In this document: one piece after another, positions 1-46,187 of the stretch
Layout of the letters: each line of letters opens with the position of its first letter
Position numbering within the stretch: the first letter of the stretch is position 1
NCBI GenBank assembly: GCA_012516125.1
Contig: JAAYXB010000001.1
Location: 1 to 46,187 of the forward strand
Source: Bacillota bacterium
GTDB taxonomy: Bacteria > Bacillota > SHA-98 > UBA4971
DNA length: 46,187 nucleotides
Reading direction: 5' to 3'
The notes under the pieces: model-generated
Database searches by the model: none
What the model was told of the DNA's origin: nothing
What the model saw: only the letters and a program-made list of their open reading frames with translations
Program-made: the position numbers and the translations under genes

Positions 1-1
1 A

Positions 2-133
2 TCGTATGCCGACACCCCACGGCCAGTGTTGTACGCTAAATCCCTCATACGCGGCGATATGTGTAAAACCTACATCGACCTTACCAACATGCGGTCCGTG
101 AAGGAGGCGGTCAAGGATGGAACTTCGTTCTAA
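2..133 (+). CDS. C-terminal tail of an unidentified protein (cut by window edge)
   Basis: An open frame runs from the window edge to a TAA at 131-133, giving the last 43 residues of a protein that ends KEAVKDGTSF. It lies 27 bp before the start of the cyclic diphosphoglycerate synthetase-like gene on the same strand, so it is probably the preceding operon member. The fragment is too short to assign a family, and I do not recognise it. Confidence 0.4.
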   Translation, partial: SYADTPRPVLYAKSLIRGDMCKTYIDLTNMRSVKEAVKDGTSF

Positions 134-160
134 GTTAGCGTGCAAGAGGGGGACGGTGGT

Positions 161-1504
161 ATGACCAAGCCGAGAACCGTGGTTCTGACAGATGGAGAGC
201 ACTACCCTGCGGTCACCCACGATGCCATCTTAGAGCTCGGGGTGGACCGTGAGATCGTGGCGGCGGTATTCATCGGGGGGACCGAGAAGATCGGCTCAGA
301 TGCGGACCTGGCGAAGCTGGGAGTGCCGGTAATCAAGAAGCCCGACTACCTTCAGGCAATATGCGAAGCTATAGACGCATACCGACCTGAGGAGATCGTG
401 GACTTGAGTGACGAGCCTGTCGTAGGTTACCGGGAGCGCTTCGCAATAGCCAGCACCGTTCTTGCGCGCGGGGTGGTTTACGAGGGCGCGGACTTCAGGT
501 TTGCTCCGCCCAGGCAGGCGGCACGCGTCTCCCGCCCGTCCATTTCTGTGGTGGGCACAGGCAAACGGATAGGCAAGACGGCCGTGGGAGGATTCGTGGC
601 CAGAACCCTGGCGAGGGAGTTCCGACCGGTGGTTGTCACGATGGGTCGGGGGGGTCCTGCGGAGCCCGAGCTGATCCCGGGCGCAGAGATCGAGATAACG
701 CCGGACTACCTGCTCTCCGTAGCAAGACAAGGGCGCCATGCCTCCTCCGACCATTTCGAGGATGCACTCACCTCCCGGGTCACAACCATAGGCTGCCGGC
801 GATGTGGAGGAGGGATGTCAGGGCAAACATTCACCTCGAACGTGGAGAAGGGTGCAAGACTCTCCGAAACAGTGGACGCCGACATAGTGGTCTTTGAGGG
901 AAGCGGGTCCACCATCCCGTCCGTGCACACAGACGGCAGAATACTTGTCGTCGGCGCGAATCAACCACAAGAGTACCTGGCATCCTACCTTGGCCCATAC
1001 AGGGTCCTCACATCAGACCTAATAATCCTTACGATGTGCGAAAGCCCCATCGCTGACCAGACCAAAGTGACCGAGATGGTGGAGACAATCGCTAAGCTTA
1101 AGCGGGAGGCGAGAGTAATCAGAACCGTCTTCCGGCCTCGCCCCCTGGGTGAAATTTCAGGCAAGAGAATTGTGCTCACCCTCACGACTCCGCCGTCTAT
1201 GGCTAGGACAGTGGCGGAACACCTTGAAGCGAATTACGGCTGCAAGGTGGCGGGGATAAGCTGTCATCTCTCAAACAGGCCTCTTCTCAGAGGAGATCTC
1301 GCCTCGTTCGAAAACCTGGCACCGGAGGTGGTGGTCACAGAGCTCAAGGCAGCCGCGGTGGACGTTGTCACAGCCTGGGGAATCGAAAGGGGTTACAAAG
1401 TTGTCTACATGGACAACGAGCCAGTACCGGTGGATCCCTCCGAGCATTTGGACGAAGAAGTGCTCTCTCTGGCACGGCGCGTGTCGAGTAATCGGAAGCC
1501 TTAG
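161..1504 (+). CDS. Cyclic 2,3-diphosphoglycerate synthetase-like protein
   Basis: The archaeal family makes cyclic 2,3-diphosphoglycerate from 2,3-diphosphoglycerate with ATP, in the cytoplasm. The 447-residue length matches that family. A P-loop-like stretch VVGTGKRIGKTAVGG lies near residue 130, followed by MGRGGPAEPE, a Cys pair in CRRCGGGMSG, and VFEGSGSTIPSV, which I recognise as the family core. I chose the ATG at 161 because AGAGGGGG lies about 8 bases upstream; a GTG seven codons earlier lacks a ribosome site. It is the first complete gene of an operon with an ABC importer and a phosphoglycerate mutase, which fits phosphoglycerate chemistry. Bacterial members are less studied, so the exact product made here is inferred from family membership. 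Confidence 0.8.
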   Translation: MTKPRTVVLTDGEHYPAVTHDAILELGVDREIVAAVFIGGTEKIGSDADLAKLGVPVIKKPDYLQAICEAIDAYRPEEIVDLSDEPVVGYRERFAIASTVLARGVVYEGADFRFAPPRQAARVSRPSISVVGTGKRIGKTAVGGFVARTLAREFRPVVVTMGRGGPAEPELIPGAEIEITPDYLLSVARQGRHASSDHFEDALTSRVTTIGCRRCGGGMSGQTFTSNVEKGARLSETVDADIVVFEGSGSTIPSVHTDGRILVVGANQPQEYLASYLGPYRVLTSDLIILTMCESPIADQTKVTEMVETIAKLKREARVIRTVFRPRPLGEISGKRIVLTLTTPPSMARTVAEHLEANYGCKVAGISCHLSNRPLLRGDLASFENLAPEVVVTELKAAAVDVVTAWGIERGYKVVYMDNEPVPVDPSEHLDEEVLSLARRVSSNRKP

Positions 1505-1550
1505 ATCTTGTGAGAGGTAACCGATTCAAAGCTAAGGAGGCGTTTCGGCA

Positions 1551-2531
1551 ATGCGTAAAACTGCGACCTGTCTTCTGGCTGTGGTGGTTCTGCTCTCGAT
1601 CGCGGCAGGAGCGTCGGCTCAGTCGAAGCTGTTGCTTTACACCTCCGTCCCGCTTGAGCTCGCAACCAAGTTCGCCGACGAATTCATGCGCGTCAACCGG
1701 GACATCAAGGTTGAGGTGTTCCGGGCAGGAAGCACGGATGTGGTGAACAAGATCTGGGCGGAAAGCGAAGCGGGCGGCGTCAAGGCCGATGTGGTCTGGC
1801 TTGCAGATGCGGCTAGTTACTATTCGTTCAAAGAAAAGGGACTCCTATATCCGTATAAGTCTCCTGAGGCCGCCAAGATACCCGCTGACATCAAAGACCC
1901 GGATGGCTATTTCACTGCTGCCCGATTGATCAACATGGTGATCGGAGTCAATACCACGCTCGTGAAACCGGGCTCGGCCCCGCGGACCTGGGATCAGCTC
2001 TTCGCCATGGGCCCGAAGGCCGCCATGGCGAACCCGCTCTATTCCGGTTCGAACTTCATGGTGACCGCAGCTTTTGTGAAGAAGTACGGGGGCTGGGACT
2101 GGCTCGAGCAAGCGCGGAAGAACGGAGTGCAAGTGCTGCGGGGGAACTCGGATGTCTCACGTGGCCTTGGAGCCGGGGAGTTCGCCGCGTGCATGGTCCT
2201 GGACTACATGGTGTACGAACTTAAGAAAGCGGGGGCGCCGGTCGACATAGTGTGGCCGGAAGACGGGACAGTCTCCATCCCAAGCCCGGTCGCCATAATG
2301 TCTGGCACCAAGAATCTCGCCGCTGCCAAAGCCTTCATCGACTTCGCACTATCCAAAGCAGGACAGGAGTTCATGGTGCGCGATGGCGTCATGCCTGTGA
2401 GGCCCGACGTATCGCCTCCGCCCGGCATGCCTACACCCGACCAGATCAAGATCATGCCGATCCCGTACCAGTGGGCAGCGGACCACACGTCGGAGATCAG
2501 AGAGACCTTTGAGAAACTGATGCTCAAGTAG
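1551..2531 (+). CDS. ABC transporter periplasmic-type substrate-binding protein (FbpA/AfuA-like)
   Basis: This is a secreted type-2 binding protein of 326 residues. It opens with a signal peptide: basic MRK, a hydrophobic stretch, then cleavage near ASA-QS. No lipobox cysteine is present. The mature part begins LLLYTSVPLELATKFADEF and includes KADVVWLADAASYYSF, typical of the Fe(III)/spermidine/phosphonate/sugar-phosphate binding-protein class. The ribosome site is AAGGAGG at about 1535. The two permease domains and ATPase follow directly. The ligand cannot be read from sequence. Because the flanking genes handle phosphoglycerates, and AfuA relatives of the iron-binding proteins take sugar phosphates, a phosphorylated three-carbon acid is a reasonable guess; iron is the main alternative. 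Confidence 0.85.
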   Translation: MRKTATCLLAVVVLLSIAAGASAQSKLLLYTSVPLELATKFADEFMRVNRDIKVEVFRAGSTDVVNKIWAESEAGGVKADVVWLADAASYYSFKEKGLLYPYKSPEAAKIPADIKDPDGYFTAARLINMVIGVNTTLVKPGSAPRTWDQLFAMGPKAAMANPLYSGSNFMVTAAFVKKYGGWDWLEQARKNGVQVLRGNSDVSRGLGAGEFAACMVLDYMVYELKKAGAPVDIVWPEDGTVSIPSPVAIMSGTKNLAAAKAFIDFALSKAGQEFMVRDGVMPVRPDVSPPPGMPTPDQIKIMPIPYQWAADHTSEIRETFEKLMLK

Positions 2532-2538
2532 TATCCGG

Positions 2539-2580
2539 ACGGGGGACACGCGCGGTTACACGCCCGCGTGTGCCCCCCGT
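2539..2580 (+). terminator. Strong intergenic hairpin after binding-protein gene
   Basis: A long, nearly perfect stem forms between ACGGGGGACACGCGCGG (2539-2555) and the facing arm 2563-2580, with a loop near TTACACG. No T-run follows, so it is probably not a simple terminator. Hairpins here commonly protect the upstream message from 3' decay, giving more binding protein than permease. That role is inferred. Confidence 0.55.
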
Positions 2581-2639
2581 CAGCACGTCCGGCCGCGGGC
2601 GCGCCCGCAAACACGCGAGCAGCAGAGAGGAGGATGTGA

Positions 2640-4313
2640 TTGAACGGCGCATCCCTTGGACGCTCCTTTGACGTGAGGTACGTAATCACGGCCGCAATCG
2701 GCCTTTTCTTCGCGGTTGTGATCGTCTTCCCGTTGTCCCTCGTGATTGCGAAGAGTTTCAGCTCCGATTCGGGCCTCAGTCTGGCGAACTACGGGCGAGT
2801 TTTCAGCGATGCTGCAAATCTGAAGGCGCTGTGGAACTCCGTTTGGGTGTCCGTGCTCAGCACGGCCATATGTGTTGCAGCGGGGTCACTCCTGGCGATG
2901 CTGGTCATCAGGACCGACATCCCGGCAAAGTCGTTCCTCCGGTTGCTCCTACTGCTGCCCTACGGGATACCACCGTTCATAGGTGCAATCGCCTGGTCTC
3001 AACTGTTCGGGCCCGCGGGCTACGTGTCGAAGCTCTATATGAGCATCACAGGCGCGGCCTCGGCACCCTGGAACATATACAGCCCAGGAGGAGTGGTGCT
3101 CGTCCTTTCGATATACCAGTTTCCCGTGGTGTTCATAACGGTCAGCGGCGCCCTGAGACGGATAGACACGTCGCTCGAGGAGGCGGCACGGATGTCGGGA
3201 GCGAGCCCGTTCAAGACCCTTCTCGACGTTACGCTGCCTCTCATCACTCCCGCCATCGTCGCAGGAGGGCTCCTTGCGTTCGTCGGTTGCATATCCAATT
3301 TCGGCATCCCGGCGCTTCTCGGGTTTCGGGCAAGGTTCTTCGTCCTTACCACGAAGATATACTCCGCACTATCCATACCGGACATGCCTATCGCGGCTGC
3401 CATGTCTGTGATACTGGCTTTCGTCTCAGGTCTCGCACTCGTGCTCCAGCGAAGACTTGAGCGAGAGCAGCACAGGTATGCTGTGATCTCGGGTAAGAGT
3501 GTCAGACCGCAGACGATGAGCCTGGGCGCGGCGAGAATACCTTTGCTTGTCATGGTGATTGCCATGGCTCTTTTCGCAGGTGTTGTGCCGATAGCCTCGA
3601 TGGTCCTAACCTCATTCATCAAGTATTGGGGTGCTCCACTGGCGCTCAAGAGCATGACTCTGGATCACTACAAGTACGTCTTACGAATTCCCACAGGAGC
3701 GCGCGCCTTCAGGAACAGTCTCTTCCTTGCTGTCGGCGCGGCGACCATCACCATGACAGCAGGGGCTCTCGTGTCATACATGTGCATCAGAGTCAAGCTC
3801 GCTGTCGCGCGCGTGCTGGACTTCCTTGGGACTATACCATATGCCGTCCCGCACACCATGATCGCGATAGCAATGATACTCGCCTGGTCACGTCCACCTG
3901 TTGTGCTCTACGGCACAATCTGGGTACTACTCGCTGCCTACCTGGTCACCTACATGCCCTTCTCCATACGGACGACCAACGCCACTCTCCAGCAAGTGCA
4001 TGTATCGCTGGAGGAGGCTGCAAGGGTATCCGGTGCAAGATGGAGCGATACCATGCGTGACATAGTCCTGCCGCTTATCAAGCCCGGACTTGCGGCTGGA
4101 TGGGTCCTGGTGTTCATGCCCGCTTTTCGGGAGCTCACCATGTCTGTGCTCCTCTGGTCGCAGGGAGCAGAAACGCTCGGCGTCGTGATCTACAACATGC
4201 AAGACGCCGATTATACCCAGATAGCGGCTGCGCTTTCAACGGTGGTCCTTCTAATCATCTTCGTTGGTAACGCCCTGGTCCGCAGACTCTCGCGGGGTGA
4301 AATCGGATTCTAA
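2640..4313 (+). CDS. ABC transporter permease, two fused permease domains (FbpB/AfuB-like)
   Basis: This 557-residue inner-membrane protein carries two tandem binding-protein-dependent permease domains of about six helices each, as in FbpB. Each half has its own EAA loop that docks the ATPase: EEAARMSGASPFKTLL near residue 180 and EEAARVSGARWSDTM near residue 460. The start is TTG at 2640, chosen for GAGAGGAGG just upstream; the protein opens MNGASLGRSFDVRYV before the first helix. It sits between the binding-protein gene (separated by a hairpin) and the ATPase gene (17 bp gap). A fused double permease means one chain plus an ATPase dimer forms the full transporter. Confidence 0.88.
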   Translation: MNGASLGRSFDVRYVITAAIGLFFAVVIVFPLSLVIAKSFSSDSGLSLANYGRVFSDAANLKALWNSVWVSVLSTAICVAAGSLLAMLVIRTDIPAKSFLRLLLLLPYGIPPFIGAIAWSQLFGPAGYVSKLYMSITGAASAPWNIYSPGGVVLVLSIYQFPVVFITVSGALRRIDTSLEEAARMSGASPFKTLLDVTLPLITPAIVAGGLLAFVGCISNFGIPALLGFRARFFVLTTKIYSALSIPDMPIAAAMSVILAFVSGLALVLQRRLEREQHRYAVISGKSVRPQTMSLGAARIPLLVMVIAMALFAGVVPIASMVLTSFIKYWGAPLALKSMTLDHYKYVLRIPTGARAFRNSLFLAVGAATITMTAGALVSYMCIRVKLAVARVLDFLGTIPYAVPHTMIAIAMILAWSRPPVVLYGTIWVLLAAYLVTYMPFSIRTTNATLQQVHVSLEEAARVSGARWSDTMRDIVLPLIKPGLAAGWVLVFMPAFRELTMSVLLWSQGAETLGVVIYNMQDADYTQIAAALSTVVLLIIFVGNALVRRLSRGEIGF

Positions 4314-4330
4314 GCGGGGGTGGCGTTAGA

Positions 4331-5392
4331 TTGGCAGATTGGCTCGAAAGGATACGAATAGTGAAACTGACGAAAAAGTTCGGCTCTTTTACCGCCGTAG
4401 ACAGCGTAAGCTTCACAGTGCGGAAGAACGAGTTCTTCTCTCTCCTCGGCCCGTCTGGCTGTGGCAAGACTACGACGCTCCGGTGCATCGCAGGGCTTGA
4501 GCAACCGACTTCGGGTGAGGTCTATATCGGTGGGCGCCTCGTCTCGTCGCCTGAAAAGGGCGTCATGGTGGCCCCCGAGCGCCGCGGGATAGGGATGGTT
4601 TTCCAGAACTATGCGGTGTGGCCGCACATGACTGTAGAGCAGAACATAGCTTATCCGCTCAAGATAGCACGGGTGTCGAAAGTGAAGATCCGGTCAACGT
4701 TATCGAGCATCGTCGATCTCCTGAAGCTCTCTGGCCTGGAAAAGAGATACCCCGCAGAGCTGTCTGGGGGCCAACAGCAAAGAGTGGCACTCGGGCGGGC
4801 GCTCGCCATGGATCCGGAGGTCATGCTGCTGGACGAGCCACTTTCAAACCTTGATGCCAAGCTGCGTGAGCAAATGAGGTTTGAGCTCAAGGATCTTCAG
4901 CGGAAGACCGGCATAGCCATCCTCTACGTCACGCACGACCAGGTGGAAGCTATGGCTATGTCCGACAGAGTAGCAGTGATGAACGGCGGCGTGGTCATCC
5001 AGGAGGGAACGCCGTATGAGATATACAAGTCCCCTGCCACCAAGTTCGTCGCTGACTTCATAGGCACGATGAATTTCCTGCCGTGCGAGGTCGTGGAGTG
5101 GCGAGACGGCTGCGCGATCTTGCGCCTTCGCAACGGTTCGGTAGTAAGGATCAACAGTCCCGAGGTAGAGCGCGGCAGCTACACCCTTGCGGTGAGGCCG
5201 GAGGACCTGCTCTTAAATCGGGAGGAGGGTGTGGATTGTCAGGTCGACGTAGCGATCTTCCTTGGAAACGCCGTCGATTACAGAGTCAAACTTGGCGACG
5301 ACATCCTCCGTGTCCAGACCAGCGTCGACAATAGATTCGAACAGGGAGAGAAGGCAAAACTCGCAGTGCAAAGGGGCATTCTCTTCTCGTGA
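4331..5392 (+). CDS. ABC transporter ATP-binding protein (FbpC/PotA-like)
   Basis: This 353-residue cytoplasmic ATPase energises the adjacent importer. Walker A GPSGCGKTT is near residue 43, the signature LSGGQQQR near residue 140, Walker B VMLLDEP follows, and the H-loop histidine is in YVTHDQ. The last ~110 residues form a TOBE-type regulatory domain (LAVRPEDLLLNREEG). The start is TTG at 4331, 17 bp after the permease stop, with GCGGGGGTGGCG as ribosome site. It is a typical CUT-1/Fbp class ATPase and predicts import, not export. The substrate is not shown by the sequence. Confidence 0.9.
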   Translation: MADWLERIRIVKLTKKFGSFTAVDSVSFTVRKNEFFSLLGPSGCGKTTTLRCIAGLEQPTSGEVYIGGRLVSSPEKGVMVAPERRGIGMVFQNYAVWPHMTVEQNIAYPLKIARVSKVKIRSTLSSIVDLLKLSGLEKRYPAELSGGQQQRVALGRALAMDPEVMLLDEPLSNLDAKLREQMRFELKDLQRKTGIAILYVTHDQVEAMAMSDRVAVMNGGVVIQEGTPYEIYKSPATKFVADFIGTMNFLPCEVVEWRDGCAILRLRNGSVVRINSPEVERGSYTLAVRPEDLLLNREEGVDCQVDVAIFLGNAVDYRVKLGDDILRVQTSVDNRFEQGEKAKLAVQRGILFS

Positions 5393-5419
5393 CTTCTCCG
5401 GTGAAGGGGGCAACGCACC

Positions 5420-6988
5420 GTGCGGACTACGGAACAGCTGGCAAGAGCTCTGAGAAAACGTTACGAAGCGGGTGCTGTAGACTATTGGATGAGCCCGCTG
5501 GTGCGAGGGCAAGGAGGCGCTCCCGCCGGACGGATACGCGACGGAGACTGCGTAGTGTTCTGCTGTAGACGGGGAGACCGAGAGGCCCAGCTCACGGACG
5601 CTTTCACAGATCCGTTTTTCGACAAGTTCGAGGTGGAACGGATGCCGAACCTTGCCTTCATACCGTTCGTTCAATACCACGAGCGCTTCTCGCATCTCCC
5701 CACTGTTTTCCCCCTCGTGCGGCCCGAAATGACCCTCGGGGAGGTCATAAGCCGGGCTGGCCTCTCACAGCTCCGGGTGGCAGAGTCTGAGAAGTCCGCT
5801 CACGTAAGCTTCTTCTTCAATGGGCGAAGGGCTGAGCCATTCCCTGGCGAAGAGCGGGTGGTAGTGCCGAGCCCCAGTTCTTCACGGCTCGCCGATACCC
5901 CGGGAACAAGCACCTGGGAAGTGGCGCAGGCAGTCGGTGATGGGATGCGAGACGGCAGCTTCGGCTTCATCCTCGCAAACCTTGCTGCAGGCGACATGAT
6001 TGGACATCTCGATGATTGGGACGCTAACGTCAAGTGCGCGGAAGCGGTGGACAGAGCACTCGGCGCCATATGTGACGTTGCAGCAGAAACGGGGTACACG
6101 GTGGTCGTGACCGCAGACCATGGCCTCTTGGAACAGTTTCGAAATGAAGATGGCAGCCCCAGCCTGGGACATACTGCTGCTCGTGTGCCTTTCGCCATTG
6201 TGCCACCTCGCGGTGGGGAGTTTCGGGCGACCCCGGTTACGCGCGACGGGTCTCTTGCAGATGTTGCTCCGACCGTCCTCGGGCTGCTTGGACTGAAAGT
6301 CCCAGGTGAGATGGCGGGAAGGCCGCTTTTCGTGAGCGGGGGACCTTCCGGCAAGTGCGTGCTGGTAGTGTTGGACGGATGGGGCATCGGGAAGGAAGAT
6401 CCGTCCGCGAACCCGATCGCCGCCGCAAGGACGCCCACCATGGACAAGATAAGGGAACAATGCCCCTATACCACACTCTTGGCGGCTGGACTGGCCGTCG
6501 GGCTTCCGGAGGGACGACCTGGAAACTCTGAGACAGGACACCTCACCATCGGAGCCGGCCGGACGATTCTTCAGGACGAACTTAGGATAGGAAGAGCCGT
6601 CGCCCGTGGGGAGCTTTCGGAGAATCCTGCGCTCATGTGGGGATTCAAGAAGGCGTCCGCACATGGGGGCAAAGTGCATATCATCATGATGTTATCCGAA
6701 AAGAGCTCGCATGGGAACATCAAGGAAGGAGTTGCAGTCCTGGAGGCTGCGCGTGCACACGGGATTACGCCGGTTCAGCTTCACCTGGTCCTGGATGGCA
6801 GGAGCAGCCCGCCCCAGGGAGCGGCGGACTTGCTGCAGGTGCTCGAAAGGGAAGCCTCTGACAGAGCAGACTGGGATGTGGCGACCGCCATCGGCAGGGG
6901 GCTGGTCCTCGACAGGAGCGGAAGCTACGCAGAGAAGACCCGCGTGGCTTACATGGCTCTCACGCACGGTTGGGGCGAAATCTTCTGA
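5420..6988 (+). CDS. Circularly permuted 2,3-bisphosphoglycerate-independent phosphoglycerate mutase
   Basis: The enzyme class interconverts 3- and 2-phosphoglycerate using two metal ions and a phosphoserine intermediate. Here the halves are swapped. Residues 10-300 match the second part of the usual enzyme: VVFCCRRGDREAQL, LRVAESEKSAHVSFFFNG, DMIGH, TADHG and HTA. A short linker (FVSGGPSGK) then leads to the usual N-terminus: LVVLDGWGIG, PGNSETGHLTIGAG, LDGRSSPP. All metal ligands have counterparts: D192, H196, H251 and D319, S370 (nucleophile), D233, H234. Substrate residues R51, R54, K125, H431, R461, R493 and R499 also align. One usual acidic residue after LDGR is Ser. The 522-residue length equals the normal enzyme. 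The start is GTG at 5420 after AAGGGGG. It is the last gene of the phosphoglycerate-type operon. Confidence 0.88.
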   Translation: MRTTEQLARALRKRYEAGAVDYWMSPLVRGQGGAPAGRIRDGDCVVFCCRRGDREAQLTDAFTDPFFDKFEVERMPNLAFIPFVQYHERFSHLPTVFPLVRPEMTLGEVISRAGLSQLRVAESEKSAHVSFFFNGRRAEPFPGEERVVVPSPSSSRLADTPGTSTWEVAQAVGDGMRDGSFGFILANLAAGDMIGHLDDWDANVKCAEAVDRALGAICDVAAETGYTVVVTADHGLLEQFRNEDGSPSLGHTAARVPFAIVPPRGGEFRATPVTRDGSLADVAPTVLGLLGLKVPGEMAGRPLFVSGGPSGKCVLVVLDGWGIGKEDPSANPIAAARTPTMDKIREQCPYTTLLAAGLAVGLPEGRPGNSETGHLTIGAGRTILQDELRIGRAVARGELSENPALMWGFKKASAHGGKVHIIMMLSEKSSHGNIKEGVAVLEAARAHGITPVQLHLVLDGRSSPPQGAADLLQVLEREASDRADWDVATAIGRGLVLDRSGSYAEKTRVAYMALTHGWGEIF

Positions 6989-7000
6989 CAGCGCAGGGGG

Positions 7001-7060
7001 ATGAGCCTCGTGCCGACAAGCAGGGAAATGGGTTTGAAGGCGTTCCTCGGAAACGGATGA
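7001..7060 (+). pseudogene. Remnant of class II aldolase-like N-terminus
   Basis: Thirteen bases after the mutase stop, a start codon opens a 19-residue frame beginning MSLVPTSREMGLKAFLG and ending at a TGA. The opening resembles class II fructose-bisphosphate aldolases (MPLVTSKEM-LKA), but the expected continuation does not appear in any frame. I read it as a gene start left after a deletion. The match is short, so this is tentative. Confidence 0.3.
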
Positions 7061-7378
7061 GGTTCTGGCACCGCCTCGCAACGCCCGCACGGGTCAGAAG
7101 ACGGCGCCCATCGGCCCGGGATGTCCCGCCGCAGCCCCGTGAAGAGGCTGGCGCAGAGGAAATCAGCAGCCACCTTACTGCACCTCAACTTCGTGCATGA
7201 CCGCAAGATCCCGCACGGAGTCAGCGCATTTGGCGCCTCCTCACGAACTGCAAGTGCTCTTGTGACGCCGCATCTTAACGGCTACGCGACAAGACTCGAG
7301 AACACATGACCCCAGCATGCTTTCTGCGAGGCGCGGCAAAGAGCGGTGAACGAGCTGGTAAGGATGTTGTTCGGCCGG

Positions 7379-7452
7379 AAACGGACAATTCGCGTCCGTT
7401 TGACCTCGTTGTCGGGGTCTAGCGCTGTAAGCGCCGCCACCCACGCGGCGCT
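7379..7452. terminator. Pair of perfect hairpins, 28 bp apart
   Basis: The first stem is AAACGGAC (7379-7386) with GTCCGTTT (7394-7401) around a 7-base loop. The second is AGCGCCGC (7430-7437) with GCGGCGCT (7445-7452), also with a 7-base loop. The first ends in TTT and starts in AAA, so it could end transcription in both directions. No gene lies close enough to assign it firmly. Confidence 0.4.
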
Positions 7453-7982
7453 ACGAATGCGTACCGTCGTCCGCTGCACACGGCCCATTCCTATCATCCT
7501 CAAGCGCTCCAGGCATCTACCCTACCTCGAACACCGTCAACACGCCCAGGATCCAAGGGTCAAAGAAGTAATTGTGCGACTTTTGCCCTGTTACCTGCTG
7601 CCAGTACAAACTCGCACTTAGCCGCCCAATCCCACATGCTGGCGCCCTACATCAAAAGCTCAGTTAAACCCTTGAAGGCTCGACGGCAACGCAAGTCATC
7701 CGCTATACTGTTGATGACCAAGCTGATAGCTGAACGAGCACCATGCTGGCTCGTCATGCGCTCGTCAACCGCGACTCACTTTCTCCTGCACGGTTCGAGT
7801 TCGAGCTTGGTCGTCTGTGGACGGTATGATGTCTGAGAGTCTCTTTCTGGGCCAAATGGTGTAGAAGCTGTGGTAGCGAGTGTCCTATGAAGCAGCTGCC
7901 CGGTGAGGGAGATTCCTGAGGTGGTACGTGTGGCAATCGGCTGTCCTCCCTTGCAGGTAGCAAGCTGGCAGGCCCCGTGGCG

Positions 7983-8006
7983 CAGGCACAGGCACAGGCA
8001 CAGGCA
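7983..8006. repeat. Four tandem copies of CAGGCA
   Basis: Four exact 6-bp units are followed by a partial fifth. Being a multiple of three, it would keep frame if translated, but no gene is recognised across it. Confidence 0.8.
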
Positions 8007-8150
8007 GGACCCCGGTGCGGGAGCACAAGTAGGCGAGCTCGACTTCATGACAACTACGACATGTGGCAGGGTTATTCTGGCAGGCTCTCCGAGCAGATCG
8101 CATCCCGGAGAGTTCGCCTGCGCTCAGATGCACTGAAGACCGAACCCGCG

Positions 8151-8182
8151 CCAGGGCTCACTTGACCCGTGAGAGCCCCTGG
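8151..8182 (+). promoter_or_regulatory. Leader hairpin abutting ribosome site of the cyclic-di-GMP gene
   Basis: CCAGGGCTCAC (8151-8161) can pair with the arm at 8169-8182 (GTGAG-AGC-CCCTGG) across the loop TTGACCC. The 3' arm ends in the first two bases of the ribosome site GGGAGG (8181-8186), so folding could limit ribosome access. I see no c-di-GMP riboswitch consensus, so any ligand control is unproven. Confidence 0.4.
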
Positions 8183-8193
8183 GAGGCAAGACT

Positions 8194-10341
8194 ATGAGAC
8201 TGCGAAACAGAACGCTGAGCATAATTGGCCTCACTCTCGCTGGCCTGATCGTGATCCTCTATGGGACTTCGCGGGTTATCCTGCTGGACGGTTTCGCGAG
8301 GTTGGAGGACCACGACGTCCGCCGCAATGTCGGGCGGGCTCTGAGCGCCCTGGGCGATCGCCTCGCTTCTCTGGACGCCGTGGTGGAAGACTGGGCCACT
8401 TGGGACGATACCTATGACTTCATGGAAGACAAAAACACCAAGTACATCGAGTCCAACCTTGGCGATCTCACCTTTTCGAACCTCGGGCTCAACGTCGTGC
8501 TGTACATCGACACCTTCGGTCAAATCGTCTTTGGCAAGGGGTTCGACCTGAATGAGGGCGAGCCCATTCCCATTCCAAGAGGGCTGCAACAGTACATTGT
8601 CCCGAACGGCCGCACTCAATTCCGCAGCAATGCAACAGGCACCGCAACAGGGATTGCAGTCCTCCCGGAAGGCCCGATGCTCCTTGCCGCAAGGCCCATC
8701 CTGACCACTGAAGGGAAGGGCCCGGTTCGCGGAACGCTGATCATGGGACGGTACTTTGATTCTGCTGTGGTTCAGCAGCTGGCAGAAACCACTCATCTGG
8801 CGATCACCGTGCAACAGTTGAACGGACCCGAGGTCCCGCCCGACTTACGGGCAGCGCTCACATCCTTATCTGAGCGGGAGCCCATTTACGTCCGGCCGCT
8901 CGGAACGGAATTCATCGCAGGATATGCGCTCCTCAAGGACATCTCAGGAGAGCCCGGCCTTGTGTTGAAGGTGCAGGTACCCAGGAGCATCCACAAGCAA
9001 GGTCAGACCAGCGTTCTCTATTTCCTCTCATGGCTTGTGGCGGCCGGCCTGGTGTTCAGCGCAGTGATCCTTGTGTTCCTGGAAAAAACGGTGCTGTCTC
9101 GGCTTGCCCTTTTGAGCGCGAGCGTAAGCGCCATCGGTGCTAGCGGCGACCTCTCCACGAGGGTGCCGGTGGCAGAGCGCGATGAACTCTCAGACTTGGC
9201 CAGGGAGATTAACCGAATGCTGGAGGCGCTTGAACGGTACCAGGGCGAGCTACGGGCAAGCGAAGAACGTTACCGCCATCTCAGCATCACCGACTCCCTC
9301 ACCGGGCTCCACAACCGCACCTATTTCGAGCAGGAAATGCACCGTCTCGAGGCCGAGAAGTGTGTGCCGGTTGGCATAGTTCTCTGTGACGTAGACGGGC
9401 TTAAGCTCGTAAACGATACCCTTGGACATGATGCAGGTGACGAGTTACTCCTCGCTGCCGCCCGTGTGTTGAAGGAGACATACCCCGGGGGAGGTGCCGT
9501 CGCCCGGATCGGAGGCGATGAATTCGCTATGTTGCTCCCAGGCAGCGACGAAACCGCCACGGGGCGAGTGTGCTCGAGGCTTCGGGATGGGGTTGACACA
9601 TACAACGCGGCAAACCCGGAGCGGCCCCTGAGCGCTTCGATTGGATTCGCTGCCAGAAGCGACACTTCCAAAAGCATGAGTGACCTCTTCAAAGAAGCGG
9701 ACGACAACATGTACCGGGAGAAGCTGCACCGTAGCCGGAGTACTCGCAGCGTTATCGTCCAAACCCTCATGAAGGCTAAAGAGGCAAGGGACTTCATTAC
9801 CGAAGGCCATCTGGACCGGCTGGAAAGCCTGGTCGCGCGCGTGGCCGCAGCCATCGGCCTGCCCGAACGTAGCATAAGCGACCTGCGTCTTCTCGCGAGG
9901 TTCCATGACATAGGCAAAGTCGGCATACCCGACCGCATTCTGATGAAGCCAGGTGCGCTAACGCCTGAGGAAATCGAAGAGATGAGGCTCCACTGTGAGA
10001 TCGGCCTCCGCATTGCGCAGTCCGTGCCTGACCTAGCCTCGATTTCGGACTGGATCTTGAAGCACCACGAATGGTGGAATGGTCAGGGATATCCGCTCGG
10101 GCTGAAAGGTGAAGAGATCCCGCTCGAATGCCGCATTCTTGCGATTGTGGACGCCTACGATGCAATGACCAGCGACCGGCCTTACCGAAAGGCGCTAACC
10201 CACGAGCAGGCCCTGCGCGAACTCAAGCGCTGTGCAGGAACCCAGTTCGACCCTGACCTGGTGCAGAAGGTGGTGCCGATACTGGAAATCAGCGGACCAC
10301 ACGCTAGCCCTGATGAGAGGCTGGCCCCAAGTACCTCTTGA
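8194..10341 (+). CDS. Membrane CHASE4-HAMP-GGDEF-HD-GYP cyclic-di-GMP signalling protein
   Basis: This 715-residue sensor probably both makes and degrades cyclic di-GMP. An N-terminal helix (residues ~8-27) precedes a CHASE4 extracellular sensor (~35-245, including DWATWDDTYDF), a second helix (~270-292), and HAMP (~295-345). The GGDEF domain (~360-515) has an intact active site ARIGGDEF near residue 439. The HD-GYP domain (~525-700) has FHDIGKVGIPD near 570, then HHEWWNGQGYP. No RxxD inhibitory site is visible just before GGDEF, so product feedback may be absent. The start ATG at 8194 follows GGGAGG at normal spacing. It is a single gene with a leader hairpin. Which activity dominates cannot be told from sequence. 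Confidence 0.93.
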   Translation: MRLRNRTLSIIGLTLAGLIVILYGTSRVILLDGFARLEDHDVRRNVGRALSALGDRLASLDAVVEDWATWDDTYDFMEDKNTKYIESNLGDLTFSNLGLNVVLYIDTFGQIVFGKGFDLNEGEPIPIPRGLQQYIVPNGRTQFRSNATGTATGIAVLPEGPMLLAARPILTTEGKGPVRGTLIMGRYFDSAVVQQLAETTHLAITVQQLNGPEVPPDLRAALTSLSEREPIYVRPLGTEFIAGYALLKDISGEPGLVLKVQVPRSIHKQGQTSVLYFLSWLVAAGLVFSAVILVFLEKTVLSRLALLSASVSAIGASGDLSTRVPVAERDELSDLAREINRMLEALERYQGELRASEERYRHLSITDSLTGLHNRTYFEQEMHRLEAEKCVPVGIVLCDVDGLKLVNDTLGHDAGDELLLAAARVLKETYPGGGAVARIGGDEFAMLLPGSDETATGRVCSRLRDGVDTYNAANPERPLSASIGFAARSDTSKSMSDLFKEADDNMYREKLHRSRSTRSVIVQTLMKAKEARDFITEGHLDRLESLVARVAAAIGLPERSISDLRLLARFHDIGKVGIPDRILMKPGALTPEEIEEMRLHCEIGLRIAQSVPDLASISDWILKHHEWWNGQGYPLGLKGEEIPLECRILAIVDAYDAMTSDRPYRKALTHEQALRELKRCAGTQFDPDLVQKVVPILEISGPHASPDERLAPSTS

Positions 10342-10748
10342 GCCTGTCTACCAGCCGGTTTTCCTGTCAGCCCATCCGGCCGCTAGCAGCGCGGTCGTTC
10401 CAGCCCGCCAGGGCACAGGACTCGATGCTCGCGCCAGCTCTGTCCGCAGGCCCATCGATGGAAACGCTGGATGTCTCCTTTTGTGCGTTCTGCCAGGTGG
10501 ATCGTGTTACCTCAGGAAGCCCAGGCTGAGGGGTGATCCTCAACTCCCTTTCGGCCAACTTCCTCTGTAACATGGTTGGGGAACTCGGTCCGGTCGGTCA
10601 CTATAGGCCTCCTCCGATCGCTCGTCAATAAAGAAATCAGGGGAAAGGGCCGGAATGGTGCGTATTCGTTGCCCTGCGGGTCAGGCCGAAAGCGCAAGAG
10701 AGCTACACGCCCAGAGAAATGAGGATGATTCCAGGCAAGCTTGGCAGC
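10342..10748. other. Intergenic stretch without recognised gene
   Basis: About 400 bp between the cyclic-di-GMP gene and the terminator-like hairpin. Short frames on both strands lack ribosome sites or family features. I see nothing I can support as a gene or RNA. Confidence 0.5.
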
Positions 10749-10779
10749 AGCACCCTGAAGAGTTGTCCGGGTGCTTTAT
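10749..10779 (+). terminator. Terminator-like hairpin upstream of the MerR gene
   Basis: AGCACCC (10749-10755) pairs with GGGTGCT (10769-10775) over a 13-base loop and is followed by TTAT. It is the only hairpin with a short T-rich tail after the cyclic-di-GMP gene and lies just before the MerR promoter, insulating the two. Confidence 0.45.
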
Positions 10780-10783
10780 AGAG

Positions 10784-10814
10784 GTTATTTACAAACCGCA
10801 TTTGTAGGTATAAG
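10784..10814 (+). promoter_or_regulatory. Promoter with palindromic operator for the MerR gene
   Basis: The palindrome TACAAACCGCATTTGTA (10790-10806; 6-bp arms, 5-bp centre) lies directly before a -10-like TATAAG (10809-10814). MerR proteins bind palindromes placed between -35 and -10 elements, so this is the likely autoregulatory site. The -35 is less clear (TTTACA overlaps the left arm). Its position also shows that translation must start downstream of 10815. Confidence 0.55.
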
Positions 10815-10856
10815 ATGTGGCCAGGCGGTGTTGACGAGCCGGGGGAGGTGCCTCGC

Positions 10857-11282
10857 TTGATTGTCGATGATGACGTGCCGGTCTACACCATAGGTGTCAT
10901 CGCCGGTCTTCTTCGTGTTCACCCGGAGACTCTCAGGATCTGGGAACGGCAGAAGCTCGTGAAACCGGCTCGCAGGAAGGGGCAACGCCTGTACTCCGCC
11001 AATGATGTCAGGCGGCTTAAATTCATTAGGTATCTCACTGATCACAAGGGCCTGAACCTGGCCGGTGTCAAGCAGGTTGTGGAGATGTATCCGTGCTGGT
11101 GGCTGGACAACTGCCGCGGCGGAACATCGACAGAGCCTGCGATGCGCACCAAGGCTTGCTGGAGGGAGGAGGGCACTTATTGCCACGTGGTGCTCGACAA
11201 GGCCGACCTGTGCGGCGGGTGCCCAATATACAAGAACCGGGCACGATGCGAGTCTTGCACGAGGCTGCAGAAGGATTCGTGA
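10857..11282 (+). CDS. Cysteine-rich MerR-family transcriptional regulator
   Basis: This DNA-binding regulator of about 141 residues has the MerR winged helix at its N-terminus: YTIGVIAGLLRVHPETLRIWE, then LYSANDVRRLKFIRYL. Its C-terminal half carries eight cysteines (CWWLDNC, KACW, TYC, DLCGGC, ARCESC), a pattern that could hold a metal or Fe-S cluster. The start is TTG at 10857, with GGGGGAGG eight bases upstream; an ATG at 10815 sits against the -10 box and is unlikely. The next gene is an Mrp/NBP35 Fe-S carrier ATPase 69 bp away. Redox or Fe-S sensing is inferred from cysteines and neighbour, not demonstrated. Confidence 0.8.
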   Translation: MIVDDDVPVYTIGVIAGLLRVHPETLRIWERQKLVKPARRKGQRLYSANDVRRLKFIRYLTDHKGLNLAGVKQVVEMYPCWWLDNCRGGTSTEPAMRTKACWREEGTYCHVVLDKADLCGGCPIYKNRARCESCTRLQKDS

Positions 11283-11351
11283 AGCGTGAGCCTTTTCTGA
11301 GCCTTTTCGTAGATGGAAGGGCGCTTTATGGAAGGGACGGGATGACGACCT

Positions 11352-12344
11352 ATGAGTAAAATCGGAACCAGCGACCGAACACGAGAAGATCGCAAGCTAG
11401 AAGCGGGGTCCGCAGGGACCTGCACATCCGAGAATTGCGGTTCGTGCCAGGCGGCAGCGGACGGCACATGCCCGCTCGAACACGAGCGAGCGCAGATCGA
11501 TAACGCCCATTCTGATAAGGCGAAGTCCGCCATCGAGAAGCTACCTCAGGGCCAGTTTAACAACATCCGACATGTTGTAGCGGTGATGAGCGGAAAAGGT
11601 GGCGTTGGAAAGTCCTCCGTCACGGCCCTTCTTGCCACCGCTTTCGCGAGGCAGGGCTATAGCGTCGGGATACTCGATGCTGACATAACCGGGCCGAGCA
11701 TCCCAAAGATGTTTGGTATCAAGACGCATGCCGATAGCTTCGAGTTTGGGCTGCTGCCGGTGCAAAGCGAGACTTTGAGAATACCTGTGATGTCAATCAA
11801 CCTACTCCTTCCGCACGAGGATGACCCCGTTATATGGCGTGGACCGATAATCGCGAACGTCGTGAAGCAGTTCTGGACAGACGTCATCTGGGGAGATCTC
11901 GACTTTCTCTTCGTGGATCTCCCGCCGGGCACCGGGGATGCGCCGCTCACCGTCATGCAGTCGTTGCCGCTTGACGGGATAGTAATAGTCTCATCACCTC
12001 AGGACCTCGCCGTCATGGTGGTGAAGAAGGCCATCAAGATGGCAAAGATCTTGAAGACCCATGTTCTGGGTCTCGTGGAGAATATGAGCTATATTGTATG
12101 CCCGCACTGTGGCAGCAGGCATGAGGTTTTCGGTGCAAGCAAGGGTCACGCTGTGGCGGAGGCCACCGACATACCTCTTCTCGCCACGCTGCCTCTTGAC
12201 CCGAAGCTTTCCGAGCTATGCGACAAGGGACGGGTTGAAGACTATGAGTCAGAGGCGTTTGGCAGCGTTGTAGATTTCGTCGTGAGAATCGTAGACCACA
12301 AGGAAGGTGGGGCGGCATCGCGATCGGCGTTGTCACCCCGGTAA
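11352..12344 (+). CDS. mrp: Mrp/NBP35-family iron-sulfur cluster carrier ATPase
   Basis: This 330-residue cytoplasmic P-loop ATPase belongs to the ApbC/Mrp group that carries Fe-S clusters to apoproteins. It has a deviant Walker A in MSGKGGVGKSSVTALL (residues ~77-92), DADITGPSIPKMFG, FVDLPPGTGDAPLT, and the cluster-binding CPHC motif in the C-terminal half. An extra N-terminal cysteine group (CTSENCGSC, then CPLEH) recalls the NBP35 subgroup. The start ATG at 11352 follows GAAGGGACGGG. Its final codons overlap the reading of an ECF S-component remnant in another frame, so the 3' end may have been remodelled by a deletion. It probably shares a promoter with the MerR gene. Confidence 0.9.
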   Translation: MSKIGTSDRTREDRKLEAGSAGTCTSENCGSCQAAADGTCPLEHERAQIDNAHSDKAKSAIEKLPQGQFNNIRHVVAVMSGKGGVGKSSVTALLATAFARQGYSVGILDADITGPSIPKMFGIKTHADSFEFGLLPVQSETLRIPVMSINLLLPHEDDPVIWRGPIIANVVKQFWTDVIWGDLDFLFVDLPPGTGDAPLTVMQSLPLDGIVIVSSPQDLAVMVVKKAIKMAKILKTHVLGLVENMSYIVCPHCGSRHEVFGASKGHAVAEATDIPLLATLPLDPKLSELCDKGRVEDYESEAFGSVVDFVVRIVDHKEGGAASRSALSPR

Positions 12345-12538
12345 TTGCGTTCTGGCGCGGGATCTTGCCTCCTCCGCTCAGTCCGATGATACCCTTCATC
12401 GCCATCGGCAACGCGGTACTGGTCATCGTGTGCGGTTTACTCGAACGACGGGGCAGGCTCGCAGCTATAGCTGGTGTGGTGGCCGCATCAGTACTTAAAT
12501 TCCTGGTGCTCTCGAGCGCCCTGCGGTTCGTGGTCCAG
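12302..12538 (+). pseudogene. Internal fragment of an ECF-type transporter S component
   Basis: One frame reads GGIAIGVVTPVIAFWRG, ILPPPLSPMIPFIAIGN and VLKFLVLSSALRFVV, matching the hydrophobic core of small ECF S-component membrane proteins that capture vitamins or other ligands. There is no start codon or N-terminal part; the frame overlaps the 3' end of mrp. After about 12538 the homology stops and a cysteine desulfidase-like reading begins in a different frame. It is a remnant between two deletion joints and cannot make a functional transporter. Confidence 0.55.
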
Positions 12539-12539
12539 T

Positions 12540-13330
12540 CACGCCATCGGAGGCGAGCCTCGAGAGATCGGGGTTTCCCTCAGCACGAACGTGCTCAAGA
12601 ACGCATGGGCGGTCGGGATACCGGGCACCACCGACACGGGAATCGAGGTCGCCGCGCTTCTGGGCGTCGTCCTGAACCGACCAGAGGCCGGGCTGGAATT
12701 GTTCTCGCTCGTGTCAGAGGGCGCGGTCAGAGAAGCCCGCCGCCTTCGCGAGCGCTGTGCGGTCACGGTGACCACTCGCGACTCGGTGCCCCGAGTGTAC
12801 ATCCATGCCCGGGTCGTGACGGACCAGGGGGTCGCAATCGCCGAGACGCGTGAAAGGCACGCCTCGGTCAGGCTCCTGGAAGTAGACGGATGTCAACTGG
12901 ACCCCGGTTGCCTGCCCGAGGAGTGCGGCGCTATCTCGCCGACATCCATCGGGACCCTGGCAGAGATCCTCTCTGTGATTCTGGACATACCCTCCCATGA
13001 CCTCGACTTCCTGGTGGAGCGTGCCGCGTTGAACCTGGAGATTGCCAGGGCGGGCTTCGCGACGGATGAAGGCATCGGCATGCGCGCCCTGCGGGAGGGC
13101 CTTGTGGCGGAGACGGTGTTTGGCCCCGGCACGGCGAGCAAGCTGGCGCTCCACGCGGCTGCCGCCTGCGATGCACGAATGGCGGGGGTGCAACTGCCGG
13201 TTGCATCTTGCGGCGGCAGCGGGAACCTCGGCATTACGGCGAGCGTGCCGGTGATGCTTGGCGCAGAGGAACTGGGCGTGCCGCGCGAAAAAATGGCGCG
13301 CGCTCTTGCGGCAAGCGGCAGGGCGGTCCC
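12540..13330 (+). pseudogene. Truncated L-cysteine desulfidase family (CyuA/UPF0597) fragment
   Basis: The reading GVSLSTNVLKNAWAVGIPGT, then VQLPVASCGGSGNLGITASV and AEELGVPREKMARAL, matches the middle of the L-cysteine desulfidase (serine dehydratase-like, Fe-S) family. The N-terminal ~35 residues with the usual GCTEP cysteine are missing, and the C-terminal end is replaced. Around 13320-13350 the frame runs without a stop into a transposase N-terminus, so an open frame at 12474-13517 would give a chimeric protein. No ribosome site supports expression. I call it a pseudogene. Confidence 0.7.
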
Positions 13331-13349
13331 TGCCGGAAACGGTCTCGTG

Positions 13350-14136
13350 GGGCCGGACCTCGAGAGGTTTATAGAGCCATTCGCAAAGCATTTCTCCAGG
13401 AGTTGTGGGAGGCCGAGCACGCCAATAGACGTGTACTTGCGCATGATGTATCTCAAGAGGCGCTATGGCCTCGGATACGAAAGGCTGTGCAAGGAAGTAG
13501 CTGACAGCATGACCTAGCGCCGATTCTGCCATATCCGTCTTGAGGACGATGTGCCCGACTTCACCACGTTGGCCAAGCTTACGAAGAAGTTCGGTGACAA
13601 GGCTCTAGAGGAACTGAACGATCTTCTCATCCACAAGGCCGTCGATGAGAGACTCATCCGTTCCCGGAAGGTGAGAGTCGATTCGACGGTGGTGCAAGCA
13701 GATATCCACCACCCTACTGATGCTAGACTTCCATCCGACGGGGTTAGGGTGCTGACCCGCATCGTCAAACAGACAAGAAGCGGTGCCGATGGCCCAGAAG
13801 GTTCAAAGCACTCTTGGCAGGTCGTTAGATGAGTTTGCCGCTGATAGAGGCTTTCACTCCAATGAGGATGAGGCTGGGCTCGAGGCGCTTGGCATAAAAC
13901 ATGTGGCCATTCCCAAGCCAGGAAAGTGTTCAGCCAAGAGACAGGAGATTGAGGGCGCCTCCTGGTTCAAACGTCTCAGACGCTGGCGGTCTGGAGGAGA
14001 AGCCACTATCAGCCTGCTCAAGAGAAAGTATGGTCTCAACCGGTGCCTGTTCAAGGGCTCCAACGGCACAGCAGCTTGGGTGGGGATCTCGGTATTCACC
14101 CATAACGTGGATAAGCTCGTAGCCCTGATGACATGA
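13350..14136 (+). pseudogene. Decayed DDE transposase (IS1182/ISNCY-like)
   Basis: The pieces collect into one broken transposase. The N-terminal part reads GRPSTPIDVYLRMMYLKRRY and ends at a TAG (13515-13517) where relatives have Trp; the same frame resumes RRFCHIRLEDDVPDFTTL and VRVDSTVVQADIHHPTD. From about 13783 another frame gives LDEFAADRGFHSNEDEAG, then FKRLRRWRSGGEATISLLKR, carrying the second Asp and the Glu of the DDE triad. The ~150 residues between these blocks are missing. GGGGCTGTCC just beyond the end (about 14143) resembles an IS end. It is inactive: one nonsense codon, one internal deletion with frameshift, and a fused 5' end. Confidence 0.75.
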
Positions 14137-14230
14137 AGTACCAAGGGGCTGTCCAACCAGACGAAAGCCGATGCGGTTGTCAAGGTACAATTGAGGGCGC
14201 ATATCTCCGCCCACGTCAACGAAGCGTTTT

Positions 14231-14533
14231 TCAATGGCAACTAAGTAACCTGAGACACTCCGAGATCTCGTCGCTCGTAGCAGGAACCAGATCATGCTCA
14301 AAGAGCACCTCGTTGCCGGACACCTCTTCTACGACAGTGACGTCGCCTGGGGCGGCCTCTACTACGTTGCATCCATGGCGGGCCAACCACCGTTGGTACT
14401 CATCGAACTTGCCGGGCACTCGCAGGAGGACCTCATCGCGCGTGGGCACCCACGTAGCAAGACCAGTGTGGTCGAGGCTCCACGCATTGCAGCCCCACTC
14501 ATTGCCTCCGCACTCATGAAGCCAAACTCGCAT
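14231..14533 (-). pseudogene. Truncated DinB-family protein (N-terminal domain only)
   Basis: A 100-residue frame starts at an ATG (14533) behind an excellent GGGAGGAGGG ribosome site. It reads MRVWLHECGGNEWGCNAW, then EVLLRVPGKFDEYQRWLARH and GNEVLFEHDLVPAT, an N-terminal extension I associate with DinB-like four-helix proteins. The frame ends LRLLSCH at TGA, where the metal-binding DinB bundle should begin. The transposase remnant lies directly beyond. The 3' part was probably lost with that insertion or deletion. It might still be translated as a small protein. Confidence 0.55.
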
Positions 14534-14879
14534 GTTGCCCTCCTCCCTATCCCAGCTACCGCGATGCAGCTGAGATTCTGCCCCTGATAGCGGCATAGTT
14601 GCCTTCACATCCTTCGCTCTAGCGCAAGCACGACCGTGCCTAGTCCAAGAGGCCAACGTCAGGTCGGGCGGCCGGACGACGCGTTTCGTAGAGATATTCC
14701 GCGTTTCAGTGTAATAGCCTGCAATCTCAGAAGGAAATCTGTTCCCGGCTGGCCCGGGTCCCTCCAGGTCCCTTTTCCCACAAACGAGGCGCGCCGCAAG
14801 CGCGTAAGCGCGCCCCGGAGGGCGGCACAGGCAACCCTAGCAGCGTCAAGAAAGGACACGATAACTTATGGCGCCATAC
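14534..14879. other. Intergenic stretch with GC-rich hairpin
   Basis: No gene is recognised. GGCGCGC (14788-14794) pairs with GCGCGCC (14808-14814). It lies about 65 bp past the stop of the - strand response regulator and may end that operon, but lacks a T-run. Confidence 0.4.
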
Positions 14880-15527
14880 CTAGATTCTGCCAAGGTAGAA
14901 TACAGCCAGTTGTGTGCGGTCGCGTAGCCCGAGCTTCTCGAGTATCACGCTGATGTAGTTGCGCACGGTGCCTTCGCTAAGATACAGCGTCTCAGCGATC
15001 TCCCGGTTGCTCAAGCCTCTTGCTACCAGTTCGATGATGTCTTTCTCTCTATCGTTGATGCCTCGGGCGGAGAGGCGGGCTGCAATAGCCTTTTGGTCTC
15101 CTTCGTCGCTCCCTATGGCTTGCAGGAGTTTGGGCAGCTTCGTGACGATTGCGTCGCCGAACACGCTCTGGCCGGTGTGGACGGCCTTTAGCGCAGGGAT
15201 TATGCTCTCGAAGTCCTGTTTCAGAATGTACCCTTTCGCCCCAAGGCGCAGTGCTTGGACGATGTACTCGTCGTCCAGGAACGTCGTGAGGAAGAGTACT
15301 CGCGCGTCCGGGAACTGGCTCAGCACCTGCCTGCACGCCTCGAGGCCGGTCATGCCCTCCATGCGGATGTCCATCAGGAGCACATCGGGCTTGAGCTTGG
15401 CATACAGCGCCACAGCCTCGTGCCCGCTATAGCCGGTTCCGACGACTTCTACATCGCCATGGGCCTGTAGTATGATCTTCAAAGACTCGCATACTAGTCT
15501 GTCATCATCCACGACTAGCACCCTCAC
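14880..15527 (-). CDS. NarL/FixJ-family response regulator
   Basis: This 215-residue two-component regulator has a receiver domain at residues 1-120 with acidic pocket VVDDDR, phospho-acceptor Asp in DVLLMDIRMEGMTGLEA (near 54), and the switch Lys in GAKGYILK. A LuxR-type DNA-binding helix-turn-helix lies at ~150-212 (INDREKDIIELVARGLSNREIA, then LSEGTVRNYISVILEKL). The start is GTG at 15527 after GGAGG, overlapping the kinase stop by four bases (GTGA), so the two are translationally coupled. The divergent ABC exporter operon at 16907 is the likely target, with an inverted repeat at 16851-16869 as candidate binding site. Confidence 0.93.
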   Translation of the reverse strand: MRVLVVDDDRLVCESLKIILQAHGDVEVVGTGYSGHEAVALYAKLKPDVLLMDIRMEGMTGLEACRQVLSQFPDARVLFLTTFLDDEYIVQALRLGAKGYILKQDFESIIPALKAVHTGQSVFGDAIVTKLPKLLQAIGSDEGDQKAIAARLSARGINDREKDIIELVARGLSNREIAETLYLSEGTVRNYISVILEKLGLRDRTQLAVFYLGRI

Positions 15528-16765
15528 GGTGCCGCCTCCCTTCGCGGCGCGGTCCTCCTCTTTGGAACTGACACGAAGAGCCTAAACCCTCCCTGATGCT
15601 CGACTAAGAACTGCCCGCCTAGGGCGATGACTCGATCCTCCATGCTGCGCAAGCCGAGGCCATCGCCGGCGGCCGCGGCTCTCTCGCCCGAGGTGGCTCC
15701 GAAGCCTAAATCGGCTCCCATCTCTGAAGCAGCACCGAAGCCCAAAGCGGTTCCGGCCCCTGGCGTGGCACCGCTGGCACCGGCCCCTGAGGCTGCACCA
15801 CCACGCGGCCCTAGGCCAGGCCTTGATGCGAGACCCGTGCCGTTGTCCTGCAGCACCAGTTGATAGAGGGCTGGATGCTCCACAAGCGCTAGGGTGACTC
15901 TGGTTGCATCTGAGTGGCGCATTACGTTGTTCAGCCCCTCCTTGATGACTGCGATGAAACAGTATGCTGCTTCTCTGTATGGCTCGCTCTCAAGCCGGTA
16001 GTTGAGGTGGATCTCGCAAAACGAGAAGCTACGCACAAGCTCCTCTACCTGTGTTCTCAGGTCAAAGGACTCGTCGTATAGGTCGTGAACGCTGGACCTG
16101 ATGCTATCCATGGCATGCGACAGAGTATCGCGGATCACTGACAGGCTCGTTCGCATTTCATCATCCTTCTGGGTGACCATCAGGGCACCCACCTGCAGGA
16201 TGGACCGGGACAGGAGATGCCCGACGTGGTCGTGGATCTCTCGGGCGATTCGGCCGCGCTCCTTGAGTGTCGCCAACCGAATCTCGTCGTCCTGCCTCTG
16301 GAGCAGCTCCTTGTTCTTCTGTGTCAGAAGCATGGTCAGCTCCTGCGTGCTGTCGCGCAACTCTCTCAATTCCACCTGTCTCAGTTGGGCGGCGTTTGAG
16401 CGGACCCTGAGCGCCCAGGAGACTGCGATCAAGGCCGCAACGGTCGTGGCCGGAGCGACGGGCAGTCGCGTGAAGCACGCTCCCAGCGCGCCAGCCGCAG
16501 CCAGCGCACTCCAGAGGGAGAGGCCCTCGAAGGCATCGTAGTACACCAACGGCAAGCACAGGCAGAGGCTGGGACACGCCGCGCTTGCTGCCAGGTACGA
16601 TCCGACACTAACGAGGCGAAATGGCCGCGATGCGAGGTAGCCATTCAGTGCGCTGACAGTCACAGCCGCCAAGACTGCCACGACAGTCATTGTGTCGATG
16701 GGTCTGGCGATCAGCTGCGTTATACATAGTACCAGCACAAGCAGCCTGTCCACGACATTCGACAT
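15524..16765 (-). CDS. Sensor histidine kinase (HisKA_3 type) with ATP-lid insertion
   Basis: This 413-residue membrane kinase is the partner of the downstream regulator. About five hydrophobic segments fill residues 1-130. A coiled linker precedes the HisKA_3 phospho-site RGRIAREIHDHVGHLLSRS. The HATPase domain shows the N-box in IKEGLNNVMRHSDATRV and the G1 box LQDNGTGL (~305-312). Then a 56-residue Gly/Ala-rich insertion (~313-368, bases 15662-15829) with near-repeats LGFGAASEMGAD / LGFGATSGER separates it from GLGLRSMEDRV. Normal relatives have a short loop there. The start ATG at 16765 follows GGAAGGAG; a TTG six codons earlier lies on that ribosome site. The signal sensed is unknown. 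Confidence 0.9.
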   Translation of the reverse strand: MSNVVDRLLVLVLCITQLIARPIDTMTVVAVLAAVTVSALNGYLASRPFRLVSVGSYLAASAACPSLCLCLPLVYYDAFEGLSLWSALAAAGALGACFTRLPVAPATTVAALIAVSWALRVRSNAAQLRQVELRELRDSTQELTMLLTQKNKELLQRQDDEIRLATLKERGRIAREIHDHVGHLLSRSILQVGALMVTQKDDEMRTSLSVIRDTLSHAMDSIRSSVHDLYDESFDLRTQVEELVRSFSFCEIHLNYRLESEPYREAAYCFIAVIKEGLNNVMRHSDATRVTLALVEHPALYQLVLQDNGTGLASRPGLGPRGGAASGAGASGATPGAGTALGFGAASEMGADLGFGATSGERAAAAGDGLGLRSMEDRVIALGGQFLVEHQGGFRLFVSVPKRRTAPRREAAP

Positions 16766-16850
16766 CGCTAAGACTCCTTCCAATCTAAGAATAGTCTATC
16801 ACATTGATTGCATTACATTTGTCATCTCAGGAACTGATTTCTTACACTTA

Positions 16851-16869
16851 CGTCGCAAGGTCCGCGACG
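16851..16869. promoter_or_regulatory. Inverted repeat between kinase and exporter operons
   Basis: CGTCGC (16851-16856) and GCGACG (16864-16869) face each other across seven bases in the 141-bp divergent intergenic region, 38 bp before the ATPase start. This is where the NarL-type regulator would be expected to bind. Assignment is by position only. Confidence 0.4.
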
Positions 16870-16906
16870 GTAGGATGATAGCGACAACGAAACAGGAGGC
16901 GACGAT

Positions 16907-17839
16907 ATGCTCATCAGGGTGAACAACCTCGTCAAGAGGTATGGCAACTTGCTAGCCCTCGACCACTTCAACCTTGAGGTGAGAGAGGGCGAGATCCTGG
17001 GCCTGCTGGGCCCTAACGGGTCCGGAAAGACCACCACCATCAACTGCATCCTAGCACTGCTCAAATATGACAAGGGAACCATCGAGGTGTTCGGTCGGCC
17101 GATGACCCCCGATGCATACGAAAGTAAGCGCAACATAGGCGTAGTTATGCAGAACGTCGCAGTCTTTCAGGAGCTTTCCGTTGAGGAGAACGTCGACTAC
17201 TTCTGCGGCATGTATGTTAAGGATGCCAAGGCTCGACGGGTGCTTGTGCGGGAGGCCATCGAGTTTGTGGGTCTCACCGAGTTTCGCAAGTTCCGCCCCA
17301 AGAAGCTCTCCGGCGGACTGCTTCGTCGGCTGAATATCGCGTGCGGCATCGCTCACAAGCCTAAGCTCATTATCCTCGACGAGCCCACGGTGGCTGTCGA
17401 CCCCCAGAGCCGGAACAGCATTCTCGAGGGCATCCGAGACCTCAACCGGAACGGCGCGACGGTAGTATACACGTCGCATTACATGGAGGAGGTCGAGCAG
17501 CTGTGCAGCCGCATCGTGATCATGGACAAGGGAAAGACCCTGGTTTCTGGCACGAAAGAGGAGCTCAAGGCCATGATCAACCGCGGCGAGACCATTACAG
17601 TCGAGTTGTATGCACTTCAGCCGGACGACTTGACGCACATTCGGCAGTTGCCCCACGTAGCCCAGGCAGAATACGAGGACAATCGCCTCACGATCCGCTA
17701 TGACAACGGACAGCACAATCTGCTTACGCTGCTGGACTATCTCAAGTCGCGGGGCCTGTCATTCGAGAGAGTCTACTCCGAGCGGCCTACATTGAACGAC
17801 GTGTTTCTGGAGATCACCGGCAGGCAGCTGAGAGACTGA
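16907..17839 (+). CDS. ABC exporter ATP-binding protein (ABC-2 type, antibiotic/drug class)
   Basis: This 310-residue cytoplasmic ATPase drives the two permeases that follow. Walker A is GPNGSGKTTT (near residue 38), Walker B LIILDEPTVAVDPQS, and the H-loop is in YTSHYMEE. The signature is LSGGLLRR in place of the common LSGGMKRR. A C-terminal extension (~225-310) is typical of DrrA/CcmA-like exporters. The ATG at 16907 follows CAGGAGG. The gap to the first permease is 10 bp. It is divergent from a two-component pair, an arrangement common for exporters induced by peptide or drug stress. The substrate is unknown. Confidence 0.92.
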   Translation: MLIRVNNLVKRYGNLLALDHFNLEVREGEILGLLGPNGSGKTTTINCILALLKYDKGTIEVFGRPMTPDAYESKRNIGVVMQNVAVFQELSVEENVDYFCGMYVKDAKARRVLVREAIEFVGLTEFRKFRPKKLSGGLLRRLNIACGIAHKPKLIILDEPTVAVDPQSRNSILEGIRDLNRNGATVVYTSHYMEEVEQLCSRIVIMDKGKTLVSGTKEELKAMINRGETITVELYALQPDDLTHIRQLPHVAQAEYEDNRLTIRYDNGQHNLLTLLDYLKSRGLSFERVYSERPTLNDVFLEITGRQLRD

Positions 17840-17849
17840 AGGGGCATTT

Positions 17850-19028
17850 ATGAGCATGGCGATGCATGTGTTCAGATACAGGTTGAAGTGCTTGTTGAGG
17901 GATACGGACACGCTCTTTTGGACTATGGCGTTCCCGATTCTCTTGGCCACCATGTTCTACGTCGGCTTCGGGAACCTCATGGGGGGCGACGCCTCCTTCG
18001 AACCTGTGAAGGTGGCCGTTGTAGACTCACCTGCTTATCAGCGAAATGTCTATCTGAAGCAGATGCTAGCAGTGCTCTCGACCCCAGGTGCCGACCAGCT
18101 ACTCGATATCACAGTGACTGATGAGACCGAAGCACAGAGGCTGTTGGACGAGGGGGGCGTCACCGGGATCATCACTGTGGGCGATGTCGACGATACAGCC
18201 GATCCGATGGCTAGTTCGATTCGTCTCACCGTGACGCAGTCTGGACTTGGCCAGAGCATACTCAAGGCGATCCTTGATGATTATCTGCACGCGTCTGCGA
18301 TGGTTTCCAGCGTTCTCTCGCAGAATCCGGCTGCCATTGCGGAGCTCACTGACAGGCTCGGAAATCGCGAGAGCTACACGCAGCAGATCTCCTACAGCGA
18401 TGCAATGCCCGACACTGCTGTCGGCTACTTCTATGCGCTGGTCGCCATGGCGTGCCTGTATACGGGCTTTTGGGGTATGCGCAACACCATAGACCTGCAG
18501 GCCGACCTGTCCGACCAAGGGGCTCGGCGCAGTGTCGCGCCGACCCATAAGCTGACTGTGGTGCTATGTGACTGGGCGGCAGCTTTTCTGATCGGCTTTG
18601 GCGAGGTACTGATTCTTCTTGCGTATCTAGCATTCGCTCTGAAGATCGATTTCGGCGACCAGATCGGCTATGTTCTGTTGACCTGCTTGGCAGGGTGCGT
18701 CGCGGGCGTCTCGTTCGGAACTCTATTAGGCACTCTATTTCGAAAGTCAGAAGGCGCCAAGGTCGCGACCTTGGTTGGAGCCACGAACGCTCTGAGCTTC
18801 CTGGCAGGGCTGATGTTCGTCAACATGAAGCACATCGTCGCACGCAACGTGCCAGTTCTGTCATACATCAACCCGGTCGCTCTCACCTCCGATGCGTTGT
18901 ACAGTCTCTACGTGTTTGATAACCATCATAGGTTCTTCCTGAATATCGGCCTGTTGTGCGTTATCTCTGCGGTGATGTGCTTTGCAAGCTACCTGCAGCT
19001 CAGGAGGGAAAAGTATGCAAGTCTTTAG
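17850..19028 (+). CDS. ABC-2 type permease, first subunit
   Basis: This 392-residue membrane protein has the ABC-2 (YhaP/DrrB-like) plan: one N-terminal helix (~22-42), a large extracytoplasmic domain (~45-190), then five helices (VGYFYALVAMACLYTGFW onward). It begins MSMAMHVFRYRLKCLLRD, a typical start before the first helix, with GGGGC just upstream. It overlaps the second permease by 14 bp, so the two are probably made in equal amounts and form a heterodimer with the ATPase. No substrate-specific motif is seen. Confidence 0.88.
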   Translation: MSMAMHVFRYRLKCLLRDTDTLFWTMAFPILLATMFYVGFGNLMGGDASFEPVKVAVVDSPAYQRNVYLKQMLAVLSTPGADQLLDITVTDETEAQRLLDEGGVTGIITVGDVDDTADPMASSIRLTVTQSGLGQSILKAILDDYLHASAMVSSVLSQNPAAIAELTDRLGNRESYTQQISYSDAMPDTAVGYFYALVAMACLYTGFWGMRNTIDLQADLSDQGARRSVAPTHKLTVVLCDWAAAFLIGFGEVLILLAYLAFALKIDFGDQIGYVLLTCLAGCVAGVSFGTLLGTLFRKSEGAKVATLVGATNALSFLAGLMFVNMKHIVARNVPVLSYINPVALTSDALYSLYVFDNHHRFFLNIGLLCVISAVMCFASYLQLRREKYASL

Positions 19029-20358
19029 GGCGTATTTCAGAGTGATGCGGGCGTCCGCGGGAATGATATCCATCTACCTCGTAGTCTTCGTTGGGATGGC
19101 GGTGCTGGTGACACAGACGTCTTCCCAGTCGGCGGTTACAGAGTTCAACGAGACGAGGACTCGGGTTGCCGTCATCAACCGCGACGGCGATGCCCCGCTC
19201 GCGCAGGGTCTGGCAGACTACATCGGCGATACATTTACCGTGGTTCCGTACGAGGACGATCCAGAGAAGCTGCAGGACGCTCTCTTCTACCGAGACGTAG
19301 AGTACGTGGCGATCATACCTCAGGGGTTCTCAGCAACGTTCATGGCGGCGGGCTCGGGTAGGCCTGGAGACACAGGCCACGCTGGCGACCTGGGTCAGGC
19401 CGACGGTCATAGCCAAGCAAGCGGCTCGAGGCAAGTCCAGGTCGGGGGCTCGGTCGATAGCTCAGGCCTGATCGAGAACTCAGACCAGACAGCCGTCATA
19501 CAAAAGGTCATCGTGCCGGCGTCCACGAGCAGTCACTACGTTGACATTCGTATAGACGAGTTCCTCAACACGGCGAGCATCCATAGGGATCTCGGCATGG
19601 CGGGCGAGGCAGGGGAAGCGGCAGAAGACCGCCAGGCTCGGCTGGTAGCTGCGGTCAGGGCTGACCTTGCAGCCGAGGTACCGGTCAGTCTCAGGCTGGC
19701 AGGTGGGCGTTCAGGAACATCGAAGGAATCCGACAGCAAATACGTCTCCTATTTTGCGTACCAGTCATATGCACTGGTCGCAATGGTGATGATGGGCATC
19801 AGCTCGATAATGATAGCGTTCAATAGGCGAGACCTTCGCCTTCGCAACCTGTGCACACCCGTGCCGCAGCGGGGCTTTGATCTGGCGATTGCTGCCGGGC
19901 ACGCGGTATTCGCCCTTGGGTGCTGGGCCATTATGGTGCTGTTTGGCCTCATCTTGAACGGCACAGGCCCGTTTTCCTCGGGACGTGGATGGCTGTACCT
20001 AGCTAACTCTCTCGTGCTTACCGCAGTGGCGGCTGCCATCGGGTTTGCGGTAGGTCACTTCGTGAAGACGAGCAGCGGTCAGTCGGGCGCTGTTAACGTC
20101 ATCTCTCTGGGCATGAGCTTCCTGTGCGGCGTGTTTGTGCCTCAGTCGATTATGAGCCAGTCGGTGCTCGCCGCCGCCAAGTTCTTCCCGGTCTACTGGT
20201 ACATCCGAGCAAACGACAGCATAGCGGCGCTCGCGAGCTCTGCATCGGGCAGCCCCTACCCAATCTACGGGTTTATGTTGGTCCAACTCGGGTTCGCCGT
20301 CGCCATATTGTCAGTGACGCTCCTGTTCAGCAAGGAGCGTCGTCTTGCTGAGCTGTAG
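19015..20358 (+). CDS. ABC-2 type permease, second subunit, with low-complexity insertion
   Basis: This is the 447-residue second half of the exporter. Helix one is IYLVVFVGMAVLVTQTS; the large external domain follows to ~residue 235; five more helices start at YQSYALVAMVMMGISSIM. Within the external domain, about residues 105-150 form a Gly/His/Gln/Asp-rich run (PGDTGHAGDLGQADGHSQ and beyond) not expected in this family. I place the start at ATG 19015 with CAGGAGGG six bases upstream; an in-frame codon 33 bases earlier lacks a ribosome site. It is the last gene of the operon. Its external region suggests handling of a peptide or lipid, but this is a guess. Confidence 0.88.
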   Translation: MQVFRAYFRVMRASAGMISIYLVVFVGMAVLVTQTSSQSAVTEFNETRTRVAVINRDGDAPLAQGLADYIGDTFTVVPYEDDPEKLQDALFYRDVEYVAIIPQGFSATFMAAGSGRPGDTGHAGDLGQADGHSQASGSRQVQVGGSVDSSGLIENSDQTAVIQKVIVPASTSSHYVDIRIDEFLNTASIHRDLGMAGEAGEAAEDRQARLVAAVRADLAAEVPVSLRLAGGRSGTSKESDSKYVSYFAYQSYALVAMVMMGISSIMIAFNRRDLRLRNLCTPVPQRGFDLAIAAGHAVFALGCWAIMVLFGLILNGTGPFSSGRGWLYLANSLVLTAVAAAIGFAVGHFVKTSSGQSGAVNVISLGMSFLCGVFVPQSIMSQSVLAAAKFFPVYWYIRANDSIAALASSASGSPYPIYGFMLVQLGFAVAILSVTLLFSKERRLAEL

Positions 20359-20738
20359 GACCGCTGGCCACAGAACTGGCCACGGAGTCTCTGGGAGAGA
20401 CCATCCTGCAGCGGCGACTGCCACACAGGCCGCGTGCCACTGCCGGTGCCGGTGTCGAGAGCTACACCGACATCGGCGACCGGCACCGGCGGCTTTGCCG
20501 CGCGTTGGGGTCTAGCAACAGTAAGGCAGCAAGGCATTTGGCCCTCGCTGACCGTCGGCGGCAGATGGGTGTTCGGGCAGGAGGCTGTCTGGAGTTGATC
20601 CCGTCTCGTGGACACTCCAGGGTCACACGACGGAGACGGCCAATACCCGACATAGCGTGGCTACCGCGTGATCGGCCTTCTCACGCTCTGCAAACCAAAA
20701 CGCCTCTATCGGGTCCATCGGGTCCGACCGGTCTCCTT
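20359..20738. other. Intergenic stretch with long inverted repeat
   Basis: No gene is seen. A perfect 11-bp inverted repeat, CCGGTGCCGGT (20443-20453) with ACCGGCACCGG (20479-20489), separated by 25 bases, may mark the end of the exporter operon, though no T-run follows. A short direct repeat, CTGGCCAC, occurs twice near 20365-20385. Confidence 0.45.
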
Positions 20739-21275
20739 GGCAAAGTTGAGCGTCTTGTTTCTCTTGGGCATCACCAGATAGCCGTGATAGCCATCGACTT
20801 CGAGAGCGACGTCAACCGTGAGCGGCTGCGCGGCTTCCAAAACGCACAGAAGGTCTATGACCTGAGGCAGATACCTGAACTCCTCGTTCCTCTGGCGCCT
20901 CTCCTCTGAGAAAACGGGTATTTCGATCAGACGTTTATGAGTGTCGCGGCGAGCCCAGTCGCTGCCCAGAAACTCCCTGAACCGCCTACTGCCCTCTTCT
21001 GCTTCGGCTATCAGACCGCCGTGCTTGCCGTTCGCGCTCTTGTGCAGCTTGGGCTCACGCCGGGGAAGCAGGTCTCTGTTGTAGGGTTCGACGCCCCGAA
21101 CTCCATATGCGTCCCCAGGATAACATCGGTCATCCAGCCTGCAGGGGAAATGGGCGCCCTCGCCGCTGAACTGCTGTTGGAGAGGATCGCCGACCAGAGG
21201 GCGAAGCCTCGGTCCGCAAGGCTTTCGGCTCAGCTGGTCCATGGTGACACGTCAGGCCCGCCGATACAGCCGCGA
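20739..21275 (+). pseudogene. LacI-family regulator remnant with in-frame stop
   Basis: One frame reads RLVSLGHHQIAVIAIDFESD, NRERLRGFQNAQK, then after a TGA at 20907-20909 ENGYFDQT, LFCFGYQTAVLAVRAL, VSVVGFDAPNSICVPRITS and QLVHGDTSGPP. This is the effector-binding, periplasmic-binding-like half of a LacI/GalR repressor, down to its usual C-terminus. The helix-turn-helix and first third are missing, and the stop interrupts the rest. It cannot bind DNA as it stands. It ends about 60 bp from the convergent nitroreductase gene. Confidence 0.72.
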
Positions 21276-21335
21276 ACTGGCTCGCAGAGACTCCACAGAA
21301 GTCAGAAGTCAAACGGTCTTGCGGACCAGCCCGTG

Positions 21336-21896
21336 CTACTTTACGTAGTTGACTACGTCCCTCCTGCGAGGTAGCACCGCCGGGGCGGGACCGTCCTTGT
21401 ACCCGAGCGCGACCGCGCAAACATGATCGTATCCGTCCGGGACGCCGAGCGACCGCGCGAGCTCAACGCCCTCTTGAGATGCGAAGAGGAGGGACGTCAT
21501 GGCCATAATGCACGAGCCCACGCCCAGGGATTCCGCGGCGAGCGCGATGTTCTGCGCCGCGGCGGCGCAGTCGAACTGCCCGAATCGGTCCTTGGCGTCA
21601 GCACTGATCAGGATGAGAGTGGGCGCGCCATAGAACGGGCTGAAGCCCGGGTCGCTCGCCCTGCGCACCATGAACTCGTTCCCCGACTTGAGCATGTTTT
21701 CCTTCATGAGCTGCGCCATCCGGTCGAGCACGTGCTTATCCTGGATCACCGTGAAGTGCCACGGCTGCGCGTTCATCGCGCTCGGCGCAAACAGCGCAGA
21801 CTCGACTATCGCCTCGAGTTCGTGTTCGGCGATTTGCTCAGGTCTGAACTTCCGAATGCTCCGCCTGCTCCTAATCACCCTCAGAGTCTCGTTCAC
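21336..21896 (-). CDS. Nitroreductase-family FMN oxidoreductase
   Basis: This 186-residue flavoprotein uses NAD(P)H to reduce nitro compounds, quinones or similar acceptors. The N-terminal FMN-phosphate motif IRSRRSIRKF is present, then ALFAPSAMNAQPWHF, which contacts FMN, and a central AAAAQNIALAAESLGVGSC helix that packs against the cofactor. The length is normal. I place the start at GTG 21896 because AGGAGG lies about nine bases before it; an in-frame GTG three codons upstream is too close to that site. It appears to be a single gene. The physiological substrate is unknown. Confidence 0.9.
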   Translation of the reverse strand: MNETLRVIRSRRSIRKFRPEQIAEHELEAIVESALFAPSAMNAQPWHFTVIQDKHVLDRMAQLMKENMLKSGNEFMVRRASDPGFSPFYGAPTLILISADAKDRFGQFDCAAAAQNIALAAESLGVGSCIMAMTSLLFASQEGVELARSLGVPDGYDHVCAVALGYKDGPAPAVLPRRRDVVNYVK

Positions 21897-22509
21897 GTGG
21901 CACACCCTCCTTTGCCCGCAGATCTACGCACAGACGAACGTTCGGGTCGTACCGCGGTTACTCGGGAAGTCGCGACGCGGCTCCTGCAATTCCCTTCGTT
22001 CGAACAACCGCCGGGCGATCGGCACCATTTGCGCTCAATTACGCGTCACTTGCCAGGAAGCCGCCCCAGCATAGCGACCACACCACTATGTTGGCCCCAA
22101 AGCCATCGATCCCACAGACACGTCCCCTCTCCCCCCACCAGAGGCCACCCGACCCACTTCACCTCTTAGGCTTCGGTCGTCCACCAGGACAGGACGCACC
22201 TTCCGGCCTCGGCGCCGGACTGCGACAGATACGCAGTATAGTTCGCGCCATGCGGGCATCCCCCGAAGATCATACCCCCGAGGCTTCGTCTGTCCACAAG
22301 ACCGGATCAGACCCGGAGCCGCTGGCGCTGGGCGCGATTTCCTTGGATCCTGGAATTCGATCGAATGCCAATGCCACAGGGGGCATGGGATGCCACCGGA
22401 CGTCCGGAGGTGGCATTTCCGCCAGATCTTCACGGCGGGCTCTGCGTCCTTCCCCGACGCCGTATCGGTCTTGTCGTTAAGTCTCGAAGAACTATGAGGT
22501 CTGAACAGA
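21897..22509. other. Intergenic stretch between nitroreductase and defence operon
   Basis: About 600 bp without a supported gene. It should hold the nitroreductase promoter (- strand) and the end of the defence operon. A frame on the - strand reads MPAWRELYCVSVAVRRRGRK but has no family match. Apart from the hairpin at 22390-22416 I see nothing clear. Confidence 0.5.
22390..22416 (-). terminator. Hairpin downstream of defence operon
   Basis: ATGCCACC (22390-22397) pairs with GGTGGCAT (22409-22416), and the loop itself contains the palindrome CCGGACGTCCGG (22396-22407). It lies about 95 bp past the stop of the last defence gene and could end its transcript. No T-run is present. Confidence 0.4.
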
Positions 22510-24396
22510 CTACCTCCACGCCAACCCCACAAACGCTGAGTTCCTCGCGAGCCTCGTAGCGCGGGTAGTAATCCCCATTTTCTCCCTCAGTCTTCGCTCC
22601 AACGAGTTCGCCGCATGCTCTCCTGATCGCGAGGACTTGGTCTCAAGGCCGTAGAATGTCATTGCCCCGGTGCGCGCGTTGACCTTCACGATGCCCCCAT
22701 CAAACTCCATCAACCTTTCGCCATCCCGAGTCAACCGGACAGAGGCAGTCAACACGAGGAAGCGAGAAACGCTACGTTCGTATCGACTGCTCTTCTGCAT
22801 CTCGCGGTTCAGCCTGTTTCGCAGTCTGACCAGACCCTCGAGCTCTGCCTGGAGGCTGCGCAAGCCAGGTTCCGAAGGCTTGCTCTTCCGTCGAACGATA
22901 TGTTTGATAAACGCAGTATCCAGGGTTGCACTGGAAGCCCATATTCTGGTCTGGTCGACAGAATCGTTTCCCGGAAACAGGCCAAGCCTCGAAAGTGGCC
23001 ACGCCGACAACTCAAGCCTTACATCTTGGTACAACAACGGGACCGCTTGGGCTAGGAGTGTGGCGTATATGCCATCGACGTCTTGCCTGCACAACAAACC
23101 GTATACGTCATCACTGGATTTCTCCCTGTAATCGAGTCTCTGCATAACCCACGCGATAAAGCGCCCAATCAATGCGATGGTCCCATTGCCGCGGGAGTAC
23201 AGATCGACAGTGAATTCGTCTGGTTCGATTCGTGCCTCGTGAAACCACAGCTGGTACGACAGTATACTGGCGCAGCCATCGTCTCTCATGACCCTCCGTC
23301 TCAATTCGGACTCAAGTCTAGCAAGTGGTCCGTCTATCGATACGAAATGGCTCCTTGTGGTTATGGACACAGCTCGGTTCAAGCAGTCTTCCTGCTCAAG
23401 GCGCAAAAGATCAAAGACCGTACCTATGTCGCTTTCCACCAACCAGCTGCGCAGGAGTTCGCCAGGCTGCTTTGCCTCGGCCAGCCTCTGATGCACAAGA
23501 GACGCAGTTATGGCCACGATCTTCCTACACTCGGGTCGGTGATAAAGATGCCAGTAGACCACGTGTTCGTACGACGATAGTACCTCGATGATCCGCTCTA
23601 GGTCACCAATAGCAAGTCCGTCGCTGTCACTCGCCAATCGCGTGATAACGACCCGAACCGGCGCGTCACAATAACTAGTGTCCAGGTTGAGATATGACAG
23701 CCTGCGGACTAGTTCATATAGGCGATGGATCTTCTCCCATCGAGGCAAGTTGCCGGCAGCGTCGGGAAGAAGCAGCCACCTGTAGAAGTCTTCGAGCACG
23801 TACTTGAGATGTTCAGGCGACTCATCTAGGACGGCCCACTGAGCTGCCTTTAGCAGACCCAGTACGCGGTTGACCCTTGCGTAATCCGCCGACCAGAGGT
23901 AGTCCGTAACGAATTCACCAAGTCTATCAAGCACGCTGTAAGAGGGTCCCGTCATGTCCAAAAGGCGTCGAAGCTCCCCTAGGGGTCTCTCTCGGTTTAC
24001 ATCCCACAGGTACCTTGCGACTCCCTTCTCGACAGCGAATGTGCCAGGAAGATGGCCTATATTCGACAGAAGAGCGGCACACTGGACAGCTGCAATGGCA
24101 GAAGAGAACTCTGCGCGTCCGATCTTGAACTGGGAGTTACCGCCGGGAACCTCGATGCGCGAAGCAACGTACAGCATTGACACTGTGAAGTCCCATCGAC
24201 TGTGGCTGATCCCCGGCAGAGCGCTCTCTAGCACGCCCACATGCCTGAGTTGCTTCAGGCGGCTCACTTCGCCTTTGGCTTGTAGTAGAGCAAAAAGGTC
24301 ATCAGCCGGGGGGTACAGGGGGAACCGAACTAGCCCGATATTGGGAACAGTGTGCTTGAGCGTCAGCATCCCCTCACCGTCCTTCGGCAGACTCAC
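22510..24396 (-). CDS. Unrecognised 628-residue protein with broken HD-like region and C-terminal PD-(D/E)XK-like motif
   Basis: I do not recognise this family. Residues ~60-125 resemble the HD fold of dNTP hydrolases: ISHSRWDFTVSMLYVA, then AALLSNIGHLPGTFAVE where active relatives have HDIGH-PF-H. The metal-binding His-Asp is Ser111-Asn112 and the last His is Phe120, so HD catalysis is unlikely. Near the C-terminus MEFDGGIVKVNARTG and FYGLETKSS give a D566...E585-x-K587 pattern, as in PD-(D/E)XK nucleases. The middle is helical and featureless. It is the last gene of the DISARM-like operon, 93 bp after the helicase gene. The start (GTG 24396 or ATG 24369) is uncertain. It occupies the place where DISARM systems often have the phospholipase-D protein DrmC. 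Confidence 0.75.
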   Translation of the reverse strand: MSLPKDGEGMLTLKHTVPNIGLVRFPLYPPADDLFALLQAKGEVSRLKQLRHVGVLESALPGISHSRWDFTVSMLYVASRIEVPGGNSQFKIGRAEFSSAIAAVQCAALLSNIGHLPGTFAVEKGVARYLWDVNRERPLGELRRLLDMTGPSYSVLDRLGEFVTDYLWSADYARVNRVLGLLKAAQWAVLDESPEHLKYVLEDFYRWLLLPDAAGNLPRWEKIHRLYELVRRLSYLNLDTSYCDAPVRVVITRLASDSDGLAIGDLERIIEVLSSYEHVVYWHLYHRPECRKIVAITASLVHQRLAEAKQPGELLRSWLVESDIGTVFDLLRLEQEDCLNRAVSITTRSHFVSIDGPLARLESELRRRVMRDDGCASILSYQLWFHEARIEPDEFTVDLYSRGNGTIALIGRFIAWVMQRLDYREKSSDDVYGLLCRQDVDGIYATLLAQAVPLLYQDVRLELSAWPLSRLGLFPGNDSVDQTRIWASSATLDTAFIKHIVRRKSKPSEPGLRSLQAELEGLVRLRNRLNREMQKSSRYERSVSRFLVLTASVRLTRDGERLMEFDGGIVKVNARTGAMTFYGLETKSSRSGEHAANSLERRLREKMGITTRATRLARNSAFVGLAWR

Positions 24397-24489
24397 TCCA
24401 CACTACTCGAAATCCCGCACAGAGTCGTCCGGCTTATAGCCGCAGACCACTTGGTCGGGTGCCGTGCCGATTCTTCTTGCACGTCGCCG

Positions 24490-27400
24490 TTACGCGAACC
24501 AGCTCTGATCGCTCCGAATCACGCGGGCAGATTCCTTACCCAGCAGGATTCTGGCAAGCCGGTAGAAGTGCCTCGCCATTGCTTCACGGTCGTCGAGGTC
24601 GGTGGCGGGTATCTCAAGTACTTCATAGCCCCGGGCGCGCAGCTCATCGCGGATCGCCCGGTCCCTCGCCGCTGTCTCAGGGTTGCCGTGAATGTGCTCA
24701 CTCAGGCCATCGAGATAGACGCACACCCCCAACTCGTACTCATCTTCCCCGGGGAAGAAGCAGTCCGGGACTGTGGAGCCAAGCGGCCGCCCAAGCTTGA
24801 TCTCGTATTGCCACTTGGGCTCGGGGAAACCTGCGCGCTCCAACAGACGGCGGAGGCGGGTCTCAGCCTCGTTGACGGGCATCGTTCTCCCCTTTGGCGT
24901 CTCAGCCGGAAGACGCGCCGGGATCTCGTGGAGGAAGGTTAGCGAACTCCCCAAAGTCCTCAACCGCTCATAGGCGACGTGGCGGTTGAGATGTCCGTGG
25001 TAGAACGCGTTTCGGAACGTTTGGAGGCAGTCTATGCACGACCGCCCACAGCCCGACGGGCATTTCTCCACCACCTCTGTGGCCGCCTGCGCCACCTCGG
25101 GCCAGCGCTCGCACGCCTGCTCGAGGAGGCCTGAGCCACCGGGCATCGGGTCATACAGTATCGCGTCGACGTCGTCCTGACCAGGGCGCCCCACTACGAG
25201 CACCTCGAGGTCATCCCTTTCCATCTCCAGCACCCGGCTCATCCCCACGCGGAGAGCCTCCAGCACTGAGTAAGCCTCCTCCCGCGTGGCAACAGCAGGC
25301 AGGCACATGGCGTCAGCCACCACATCAGCGAAGAACCCCACGTTTTCCACTTCTTCGCCGTAACGCTCCCTGTGTGCTCGCAGGAATTCCTCGAGCTCAC
25401 GAGCGGACGCCAGGGGAGACCGGCTCTGGCCTGTGACCAGGCTCACGGGATAACCCAGTCTCCCTGATGAGTGTACCAGCGGTGCGGCACCCACGTTCAC
25501 GAGTCTCAGGTGAACCCCGCGCCGTAAGGTCAGGTCACGCCCGCCCCATGAGAAACGCTTTCCCGGCCCATGCCTACCGGTTTCGTGACCGTAGATAACG
25601 ACCGGAAGCTGGAAACGATACTCCTCCTCATCGCTGATATGGGACCTGTGGACGAGCTCAACGTCACACACAGGGACGGCTTTGAGAGCAGCGCTGCCAA
25701 GGGCCGCAACAGCACCAGGCGCCGCTGTGCCAACCTCCGTCACCGACTCGCGCGCTGTGTCTACCTGGAAGAGGATTGGCTGCACAGGCTCAAGATGTAG
25801 GTACCGTGCCACAAACCTGTGGCCGTTCGCGTATATGAGGTTGCCGGGCACATATTCGCGAAGTGCGACCGCGGGCGGGCGCGGAAGGTCGAAGTCCCTT
25901 CCCCCCTCTGCATATCTGGGCACAATCGCCGTGCCTATGATGGAACCCGTCTCGAGCCCGTACCCTGGCAGGAATCCTTCCGAAGCAAGCACGGCGTAGG
26001 TGTTCGTGTCGTCGTATCCCTCGGCCTCGTGGCGCCGGCGTGGCACAATCCCCTTGTACCTCTTCACTAGCCGGTCGCAGCGTTGGTAGAGAGCGTCCTC
26101 TTCGGGATCGAGCGTGCCCTTGAGTCGGCGCATGCTGTCCAGATGAGCCATCTGGCTGCGCGCCCAGTCCAGGCGCTTCTTTAGGGTGCGGATGACCTCC
26201 TCAAGGCAGTCAGCCATGGCAAGGACCCTGCTACGTAGCGCTAGCTCCTCAACCACAGCAGCGTCCTCCTCAGGCCAGCTCCGCCCGAATGCAGCCCTTA
26301 CGTATTCGAGGAGGACCGCTTCGTGCTTCCTTATCACGTCCCGAAGAGGGCCAACATCAAATGGCTCGCTCCGGACGTGCCCGACCTCATCGAAGAGATA
26401 ATCCCGCACTCGCGCCGGGAAAGCCACTTGTAACGCACGTGCGACTTCCGCTCGGTCGTCCTCGCTAAGAGGGCTACTGCTCCGGGCGAGCTGGTGGAGC
26501 TTAGTGAGGACGGCTGCGTGGACGTGTTTTGCCACCATGAGCTCGTTGCGCATGTTGAAGCGTGGCGGCTCAACCCGGCCCTCGAGCAGCTTGAGCGGGT
26601 CTGCGAAGTACGCCCGATCATGATCAACCGCACGCGCGTACGTGATGTTGACTGCAAGCCGATGCCTCCGGCCCGCACGGCCTGCACGCTGCCAGTAATT
26701 CGCCGGAAGAGGCGGGACGTTGCGCATGAGGACGGTATCCAGCGAGCCTATATCGATCCCGAGTTCCAGGGTAGGTGTGCACACCAGCGTGTTGACTGTC
26801 TCACCGTCGCCCTTAAAGAGACGTTCCAGACGCTCCCGCTCGTCCGCGGGCACCTGGGCCGAATGCTCTGCTGGCCGCACCATCGCAAATCCCTGATCGA
26901 TCGCAGCAAGGTCATAGTTGTCAGGATCCGGCGGCTCAAACACGAGCGTTCCGTCGCAGCGCCAGGCAAGGCAGCGCTTGCCCGGAGTCGGACGCACCTG
27001 AGTACGGCGGCACTTCCGGCATCTCCACACTCCATTGTGCGGCGAGATCCTGAGGAGGTCGGCATCGATCTGGCGTACACCAGCGCAGTGTCTCAAGGCA
27101 TTCCCTCTGGCATCGGTCAGAGTCACCGGTACTAAGATCTGCAGCTCCTTGGTCAGCAGGTCCCATAATCCCCTCACGAAGTCCTCTACGTGGTCATTGG
27201 GCACACCCCAGGCCCGCGCCGCTTGTTTGACGATGGTATCCCCGACCGGGCTGAGCCACTGCGCTACGCGCCCGCGGTCGTCATCAGCCTCCCTGAAGAG
27301 CTTTATGCCCCTCGGGACTCCCTGCAGAAGGGGCAAGTACCCCTGTTGGATCTCGCGGTCGCCATCCATCCAGAAACGTGAGAAGATCTGACCGTCACGG

Positions 27401-29895
27401 TCCAGGAGATACATCTGACGGCGGTAGTTATCGAGAAGAGCATTAATGCCTTCCACGAGCTCCGCAGGCTCTATACCCAGCCTGCTCGCCCATTCCCTAA
27501 TGAAAGCGAGCTCAGGTGTAAGGCCATGGTATTCTATCTTGATCCGGCCCCAGGGCTCAAGGCCGACTCTCTGCCTGACACCAGTCGCGACCTCCCTCAA
27601 TACCGCGATACGCAGGAAGTACCTGCGTTCTTGGGCGTGTCGGACTCCCTCGGCTTCCTTCCTGGCCACCTGCCATACCTCTGGAATAAGGCTTCTGGAC
27701 AGCTCATCGTCGTCATTGAGCTTCTCGTCCAGATGGGCTGTAAGGTCGCCTACTGATATGGGACCCTCTGCGATCTTCTCTGCCATTAGACTGCGCAGCC
27801 GGAAACGACGCGCGTGATCTTTCATCCAGCCGGCTTGGAAAGCTGCCTCCTGGCGATTGTCGGCGAAGACCAGCAGGCGGCGCCGATCAGCGTGATGGAT
27901 CATGTTCTGGGCCAGGACGTGCACGTCGGATACGCTCACCGCGCGCACCGGGCGCGCCGGCTCTCTATAGCCTCCCGGCCTGTCGCGGCCTGGCGTCCTG
28001 CAGGCAAGGCAGGACACCAGATAGCCCCGATGCCTTTCGTCCTGTTCTACGGCAAACAATGGCACGAGCTCCCCTTCGCGCCCGCACGCGTCGCAACGGT
28101 CAAGGGCCTCGGGATGAAGCGCCCCGCAGTAGCGACACATGAAGACCTTGTGTGTGCGTGGCACCTCACCGTCCTCTTCGTCTGAGAGCGCGAGACGGTC
28201 CAGGAGCACCACCCGCGTGCCTTCCTGCTCGGGTCCAAGCGCAGGCCAGACTCTGCGGCTATCCACCGCGTCTCCACCTCCCAGCCCGTTCGGGGCTATG
28301 ACGAGGTCCTTCACGTGGTGGACGAAGTAGTGCTGGCCGCAGGTGTTGCAGGTCATGACCGGCAGGCGGAAGAGGCTGTCCTCCCCTTGAGTGGCGAGCT
28401 CGTCTTCGGCGGAAAGCCACAGCCGTGGGCCGGGCTCCCCCTCCGGAAACGTGACCACCGCACCGCCCACGCCGCGAACAAAGGCATGGATTACCGGCCT
28501 CAACAGCGGCCGGCCTTCCTTGCTGGACGCAGCGCCGAGAGCAAGCCAGGCAAGCACCTCCTCTTCAGGCACAGCCCGTCCCACGCGATCCTGGAGTTCT
28601 GTTACAAGATCCGTGAGCGCTCTCGGGCGAGACAGAGCCTCGCTGATCTGGTAGCATAGTTCGTTCTGGGCAAGGAGGGTGTAGAGGTCCTCCTGCCAGT
28701 GCGCCGCGTCGATCCTTGCTCCCGTCATTGCTTGGACCAGTGTACGCACCATGCGACCGGCATCGTCGCCAGCATCTATCGCATCAATGATGTTCTTGAG
28801 CTGGACGGACGGATCCCCGGGCAGCGGGGAGGGCAGATGCCTCACGGCCGCCCATTCATCCGGCTCATACTCTTCCCCCACGAGGGACACGTCCTCGCTC
28901 GAAACGCCGAAGAACCGCGCCGCGAACGCCTTTGCACCCTCGCAACCGTGGACAGGGTCCGCCAAGGTTGCTGATGTGGCAACGTGGGCCACTTCACCGA
29001 CACTCTTGCCGCAAAACGCACGGAGCCGCCGGACGAGGCACGCCGTCTCCGCGCCTGCCGCACCCCCGTACGTGTGTGCTTCATCAAACACCAGAAACTC
29101 AAAACGCGCGCCATCGAACAGCTCCACATCAGCGTGACGGGTCAGAAGCAGCTCTAGTTGCTTAACGTTGGTGAGCAGAATGCGCGGCTGCATCCCGGGC
29201 GTGCGCATTTCCTCGCGGGAGGCGCGCTCCTCGGGCGGGCGCACCGGGACGTTTCGGCGCTCCTCCCTCACCTGAGCAAGCTTTGCGAGGTAAGCTTCCC
29301 GGGAGGAACCAGGAGGAAGGCGCTCCCCCGACACGTCGGCTGCGCGTTCTGGGGTCTTGCCCACATACATCCCGAAGGGGATCCCCGTGCCTGCCAGTAT
29401 CCCGCGCAAGCGCCCCAGCTGATCCTCAGCAAGAGCGTTCATCGGATATACAATGACGGCGACGATCCCGGGGGCGGCCCCTTCGTCTCGAAGTTCAAGA
29501 CACCGGCTGATGATGGGATAGAGGAAACACTCCGTCTTGCCCGACCCGGTGCCAGTGGAGATGAGCGTCGTCTTCCCGGCACGAATGGATCTGATAGCCT
29601 TCTCCTGATGCCCGTAGAGGCGTTTGTACGGGATGAGGTTCGCCATGAACGGATGAAGAAAGCCTTCGGAGACGAGACTTGACACGCTTGCCCCCATGCG
29701 GAAGGAGCGCGATAGGCTGACGTAGGGGCCCTTGAGAAGAGGCGTCTGTCTCGTTCTCTCTAGTGAGAGCAGCTCCCGTAGCTGGCGGTGGAGAAGCGGA
29801 TCGGCAAACGCATAGGTGGTCAACTGGTAGCGAAGGAAATCCCCCACGACCTTCTCGGTGAAGCTGACAGGGTTGATAGCCACCTCATAACTCAC
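24490..29895 (-). CDS. Giant DEAD-box helicase with DUF1998 region and C-terminal Vsr/DUF559-like nuclease domain (DrmA+DrmB-like)
   Basis: This 1801-residue superfamily-2 helicase has Walker A TGTGSGKT (114-121), DEAH (271-274), SAT (308-310), and helicase C motifs TLELGIDIGS and YWQRAGRAGRR near 1070. Zinc-ribbon pairs lie between the helicase parts (MTCNTCG, CRYCG..CDACG, CRKC). The DUF1998-type cysteine cluster CPSGCGRSCIDCLQTF is near 1612-1627. The last ~130 residues read VPDCFFPGEDEYELGV, VYLDGLSEHIHG and RDELRARGYEVLEIPATD, like DUF559/Vsr endonucleases. In DISARM the helicase DrmA and DUF1998 protein DrmB are separate; here one chain holds both plus a nuclease-like tail. The start is GTG at 29895, 17 bp after the methylase stop. 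Confidence 0.88.
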   Translation of the reverse strand: MSYEVAINPVSFTEKVVGDFLRYQLTTYAFADPLLHRQLRELLSLERTRQTPLLKGPYVSLSRSFRMGASVSSLVSEGFLHPFMANLIPYKRLYGHQEKAIRSIRAGKTTLISTGTGSGKTECFLYPIISRCLELRDEGAAPGIVAVIVYPMNALAEDQLGRLRGILAGTGIPFGMYVGKTPERAADVSGERLPPGSSREAYLAKLAQVREERRNVPVRPPEERASREEMRTPGMQPRILLTNVKQLELLLTRHADVELFDGARFEFLVFDEAHTYGGAAGAETACLVRRLRAFCGKSVGEVAHVATSATLADPVHGCEGAKAFAARFFGVSSEDVSLVGEEYEPDEWAAVRHLPSPLPGDPSVQLKNIIDAIDAGDDAGRMVRTLVQAMTGARIDAAHWQEDLYTLLAQNELCYQISEALSRPRALTDLVTELQDRVGRAVPEEEVLAWLALGAASSKEGRPLLRPVIHAFVRGVGGAVVTFPEGEPGPRLWLSAEDELATQGEDSLFRLPVMTCNTCGQHYFVHHVKDLVIAPNGLGGGDAVDSRRVWPALGPEQEGTRVVLLDRLALSDEEDGEVPRTHKVFMCRYCGALHPEALDRCDACGREGELVPLFAVEQDERHRGYLVSCLACRTPGRDRPGGYREPARPVRAVSVSDVHVLAQNMIHHADRRRLLVFADNRQEAAFQAGWMKDHARRFRLRSLMAEKIAEGPISVGDLTAHLDEKLNDDDELSRSLIPEVWQVARKEAEGVRHAQERRYFLRIAVLREVATGVRQRVGLEPWGRIKIEYHGLTPELAFIREWASRLGIEPAELVEGINALLDNYRRQMYLLDRDGQIFSRFWMDGDREIQQGYLPLLQGVPRGIKLFREADDDRGRVAQWLSPVGDTIVKQAARAWGVPNDHVEDFVRGLWDLLTKELQILVPVTLTDARGNALRHCAGVRQIDADLLRISPHNGVWRCRKCRRTQVRPTPGKRCLAWRCDGTLVFEPPDPDNYDLAAIDQGFAMVRPAEHSAQVPADERERLERLFKGDGETVNTLVCTPTLELGIDIGSLDTVLMRNVPPLPANYWQRAGRAGRRHRLAVNITYARAVDHDRAYFADPLKLLEGRVEPPRFNMRNELMVAKHVHAAVLTKLHQLARSSSPLSEDDRAEVARALQVAFPARVRDYLFDEVGHVRSEPFDVGPLRDVIRKHEAVLLEYVRAAFGRSWPEEDAAVVEELALRSRVLAMADCLEEVIRTLKKRLDWARSQMAHLDSMRRLKGTLDPEEDALYQRCDRLVKRYKGIVPRRRHEAEGYDDTNTYAVLASEGFLPGYGLETGSIIGTAIVPRYAEGGRDFDLPRPPAVALREYVPGNLIYANGHRFVARYLHLEPVQPILFQVDTARESVTEVGTAAPGAVAALGSAALKAVPVCDVELVHRSHISDEEEYRFQLPVVIYGHETGRHGPGKRFSWGGRDLTLRRGVHLRLVNVGAAPLVHSSGRLGYPVSLVTGQSRSPLASARELEEFLRAHRERYGEEVENVGFFADVVADAMCLPAVATREEAYSVLEALRVGMSRVLEMERDDLEVLVVGRPGQDDVDAILYDPMPGGSGLLEQACERWPEVAQAATEVVEKCPSGCGRSCIDCLQTFRNAFYHGHLNRHVAYERLRTLGSSLTFLHEIPARLPAETPKGRTMPVNEAETRLRRLLERAGFPEPKWQYEIKLGRPLGSTVPDCFFPGEDEYELGVCVYLDGLSEHIHGNPETAARDRAIRDELRARGYEVLEIPATDLDDREAMARHFYRLARILLGKESARVIRSDQSWFA

Positions 29896-29912
29896 CAGCC
29901 TGTCTCGGTTTT

Positions 29913-32900
29913 CTAGCGGCGCGTTCGTCTTTTCTTCGGCCGAATGCTGGCCGAGTTCTCACCAAACAGGTTCTTCTGACCCGAGGGAAACAACGTAAGC
30001 TGGGTGCGCCCCACGACTGTGCCTGCTCCGTAGGGAGGATGCGACTCAGCAGCAAGTGCTGGCCACTCTGCCTCCCCAGAGACTTCGGAGGCTTCGGAGC
30101 GGGCTTCCTCCGTGGGAGTTGCTGAGAGTCCGTCGGCCTTATGGCCTCGCGCGGCATCAAGCTCTTCCATCAGCTTCTTGTAGCCTTCCTCTCCCAGGAG
30201 GTTGCGGGCGTGCAGCCGGCACTCCTTCCAGGACTCTTCTGGAGAGGCCTCCAACTGCCAAGGCAGGAACCGCTCCCCCAGACGCTCGCGAACGGGCTGC
30301 GCCCGCTTCGCCCGTTCATCGTGTCCAAGGCCGAGATCAGCGAGCCTCAGCGTCTCGGGGAGCATCCAACCCTCGCCGCCGTTCATGCTGCAGAATACCT
30401 CGATGCCTTTATCCCTCTCGCCTTCAGAGGCGATAATCTCCTTCAAGTCCCTAAACGCCGCCAAGGTCAGCATCGTGTGTCTTAACTCAGGATCCTTGTC
30501 CTTGTCCACGCGCCAAAAGCCCTTCGGGTCAAGCATTCGTGTGAAGGTCTTGTCTTGGAGCCTCTCGGCAGGATAATCGCACTCACGCAGTATCCAGGCC
30601 AAGTTGTCCCAATCAAGCCCATAGAGCTCCGCCACTATAGCGTCGAGGATGCAGCGAAGGCGAAGGCGCTCGTGAGGCGTAAGGGCCCACCTTCTGTGCC
30701 AGTGACCAGACGGACGCGCTGCCCCGGAGAGTGCCTCGGTGCCAATAAGGCGTATCCATGAGTCCGCAAAGACCTTAGATACTAACGCAAGAGGCGCACT
30801 GCAATTAGCGATGAGGGGTGCCATTCTGAATAGGTCAGCACGAACAGCTATCTCTTCAAGAACTGCCCAAATGAGAGAATTGCCTCCCAAACGAAATCGG
30901 ACCAGATAGTCAAATGAAAACGAATTGGCAATACCAACGAGAGTTGTCACGGCCCCCACCGAAAGGGGTGTGGGAGTCAACGTCGGCGACTTGTGGCCGC
31001 ATGGAAAACCACTAGCAACAGCTGAGATCACCGTTCGAGTATTCGTGGTGGAAGTTACGTCCATCAATACCGCCTTTAGAGGTTTGCCGGGACACTGTTC
31101 CAAATACATATCGCGAGCCATCAGGAACTGTGGCTCTATGACCTTCGCCTCCCACGGGATCTCCCGCCACACCGCGCTGCGGCCTTTCCCCCGGACCCAG
31201 CCCTTCTGGCTGAAGTCAAACTGCCCGATCATCCGGCCCTCATAGAGCGGCAGTGCGACATCCTCGATTTCGTCTTCGTGGATCCACGCGGTCCCGTCCA
31301 CGGAAAGGATGACGCCGGGCTCCATCTCCCACCGTGGTCCGGCCGGGCGGCCTTCGTGCCAGCCGCCTTTGAGCCAGCGGCCATATTCGTCGGGCCGGTA
31401 CCCCTGAGCCTCCCACCACGGGCGCGGGGGGAACAACTGCGAATCGTTCGTCATATCGAACTCGCGGGCATACTTGATCTGCCACCCCCCGGGCCCCTCA
31501 TCGCCGAGAAGAACAGAGTTTGCATAGATCTTCTCAAGGATCTCCAGGTCGCGTCTGTTGCGGATCTCGAGTATGGCCCGGCTGCCAGGGCTGAAGCGTT
31601 CCACCTGTGCCCGCGCGTAAGGAACGGCGTACCGCTCGCCCTCCTCCCAGTCGGCGAGGTTCCTGCGCATGAAGGCGGTCTGGATGGATTCTGTCTCTCC
31701 GCCTTTCTGCACAATGATCGGGCAGAACTTGAAACGGCTATCAATGTCAAAGACCTTGTCCCTGTTCTCGAACCCGAACAGCCACTCCCATCGACAACGG
31801 GTAAGAAAGAGCTTCCTGAGGTCAGACGCACCCTTGTCCGAGTACACCCCGGAAGGCACCACAAGGCCCATCCGCCCTCCGTCGCGGAGAAGAGCATGTG
31901 CTTGCTCCAGGAACATCTTGTACGTATTGATGTCCGCTGAACCTTGATGTCTGAACGCGTGCTCTGGGTCAGCATAGCCCGTTCGCGCAGCGCGTCGCGC
32001 CCGCCATTCGTCGAGCAAGCGGCTGTCGCTTCTGCCGAGGCCAAGAGTGGCGCTTCCTTCCTCGCCATCGCCAAAGGGGAAGCCTGCGTTCTTTACCCAG
32101 TTCGAGAGAGCTTTGAGCCTGGCACAATACACCAACCAATCTTGCTCATCGTCAGCGCTGCGCTGGAAGTACTCTGACTGCTTGTCGAGGGCCTCCTGCT
32201 TGCCGTAGGTCCGATAGAGCGGATCGATGTTCGAGAAGAACTCCTTGGAATTCGGCTTCTGAATCTCCCATGGTGGATTCCCGACCACGGCATCGAACCC
32301 GCTGCCAGGCCGGACGAAGACATCGGGGAACTCGAGTTCCCAGTGAAAGAACCGGTATTCGCTGGCAAGCCGCCTCGCGAGGTCGCGTGTTGCCCTTGGG
32401 GGGTCCGTGAAGTTCAGCGGCGTCGGGGCGTCCTCCAGGCGGTCCGCTGGCCAGAACCAGATGGCGCACCAGACGTCGAAAGCCTCCTTGAGACGCTGGA
32501 ACGCGGAGTTACCCAGGATCCTGTCACGGTAGAAGGCCGCGCGCTCCTCTGACTCGTGCACCGCGAAATCGTGCATTCTCTCCAAGAGAGCCGTCGCCTC
32601 GTCGTGCACCGCCTCAGGAGCCACCTTGAACTCCGGAAGCGGAAGCACCAGCTGGTAGCCGCGGCTCTCAAGCCATGTCTTGAGCTCCCCCTTTATGCGT
32701 TCGTTGCGGAACTTCTTGATGGCTTTCGTCCAGGCCTCCTTCTCAAAATGGACACCACGCGTATGGTTGCTGTCGCCGCCTTCCCGCTCCCAAGCAAGGA
32801 CGGGGTAATCCCGGAATCGGTCGAACCAGCAACCCACAAGGGAGTTGCCCACCTTCACCTTATGGTCAAGGAAGCTGAATGGGAGTGCAGGGTCCATTGT

Positions 32901-35252
32901 CTCGATCCACAAGGCTACTCGCGCAAGCTCCACGGCGAGCGGGTCTATGTCCACTCCATAAATGCAGCGTTCCACCACATATCGCTTGAGACGTGCCCGC
33001 AGCTGCGCTTCGAAGCCGTCTGAATCAGGGCGGCACGGTAGGAGCTCCTCCGAAAGGCGTCCGGACTCAGGCCGCCCTTCGGCCAGCGTCACAACGGCTT
33101 CCTCACCGTGGCTGCGGATGCGTCCGTGATAGTGAAGGCTTTCCACCAGCGCATCTGTGAGGAATCTGAGCGTGGCTATGAGAAACGACCCTGATCCGCA
33201 CGCCGGGTCGCACACCTTGAGGGCAAGGATTTCTTCAGGTCTTCTCGGAATCCATCGGGAAGCCGAAGCGTTCCCGTTCTCGCCAGCGGGTCCTCCTGGG
33301 CCAATCAAGGCCTCGTACGCAAGGGGCCGTAGGGTTCGGTGGACAGTTGGGACCGCGAGCTGTGGGCGGGTGTAGAAGGTCCCCGCACCCTTGCGGGTAC
33401 CTCCCCATCGGACCAGATACCATTCGCCCGGCAGTACCACACGCGCCACAAGACGTCTCGCGGCCCGCGCGCAAAGCGCCTCATACTCGCGAAGCGCGGC
33501 CGGGCTCAAGGACCGCGGCTTGTGGACGAGCCTGCCTGCCTTCACCGCCCGCAGCGCCCATCTCCACGCCCGCTCAGTAGCGGCACGCCGGGCATCATCG
33601 CCCGCGCCACCACCCGGCAAGGCCCCGGGCGTCTCCTCGATGTCGGCAGGCTCTCCGCTCTCCTCCGAGTCGTCGCCCTCGGGTCCGGCATCCTCGTCAT
33701 CGGGTGCGCTCTCGTCGGTATCTTCGCCTCCCGCCTCCTCGTCCCCGGTGCCCCCCTCGCTCTCCTCGCTCACGATGCGCCTGGTTCTTTCCTTGGACTT
33801 CTCAACCAGCCTAGCTATGGCCTTGTCATCTAGAGCCTCAAGACGAGAGAGAGGCAGCGCCGGTTGGTCGCCGAGGTTCAGGAAGATGATTGGGTCGCCG
33901 TGGGAGGCGCGGCGCAGCTCAAAGTCGAGAAGCCCCTCGTAGAGCATTCCTACGTATTCGGACGAGAGATCCGAGAAGTCCACGGGAGCATCTATCCACA
34001 TAGAGTTCCTGCCCTGGCGGATCTTGACGCGGCTGTGACAGAGAAGGGTGAGCATCTCCTGGACCGCTGCGTCGCTCGGCGAGTTCTCTGGGTCTTCGAA
34101 AACGCTCAAGGCTCTGCGGATAGGATCGTCGGAGCCTGGATCGCCCGGCTCGAACAGATTACCTGCATAACGCGGGACAGGCAACGCCTCGTGAGGAGAT
34201 CCCTCGTAAACGAGCCTGAAGAGAGCGAGAATCCTCGGCCACGCGTTGAACTGATGGCGCAGCCTGTCAGAACCTGCGCCTCCTCCGGAGCGGTCGAGCA
34301 TTTCACGCAGGCCGCCAAGCCCATATGAGCCGTGATAGATGGGATTGTCCCGGGGCAGGAGGTCTCTAGCCTCAGCGAAGAGCGCGACGACCATGCGCAT
34401 GACCACACGAGTGGCCGCGTGGTAGATGTCGGCAGGCTTTACGCCCAAGTTTGCGTCTTCAAGAGCATGTGAATGCTCGCGGATGAGGACTTCTACAGCC
34501 TGCCGGACACGCTCGCCCAGCGCAGTTGAAAGTTCCGCCTGACCTTTACGAGAAGCGGCGATGGCAGCCAGAAGCGCGGAAGGCTGCCCATCCGCACTCG
34601 GTACGAGCGCATCCCGACCCAGGAGCGCCCTGAGAGCGGTGACCTGAAGCCCCGTTCTGCCTTCCCCGAACCATAGGGCCGTATCCCATTCGGCGAAGGC
34701 ATCGTGGTCAAGCCCGGCATAGACTAGGCGCCATTGCCGCCCGTTTGTGAGGAGCGCGATTCTCTGGCCCTTATGCCGGAGCCATTCGATCACCCTGGAA
34801 GTCGTGCGCCGGCCTCGCCCGGTCCCGAGTCGAGCCGCCCTTTCCGACTCCACAAATACAGGGAGAAGCGCCCCGCGCGGCCCCTTCCAAAGGCGACGAG
34901 GCTTGATAACCTCCCCTGTCATCCCCTGGCTCGACCATTCAGACGGGACGTCCCCGCCTTTGAACCAGCGCCCTTTCGTGGCCGCGCCGGACGCGTCGTT
35001 CTCCAAACCGAGCACTTCCTCAAGCACGGTGTCGAGAAGGCTCGCCAGAGACTCAGCACGACCGTCCGATGCGCGCATTATGTCGCGACGGAGGCGGTCC
35101 TCCAGGTGGCGCGGCAACGGCGCGAGGTCCGGGGGGAAGTTCTGGGCTAGGTGCGAGGGCGCTATGAGCAGCCCTCCGTGCTTAAGCGATGCCCACCACG
35201 CATAGCTTTCGTCAGCAGTCTGTCTCAAGGCCGCAGCCTCGCTCGCCGCCAT
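29913..35252 (-). CDS. Giant N6-adenine DNA methyltransferase (Eco57I/DrmMI-like)
   Basis: This protein of about 1779 residues would mark host DNA in a DISARM-like system. The SAM-binding motif I DPACGSGSF is near residue 682 and catalytic NPPW near 992 (VVGNPPWEIQK), the order of gamma-class adenine methylases. The ~480-residue N-terminal part resembles that of Eco57I and PglX-like enzymes (IEWLRHKGQRIALLTNGRQW). An acidic linker rich in Asp, Glu and Gly (bases ~33600-33790) precedes the methylase core. The C-terminal ~600 residues probably include target recognition (MGLVVPSGVYSDKGASDL). I choose ATG 35252 because GGGAGG is eight bases upstream and overlaps the end of the SNF2 gene; a GTG at 35261 is too close to it. 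Confidence 0.9.
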   Translation of the reverse strand: MAASEAAALRQTADESYAWWASLKHGGLLIAPSHLAQNFPPDLAPLPRHLEDRLRRDIMRASDGRAESLASLLDTVLEEVLGLENDASGAATKGRWFKGGDVPSEWSSQGMTGEVIKPRRLWKGPRGALLPVFVESERAARLGTGRGRRTTSRVIEWLRHKGQRIALLTNGRQWRLVYAGLDHDAFAEWDTALWFGEGRTGLQVTALRALLGRDALVPSADGQPSALLAAIAASRKGQAELSTALGERVRQAVEVLIREHSHALEDANLGVKPADIYHAATRVVMRMVVALFAEARDLLPRDNPIYHGSYGLGGLREMLDRSGGGAGSDRLRHQFNAWPRILALFRLVYEGSPHEALPVPRYAGNLFEPGDPGSDDPIRRALSVFEDPENSPSDAAVQEMLTLLCHSRVKIRQGRNSMWIDAPVDFSDLSSEYVGMLYEGLLDFELRRASHGDPIIFLNLGDQPALPLSRLEALDDKAIARLVEKSKERTRRIVSEESEGGTGDEEAGGEDTDESAPDDEDAGPEGDDSEESGEPADIEETPGALPGGGAGDDARRAATERAWRWALRAVKAGRLVHKPRSLSPAALREYEALCARAARRLVARVVLPGEWYLVRWGGTRKGAGTFYTRPQLAVPTVHRTLRPLAYEALIGPGGPAGENGNASASRWIPRRPEEILALKVCDPACGSGSFLIATLRFLTDALVESLHYHGRIRSHGEEAVVTLAEGRPESGRLSEELLPCRPDSDGFEAQLRARLKRYVVERCIYGVDIDPLAVELARVALWIETMDPALPFSFLDHKVKVGNSLVGCWFDRFRDYPVLAWEREGGDSNHTRGVHFEKEAWTKAIKKFRNERIKGELKTWLESRGYQLVLPLPEFKVAPEAVHDEATALLERMHDFAVHESEERAAFYRDRILGNSAFQRLKEAFDVWCAIWFWPADRLEDAPTPLNFTDPPRATRDLARRLASEYRFFHWELEFPDVFVRPGSGFDAVVGNPPWEIQKPNSKEFFSNIDPLYRTYGKQEALDKQSEYFQRSADDEQDWLVYCARLKALSNWVKNAGFPFGDGEEGSATLGLGRSDSRLLDEWRARRAARTGYADPEHAFRHQGSADINTYKMFLEQAHALLRDGGRMGLVVPSGVYSDKGASDLRKLFLTRCRWEWLFGFENRDKVFDIDSRFKFCPIIVQKGGETESIQTAFMRRNLADWEEGERYAVPYARAQVERFSPGSRAILEIRNRRDLEILEKIYANSVLLGDEGPGGWQIKYAREFDMTNDSQLFPPRPWWEAQGYRPDEYGRWLKGGWHEGRPAGPRWEMEPGVILSVDGTAWIHEDEIEDVALPLYEGRMIGQFDFSQKGWVRGKGRSAVWREIPWEAKVIEPQFLMARDMYLEQCPGKPLKAVLMDVTSTTNTRTVISAVASGFPCGHKSPTLTPTPLSVGAVTTLVGIANSFSFDYLVRFRLGGNSLIWAVLEEIAVRADLFRMAPLIANCSAPLALVSKVFADSWIRLIGTEALSGAARPSGHWHRRWALTPHERLRLRCILDAIVAELYGLDWDNLAWILRECDYPAERLQDKTFTRMLDPKGFWRVDKDKDPELRHTMLTLAAFRDLKEIIASEGERDKGIEVFCSMNGGEGWMLPETLRLADLGLGHDERAKRAQPVRERLGERFLPWQLEASPEESWKECRLHARNLLGEEGYKKLMEELDAARGHKADGLSATPTEEARSEASEVSGEAEWPALAAESHPPYGAGTVVGRTQLTLFPSGQKNLFGENSASIRPKKRRTRR

Positions 35253-35257
35253 GGCCA

Positions 35258-38200
35258 TCACCTCCCATCGTCAGGCAGCCTTATCTCAACAGCAACTGGG
35301 AAAACCGATGCCCTCCCGCGCAGCGTGTATCTCTTGGGAATTGTGTACTTGAGCACTCTTTCGCGTTCGCGCTGTAGCTGCTGGCGAAGCTCCTCATAGT
35401 GCGCGCGGCGTCGCCGGATCTCTTCCTCCTTCTCGGCGATGGAGCGGTCTATTTCCTCGAGCCGGCGGTCCTGATCGTACAACACTCCTTGATTGCGCTC
35501 GCGCTTGAGTTGTTCGATCTCTTTCTCTAGCCGAGCTATGGTCGTGCCCTCGATGAGAGCAGAGATCTCGCCTTGCCTGCTCAAGAAGCGATCGTTCTCG
35601 GTGCGCAGGGCGGACACTCGCTCGGCATCCAACGTGCTTGCGAGGCGCTCAGTTAGCTTGCTCGCAAGGTCCCTCACCAAAGCCTGGACATCCGATGCGA
35701 TCTCGTCCCAGACCTGCCTCGCTCTGTCAACGTCCTCCGGCGCGGGCGGGCCGCACGCTATCCGGAGGTCTTTAGCTGGCACGTGGGGAAGAGGCTCACC
35801 AATGCTCCCCCCGCAAACGGGTATCCGCAGCGTCCGAACCCAGTGATGAAACGTCTCCCGTAACTCGTTTACGGCAAGTTCCTCCACGGTCAGGAGCACG
35901 AGGGCGTCCGCGCCCGCCGGCACCGGGCCACGCTTCACAGTCCAGCGGGTAGCTCTCCCTGCGGCCCCCGGGAAGCGGGCCTGGGCAAGGGTAGTGAGCG
36001 CCCGGCTCACGAGCGGGTGACCGAGATGAAGCAGCACCGAGTCTTTCTCGGGCCTAAAGACGGGACGACCCTCCACTTCACGGACCAGCTTGGACGCATC
36101 GAAGAAAATCGCGGGAAGCGCCCCCTTGGGTGAATCACGTAAGCCGGACCGGCCACGATCCAACCGCAAGGAATCATCAACAAGAGCGTTCCACTCGGCC
36201 GGGATCGGAGCTTTCAGGCGGAAGCGCCCACGCTCGTCGGGACCGTCAAGTCGTGGTCGGCCCGCCCTGAGGCCGAGAGCTACATCGAGGGTCTCGCGCA
36301 GGCTATCGGCGTCAAGATCCACCTCGTTCGCGAGCTGACGCAGGTATGCGAGGCCGTTAGCGCCCGACTCCACCTCGTCGCCGGCGCCCGGCAATTCCGC
36401 CCGCCCCTTTGCAAAAGCGAGTTGTCCATCCAGCTCTGTACGCACTTGGTCTGCGTCATCCCCGGCGATGAGCCTCCGCTCAATGGCAGAATCGAATACC
36501 TGCCCTGTTGAGCCCAGGTCTTCACGGATTGTATGGACCTTCCGGATGACATAGGCCAGGAACGCTAGGTCAGCATCGTCATCGGTGGCGAAGTGGTACA
36601 CGACCACGTCCCGGGCCTGTCCGTGCCTGTCAAGGCGTCCGTTTCGCTGTTCGAGGCGGGCAGGATTCCAGGGTACGTCATAATGGAGTATGTACCGCGC
36701 CGTCTCCTGGAGGTTCAGACCTTCCGCAGCGGCGTCAGTTGCAATAAGGACCCTCACGGGGTCAGCAGGATCGTTGAAGGCCGCCTTGATGAGCTCGCGC
36801 TCGCCCTCGTCCATCCCACCCAAAAGCACTCTCACGGATCCTTCCTCGGGATACACAGCCTTCAGCCTACGCGCAATATACTCAAGGGTGGTCTTGTACT
36901 CCGTGAAGACCACCAGGCGCTCGTCTGGATGGCCCCGCAGCGCGTTCGCGATTAGGCCGCAGAGTGCATCGAAGCGGGCATCGCTGCGAGGCGTCATCTC
37001 GGCCGCTCGATCGCCCGCTGGGCTGTCCGTGACGTCAAGCCCCAAGTCCCGGAGGGCACGATCGATCGCTTTGATCTCGGGCTCAAGACGTTCAGCAAAG
37101 GGCTTCAGCCAGGCGCCGACCGTACGCGCAGCATGCGCCCCGCGCGCTTCTGCCTCCATGTCGTCGCCTGTCTCCTCACGCACCGATCGTCTTGCCGCCT
37201 GCACCTCGTCGACATCGGCGGGCTGCGCGTCTGCCAGCCCTTCACAGTAACGATGCCACGAGTCGGCAAATGCCACCGGACATGATAGGAGGCGCTTCCC
37301 CAGGACCTCAACGGCAAACGATCCCGCTACCTGTTCAGCCCTGCGGGCCGAGGCCACGAGCGACCTCACCTTGAGTCGAAAAGCTGCGAAGGCTTGCGAC
37401 AAAGTTTGCTCTTCACGGCTAAGGGAAAGCGGCAGCGCGACCAGCTTTCGCTCGCAGAACTTCGGCGGGCTCGTCCTCGCGTTTATCTCGCTCTTTAAGC
37501 GTCGGACCACGACTTGCGATACGCGGCGCTTGTCCGCTTCTGTTAGTGGCTCACCCTTCTCGGTGAATCGAGCGGGATCGAGGCACTCGAGGAGGCCCGT
37601 AAAGCTTCGCGTATGCCCGTTGTGCGGCGTTGCTGTGAGAAATAGCTTGTGTTCAAAGTAGGGAGCGAGCACCCTCAGCATTCGCGTAAGGTCACTCTCC
37701 TCCCCAAGCGGGGCGGGCGCGAGATTGTGTGCCTCATCAACGATCAGGAGGTCCCAAGGTAGATGAGGTGAGCCCTCTGGTACGCGGCACGCCGACCGGA
37801 ACTGCTCGAGGACGTCTGGCTGTTTGAGATAGTCATATGAGCTGATGATTCGCGGGAAGGTGCGCCAGGGATTGGCGTCCATGCCCAAGCGCTTCTGAAG
37901 CGCGTGGGTGGAGGCACGGTCGACAACGTCGAACGGCAGCGCGAACTTGTCTTGCATCTCTTGCTTCCACTGGAGACGCAGTGAGGCAGGACACAGCACG
38001 AGGACCCGCCGCACCCGGCGCCGGGTGAGCAGTTCCCGCAGGATCAGCCCGGCCTCGATCGTTTTGCCGAGGCCCACGTCATCCGCCAGGAGCAACGCCA
38101 CTCGCGGCATGCGCAGGGCCTTGAGCAGGGGGACAAGCTGGAAATCCTCAATCTGCACGGCGCTGTGAAAAGGCGCAGTGAGAGGGCACGGTGCCGGGGA

Positions 38201-38722
38201 CTCTTTGGAGCTGGACGACTCGAGGCCAGGGTTGGAACCGTCGAGGCCGTCGAGGCTGATGTAGGGAGAAAGTGCGGTCCACCGTGCGGCTCGGACGAGA
38301 GCGTCCAACTCATCCGGCGCCATAGCGGCGTCGCGTTCGACGTCCGGCAGCGCCGTGGGCTCGAGCAGACGCGCTCCAGGCTCGCGCTCCCAGATGAGCT
38401 GGTCTTCCTGGGGGGAGCCCCCGTCCAGGTACTCCACGGTGACCAGGTGGAATCGCCCTTCGGTTAACCCATCGAAAGGCTCAACCGCCGAGACGAGACC
38501 CCGGCGATTTCGCACCGTGGCGAGCATGCCAATGCGAGGCGGCCCCGACGGAGACAGGGACACACCGCGCGGAGCCGCAGTGCACATTGTCGGCGCGGTC
38601 GGCACGGTTGGCACAGTCGGCGCATGCGAGTCCGCGGCATCGACGGACAGCCTCTCATTCACGCCATCGGGCGGCATCAACCCTGTGCACTGGTCAGGAT
38701 GGGCAGATGGAGAATCGGCCAA
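35258..38722 (-). CDS. SNF2-family helicase (DISARM DrmD-like)
   Basis: This ~1154-residue ATPase is the first gene of the defence operon. Walker A is ADDVGLGKTIEAGL (near 217-230, Asp where Glu is usual), then WDLLIVDEAHNLAP (DEAH near 332), LTATPHNGH, and in the C-terminal lobe VLIATDAAAEGLNLQ and QRNGRLDRHGQ. The protein ends with a coiled coil of ~70 residues (IARLEKEIEQLKRERNQG onward) before a short basic tail. The N-terminus has a Pro/Thr-rich near-repeat (PTVPTVPTAPT). The start is probably TTG 38722, seven bases after GAGGGG; an in-frame GTG three codons earlier overlaps that site. SNF2 + N6-methylase + DUF1998 helicase is the class 1 DISARM set. Confidence 0.9.
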   Translation of the reverse strand: MADSPSAHPDQCTGLMPPDGVNERLSVDAADSHAPTVPTVPTAPTMCTAAPRGVSLSPSGPPRIGMLATVRNRRGLVSAVEPFDGLTEGRFHLVTVEYLDGGSPQEDQLIWEREPGARLLEPTALPDVERDAAMAPDELDALVRAARWTALSPYISLDGLDGSNPGLESSSSKESPAPCPLTAPFHSAVQIEDFQLVPLLKALRMPRVALLLADDVGLGKTIEAGLILRELLTRRRVRRVLVLCPASLRLQWKQEMQDKFALPFDVVDRASTHALQKRLGMDANPWRTFPRIISSYDYLKQPDVLEQFRSACRVPEGSPHLPWDLLIVDEAHNLAPAPLGEESDLTRMLRVLAPYFEHKLFLTATPHNGHTRSFTGLLECLDPARFTEKGEPLTEADKRRVSQVVVRRLKSEINARTSPPKFCERKLVALPLSLSREEQTLSQAFAAFRLKVRSLVASARRAEQVAGSFAVEVLGKRLLSCPVAFADSWHRYCEGLADAQPADVDEVQAARRSVREETGDDMEAEARGAHAARTVGAWLKPFAERLEPEIKAIDRALRDLGLDVTDSPAGDRAAEMTPRSDARFDALCGLIANALRGHPDERLVVFTEYKTTLEYIARRLKAVYPEEGSVRVLLGGMDEGERELIKAAFNDPADPVRVLIATDAAAEGLNLQETARYILHYDVPWNPARLEQRNGRLDRHGQARDVVVYHFATDDDADLAFLAYVIRKVHTIREDLGSTGQVFDSAIERRLIAGDDADQVRTELDGQLAFAKGRAELPGAGDEVESGANGLAYLRQLANEVDLDADSLRETLDVALGLRAGRPRLDGPDERGRFRLKAPIPAEWNALVDDSLRLDRGRSGLRDSPKGALPAIFFDASKLVREVEGRPVFRPEKDSVLLHLGHPLVSRALTTLAQARFPGAAGRATRWTVKRGPVPAGADALVLLTVEELAVNELRETFHHWVRTLRIPVCGGSIGEPLPHVPAKDLRIACGPPAPEDVDRARQVWDEIASDVQALVRDLASKLTERLASTLDAERVSALRTENDRFLSRQGEISALIEGTTIARLEKEIEQLKRERNQGVLYDQDRRLEEIDRSIAEKEEEIRRRRAHYEELRQQLQRERERVLKYTIPKRYTLRGRASVFPVAVEIRLPDDGR

Positions 38723-39193
38723 AGTAGACACCCCTCGGCATGAGCCCGTGTGGCCTGAGACTCCCAGACTTGCCAGTAAGTATTAGACAAATGGCACTAG
38801 CTATCCTGCCCATCCTGCGTCGTTCTGCACGATTCGTCACCGACCATCATCGCATCCGCTCACCGTGGACATCGGACGCGAAACGTCCCCTGCTCGGGAT
38901 CCGTGTCCCTCTAGGCCTTTCGTCCTTCGTGTTCTGTTCACTCTTGCCATTGAGGTGATATGCTGACGTTAGCGGCTCCCCTTTTCTACCTCCAGCTTGT
39001 CACGCTTTGCCTGTTGACGGTTGCTCACCAGGACATACCTTGGTGCTCGCTTCGCCGTCTCCGGCCTCTTTCTACCGACACGTCCGCCTCACCACAACCG
39101 ACCTGGAAGCCGCTACCCCAAATTCCGGGCCCCTTGGCAGACGCTCGTCCACTGAGTCGACCGGCTGTTGGAGAGCGCATTGGCGTCCGCAGC
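38723..39193. other. Leader/intergenic region before the defence operon
   Basis: About 470 bp between the antitoxin stop and the SNF2 start. No gene is seen. The defence-operon promoter should lie here on the - strand; AATACTTACTGGCAAG-like AT-rich sequence occurs around 38775-38790, but I cannot fix -35 and -10 boxes. Confidence 0.4.
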
Positions 39194-40204
39194 CTACTCG
39201 ATAGCTTTCAGGGTCATGGCGTACTCATAAGATATCGGCTCACCGAGCTGCGTTTCTGTGTAACCCCTCTCCTTGTGGCTCATCTTTCCGAGCACAGTAG
39301 GGCTGCAACTCTTGAACTTCCGGAGGACGTCTTCGAGAACCTTCAGCTCCTGAGGGCTAAACAAATCGGCCTCGAACTCCGCAACAGGTTCGACCGTCTC
39401 TCCTTCGACCTCGCCGTAACTCTGCGGCTTGAGGGCAATGAACTGCATCCGCTCCATGTAGGCCATGACCAAGTCGTGGGCTAGCGGAACAGGCCCAAAG
39501 TAGTTATGGCAGTATACCGCGCCGCTCATGGAGCAAAGCGTCCGTCTATAGCAGAGGAAATCCGAATACCACAGCATCTTGAGCAACTTCGATTTCGCGA
39601 TGCCGGGGCACTTGGCCGCAAAGAAGACCGCCATTTCGGCGAGTCTGTCCAGATCAGGCCTACGCCTTCCCCGTAGCGACTCTCCATGCCGCGAGTACAG
39701 GCTTAGCAGGATCCGCGAGATCTTCTCTGGCACACTATCTGCCCGGCAGGAACCGAGTGCCTTCTCCACCCGCTTTCTCTCAAGGTTTCCCAGCTTAGAA
39801 GCAGATGCTTCAAAGAGACTGCGCGCGTAAGCCACATCCTTGCTGAATCGACAAAGCTGATCATTATGGGCGACGCTGGGGAGCGACCCAAGTTCGTATC
39901 TCGCTATCGTGGCAGGGCTCCATCCCAGAAGGGCAGCTAGACCCCGCTGTGAGAGACCGTATCTCTCCCTAATCTTCTTGATCTCTTCCGGTCCCAACAG
40001 ACCCTTTTGCTTACGATACTGAGAGTAAGCTAGAGACAGGTTTTCACCGTCTACAGCCTCATCGAATACATCAGTTCCACAAGTTCCGCACGTCAAAACG
40101 TTGGCCATGATGGTGATGGGCTCGCCCTTTACTGGATATGTCTCCTCCTTCCGGATCTTAACGAATTCCCTTTCCGTTTCGCACTTTGGACAGAAGCCCT
40201 TCAT
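39194..40204 (-). CDS. Antitoxin with YgiT-type zinc finger, HTH and Panacea/DUF4065 domains
   Basis: This 336-residue three-part protein is the predicted antitoxin of the small gene just upstream. Residues 1-45 hold a zinc finger (FCPKCETE and LTCGTCGTDVF). An Xre/MqsA-like helix-turn-helix follows near 75-110 (RERYGLSQRGLAALLGW, SPATIARYE). The last ~170 residues are a Panacea/SocA (DUF4065) domain (KLLKMLWYSDFL, then YFGPVPLAHDLV). The start is ATG 40204 with AAGGAGG seven bases upstream; an in-frame start seven codons earlier lies on the far side of that site. MqsA-type proteins bind the toxin and also repress their own promoter; Panacea is a known neutralising domain. The gap to the toxin gene is 62 bp. 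Confidence 0.82.
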   Translation of the reverse strand: MKGFCPKCETEREFVKIRKEETYPVKGEPITIMANVLTCGTCGTDVFDEAVDGENLSLAYSQYRKQKGLLGPEEIKKIRERYGLSQRGLAALLGWSPATIARYELGSLPSVAHNDQLCRFSKDVAYARSLFEASASKLGNLERKRVEKALGSCRADSVPEKISRILLSLYSRHGESLRGRRRPDLDRLAEMAVFFAAKCPGIAKSKLLKMLWYSDFLCYRRTLCSMSGAVYCHNYFGPVPLAHDLVMAYMERMQFIALKPQSYGEVEGETVEPVAEFEADLFSPQELKVLEDVLRKFKSCSPTVLGKMSHKERGYTETQLGEPISYEYAMTLKAIE

Positions 40205-40266
40205 GGTTTGTCCTCCTTCGTGCATGGTTCCTCGACTGGTCCGTTGACGCGAACTTCCCCATCGCT

Positions 40267-40470
40267 CTACTGGTAGGGCAACCTGGGAGCACGGTCAGCC
40301 TCGTGGAACGACATCCACACGCAACCGCGACAGTTGTCTAGCTTGAGCTTTATGTACACAGGCCTCCCGTCCATATCCCTGATGAACTCCCATATCGCAC
40401 CACCTCGAACGTGCTCTCGCGACTGGTCTGGTGACGGACCCCTGTAGTAGTCCTGATACGTGAGGGCCAC
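40267..40470 (-). CDS. Small MqsR-like toxin, possibly N-terminally short
   Basis: This 67-residue protein reads LTYQDYYRGPSPD, then GAIWEFIRDMDGRPVYIKLK and CVWMSFHEADRAPRLPYQ. The WEF-x-G-x-VYIKLKL...SFH block is what I associate with MqsR/BrnT-type RNase toxins encoded next to YgiT-zinc-finger antitoxins. Members are usually ~100 residues; here an in-frame TAG sits 21 codons upstream of the GTG start, so ~30 residues may be missing. AGAGGAAG before the GTG at 40470 still supports translation of this form. The order toxin-then-antitoxin matches mqsRA. Whether it is active is open. Confidence 0.6.
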   Translation of the reverse strand: MALTYQDYYRGPSPDQSREHVRGGAIWEFIRDMDGRPVYIKLKLDNCRGCVWMSFHEADRAPRLPYQ

Positions 40471-40928
40471 GACCGGCTTCCTCTCGAGCTTCGCGTATTG
40501 GTCATGGTCCTGAGCTATCGGCTCGTGGATCTATTCGTCAAGCCCGGCGCGATCTTGCACGATGGTCACTTTGGGGTTCCATGCGTGTTGGGGAAACACA
40601 GCGCAGAGGAGGAACCCGAAAGTGACCAACTTTCGACTTAAGCCCGCGTTGACTGATTACGCACGGATCGGGTCGAGGATCCTGTGCAACGCCTCTTCTG
40701 CACGCCGCGCCCACGGTTGCCTCACTCAGGTCATGGCTAGAGCTCCCGCAGTCACCCGTCGCGCCGACGAGGATGTCTCACAGCCGGTAGAATCCAGAGA
40801 AATCACGAGGATGATAGCCAGCAAGACCGGTGCTCCGACATCACCGGAAGCATCCGCCGTAGTCGCCATCCCAAGCTCGGCTCCTCGGATGCGTGCAGGC
40901 GTACAGCGACACTCCGATAGCGTAAGCG
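40471..40928. other. Intergenic stretch holding repeat copy A
   Basis: About 460 bp without a supported gene. It carries one copy of an 85-bp direct repeat (40715-40799) whose partner is at 41396-41480. Small frames here are not convincing. Confidence 0.45.
40715..40799. repeat. 85-bp direct repeat, copy A
   Basis: This copy and the one at 41396-41480 share CTCAGGTCATGGCTAGA, then GCAGTCA-CCGTCGCGCCGA and GGTAGAATC, with scattered base changes throughout but equal length. Both have the same orientation. Upstream flanks are also partly similar (GCGC-rich). The copies enclose the small zinc-ribbon gene. Confidence 0.8.
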
Positions 40929-41210
40929 CTAGTCCCAAAGAGAGGTGTATGAGACGCTCATGACAGCGCCGCACATGGGACAGACGGGATTCTCCATGTC
41001 AAAGATGGTAACCTCGCCGGAACAATGTGGACACCTGTAAAGCTTGGCTCTGTCCACTTTCCACCCACCCTCCACGTGGGTCGAGACACACTTTCCGCAT
41101 GCTGCGCACCAGGCTGGCGCGTACTCCAGCCCTGAGAATCCGGAATACCGAAGAAGATCTTGCCCCTTGAGACCGCAACTCGGACACTCCAAATCCACCA
41201 TGACACCCAC
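40929..41210 (-). CDS. Small zinc-ribbon protein
   Basis: This 93-residue protein has four CxxC-type knuckles: LECPSCGLKG, WCAACGKC, YRCPHCSGE and CPMCGAVM. These would bind two zinc ions. No catalytic domain is visible. The start is GTG at 41210, seven bases after AGGAGG; longer in-frame readings lack a ribosome site. It lies alone between two copies of an 85-bp direct repeat inside the defence island. Function unknown; it could be a nucleic-acid or protein-binding accessory. Confidence 0.6.
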   Translation of the reverse strand: MGVMVDLECPSCGLKGQDLLRYSGFSGLEYAPAWCAACGKCVSTHVEGGWKVDRAKLYRCPHCSGEVTIFDMENPVCPMCGAVMSVSYTSLWD

Positions 41211-41668
41211 CGCAGCACCTCCTATCGGCGGCACGTGCACATACTCCGTCTCCTTTCCTTTCTGCACCAACGATGACACGGCGTTCTTGGGAGACCTTCA
41301 TGTCGGGCGGGTCATGCCGTCCACCGCCAAGTGGCGTGTTCGCCACCATTCTATACAACCCTTCTTCCCTATGCCCATGCCTCTGGCGCGCCAGCGGTTC
41401 TCTCGCTCAGGTCATGGCTAGACTTCCAGCAGTCATCCGTCGCGCCGATGAGAGTGTCCCAGAGTTGGTAGAATCTGAGGTAGTGGCTTTCTCCTCCGTT
41501 GTATTAAGGCGGAGCTGCGAGAGAATGGATGGAGCCGCCAATATGATTACTCCCGACCAAGGCTCGAATACGGCAAGCCTATATATAAACCGATCCAAAG
41601 ACGGGAACGGGGGCGGAGAGTTGATCAGCAAGCTAGACAGACCTACCGCTGCGTTCTGGCTGAGTCTG
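41211..41668. other. Intergenic stretch holding repeat copy B
   Basis: About 460 bp between the zinc-ribbon and restriction-like genes. It contains repeat copy B (41396-41480) and an AT-richer part near 41570-41640. No gene is supported. Confidence 0.45.
41396..41480. repeat. 85-bp direct repeat, copy B
   Basis: Partner of the copy at 40715-40799, about 680 bp away, same orientation, roughly three quarters identical by eye. The divergence suggests an old duplication or a small non-autonomous element. Confidence 0.8.
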
Positions 41669-42466
41669 CTAAACACCCTTTAGGCCTGCGAGATGACTGA
41701 GAAACTCCTCTTGCTGCTGCGCTGTCAGCCTAAACTCACACTGCGTCGTCCCCGCCTCCAACAGCTCATCTACACTCTGAACGCTGTTCAGCCACGTAGA
41801 CACTACAAAGGCATCATATGGACCATACCCGACAAACCCGTGTAGCCGGCTCCAGTGGTCCCCGATCCTGTATGTCTGACACCGCCTATTCGCCAAGTCT
41901 GACACAAGTATAGTTCCTCCGTAATACTCGTCCTTATCGGGAATCTTCGAGATCAGGAGTTCGTAACGCGTGGAGCCGGCGTTAACTGTTATGAGCGTTC
42001 CGGGTGAATCTCCGACGGCTTTGATGAGCAAGTCTCCGTAGTACTTCCGCACCAACTCTCCGTAGTTACACAGCTTTTCACAGATGTCTTCCCAAGACCA
42101 AATGTCGCAAGGGTACGGGCCTTCTTCTGTCAGTACCCTCCCAATTCGTTGTGCCCGTGCATCCCGACGCGCTGTTGTGGCGATGAAGAACCGTGTTAAC
42201 CTTGGCTCGAACCTCGTCGAATCCCAGTACGCCTTTCTGATGTCGCGCTCACTGAGCGAGTCGGCGCATTTGCACTGCACTCCTTCGTACCCTCGCCGAT
42301 CGCAGGAACGTCCAAAGATGTCAACACCGTATTGCCTCTGTCCAGGTCGACCGTTCCGTTGTGGATGGGGGTCGCCCCATATCTTTCCGAAAAGGTCACA
42401 CATCATCCGTTCAAATTCGCGCCAATCACTCGGTGCAGGATAACGTAATTCAGTCAAGGTTGGCAA
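41669..42466 (-). CDS. Mrr/PD-(D/E)XK-like restriction endonuclease
   Basis: This protein of about 265 residues has a restriction-type nuclease core at its N-terminus: FERMMCDLFGKIWG, then GRPGQRQYGVDIFGR and YEGVQCKCADSL. The D...Q-x-K arrangement (about D49, Q64, K66) is the usual Mrr-like metal site. FIATTARRDARAQR follows, a strand-helix pair common in such enzymes. The C-terminal ~120 residues are not recognised. The start is probably TTG 42466, seven bases after AGAGGGGG; a GTG two codons earlier sits on that site. No methylase partner is beside it, so it may act on modified or phage DNA. Specificity is unknown. Confidence 0.72.
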   Translation of the reverse strand: MPTLTELRYPAPSDWREFERMMCDLFGKIWGDPHPQRNGRPGQRQYGVDIFGRSCDRRGYEGVQCKCADSLSERDIRKAYWDSTRFEPRLTRFFIATTARRDARAQRIGRVLTEEGPYPCDIWSWEDICEKLCNYGELVRKYYGDLLIKAVGDSPGTLITVNAGSTRYELLISKIPDKDEYYGGTILVSDLANRRCQTYRIGDHWSRLHGFVGYGPYDAFVVSTWLNSVQSVDELLEAGTTQCEFRLTAQQQEEFLSHLAGLKGV

Positions 42467-42705
42467 GTCCACTCCCCCTCTTGGTACGTGTCAAGAACAG
42501 TGGGGCAGCCCTCTCCTTGGTTTGAGGTTTGCGTTCTCGTTGCAGGTCCTATCGCACGACACAAAGGGTGCGGGGTCTGACGGTGCTCTCGAAGGGCACC
42601 TCCACCGGGCGGGCCGTCTAGGGTAGCCCGCTTACGCCCTCGGCACTGCGAGCTTGGCATGCAGCAGTTCTCACCCCACCAAGCAGCTCCTTGCTGCTGG
42701 TCGCG

Positions 42706-43699
42706 TCATACCATGGCCTCCTTCGTGCCCAAGGACTCTCGAATAGCTTTCACCCCCTGCTTGTCGGCATCGGGCCCGTATGAAGCCGGGACAGCCTTCC
42801 GTAGCCATCTCACAGGGTCACCCAATACCCTCTCCCTGACCTTGGCCACTATCATAGCGTCTGTTCTGACTTTCTGGGCGAGCCTCCTCGAAGCATATTC
42901 GCGGAGTTCCCCGCTGGCGTTTAGGGCCCTCAACCTCGCCATGGCATCCACCCCGGCAAGCGTCTATCTCAGACTACGCCTCTTCGCCCGGTTCGTGATC
43001 ACCTTATCCGCATGGGCCTAGATCGCTCCCATGCCGCAGGGTAGGATACCTTGCGGCCGCTCCTCTTCCCTAAAGCGGTAGTCGAGAAGCTCGCCTTCAT
43101 GCTGCTTGCAGAAACTGAAAACCGCCCTTCTCTTTGCCCGATCTTCATGGGTCTTCGCATCGCCAATCGACGCTTCCATGGTGTCAATGAAGGCTTTCAT
43201 GTCACCTTTGGCAAGAAGACCTATCAAACCAGATGCCTGCCCCGGTCCAAGTACTTCTCTTAGGCGCCGGTGAAGGTGGAATCTACCCACCTATATCTGT
43301 AGGCGGTCAAAACGATCCTCGGCCCCCTTTGTCCACGGAGCACCATCACTGCCGAGCACTACATAGACGTGACGCTCAAGATCATGCCTCACGGATAGCC
43401 CTGTGATCGCCGTCTCCCAACACACCTGTACGTTGGGAAATGCCCTGCTGATTACCAGGAGGTTCACCAGACTACTATACCCATCGCTTCCAGGACTACG
43501 CCTCTGCCACCCTTCATTCGAAAGTCTAGTCGTCGCCTCACCAACCTCTTGTTTCTCCCTCTATACATGCATGCACCATAGTGCCGGCAGCCTCGACGGG
43601 CAAGTAGCCCACTTCCTTCTTCATCTCAATAAGCTCCACCCTATAGTCGAATACAGCCCGCCGTTGTTCCTCTTGCGCCCGAGCCACCATCTCTCTCGA
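42706..43699 (-). pseudogene. Decayed ISLre2-family transposase
   Basis: Pieces in order match an ISLre2 transposase: EEQRRAVFDYRVELIEMKKE, VGYLPVEAAGTMVHA, HVYVVLGSDGAPWTKGA, LHRRLREVLGPGQASGLI, and VDAMARLRALNASGELREYA. Several stops and frameshifts interrupt it. Between 43018 and 42951 one frame continues straight through two TAG codons, at places where relatives have GAG and TGG. At its 5' side the homology begins where an hsdM reading ends (about 43698), so the element seems to have landed in hsdM. It is clearly inactive. Confidence 0.75.
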
Positions 43700-43889
43700 C
43701 CAACTCAACTGCCTTGGCGCGCGAACCGACCTTTTCTGCAATCCGGTTCAACTCGTCGTCGAACTCATCGCAGAGCCGTTTGGTGAACACGAGCGGCAGG
43801 ATGAGGCCCCTGTACTTGGGTGCGTCCTGCGCCCCAGATGATGCATGCGGCATCCCAAGGCCTAGATTCCGGTGATTCTCCATTCTCAT
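43698..43889 (-). pseudogene. hsdM: N-terminal fragment of type I restriction methylase HsdM
   Basis: GAQDAPKYRGLILPLVFTKR, LCDEFDDELNRIAEKV and GSRAKAVELV match the N-terminal helical domain of type I modification subunits. Homology stops abruptly near 43698, where transposase sequence begins, and no catalytic motifs (DPACGSG, NPPF) remain. The type I system was lost here, leaving only this stub. Confidence 0.65.
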
Positions 43890-44037
43890 TACTGTCTTTA
43901 CTACTTGCCGTGAGCGATTGCCCTTTCATGACCCATACACATAACGGGTTCACACATCAGCGGTGGAACTCAGCAGCCACAACCGGACCGAGCGCCCCGG
44001 CCCGCTCGCTGGAAACGCCTGTTGGGTGGAAGTCTTT

Positions 44038-45381
44038 CTATGCTGTGCGACCGATCAGACTAGGATGCTTGCCTTTGTACGCCTCGCCGACCCTCTTCAT
44101 CCATGCGTTCACATATGGGGCGAGGTTGAACCCCGTATATTCAGTGATAGGATAGACAAGCCTCCTGATATTGAACTCAGAAATCTTCATCAGTACGTCT
44201 GGTAGTTGACTCGGGATGGACTTCCCTCCCTCAATCGTCTCAAACCTCACATTACCAAACTCACGTGGAGATTCTTTCAGGAACGACTTGACCTCTGCAG
44301 CGACTCTTCCGGTCGTAACAATGATGCCCCAGTCACCGCCATATCTCGCGACCCGAAACGCAAACGGGTAGGCATCACCGAGATCGAAGTCCCTGTCCTT
44401 CAGCTCAAAGAACACCTTTGTTCCCTGGAGATCAGTCATGATGTCTATTTCATCATCGCCGGCAGATCCACTCCACCTGATCTGCTCGGCAACTAGTCCG
44501 AATCTCCTCAGGAGTTCAGTGATCCATATCATCATCCACCTACTGCCGGACAGAAGCCTCCTTCCAAATTCGGACAGGACGTATATTTGCTCCACTATTT
44601 CCTCCCGAAACAACCGTCCGCAAGTCGCACAATGGAAGATATCTCCTACGCCAGCATCTAGTTGATCCCTGTCGTCGATGCTCACGATAAGATGCTGGTC
44701 CTTTCGGCACTTCACTAGATACTCTCGCCGGATGATGCCGGAAGACAGGAGTTGAGGAACGCCCTTGCCCCTAGCCTCCGAATCCGCGTCGACAGAGAGC
44801 GCCTTACCTCGCGCCTGTGCCAACGTAATAAGGAGATTTCGATTGTCATCATCTATGAGGGCGACGTACTTATCTGCTTCTTCCTCGGTGTAGTCAGGGG
44901 GAATACTCTCAAGAGGATCGACCTTACGTGGCGGCCCATACATGCGATCGAAGGCACCAAAATCAGGCTTCTCTTCGATCCAATCGAGACTCATCCCGCG
45001 CAATCGCCTTCCATCAATGACAACCTTAGAAGCCGTAGTAACAGCTTGACAAAAAGCATCGAGAGCTGACGTCGCAGCGCAATGGCGTACTTCGGTAGCG
45101 CGCAGCTTGCCCTTTGTCTCGTCAAGAATAAAGAAGCTGTCACCATGGAAGAACACGTCCCCCATCAAGAGGCGTCCTGACTCATCGTAGATGTAACGGC
45201 GACCAACTAACACAGATTCGCGGTCTAGCTGTGAAGCATCTACTCCTGCAATGCTACACGCTGCCCGGATCATAGAGTGGATCATGCCTTCGTAGCCGTG
45301 GTGAGCAAGCTTCGAGATGATTCCATTTAGCTCTCCCTGCTTGACCGAGACACTTGCAGCCTTACTCTCAGCAACAAACAC
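44038..45381 (-). CDS. Restriction endonuclease-like protein with zinc ribbon and PD-(D/E)XK domain
   Basis: This protein of about 447 residues has a nuclease core in its C-terminal half: GDDEIDIMTDLQGTKV, then FFELKDRDFDLGDAYPFAF and WGIIVTTGRVAAEVKSF, giving D313...E326-x-K328. A zinc knuckle CATCGRLF follows a winged-helix-like stretch (LLITLAQARGKAL, then GIIRREYLVKC) in the middle. The N-terminal ~150 residues are unrecognised. I choose GTG 45381 because AAGGAAGGGGGG is about six bases before it; an ATG 17 codons earlier has no ribosome site. It stands alone on the - strand in the defence island. Target DNA and partners are unknown. Confidence 0.65.
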   Translation of the reverse strand: MFVAESKAASVSVKQGELNGIISKLAHHGYEGMIHSMIRAACSIAGVDASQLDRESVLVGRRYIYDESGRLLMGDVFFHGDSFFILDETKGKLRATEVRHCAATSALDAFCQAVTTASKVVIDGRRLRGMSLDWIEEKPDFGAFDRMYGPPRKVDPLESIPPDYTEEEADKYVALIDDDNRNLLITLAQARGKALSVDADSEARGKGVPQLLSSGIIRREYLVKCRKDQHLIVSIDDRDQLDAGVGDIFHCATCGRLFREEIVEQIYVLSEFGRRLLSGSRWMMIWITELLRRFGLVAEQIRWSGSAGDDEIDIMTDLQGTKVFFELKDRDFDLGDAYPFAFRVARYGGDWGIIVTTGRVAAEVKSFLKESPREFGNVRFETIEGGKSIPSQLPDVLMKISEFNIRRLVYPITEYTGFNLAPYVNAWMKRVGEAYKGKHPSLIGRTA

Positions 45382-45670
45382 TGAATACCCCCCTTCCTTC
45401 GGTCTAGCCTCCCGTCCAACGGATTCGCGCATCAGTGAAGGCGCTCAGCGGTTCCGATAGAATTGCGGGCTCTGCTCCGTCCACTGATGGATACGCTTGT
45501 TGTTATGATTGAGGCCGTCAAGTCCCTTCCCCTGGTGCATGATCCGTCCCAGGGTAAAGCCAGGACTGGGTAGCGTCGACGGTTGGCAGGCTGTTATCCG
45601 CTCTGGTTGGATCCATCCTCTGCCCTGCATTCAGTCTTGTGGTCTCTCCCGCTCTATCCGAAAAACCCAT

Positions 45671-46041
45671 TTACGCTGCCGCTTCCTGCATCTTACCCTC
45701 GACATGGCACGCGCTCGCCCAGATAAAGCCGATCAACTCACAAGACACCGTGGTTACTGCTACGGTGGTATGCTTGCCGCGATGTAGAAGCTTCCGATAC
45801 TTGAGACATGTCGCTGTTCTGCCTCCGTCGAAACATGTATCACTTCAGGGTCGAGTCCCTCATGACGTTTACGGAACGTCTCCTTCACCGCCGGCTGGAA
45901 GCGGTAGGCGCAAGCTGCCTCCCCGAACACGAATCGGACGCCCTGATTCCCAGTCTTGCTGATCCCTCCGTGACGTGTACGCCTCCCACTCGAGTATTCT
46001 TTCGGCACCAAACCACTGTATGCCATCAGTTGTGCCTGACT
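45671..46041 (-). pseudogene. C-terminal part of a decayed IS110-family transposase
   Basis: LMAYSGLVPKEYSSGRRTRH, then GGISKTGNQGVRFVF and EAACAYRF match the second catalytic (Tnp_20-type) domain of IS110 transposases. A frameshift near 45780 moves the reading to TTVAVTTVSCELIGFIWASA, the usual C-terminus, ending at TAA near 45671. Upstream of 46041 the frame is also disturbed. The N-terminal DEDD part is not seen before the window edge. It is a remnant marking the right border of the defence island. Confidence 0.7.
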
Positions 46042-46187
46042 ACGAAGAGGGGTTTCGGAAACTGCTGGGACAGCCTGGATAGGATGAGGATTTGCAGGCA
46101 GAGTCGCCTTTTGTAGCGCTGCGAGGCATGTATGCCCAGCTAAGCAGAGGGTGTTTGCGACAGTTGATGTGGTTATGGATGGTTACG

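Follow-up and report, generated by a model that had tools for sequence, protein, structure and literature searches.

Judged from its sequence, the gene at 5420-6988 on the forward strand of our window, that is, the whole 46,187-nucleotide stretch of Bacillota DNA analysed here, codes for a naturally occurring circular permutant of cofactor-independent phosphoglycerate mutase (iPGM). The canonical iPGM is a two-domain enzyme, with one domain inserted in the other, and catalysis needs the domains to close together. In the permuted protein, both halves are complete, swapped, joined in one frame and inherited, and the usual iPGM order, in which a contiguous transferase domain interrupts the phosphatase domain, is absent.

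The permuted gene and its product

The protein has 522 aa and starts at a GTG, with a purine-rich AAGGGGG about 9 nt 5' of it; the frame is only 5 codons longer when fully open (527 aa). The iPGM profile TIGR01307 (EC 5.4.2.12) matched the protein in two stretches of swapped order, the best of which pairs aa 8-304 with profile positions 214-504. Both stretches together scored 407.9 bits and so passed the curated iPGM cut-off of 330.65; with NF003897 the protein stayed below the cut-off (317.7 vs 862). PF06415 (iPGM_N) is severed near profile position 131, its C-terminal part being matched first (5414-5680) and its N-terminal part last (6587-6982). Relative to the Geobacillus stearothermophilus enzyme 1EJJ, the permuted protein runs from about residue 214 to 510 and then from 7 to 212. 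When both halves were reordered in silico into the usual iPGM order, a single alignment with 1EJJ was obtained over residues 7-510 (E 1e-90).

A previous sequence-only reading of this DNA had proposed a circular permutation with a short linker between the old termini, a contiguous phosphatase domain and a split transferase domain, all of which is borne out by the swapped profile stretches, the full-length match after reordering and the matches to each domain. It had also placed the break at the end of the phosphotransferase domain, which proved to be wrong. The break lies inside the transferase domain, at about 1EJJ 212-214, and the phosphatase domain is therefore continuous while the transferase domain is split.

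All parts of the gene are on the forward strand. The C-terminal part of the transferase domain, now N-terminal, occupies 5420-5680 (iPGM_N profile 131-216; 1EJJ ~214-310); it carries R51 and R54, equivalent to R261 and R264, as well as C49 and R50, which in this clade stand in place of N259 and F260. The metal-binding phosphatase domain follows in large part at 5729-6331 (Metalloenzyme profile 70-251 at aa 104-293), with D192, H196, D233, H234 and H251 corresponding to D403, H407, D444, H445 and H462. Directly after the residues GRPLF, the new linker VSGGPSGK (aa 305-312, 6332-6355) joins the old C and N termini. The N-terminal part of the phosphatase domain (6356-6586) contains D319, equivalent to D12, and the nucleophile S370, equivalent to S62. 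The gene ends, at 6587-6985, with what was the N-terminal portion of the transferase domain and has become C-terminal (iPGM_N profile 1-131); this portion keeps H431, R461, R493 and R499, and S462 replaces D154 (nt 6803-6805).

The AlphaFold2 model of the permuted protein had a mean pLDDT of 82 and a pTM of 0.75, with pLDDT below 50 in the linker (305-310) and in a loop at 267-273. All 22 significant Foldseek matches in the PDB were iPGM chains, each aligned over about 270-312 columns, with TM up to 0.43 to 1EJJ. Such partial alignments are expected when a sequential aligner, unable to span a permutant end to end, meets one.

Distribution and origin of the permuted order

The sequence-only reading had suggested that homologues with the same order be sought. 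We used a query of 157 residues across the junction, together with two class-level searches, and found the permuted order in 17 genomes of seven families (f1, f38, f56, f63, f144, f145 and f146), all from one Bacillota-type phylum; the carriers with named records are Bacillota MAGs. Matches in other families were continuous (E 1e-41 to 1e-59), while canonical genes gave half-matches of 5e-21 or weaker. A scan of genome contigs retrieved mostly canonical relatives. No junction-spanning match was found in 294 genomes from the phylum to which the Planctomycetota locus L027 belongs, in 398 genomes from that of L028, an alphaproteobacterial locus (Odyssella), or in 72,556 plasmids, all three being samples without a positive control. 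Among congeners of the window's genome, the permuted gene survives in UBA6811 only as a remnant, truncated and frameshifted, and two others have none.

In a tree of 62 rows, the 12 permuted proteins included formed one clade with 100/100 support, apart from all 50 canonical rows, and 100% of the bootstrap trees needed one change of order label. The canonical rows include copies from several genomes that also carry the permuted gene, and an origin of the permuted gene from the canonical copy of the same genomes is rejected by this separation. Between the window's gene and two homologues, dN/dS was 0.18 (L023) and 0.11 (L033). The comparisons identify the permutation as one old event, maintained by purifying selection.

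Two observations concern other loci. The permuted homologue of G092 (L076, 7083-8828) has 581 aa and carries an additional segment of about 60 aa, located between positions 263 and 277 of the query. On a contig of UBA6816 (Patescibacteria; L031), two iPGM genes lie close together, at 6210-7796 and 8001-9542, the first with an in-frame stop within 6882-7796.

Active site and switched positions

Like the iPGM represented by TIGR01307 and 1EJJ, the permuted protein has both domains complete and keeps the metal ligands and the serine nucleophile. The seven metal and nucleophile residues (D12, S62, D403, H407, D444, H445 and H462) are present in every permuted row, as are the five substrate arginines (153, 185, 191, 261 and 264), and H123, E335 and K336 are unchanged. 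In total, 15 of 16 known active-site residues are kept in all permuted rows, across identities of about 45-97%. The exception is Asp154, which belongs to the substrate site of 1EJJ: it is Asp in 50/50 canonical rows and Ser in the 16/16 permuted rows that cover the position. Within the substrate-site set H123, R153, D154, R185, R191, R261, R264 and K336, D154 alone departs from the iPGM pattern. The sequence-only reading, which had found counterparts for all seven metal ligands and most substrate arginines, missed this replacement.

Besides the swapped order, the permuted proteins differ from 1EJJ by D154S and 14 other fixed switches. Of 152 columns conserved among canonical proteins, 74 were kept and 15 had switched to another fixed residue in the permuted clade (24, 121, 122, 124, 128, 154, 189, 195, 231, 259, 260, 347, 401, 417 and 447). 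Of these 15, nine are at most two residues away from an active-site residue (P 0.012); ten belong to the transferase domain (P 0.024). Around H123, GGVHS has become KSSHG, and N259-F260 has become C-R. Some of the switches may be drift, given the long stem branch of the permuted clade; the next-highest canonical clade, on a shorter stem, has five switched columns. At the level of sequence, the di-metal machinery for phosphoryl transfer is intact and the pocket that holds the acceptor is changed. Asp to Ser at 154 loses one negative charge and Phe260 to Arg gains one positive charge, what may have made the pocket more positive and better suited to a more anionic substrate.

Genomic neighbourhood and possible function

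In the window, the permuted gene closes a cluster of five genes on the forward strand. The first (140-1504) encodes a homologue of cyclic 2,3-diphosphoglycerate synthetase (cDPGS), which no Pfam or NCBIfam model matched; it aligns over its whole length with the enzymes of thermophilic archaea (E 6e-131 to 9sxb and 5.5e-130 to 8ork; PMC10690619). In contrast to these, it is bacterial, lies in an importer operon and neighbours the permuted gene. Cyclic 2,3-diphosphoglycerate has been described as a solute exclusive to hyperthermophilic methanogens (PMC10690619). An organophosphate-type ABC importer comes next, composed of a solute-binding protein (1551-2531), a permease with two BPD_transp_1 domains (2640-4313) and an ATPase (4331-5392), the last two assigned from profile matches and conserved order; the stop codon of the ATPase gene ends 27 nt before the GTG of the permuted gene. 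The nearest solved relatives of the binding protein are P5PA, whose importer takes up pyridoxal phosphate, a form of vitamin B6 (PMC8427247), and AfuA, from the hexose phosphate importer AfuABC (PMC4546632).

The same five genes in the same order, with the permuted gene last, were found in eight genomes at 51-97% identity, although draft contig ends interrupt the cluster in two of them (G234 and G280). The cDPGS gene occurs in 8 of 398 genomes of the phylum, and in each of them either the cluster is present or the contig ends inside it. A GntR-type gene was seen by eye upstream at three loci (L032, L073 and L090) and its assignment as GntR/UTRA was verified at L073. The permuted gene of six genomes (f56 and f146) follows rapZ near a phosphoglucomutase-family gene, away from cDPGS and the importer, and in two further genomes there are genes for peptide-type ABC proteins and glycerophosphodiesterases (GDPD) near it. 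Cyclic 2,3-diphosphoglycerate therefore cannot be the common substrate.

A conventional phosphoglycerate mutase (PGM) is present elsewhere in 17/17 carriers: 14 have a canonical iPGM, and the three f1 genomes have an apgM of the archaeal type. The permuted gene is thus never the sole PGM of a genome, and a role as stand-in for a missing PGM is rejected. In the window's genus the apgM is a separate gene (G000:C80:94383-95489). The permuted protein and apgM belong to the same alkaline-phosphatase superfamily, but the former reaches just 36 bits with the apgM profile TIGR00306, whose cut-off is 320.

We regard it as rather probable that the permuted iPGM, of single origin and under selection, has a different phosphoglycerate-type substrate, on which it would act, through its retailored pocket, as phosphotransferase or phosphatase. 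The changed pocket and the operon with cDPGS and importer point to a related new job instead of ordinary glycolysis; the TIGR01307 score argues against a change of function. The protein would fold as an iPGM, and the phosphoryl group of a phosphoglycerate-type ester would pass to S370 at the di-metal site. The reworked pocket may be unsuited to the attack by the glycerate hydroxyl in 2-PG/3-PG isomerisation, and the second half-reaction would have changed. The substrate might be a three-carbon or similar compound, probably more highly phosphorylated and possibly a bisphosphate, although naming it specifically is guesswork based on context and charge. For the window's operon, phosphoglycerate derivatives connected with cyclic 2,3-diphosphoglycerate are the likely substrates; the inducible importer would take up an organophosphate, and the permuted enzyme and the cDPGS homologue could interconvert phosphoglycerate, 2,3-bisphosphoglycerate and the cyclic form. 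The binding-protein importer and the UTRA regulator suggest scavenging as the direction. The cDPGS of M. fervidus favours synthesis (PMC12136491), which fits a scavenging route poorly.

A narrower proposal, which we hold tentatively, is that a bisphosphate is formed or broken down through transfer of the phosphoryl group on the enzyme's serine to a monophosphate, or the reverse; the bisphosphate could be 2,3-bisphosphoglycerate or, where rapZ and phosphoglucomutase are the neighbours, a hexose bisphosphate that serves as activator. The arguments for it are contextual: the exclusive association with cDPGS, which acts on 2,3-DPG, the charge changes D154S and F260R, and the neighbouring PGM/PMM-family mutase in the other genome group, since mutases of this family need a bisphosphate activator. 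The charges of the substrate site could serve another anion.

It is doubtful that the protein is simply an ordinary 2-PG/3-PG mutase in permuted form, serving as a redundant second PGM when phosphoglycerate is imported. The retained metal, nucleophile and arginine residues and the TIGR01307 score agree with such an enzyme, and imported phosphoglycerate would require one, but the substrate-site Asp154 is replaced throughout the clade, the surroundings of H123 and the 259-260 pair are altered, and a PGM is already at hand in every carrier. The view of the sequence-only reading that this is an iPGM in a new order holds for the order; the identity is weakened by the clade-wide Ser154, the 15 switched positions, the cDPGS/importer cluster and the constant presence of another PGM, and the proteins are better named a permuted iPGM-like subfamily of putative activity.

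A decaying pseudogene is very improbable: the remnant in UBA6811 (L026) and the two congeners devoid of the gene would fit one, but the window's frame is intact, the catalytic residues persist over the whole range of identities and dN/dS is 0.11-0.18. An assembly artefact, or fused fragments of a tandem iPGM, has a negligible chance of being correct, even though the window comes from a draft genome of 98 contigs, because the junction region recurs in all 17 genomes of the seven families and the proteins form one clade under purifying selection. Misassembly, which the sequence-only reading had named as a possible refutation, is thus excluded by the same order in 16 other genomes; as for its other candidate, a canonical tandem copy, no second iPGM match adjoins the gene, what also rejects a leftover of tandem duplication, and the window's genome has no canonical copy.

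Other features of the window were also noted. The reverse strand at 22513-38731 holds a large defence-like island with a DrmD-like SNF2 helicase, a 1782 aa protein resembling Eco57I/DrmMI/type IIG methylases and a 1801 aa helicase with an MZB domain, closest to the Druantia DruE models; the island is possibly a DISARM-Druantia mix. A MqsA/SocA Panacea-domain antitoxin-like gene (39197-40225, reverse strand) adjoins it. At 12474-14136, a serine-dehydratase-alpha-like gene appears by eye to pass at its C-terminus into sequence resembling a transposase, and a DDE transposase remnant comes after it at 13783-14136, apparently a disruption by an insertion element.

Meaning for the iPGM family

In the open-licence literature we found no published permuted iPGM, and a paper on PGM evolution (PMC2964296) does not mention permutation. 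It is possible, although we would not call it likely, that what we describe is a permuted iPGM subfamily with a reaction that makes or breaks a bisphosphate, together with an undescribed bacterial operon for organophosphate import that includes cDPGS. A stable natural permutant in which the other domain is interrupted offers a direct test of whether folding and domain motion depend on the insertion. The coupled replacement of Asp154 across the clade would be a natural experiment on the passage from a mutase to another phosphotransferase, and the operon suggests a route for cyclic or bis-phosphoglycerate in bacteria.

Follow-up and report, generated by a model that had tools for sequence, protein, structure and literature searches.

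Four large open reading frames (ORFs) lie head to tail on the minus strand of the window, by which we mean the whole stretch of 46,187 nucleotides of Bacillota DNA analysed here. We verified all four at the positions, with the sizes and in the order given in an earlier note on this DNA, and found intact catalytic motifs in genes A, B and C. Gene A (armA-like, drmD-like; positions 35258-38731) encodes a predicted helicase of the SNF2/RapA/BrxHII type of 1157 residues. Gene B (armB-like; 29913-35261) encodes a predicted PglX/DrmMI-like N6-adenine methyltransferase of 1782 residues, and gene C (armC-like; 24490-29895) a predicted YprA-family DEAD/DUF1998(MZB) helicase of 1801 residues. The fourth ORF (22510-24396) encodes a 628-residue protein which we regard as a neighbour outside the system. 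The reading frames of A and B share 4 bp; 17 bp lie between B and C, and 93 bp between C and the 628-residue gene. A sigma-70 consensus scan across the window gave no promoter match.

In A, the Walker A motif (residue 218) and the DEAH motif (332) are intact, and the protein scores 694 bits against the NCBIfam DISARM_DrmD model (cut-off 610) and 687 bits against PADLOC DrmD. In B, DPACGSG (685) and NPPW (995) are intact; Pfam reports Eco57I and N6_Mtase, and the best PADLOC model is REase_MTase_IIG (1509 bits), with DrmMI at 457 bits. By these profiles, A and B are shared with class 1 DISARM as DrmD-like and DrmMI-like genes.

Upstream of A, also on the minus strand, lies R (39194-40225), a probable regulator of 343 residues with MqsA-type Zn/HTH and SocA (Panacea) domains (Pfam MqsA_antitoxin, HTH_3 and SocA_Panacea). 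A close relative of R (395 bits) is found near a Druantia-like helicase gene in another genome, G324. Further out, a 267-residue ORF (41669-42472) shows a sub-threshold match to an Mrr-type restriction endonuclease domain (E 0.0027), and the remaining flank ORFs scanned were regulatory, metabolic or matchless. The surroundings had been described as rich in defence genes, a description that the MqsA/SocA-like regulator and the Mrr-like ORF bear out weakly.

Gene C and its nuclease tail

C carries DEAD, Helicase_C and MZB domains by Pfam, with intact Walker A and DEAH motifs. As the earlier note had it, helicase and DUF1998 parts are joined in a single 1801-residue chain ending in a nuclease-like tail. 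That this chain is a fusion of DrmA and DrmB was not borne out: the top PADLOC models for C are DruE3 and DruE1, with 366 bits for DruE3 versus 46 bits for DrmA, and the DrmB family model matched nothing in the whole host genome while controls were positive. Helicase and DUF1998 module normally occur in one chain outside DISARM, so that what was taken for a fusion is the usual arrangement there. By its profile scores, C is a YprA helicase of the Druantia/ARMADA branch and not a DrmA-DrmB fusion. The host genome encodes further YprA-like helicases outside the clade of C, one full-length of about 1700 residues (contig C55) and another in two pieces (contig C19).

The tail comprises about residues 1675-1801 (24493-24873). 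Its Zn-cluster cysteines and an E/D/D/H/D set are intact, and E1678, D1711, D1729, H1736 and D1745 are invariant in the alignment. Sequence searches of the tail against the PDB returned chance-level matches only, and its identity came from a fold search. When the C-terminal 421 residues of C were modelled from 21 clade homologues (mean pLDDT 77), fragment residues 295-406 matched the whole catalytic domain of the homing endonuclease I-Bth0305I (Z-score 11.7, 97 of 97 residues), a Vsr-like EDxHD nuclease. The same C-terminal model also matched the DUF1998 region of MrfA (Z 11.6) and DISARM DrmB (Z 9.1). The modelled tail is thus predicted to have a Vsr-type nuclease fold, consistent with the Vsr-type tail reported for ARMADA, a family related to DISARM and Druantia that was introduced in a 2025 preprint (Bell et al., PMC12458937). 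ARMADA systems consist of a BrxHII-like helicase, a methylase resembling PglX and a YprA helicase that ends in a Vsr-type tail; that the helicase is a single chain with a nuclease tail, and that a phospholipase D (PLD) DrmC is lacking, are published traits of the family (PMC12458937).

Recurrence of the cassette and its 628-residue neighbour

A scan of species genomes identified 76 C-encoding loci in phyla that include Acidobacteriota, Planctomycetota, Gemmatimonadota, Cyanobacteriota, Spirochaetota and Bacillota. B lies upstream of C within the fetched flank at 39 of these loci; at 20, the flank is too short to judge B or C is fragmentary, and at 17, B is absent from upstream sequence of at least 9 kb. 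B is also encoded in 13 of 16 further genomes where it had previously been unseen, and coordinate comparison (e.g. loci L108, L094, L074, L103 and L102) places it on the strand of C and about 10-20 kb upstream, assuming the same contigs. Together, the 39 loci and the 13 genomes indicate that B and C are usually linked. A mostly precedes B where the flank extends far enough, and in relatives, B and C may be as close as 3 bp or more than 10 kb apart. A plasmid of Synechocystis sp. B12 (L058:8057-25434) carries a full-length cassette in which A, B and C are each split into many short ORFs, indicating that this copy is decayed or was hit by sequencing errors.

The 628-residue gene had been proposed as a fourth member of the operon, standing in for DrmC, and as part of a recurring four-gene set. 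What recurs is the three-gene cassette: none of the 76 C loci encodes a relative of the 628-residue protein, and no other genome with C was found to carry one. In a sister species of the same genus (G088), an R-A-B-C block matches the window at 90-95% DNA identity as far as position 24496, the stop of C, and the genes beyond it, read by eye, are an IclR-type regulator and a transporter subunit, with no 628-residue gene. The window backbone at 14869-20420 is on a different contig in G088, and the surroundings of the cassette thus differ between the two genomes. In the sister species, R was transferred along with A-B-C.

Could the 628-residue protein nevertheless be a lineage-specific accessory subunit or ArmD replacement, confined to one species? 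Its gene is on the same strand, 93 bp behind C, and occupies the place taken by ArmD in ARMADA II and in five members of the C clade. Set against this are the sister-species cassette that lacks it and homologues that occur without A-B-C: one, 36% identical, beside a transposase-like ORF, a second with type I HsdM and HsdS genes and a phage integrase as neighbours, and a third carried by a Peribacillus plasmid, close to an AAA ATPase. We therefore consider a subunit role improbable.

The protein had been described as unrecognised, and single-protein scans of Pfam, NCBIfam and PADLOC indeed gave no match. Family members of about 620 residues are encoded at L055:577-2490, L056:9156-10985 and L059:13989-15854 besides the window. 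Relatives are rare: they were absent from the genome-contig and viral-contig collections and from the phages collection; the plasmids collection held one, in Peribacillus, and among 59 genomes of the class of one further genome, G117, only G117 itself had one. A 152-residue protein on a Priestia plasmid matches the C-terminal part of the family. A three-member profile searched against the PDB retrieved the HD phosphohydrolases 2q14 (7.9e-7) and 2o6i (2.6e-4). In place of the HD pair, the window protein and its two closest relatives have SN and the fourth member AN, which makes dNTPase activity unlikely; N112 is invariant. D566, E585 and K587 are invariant in the four homologues, with a spacing like that of a PD-(D/E)xK site. 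A single-sequence AlphaFold model was unusable (pLDDT 35), and the nuclease reading thus rests on sequence motifs only. On these motifs, the 628-residue protein looks like a separate candidate defence nuclease, apart from the cassette.

Assignment of the cassette to ARMADA

The locus had been proposed to follow class 1 DISARM logic, in a variant with DrmA and DrmB fused and DrmC replaced by the 628-residue gene. Part of this stands: a defence operon is present, A exceeds the curated DISARM_DrmD cut-off, B matches DrmMI models, and the order of A, B and helicase is that of class 1 DISARM. The hallmark genes are missing. Unlike class 1 DISARM, the window has no separate DrmA or DrmB and no PLD DrmC, and its helicase comes from another YprA branch. 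Among the Drm profiles, DrmD (A) and DrmMI (B) gave matches, DrmA gave C its low score, and neither DrmB nor DrmC gave any; the reported lack of DrmC was confirmed, no operon protein matching DrmC or PLD in PADLOC, Pfam or NCBIfam. With C far closer to DruE3 than to DrmA, the whole genome free of DrmB and the 628-residue gene not recurring with the cassette, the reading as a DISARM variant is largely refuted, and we give it very little credence.

Druantia is an equally slim prospect. Here C would be DruE and its neighbours accidental, as suggested by DruE3 and DruE1 being its best PADLOC models. The window shares the DruE-like YprA helicase with Druantia and differs from it in carrying A and B, in lacking the partner genes (Druantia partner models matched none of the five proteins scanned with PADLOC) and in the Vsr-type nuclease, with conserved active-site residues, predicted for the tail of C. 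Furthermore, A and B are repeatedly found with C in different phyla, C falls outside the Druantia-like rows of our tree (see below), and a known ArmC scores DruE3 first as well. This ArmC is encoded by an E. coli plasmid operon arranged A-B-C-D (ARMADA II) that served as positive control and matched the PADLOC models DrmD, type IIG, DruE3 and, for D, GajB: ArmA hit the DrmD model with 335 bits, ArmB was best matched by IIG (925 bits), and ArmC by DruE3 (348 bits). A stand-alone type IIG restriction-modification enzyme, with B placed by chance between two helicase genes, is the least credible explanation, since B's best PADLOC model, REase_MTase_IIG, evidently includes ArmB proteins, E. coli ArmB being itself best to IIG models, and the A-B-C linkage recurs.

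Such a mixture of DrmD, IIG/DrmMI and DruE matches is how ARMADA shows up in PADLOC and NCBIfam. A, B and C belong to this family, and their motifs are intact. The expectation of an undescribed system therefore fell away, the three-gene operon being of a kind published in 2025 (PMC12458937). No ArmD, a RelE-UvrD fusion, was detected behind C in the window, and E. coli ArmD searched against the host genome gave only 27-45% identical stretches within other UvrD-like helicases. In all, we consider it very probable that A-B-C (24490-38731) together with R constitutes an ARMADA system, in ArmA-ArmB-ArmC order without ArmD, and that the 628-residue gene is independent, horizontally acquired and no subunit of it.

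How such a system would work can be sketched from E. coli ARMADA II, where defence requires the full set of four genes, the Walker motifs in both ArmA and ArmC and the NPPW motif in ArmB, and where infected cells survive (PMC12458937). Anti-phage activity is reported for this E. coli system only, a distant relative of the window operon (PMC12458937). ArmB would methylate host DNA adenines as a self mark. ArmA, as a translocase, and ArmC, as a helicase with a DUF1998 canopy, would engage unmarked or replicating phage DNA, which the Vsr-type tail of ArmC would then cut, resulting in direct restriction without abortive infection. Both the self-marking and the order of steps are what we infer.

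A separate C clade and the space between B and C

We computed a tree of C using YprA-only proteins as outgroup, from which one row (L036_Y, branch length 8.6) was left out; references were assigned to ARMADA I or II from their gene order, as PMC12458937 describes it, not from the published tree. Support is 100/100 for the window C clade, 100/99 for ARMADA I and 100/100 for ARMADA II. The window clade is a weakly supported sister (89/90) to the Type I references, as labelled by gene order. In AU tests, grouping it instead with ARMADA II or with the Druantia-like rows gave p 0.064 each, so that the branching order is not settled.

Compared with Type I, the window operon has homologues of A, B and C, the Vsr-type tail on C and no ArmD. 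It differs in gene order, A-B-C versus the usual C-A-B (PMC12458937), although many archaea and cyanobacteria are reported to have Type I in A-B-C order (PMC12458937); in the sequence of C, which is about 23-30% identical to Type I references and falls in its own clade; and in that five members of this clade carry ArmD. With Type II (E. coli NCTC 12900 and relatives), the window shares the A-B-C order and the PADLOC profile of A, B and C. In Type II, ArmD is almost always next (PMC12458937), whereas the window has none and its C falls in a separate clade. Behind C, at clade loci with at least 3 kb downstream, an intact RelE-UvrD gene was present at 5 of 48, a remnant at 1 of 48 and neither at 42 of 48; the five ArmD-like proteins are 33-38% identical to E. 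coli ArmD.

The window has 17 bp and no cargo between B and C. In relatives, this space holds AbiEi/AbiEii, Drt3b, Drt1a, SNF2 proteins, pAgo, IetA, TRIP13 and others (for example at L066:8204-9998, L080:1402-5370 and L109:7760-9649). In hand-picked sets, and counting families rather than proteins, 109 B-C gap proteins matched 338 PADLOC families versus 118 matched by 105 proteins downstream of C, a defence enrichment that is only suggestive.

What may be new here is a separate C clade beside ARMADA I and II, mostly without ArmD and often with defence genes between B and C. The authors of PMC12458937 may themselves count this clade within Type I. A bolder proposal, possible but somewhat doubtful, is that it is a third ARMADA type: a C clade of many phyla with A-B-C order, an optional and usually absent ArmD, and a B-C space serving as insertion site for complete defence modules, while the 628-residue neighbour would act as a one-gene defence of a kind not yet described, combining a degenerate HD domain with a PD-(D/E)xK nuclease.

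What makes this locus interesting is its separate clade and the B-C insertion site. The annotation models applied here label the three genes separately as DrmD, a type IIG enzyme and DruE, and ARMADA is therefore likely under-reported or misread as DISARM, Druantia or restriction-modification. The 628-residue protein is a small, testable candidate on its own account, and the B-C gap of relatives is a place for finding new defence genes. Finally, the clade is a source of systems that naturally lack ArmD and could help to show what this toxin-helicase contributes.

Follow-up and report, generated by a model that had tools for sequence, protein, structure and literature searches.

A gene on the minus strand of the window (the whole 46,187-nucleotide stretch of Bacillota DNA analysed here), at positions 22510..24396, encodes a protein in which a catalytically dead SAMHD1-like body is followed by a predicted PD-(D/E)XK nuclease, and it stands beside a set of ARMADA-like genes. 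The reading preferred here, to which a probability of about one half is assigned, is that this pseudoenzyme–nuclease fusion serves as a nucleotide-gated second-line effector backing a modification-based defence. SAMHD1 is known in animals as an antiviral enzyme, and HD dNTPases related to it deplete nucleotides as anti-phage effectors. If the preferred reading is true, the same fold has been turned from effector to sensor, with its pocket kept, its chemistry dropped and a nuclease gained, and ARMADA and systems like it would gain a testable infection cue, a change in the nucleotide pool. In the open-licence literature searched, no paper was found that joins a metal-free SAMHD1 pocket to a nuclease or describes an HD- or SAMHD1–nuclease fusion, a weak absence; neither an HD domain nor SAMHD1 is mentioned in the main text of PMC12458937, PMC12839542 or PMC10853773.

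Counted from its GTG, the reading frame comprises 628 codons and is open throughout, and the residues that had been singled out in an earlier, sequence-only reading (S111-N112, H65, H115, D566, E585 and K587) are all encoded at the positions given there. Translation probably begins instead at residue 10, the ATG at 24369, which would yield a protein of 619 amino acids; AAGGA sits 10 nt upstream of this ATG, homologues begin at the residue-10 equivalent in the 16-sequence alignment A4, and residues 1-8 are disordered in the AlphaFold2 model. A gap of ~93 bp separates the fusion gene from the end of the helicase gene on the same strand (24490), and a search of this gap for promoter- or terminator-like sites found none, which makes read-through from the operon plausible. 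The GC content of the fusion gene is 55%, compared with 62-63% for the armABC genes, and it may have a separate origin, perhaps as a later independent insertion.

The N-terminal two thirds of the protein (residues 9-455; 23032..24372, minus strand) is, as modelled, a complete SAMHD1-type fold that extends well beyond a small HD block. The AlphaFold2 model based on A4 (pLDDT 79, pTM 0.82) retrieves SAMHD1 from the PDB with Foldseek (E 4e-6), and VIA-align superposes residues 11-448 of the model on residues 115-582 of SAMHD1 (6u6z_D) with a Z-score of 19.2, 344 residues aligned and an rmsd of 3.4 A. Profile comparisons agree, as hhalign matches the N-terminal profile to eight bacterial SAMHD1-like proteins with E 1.9e-7 and hmmsearch finds 2q14 with E 5e-4. 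The sequence-only reading had made an HD-type helical core a test of its proposal, and the predicted structure contains one; the extent of 40-135 that it gave to the HD-like domain was far too short, the real extent being ~9-455. An HD protein of the HD-GYP or Cas3 kind was considered and rejected, since SAMHD1 tops both fold and profile searches. The protein shares with human SAMHD1 and the bacterial SAMHD1-like dNTPases (EF1143, 2o6i; 2q14) the same fold over ~440 residues as well as the residues of the nucleoside pocket; SAMHD1, on the other hand, has four metal ligands and H215, which the fusion protein lacks while carrying an additional predicted nuclease at its C-terminus.

The metal ligands of SAMHD1 are H167, H206, D207 and D311 (PMC7045340). 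In a joint alignment these positions are changed in all members of the family, H167 to F/Y, H206 to S/A/G/Y/W, D207 to N and D311 to R, and the window protein has F70, S111, N112 and R231 in their place. The equivalent of H215 is an invariant F. It had been proposed earlier that SN in place of HD signals a probable loss of hydrolase chemistry, and this is borne out by the replacement of all four HD metal ligands; hydrolysis of dNTPs by the fusion protein is expected to be absent. The substitution lies in the motif S111-N112-I-G-H115 (24052..24066, minus strand), and a sequencing slip or recent decay was rejected as its cause, given that the N is found in 16/16 aligned members. H115, the equivalent of SAMHD1 H210, is equally present in 16/16, and the retention of this histidine was called correctly; H65, which had been named along with it, is neither a metal ligand nor conserved in the family.

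What has been kept is the set of residues which in human SAMHD1 contact the dNTP (PMC7045340): the equivalents of Q149 (Q/H), L150 (L/V), R164 (R), Y315 (Y/F), D319 (D), Y374 (Y) and H210, with H210, D319 and Y374 invariant and Q149, L150 and Y315 nearly so. All of the following lie on the minus strand. R67, equivalent to R164, is retained just ahead of F70 where the metal histidine H167 has been lost (24187..24198); R231, Y235 and D239 (23680..23706) occupy the positions of D311, Y315 and D319, the R and D being invariant and the tyrosine position Y or F in the 16 members; and Y285 (23542..23544), which matches Y374 of the base/deoxyribose pocket, is invariant in 16/16. The placement of R231 opposite D311 is the weakest of these column assignments, as it follows from the ungapped reading of R-x3-Y-x3-D against D-x3-Y-x3-D from the Y315/D319 anchors, a spacing adopted since the MAFFT alignment has a gap immediately before these anchors, opposite D311. 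Taken at the level of the aligned residues, the chemistry has been lost selectively and the ligand pocket retained, the pattern that marks a pseudoenzyme turned receptor. An engineered SAMHD1 variant, H206R/D207N, is dead and has yet been used to capture bound dNTPs (PMC7045340), and the D207N change is natural in the fusion family. The dead pocket would be a candidate for continued binding of a (deoxy)nucleotide or some similar small molecule, in which R231 at the metal Asp position could perhaps neutralise phosphate in the metal's stead. The triphosphate contacts equivalent to K312 and probably R366 are not kept, and with the loss of the H215 equivalent this means that the ligand may be something other than a canonical dNTP.

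The same losses at K312, R366 and H215 lend some weight to a somewhat unlikely alternative, according to which the SAMHD1-like body senses no small ligand at all and is a nucleic-acid-binding or oligomerising platform that docks the nuclease on ssDNA or RNA arising in the infected cell. Among the top structural matches, several are forms of SAMHD1 with oligonucleotide bound (6u6z, 6u6x, 8tdv, 8d9j), and the allosteric sites of SAMHD1 accept oligonucleotides (PMC7854603); the conserved residues of the family nevertheless cluster in the nucleoside pocket, where they would be superfluous for a pure platform.

The C-terminal region (residues 456-628; 22513..23031, minus strand) probably contains a PD-(D/E)XK nuclease with a core at ~510-628, a prediction based on its motif, its topology and weak in-register profile matches. 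The predicted active site D566...E585-x-K587 (22636..22701, minus strand) is invariant in 15 aligned C-terminal domains. Modelled separately, residues 456-628 reach a pLDDT of 77, and two models agree on the secondary structure alpha-(5 beta)-alpha-beta-beta, in which the first helix is long, D566 falls between strands 3 and 4, and E585/K587 stand at the end of strand 5. Judged on the secondary structure of these two models, the order corresponds to the alpha-beta-beta-beta-alpha-beta core of PD-(D/E)XK enzymes. The earlier suggestion that D566, E585 and K587 mark a nuclease core has therefore gained ground, with the pattern conserved in distant relatives and the alpha-beta order as expected. 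Of the known nuclease families, NERD shares with the fusion C-terminus the E-x-K register, the D and the following N, all in register in an hhalign match with a marginal score (E 0.0014), and HSDR_N_2 shares the E-x-K register, again at a marginal score (E 0.0011); the hhalign probabilities for these two mutually unrelated families are only 18-21%, and a negative control gave E 0.4. A PDB fold search with the C-terminal domain alone returned chance matches only (Z <= 3.2). The PD-(D/E)XK fold is very diverse, so the missing PDB match neither supports nor refutes a nuclease.

The fusion belongs to no family on record, in that no family model in Pfam, NCBIfam or PADLOC matches it. Searching ~400 genomes of the phylum returned one clear relative (36% identity, in a 661-codon frame) and two that are more remote; below them came ordinary SAMHD1-like HD proteins, with values between 1e-5 and 1e-3, an early pointer to the right superfamily. 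A search with a four-member alignment added relatives, and the six-member alignment A2 detected 15 loci in 84,980 species genomes and 3 in IMG/VR, where single-sequence scans of the species-genome and viral contigs had found zero relatives. The A2 loci come from Bacillota, one Desulfobulbaceae MAG (Desulfobacterota) and two Planctomycetota MAGs. A tblastn search with the window protein gave one plasmid match, one with the relative P0003 against plasmids and phages gave none, and 16 further genomes from the same class do not carry the fusion gene. With duplicates collapsed the count is 21 distinct loci, among them the window and a plasmid of Peribacillus, and the ~20 relatives with both features constitute a family of pseudo-dNTPase–nuclease fusions. 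Across the 16 sequences of A4, N112, G114, H115, T119, F120, R231, D239, Y285, E564 and D566 are invariant and R67, Y235, E585 and K587 nearly so, with E585 and K587 present in every member long enough to include them. Weak scattered matches of relatives to PDC-M38B (E 0.005, one member) and YqaJ (E 0.08, one C-terminal domain) were not used. The reading frame of one relative (L049, Gracilibacillus) is broken, and another (L023:8147-12533, genome G307) is interrupted by an IS66 element with transposase ORFs at 8903-11240; neither sequence was repaired.

The three genes upstream of the fusion gene in the window, likewise on the minus strand, make up the ARMADA set of an SNF2 protein (ArmA), a PglX-like methylase (ArmB) and a YprA-like helicase (ArmC) (PMC12458937). 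The ArmC-like YprA-family helicase (24490..29895, 1801 aa) carries DEAD, Helicase_C and MZB/DUF1998 domains in a single ORF; profile matches identify the protein of 29913..35261 (1782 aa) as an ArmB-like adenine methylase of the PglX/DrmMI/type IIG kind, with a match to DrmMI; and the ArmA-like SNF2 helicase (35258..38731, 1157 aa), of the DrmD/BrxHII (RapA-like) kind, scores above the NCBIfam cut-off for DrmD and overlaps ArmB by 4 bp. The A-B-C order has been described for ARMADA type II and, within type I, for many systems of archaea and cyanobacteria (PMC12458937). The same SNF2-methylase-YprA order occurs on a Haloquadratum plasmid and on a Synechocystis plasmid, whose helicase is 53% identical to the ArmC-like protein over 94%. 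A DISARM class 1 system is excluded because helicase and DUF1998 form one ORF (DrmA/DrmB unsplit) and the next gene encodes no PLD protein (DrmC). In type II ARMADA the gene after ArmC is the RelE-GajB ArmD (PMC12458937); here the gene at that position is not ArmD but the fusion gene. The operon thus agrees with ARMADA in gene set and order and differs in the gene after ArmC. The position after ArmC would be a possible slot for exchangeable effectors. The C-terminus of ArmC reads in its sequence as a Vsr-type nuclease, for which phmmer found no match in the PDB and the Pfam scan gave none either. Situated 463 bp before ArmA is a gene for an MqsA zinc finger–HTH–SocA/Panacea protein (39194..40225, minus strand; profile matches), a possible member of the operon; its product could be an operon regulator or an antitoxin, with no obvious toxin.

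On the plasmid of Synechocystis sp. B12 (CP101713.1), where the annotation breaks the SNF2, methylase and helicase genes into many fragments, an unrelated 334-aa ORF (L097:20569-21573) follows the ArmC-like helicase; its 'ELADNIVWLDEPLIVYQLKER' stretch resembles another restriction-nuclease motif, which suggests that different effectors occupy the position after ArmC. Elsewhere in the window, positions 8194-10341 (plus strand) encode a CHASE4-HAMP-GGDEF-HD protein of 715 aa, an ordinary HD-GYP-type signalling protein unrelated to the fusion.

In the mechanism proposed here, the fusion gene would act as a second-line effector behind a modification-based defence, in this case the ARMADA-like operon. 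The occupancy of the ligand pocket or the oligomeric state of the body would control the nuclease, which would be restrained in the healthy cell and released once the first line has been disabled, or the nucleotide pool altered, by a phage. We infer ligand binding and gating as much as the substrate and its cutting, the role in phage defence and the dependence on the neighbouring genes. The logic would resemble that of PrrC beside PrrI: PrrC senses dTTP and is restrained by an R-M system (PMC3710099). PrrC and RloC beside type I R-M systems combine, as proposed here for the fusion protein, a nucleotide-sensing part with a nuclease as a second line, whereas PrrC itself consists of an ABC-ATPase and a HEPN RNase and has no domain in common with the fusion protein. 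ABC ATPase and HEPN domains were sought in the latter and are absent, and a PrrC-like anticodon nuclease was rejected. Clover CloA and Sp dGTPase share the HD dNTPase-type fold with the fusion protein and are anti-phage. CloA is an HD-fold dGTPase activated by dTTP (PMC12265719); it is thus an active enzyme and itself the effector, whereas in the fusion protein the HD part is dead and the predicted nuclease would be the effector.

Defence or R-M genes neighbour the gene at 11-13 of the 21 distinct loci, a descriptive association that supports the earlier suggestion of a defence-effector context; three other loci lie on short contigs. HMM-verified neighbours are type I R-M methylase and restriction genes (L022, L050 and L059), a ResIII-Eco57I fusion (L064), SIR2 with a DSR2-like protein (L049), AriAB (L051), a PDC-M01A/Septu-like ATPase (L020), an AriA/Gabija-like ATPase with a restriction enzyme (L063) and a restriction-type protein (L054). 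Likewise HMM-verified is an Eco57I/IIG-like methylase at L062, akin to the window ArmB (E 2e-31), which overlaps the relative by 8 bp. Inspection by eye adds Dcm, Vsr, SIR2 and HerA together with a GHKL ATPase and a Z1-type helicase in a large island (L023), and a methylase remnant (L053). No defence gene was found near the relatives at L045, L052, L055, L057 and L044, the last of which lies at a prophage/serine-recombinase end. The neighbourhood of a DUF1998 helicase, which the sequence-only reading had put forward for homologues, is found in the window and is just one among several types.

The recurrence of adenine methylases next to the gene (type I at L022, L050 and L059, Eco57I/IIG-like at L062 and L064, ArmB in the window), together with the overlap at L062, could also point to a constitutive restriction nuclease subunit that neighbouring modification systems guide to unmodified DNA, with the pseudo-HD body as a mere scaffold that senses nothing. 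We consider this unlikely: those systems already have nuclease or translocase subunits of their own, and the relatives at L055, L057 and L052 have no nearby methylase, so that the protein is no fixed subunit. That the gene is mobile-element cargo outside phage defence, engaged for example in anti-restriction or element maintenance and merely collected in islands, is highly improbable. Prophage genes and recombinases of the serine or tyrosine type do adjoin it at L022, L044/L066, L054 and L020, three matches lie on viral contigs, and it is missing from the 16 further genomes of its class; but defence genes travel likewise, and the adjacency to R-M and ARMADA-like genes recurs in unrelated phyla. 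The preferred reading of a nucleotide-gated effector can be widened to a new, widespread family in which a dead, metal-free SAMHD1 reads the dNTP pool or a defence nucleotide and directly gates the fused nuclease, which would serve as an interchangeable second-line effector of ARMADA, type I R-M and other modification systems, a proposition put forward tentatively, as plausible rather than probable.

Two of the neighbourhoods merit a remark in their own right. At L049:5645-9324 a SIR2 protein (556 aa) is followed by a 663-aa protein that matches the C-terminal half of DSR2, and judging by these matches the pair is possibly a split DSR2-like system. At L064:2788-3828 the relative is preceded by a methylase-like ORF of 346 aa, and a 93-aa ORF upstream of the L053 relative (L053:9482-9763) resembles an N-terminal remnant of it, as if that relative had outlived its R-M partner.
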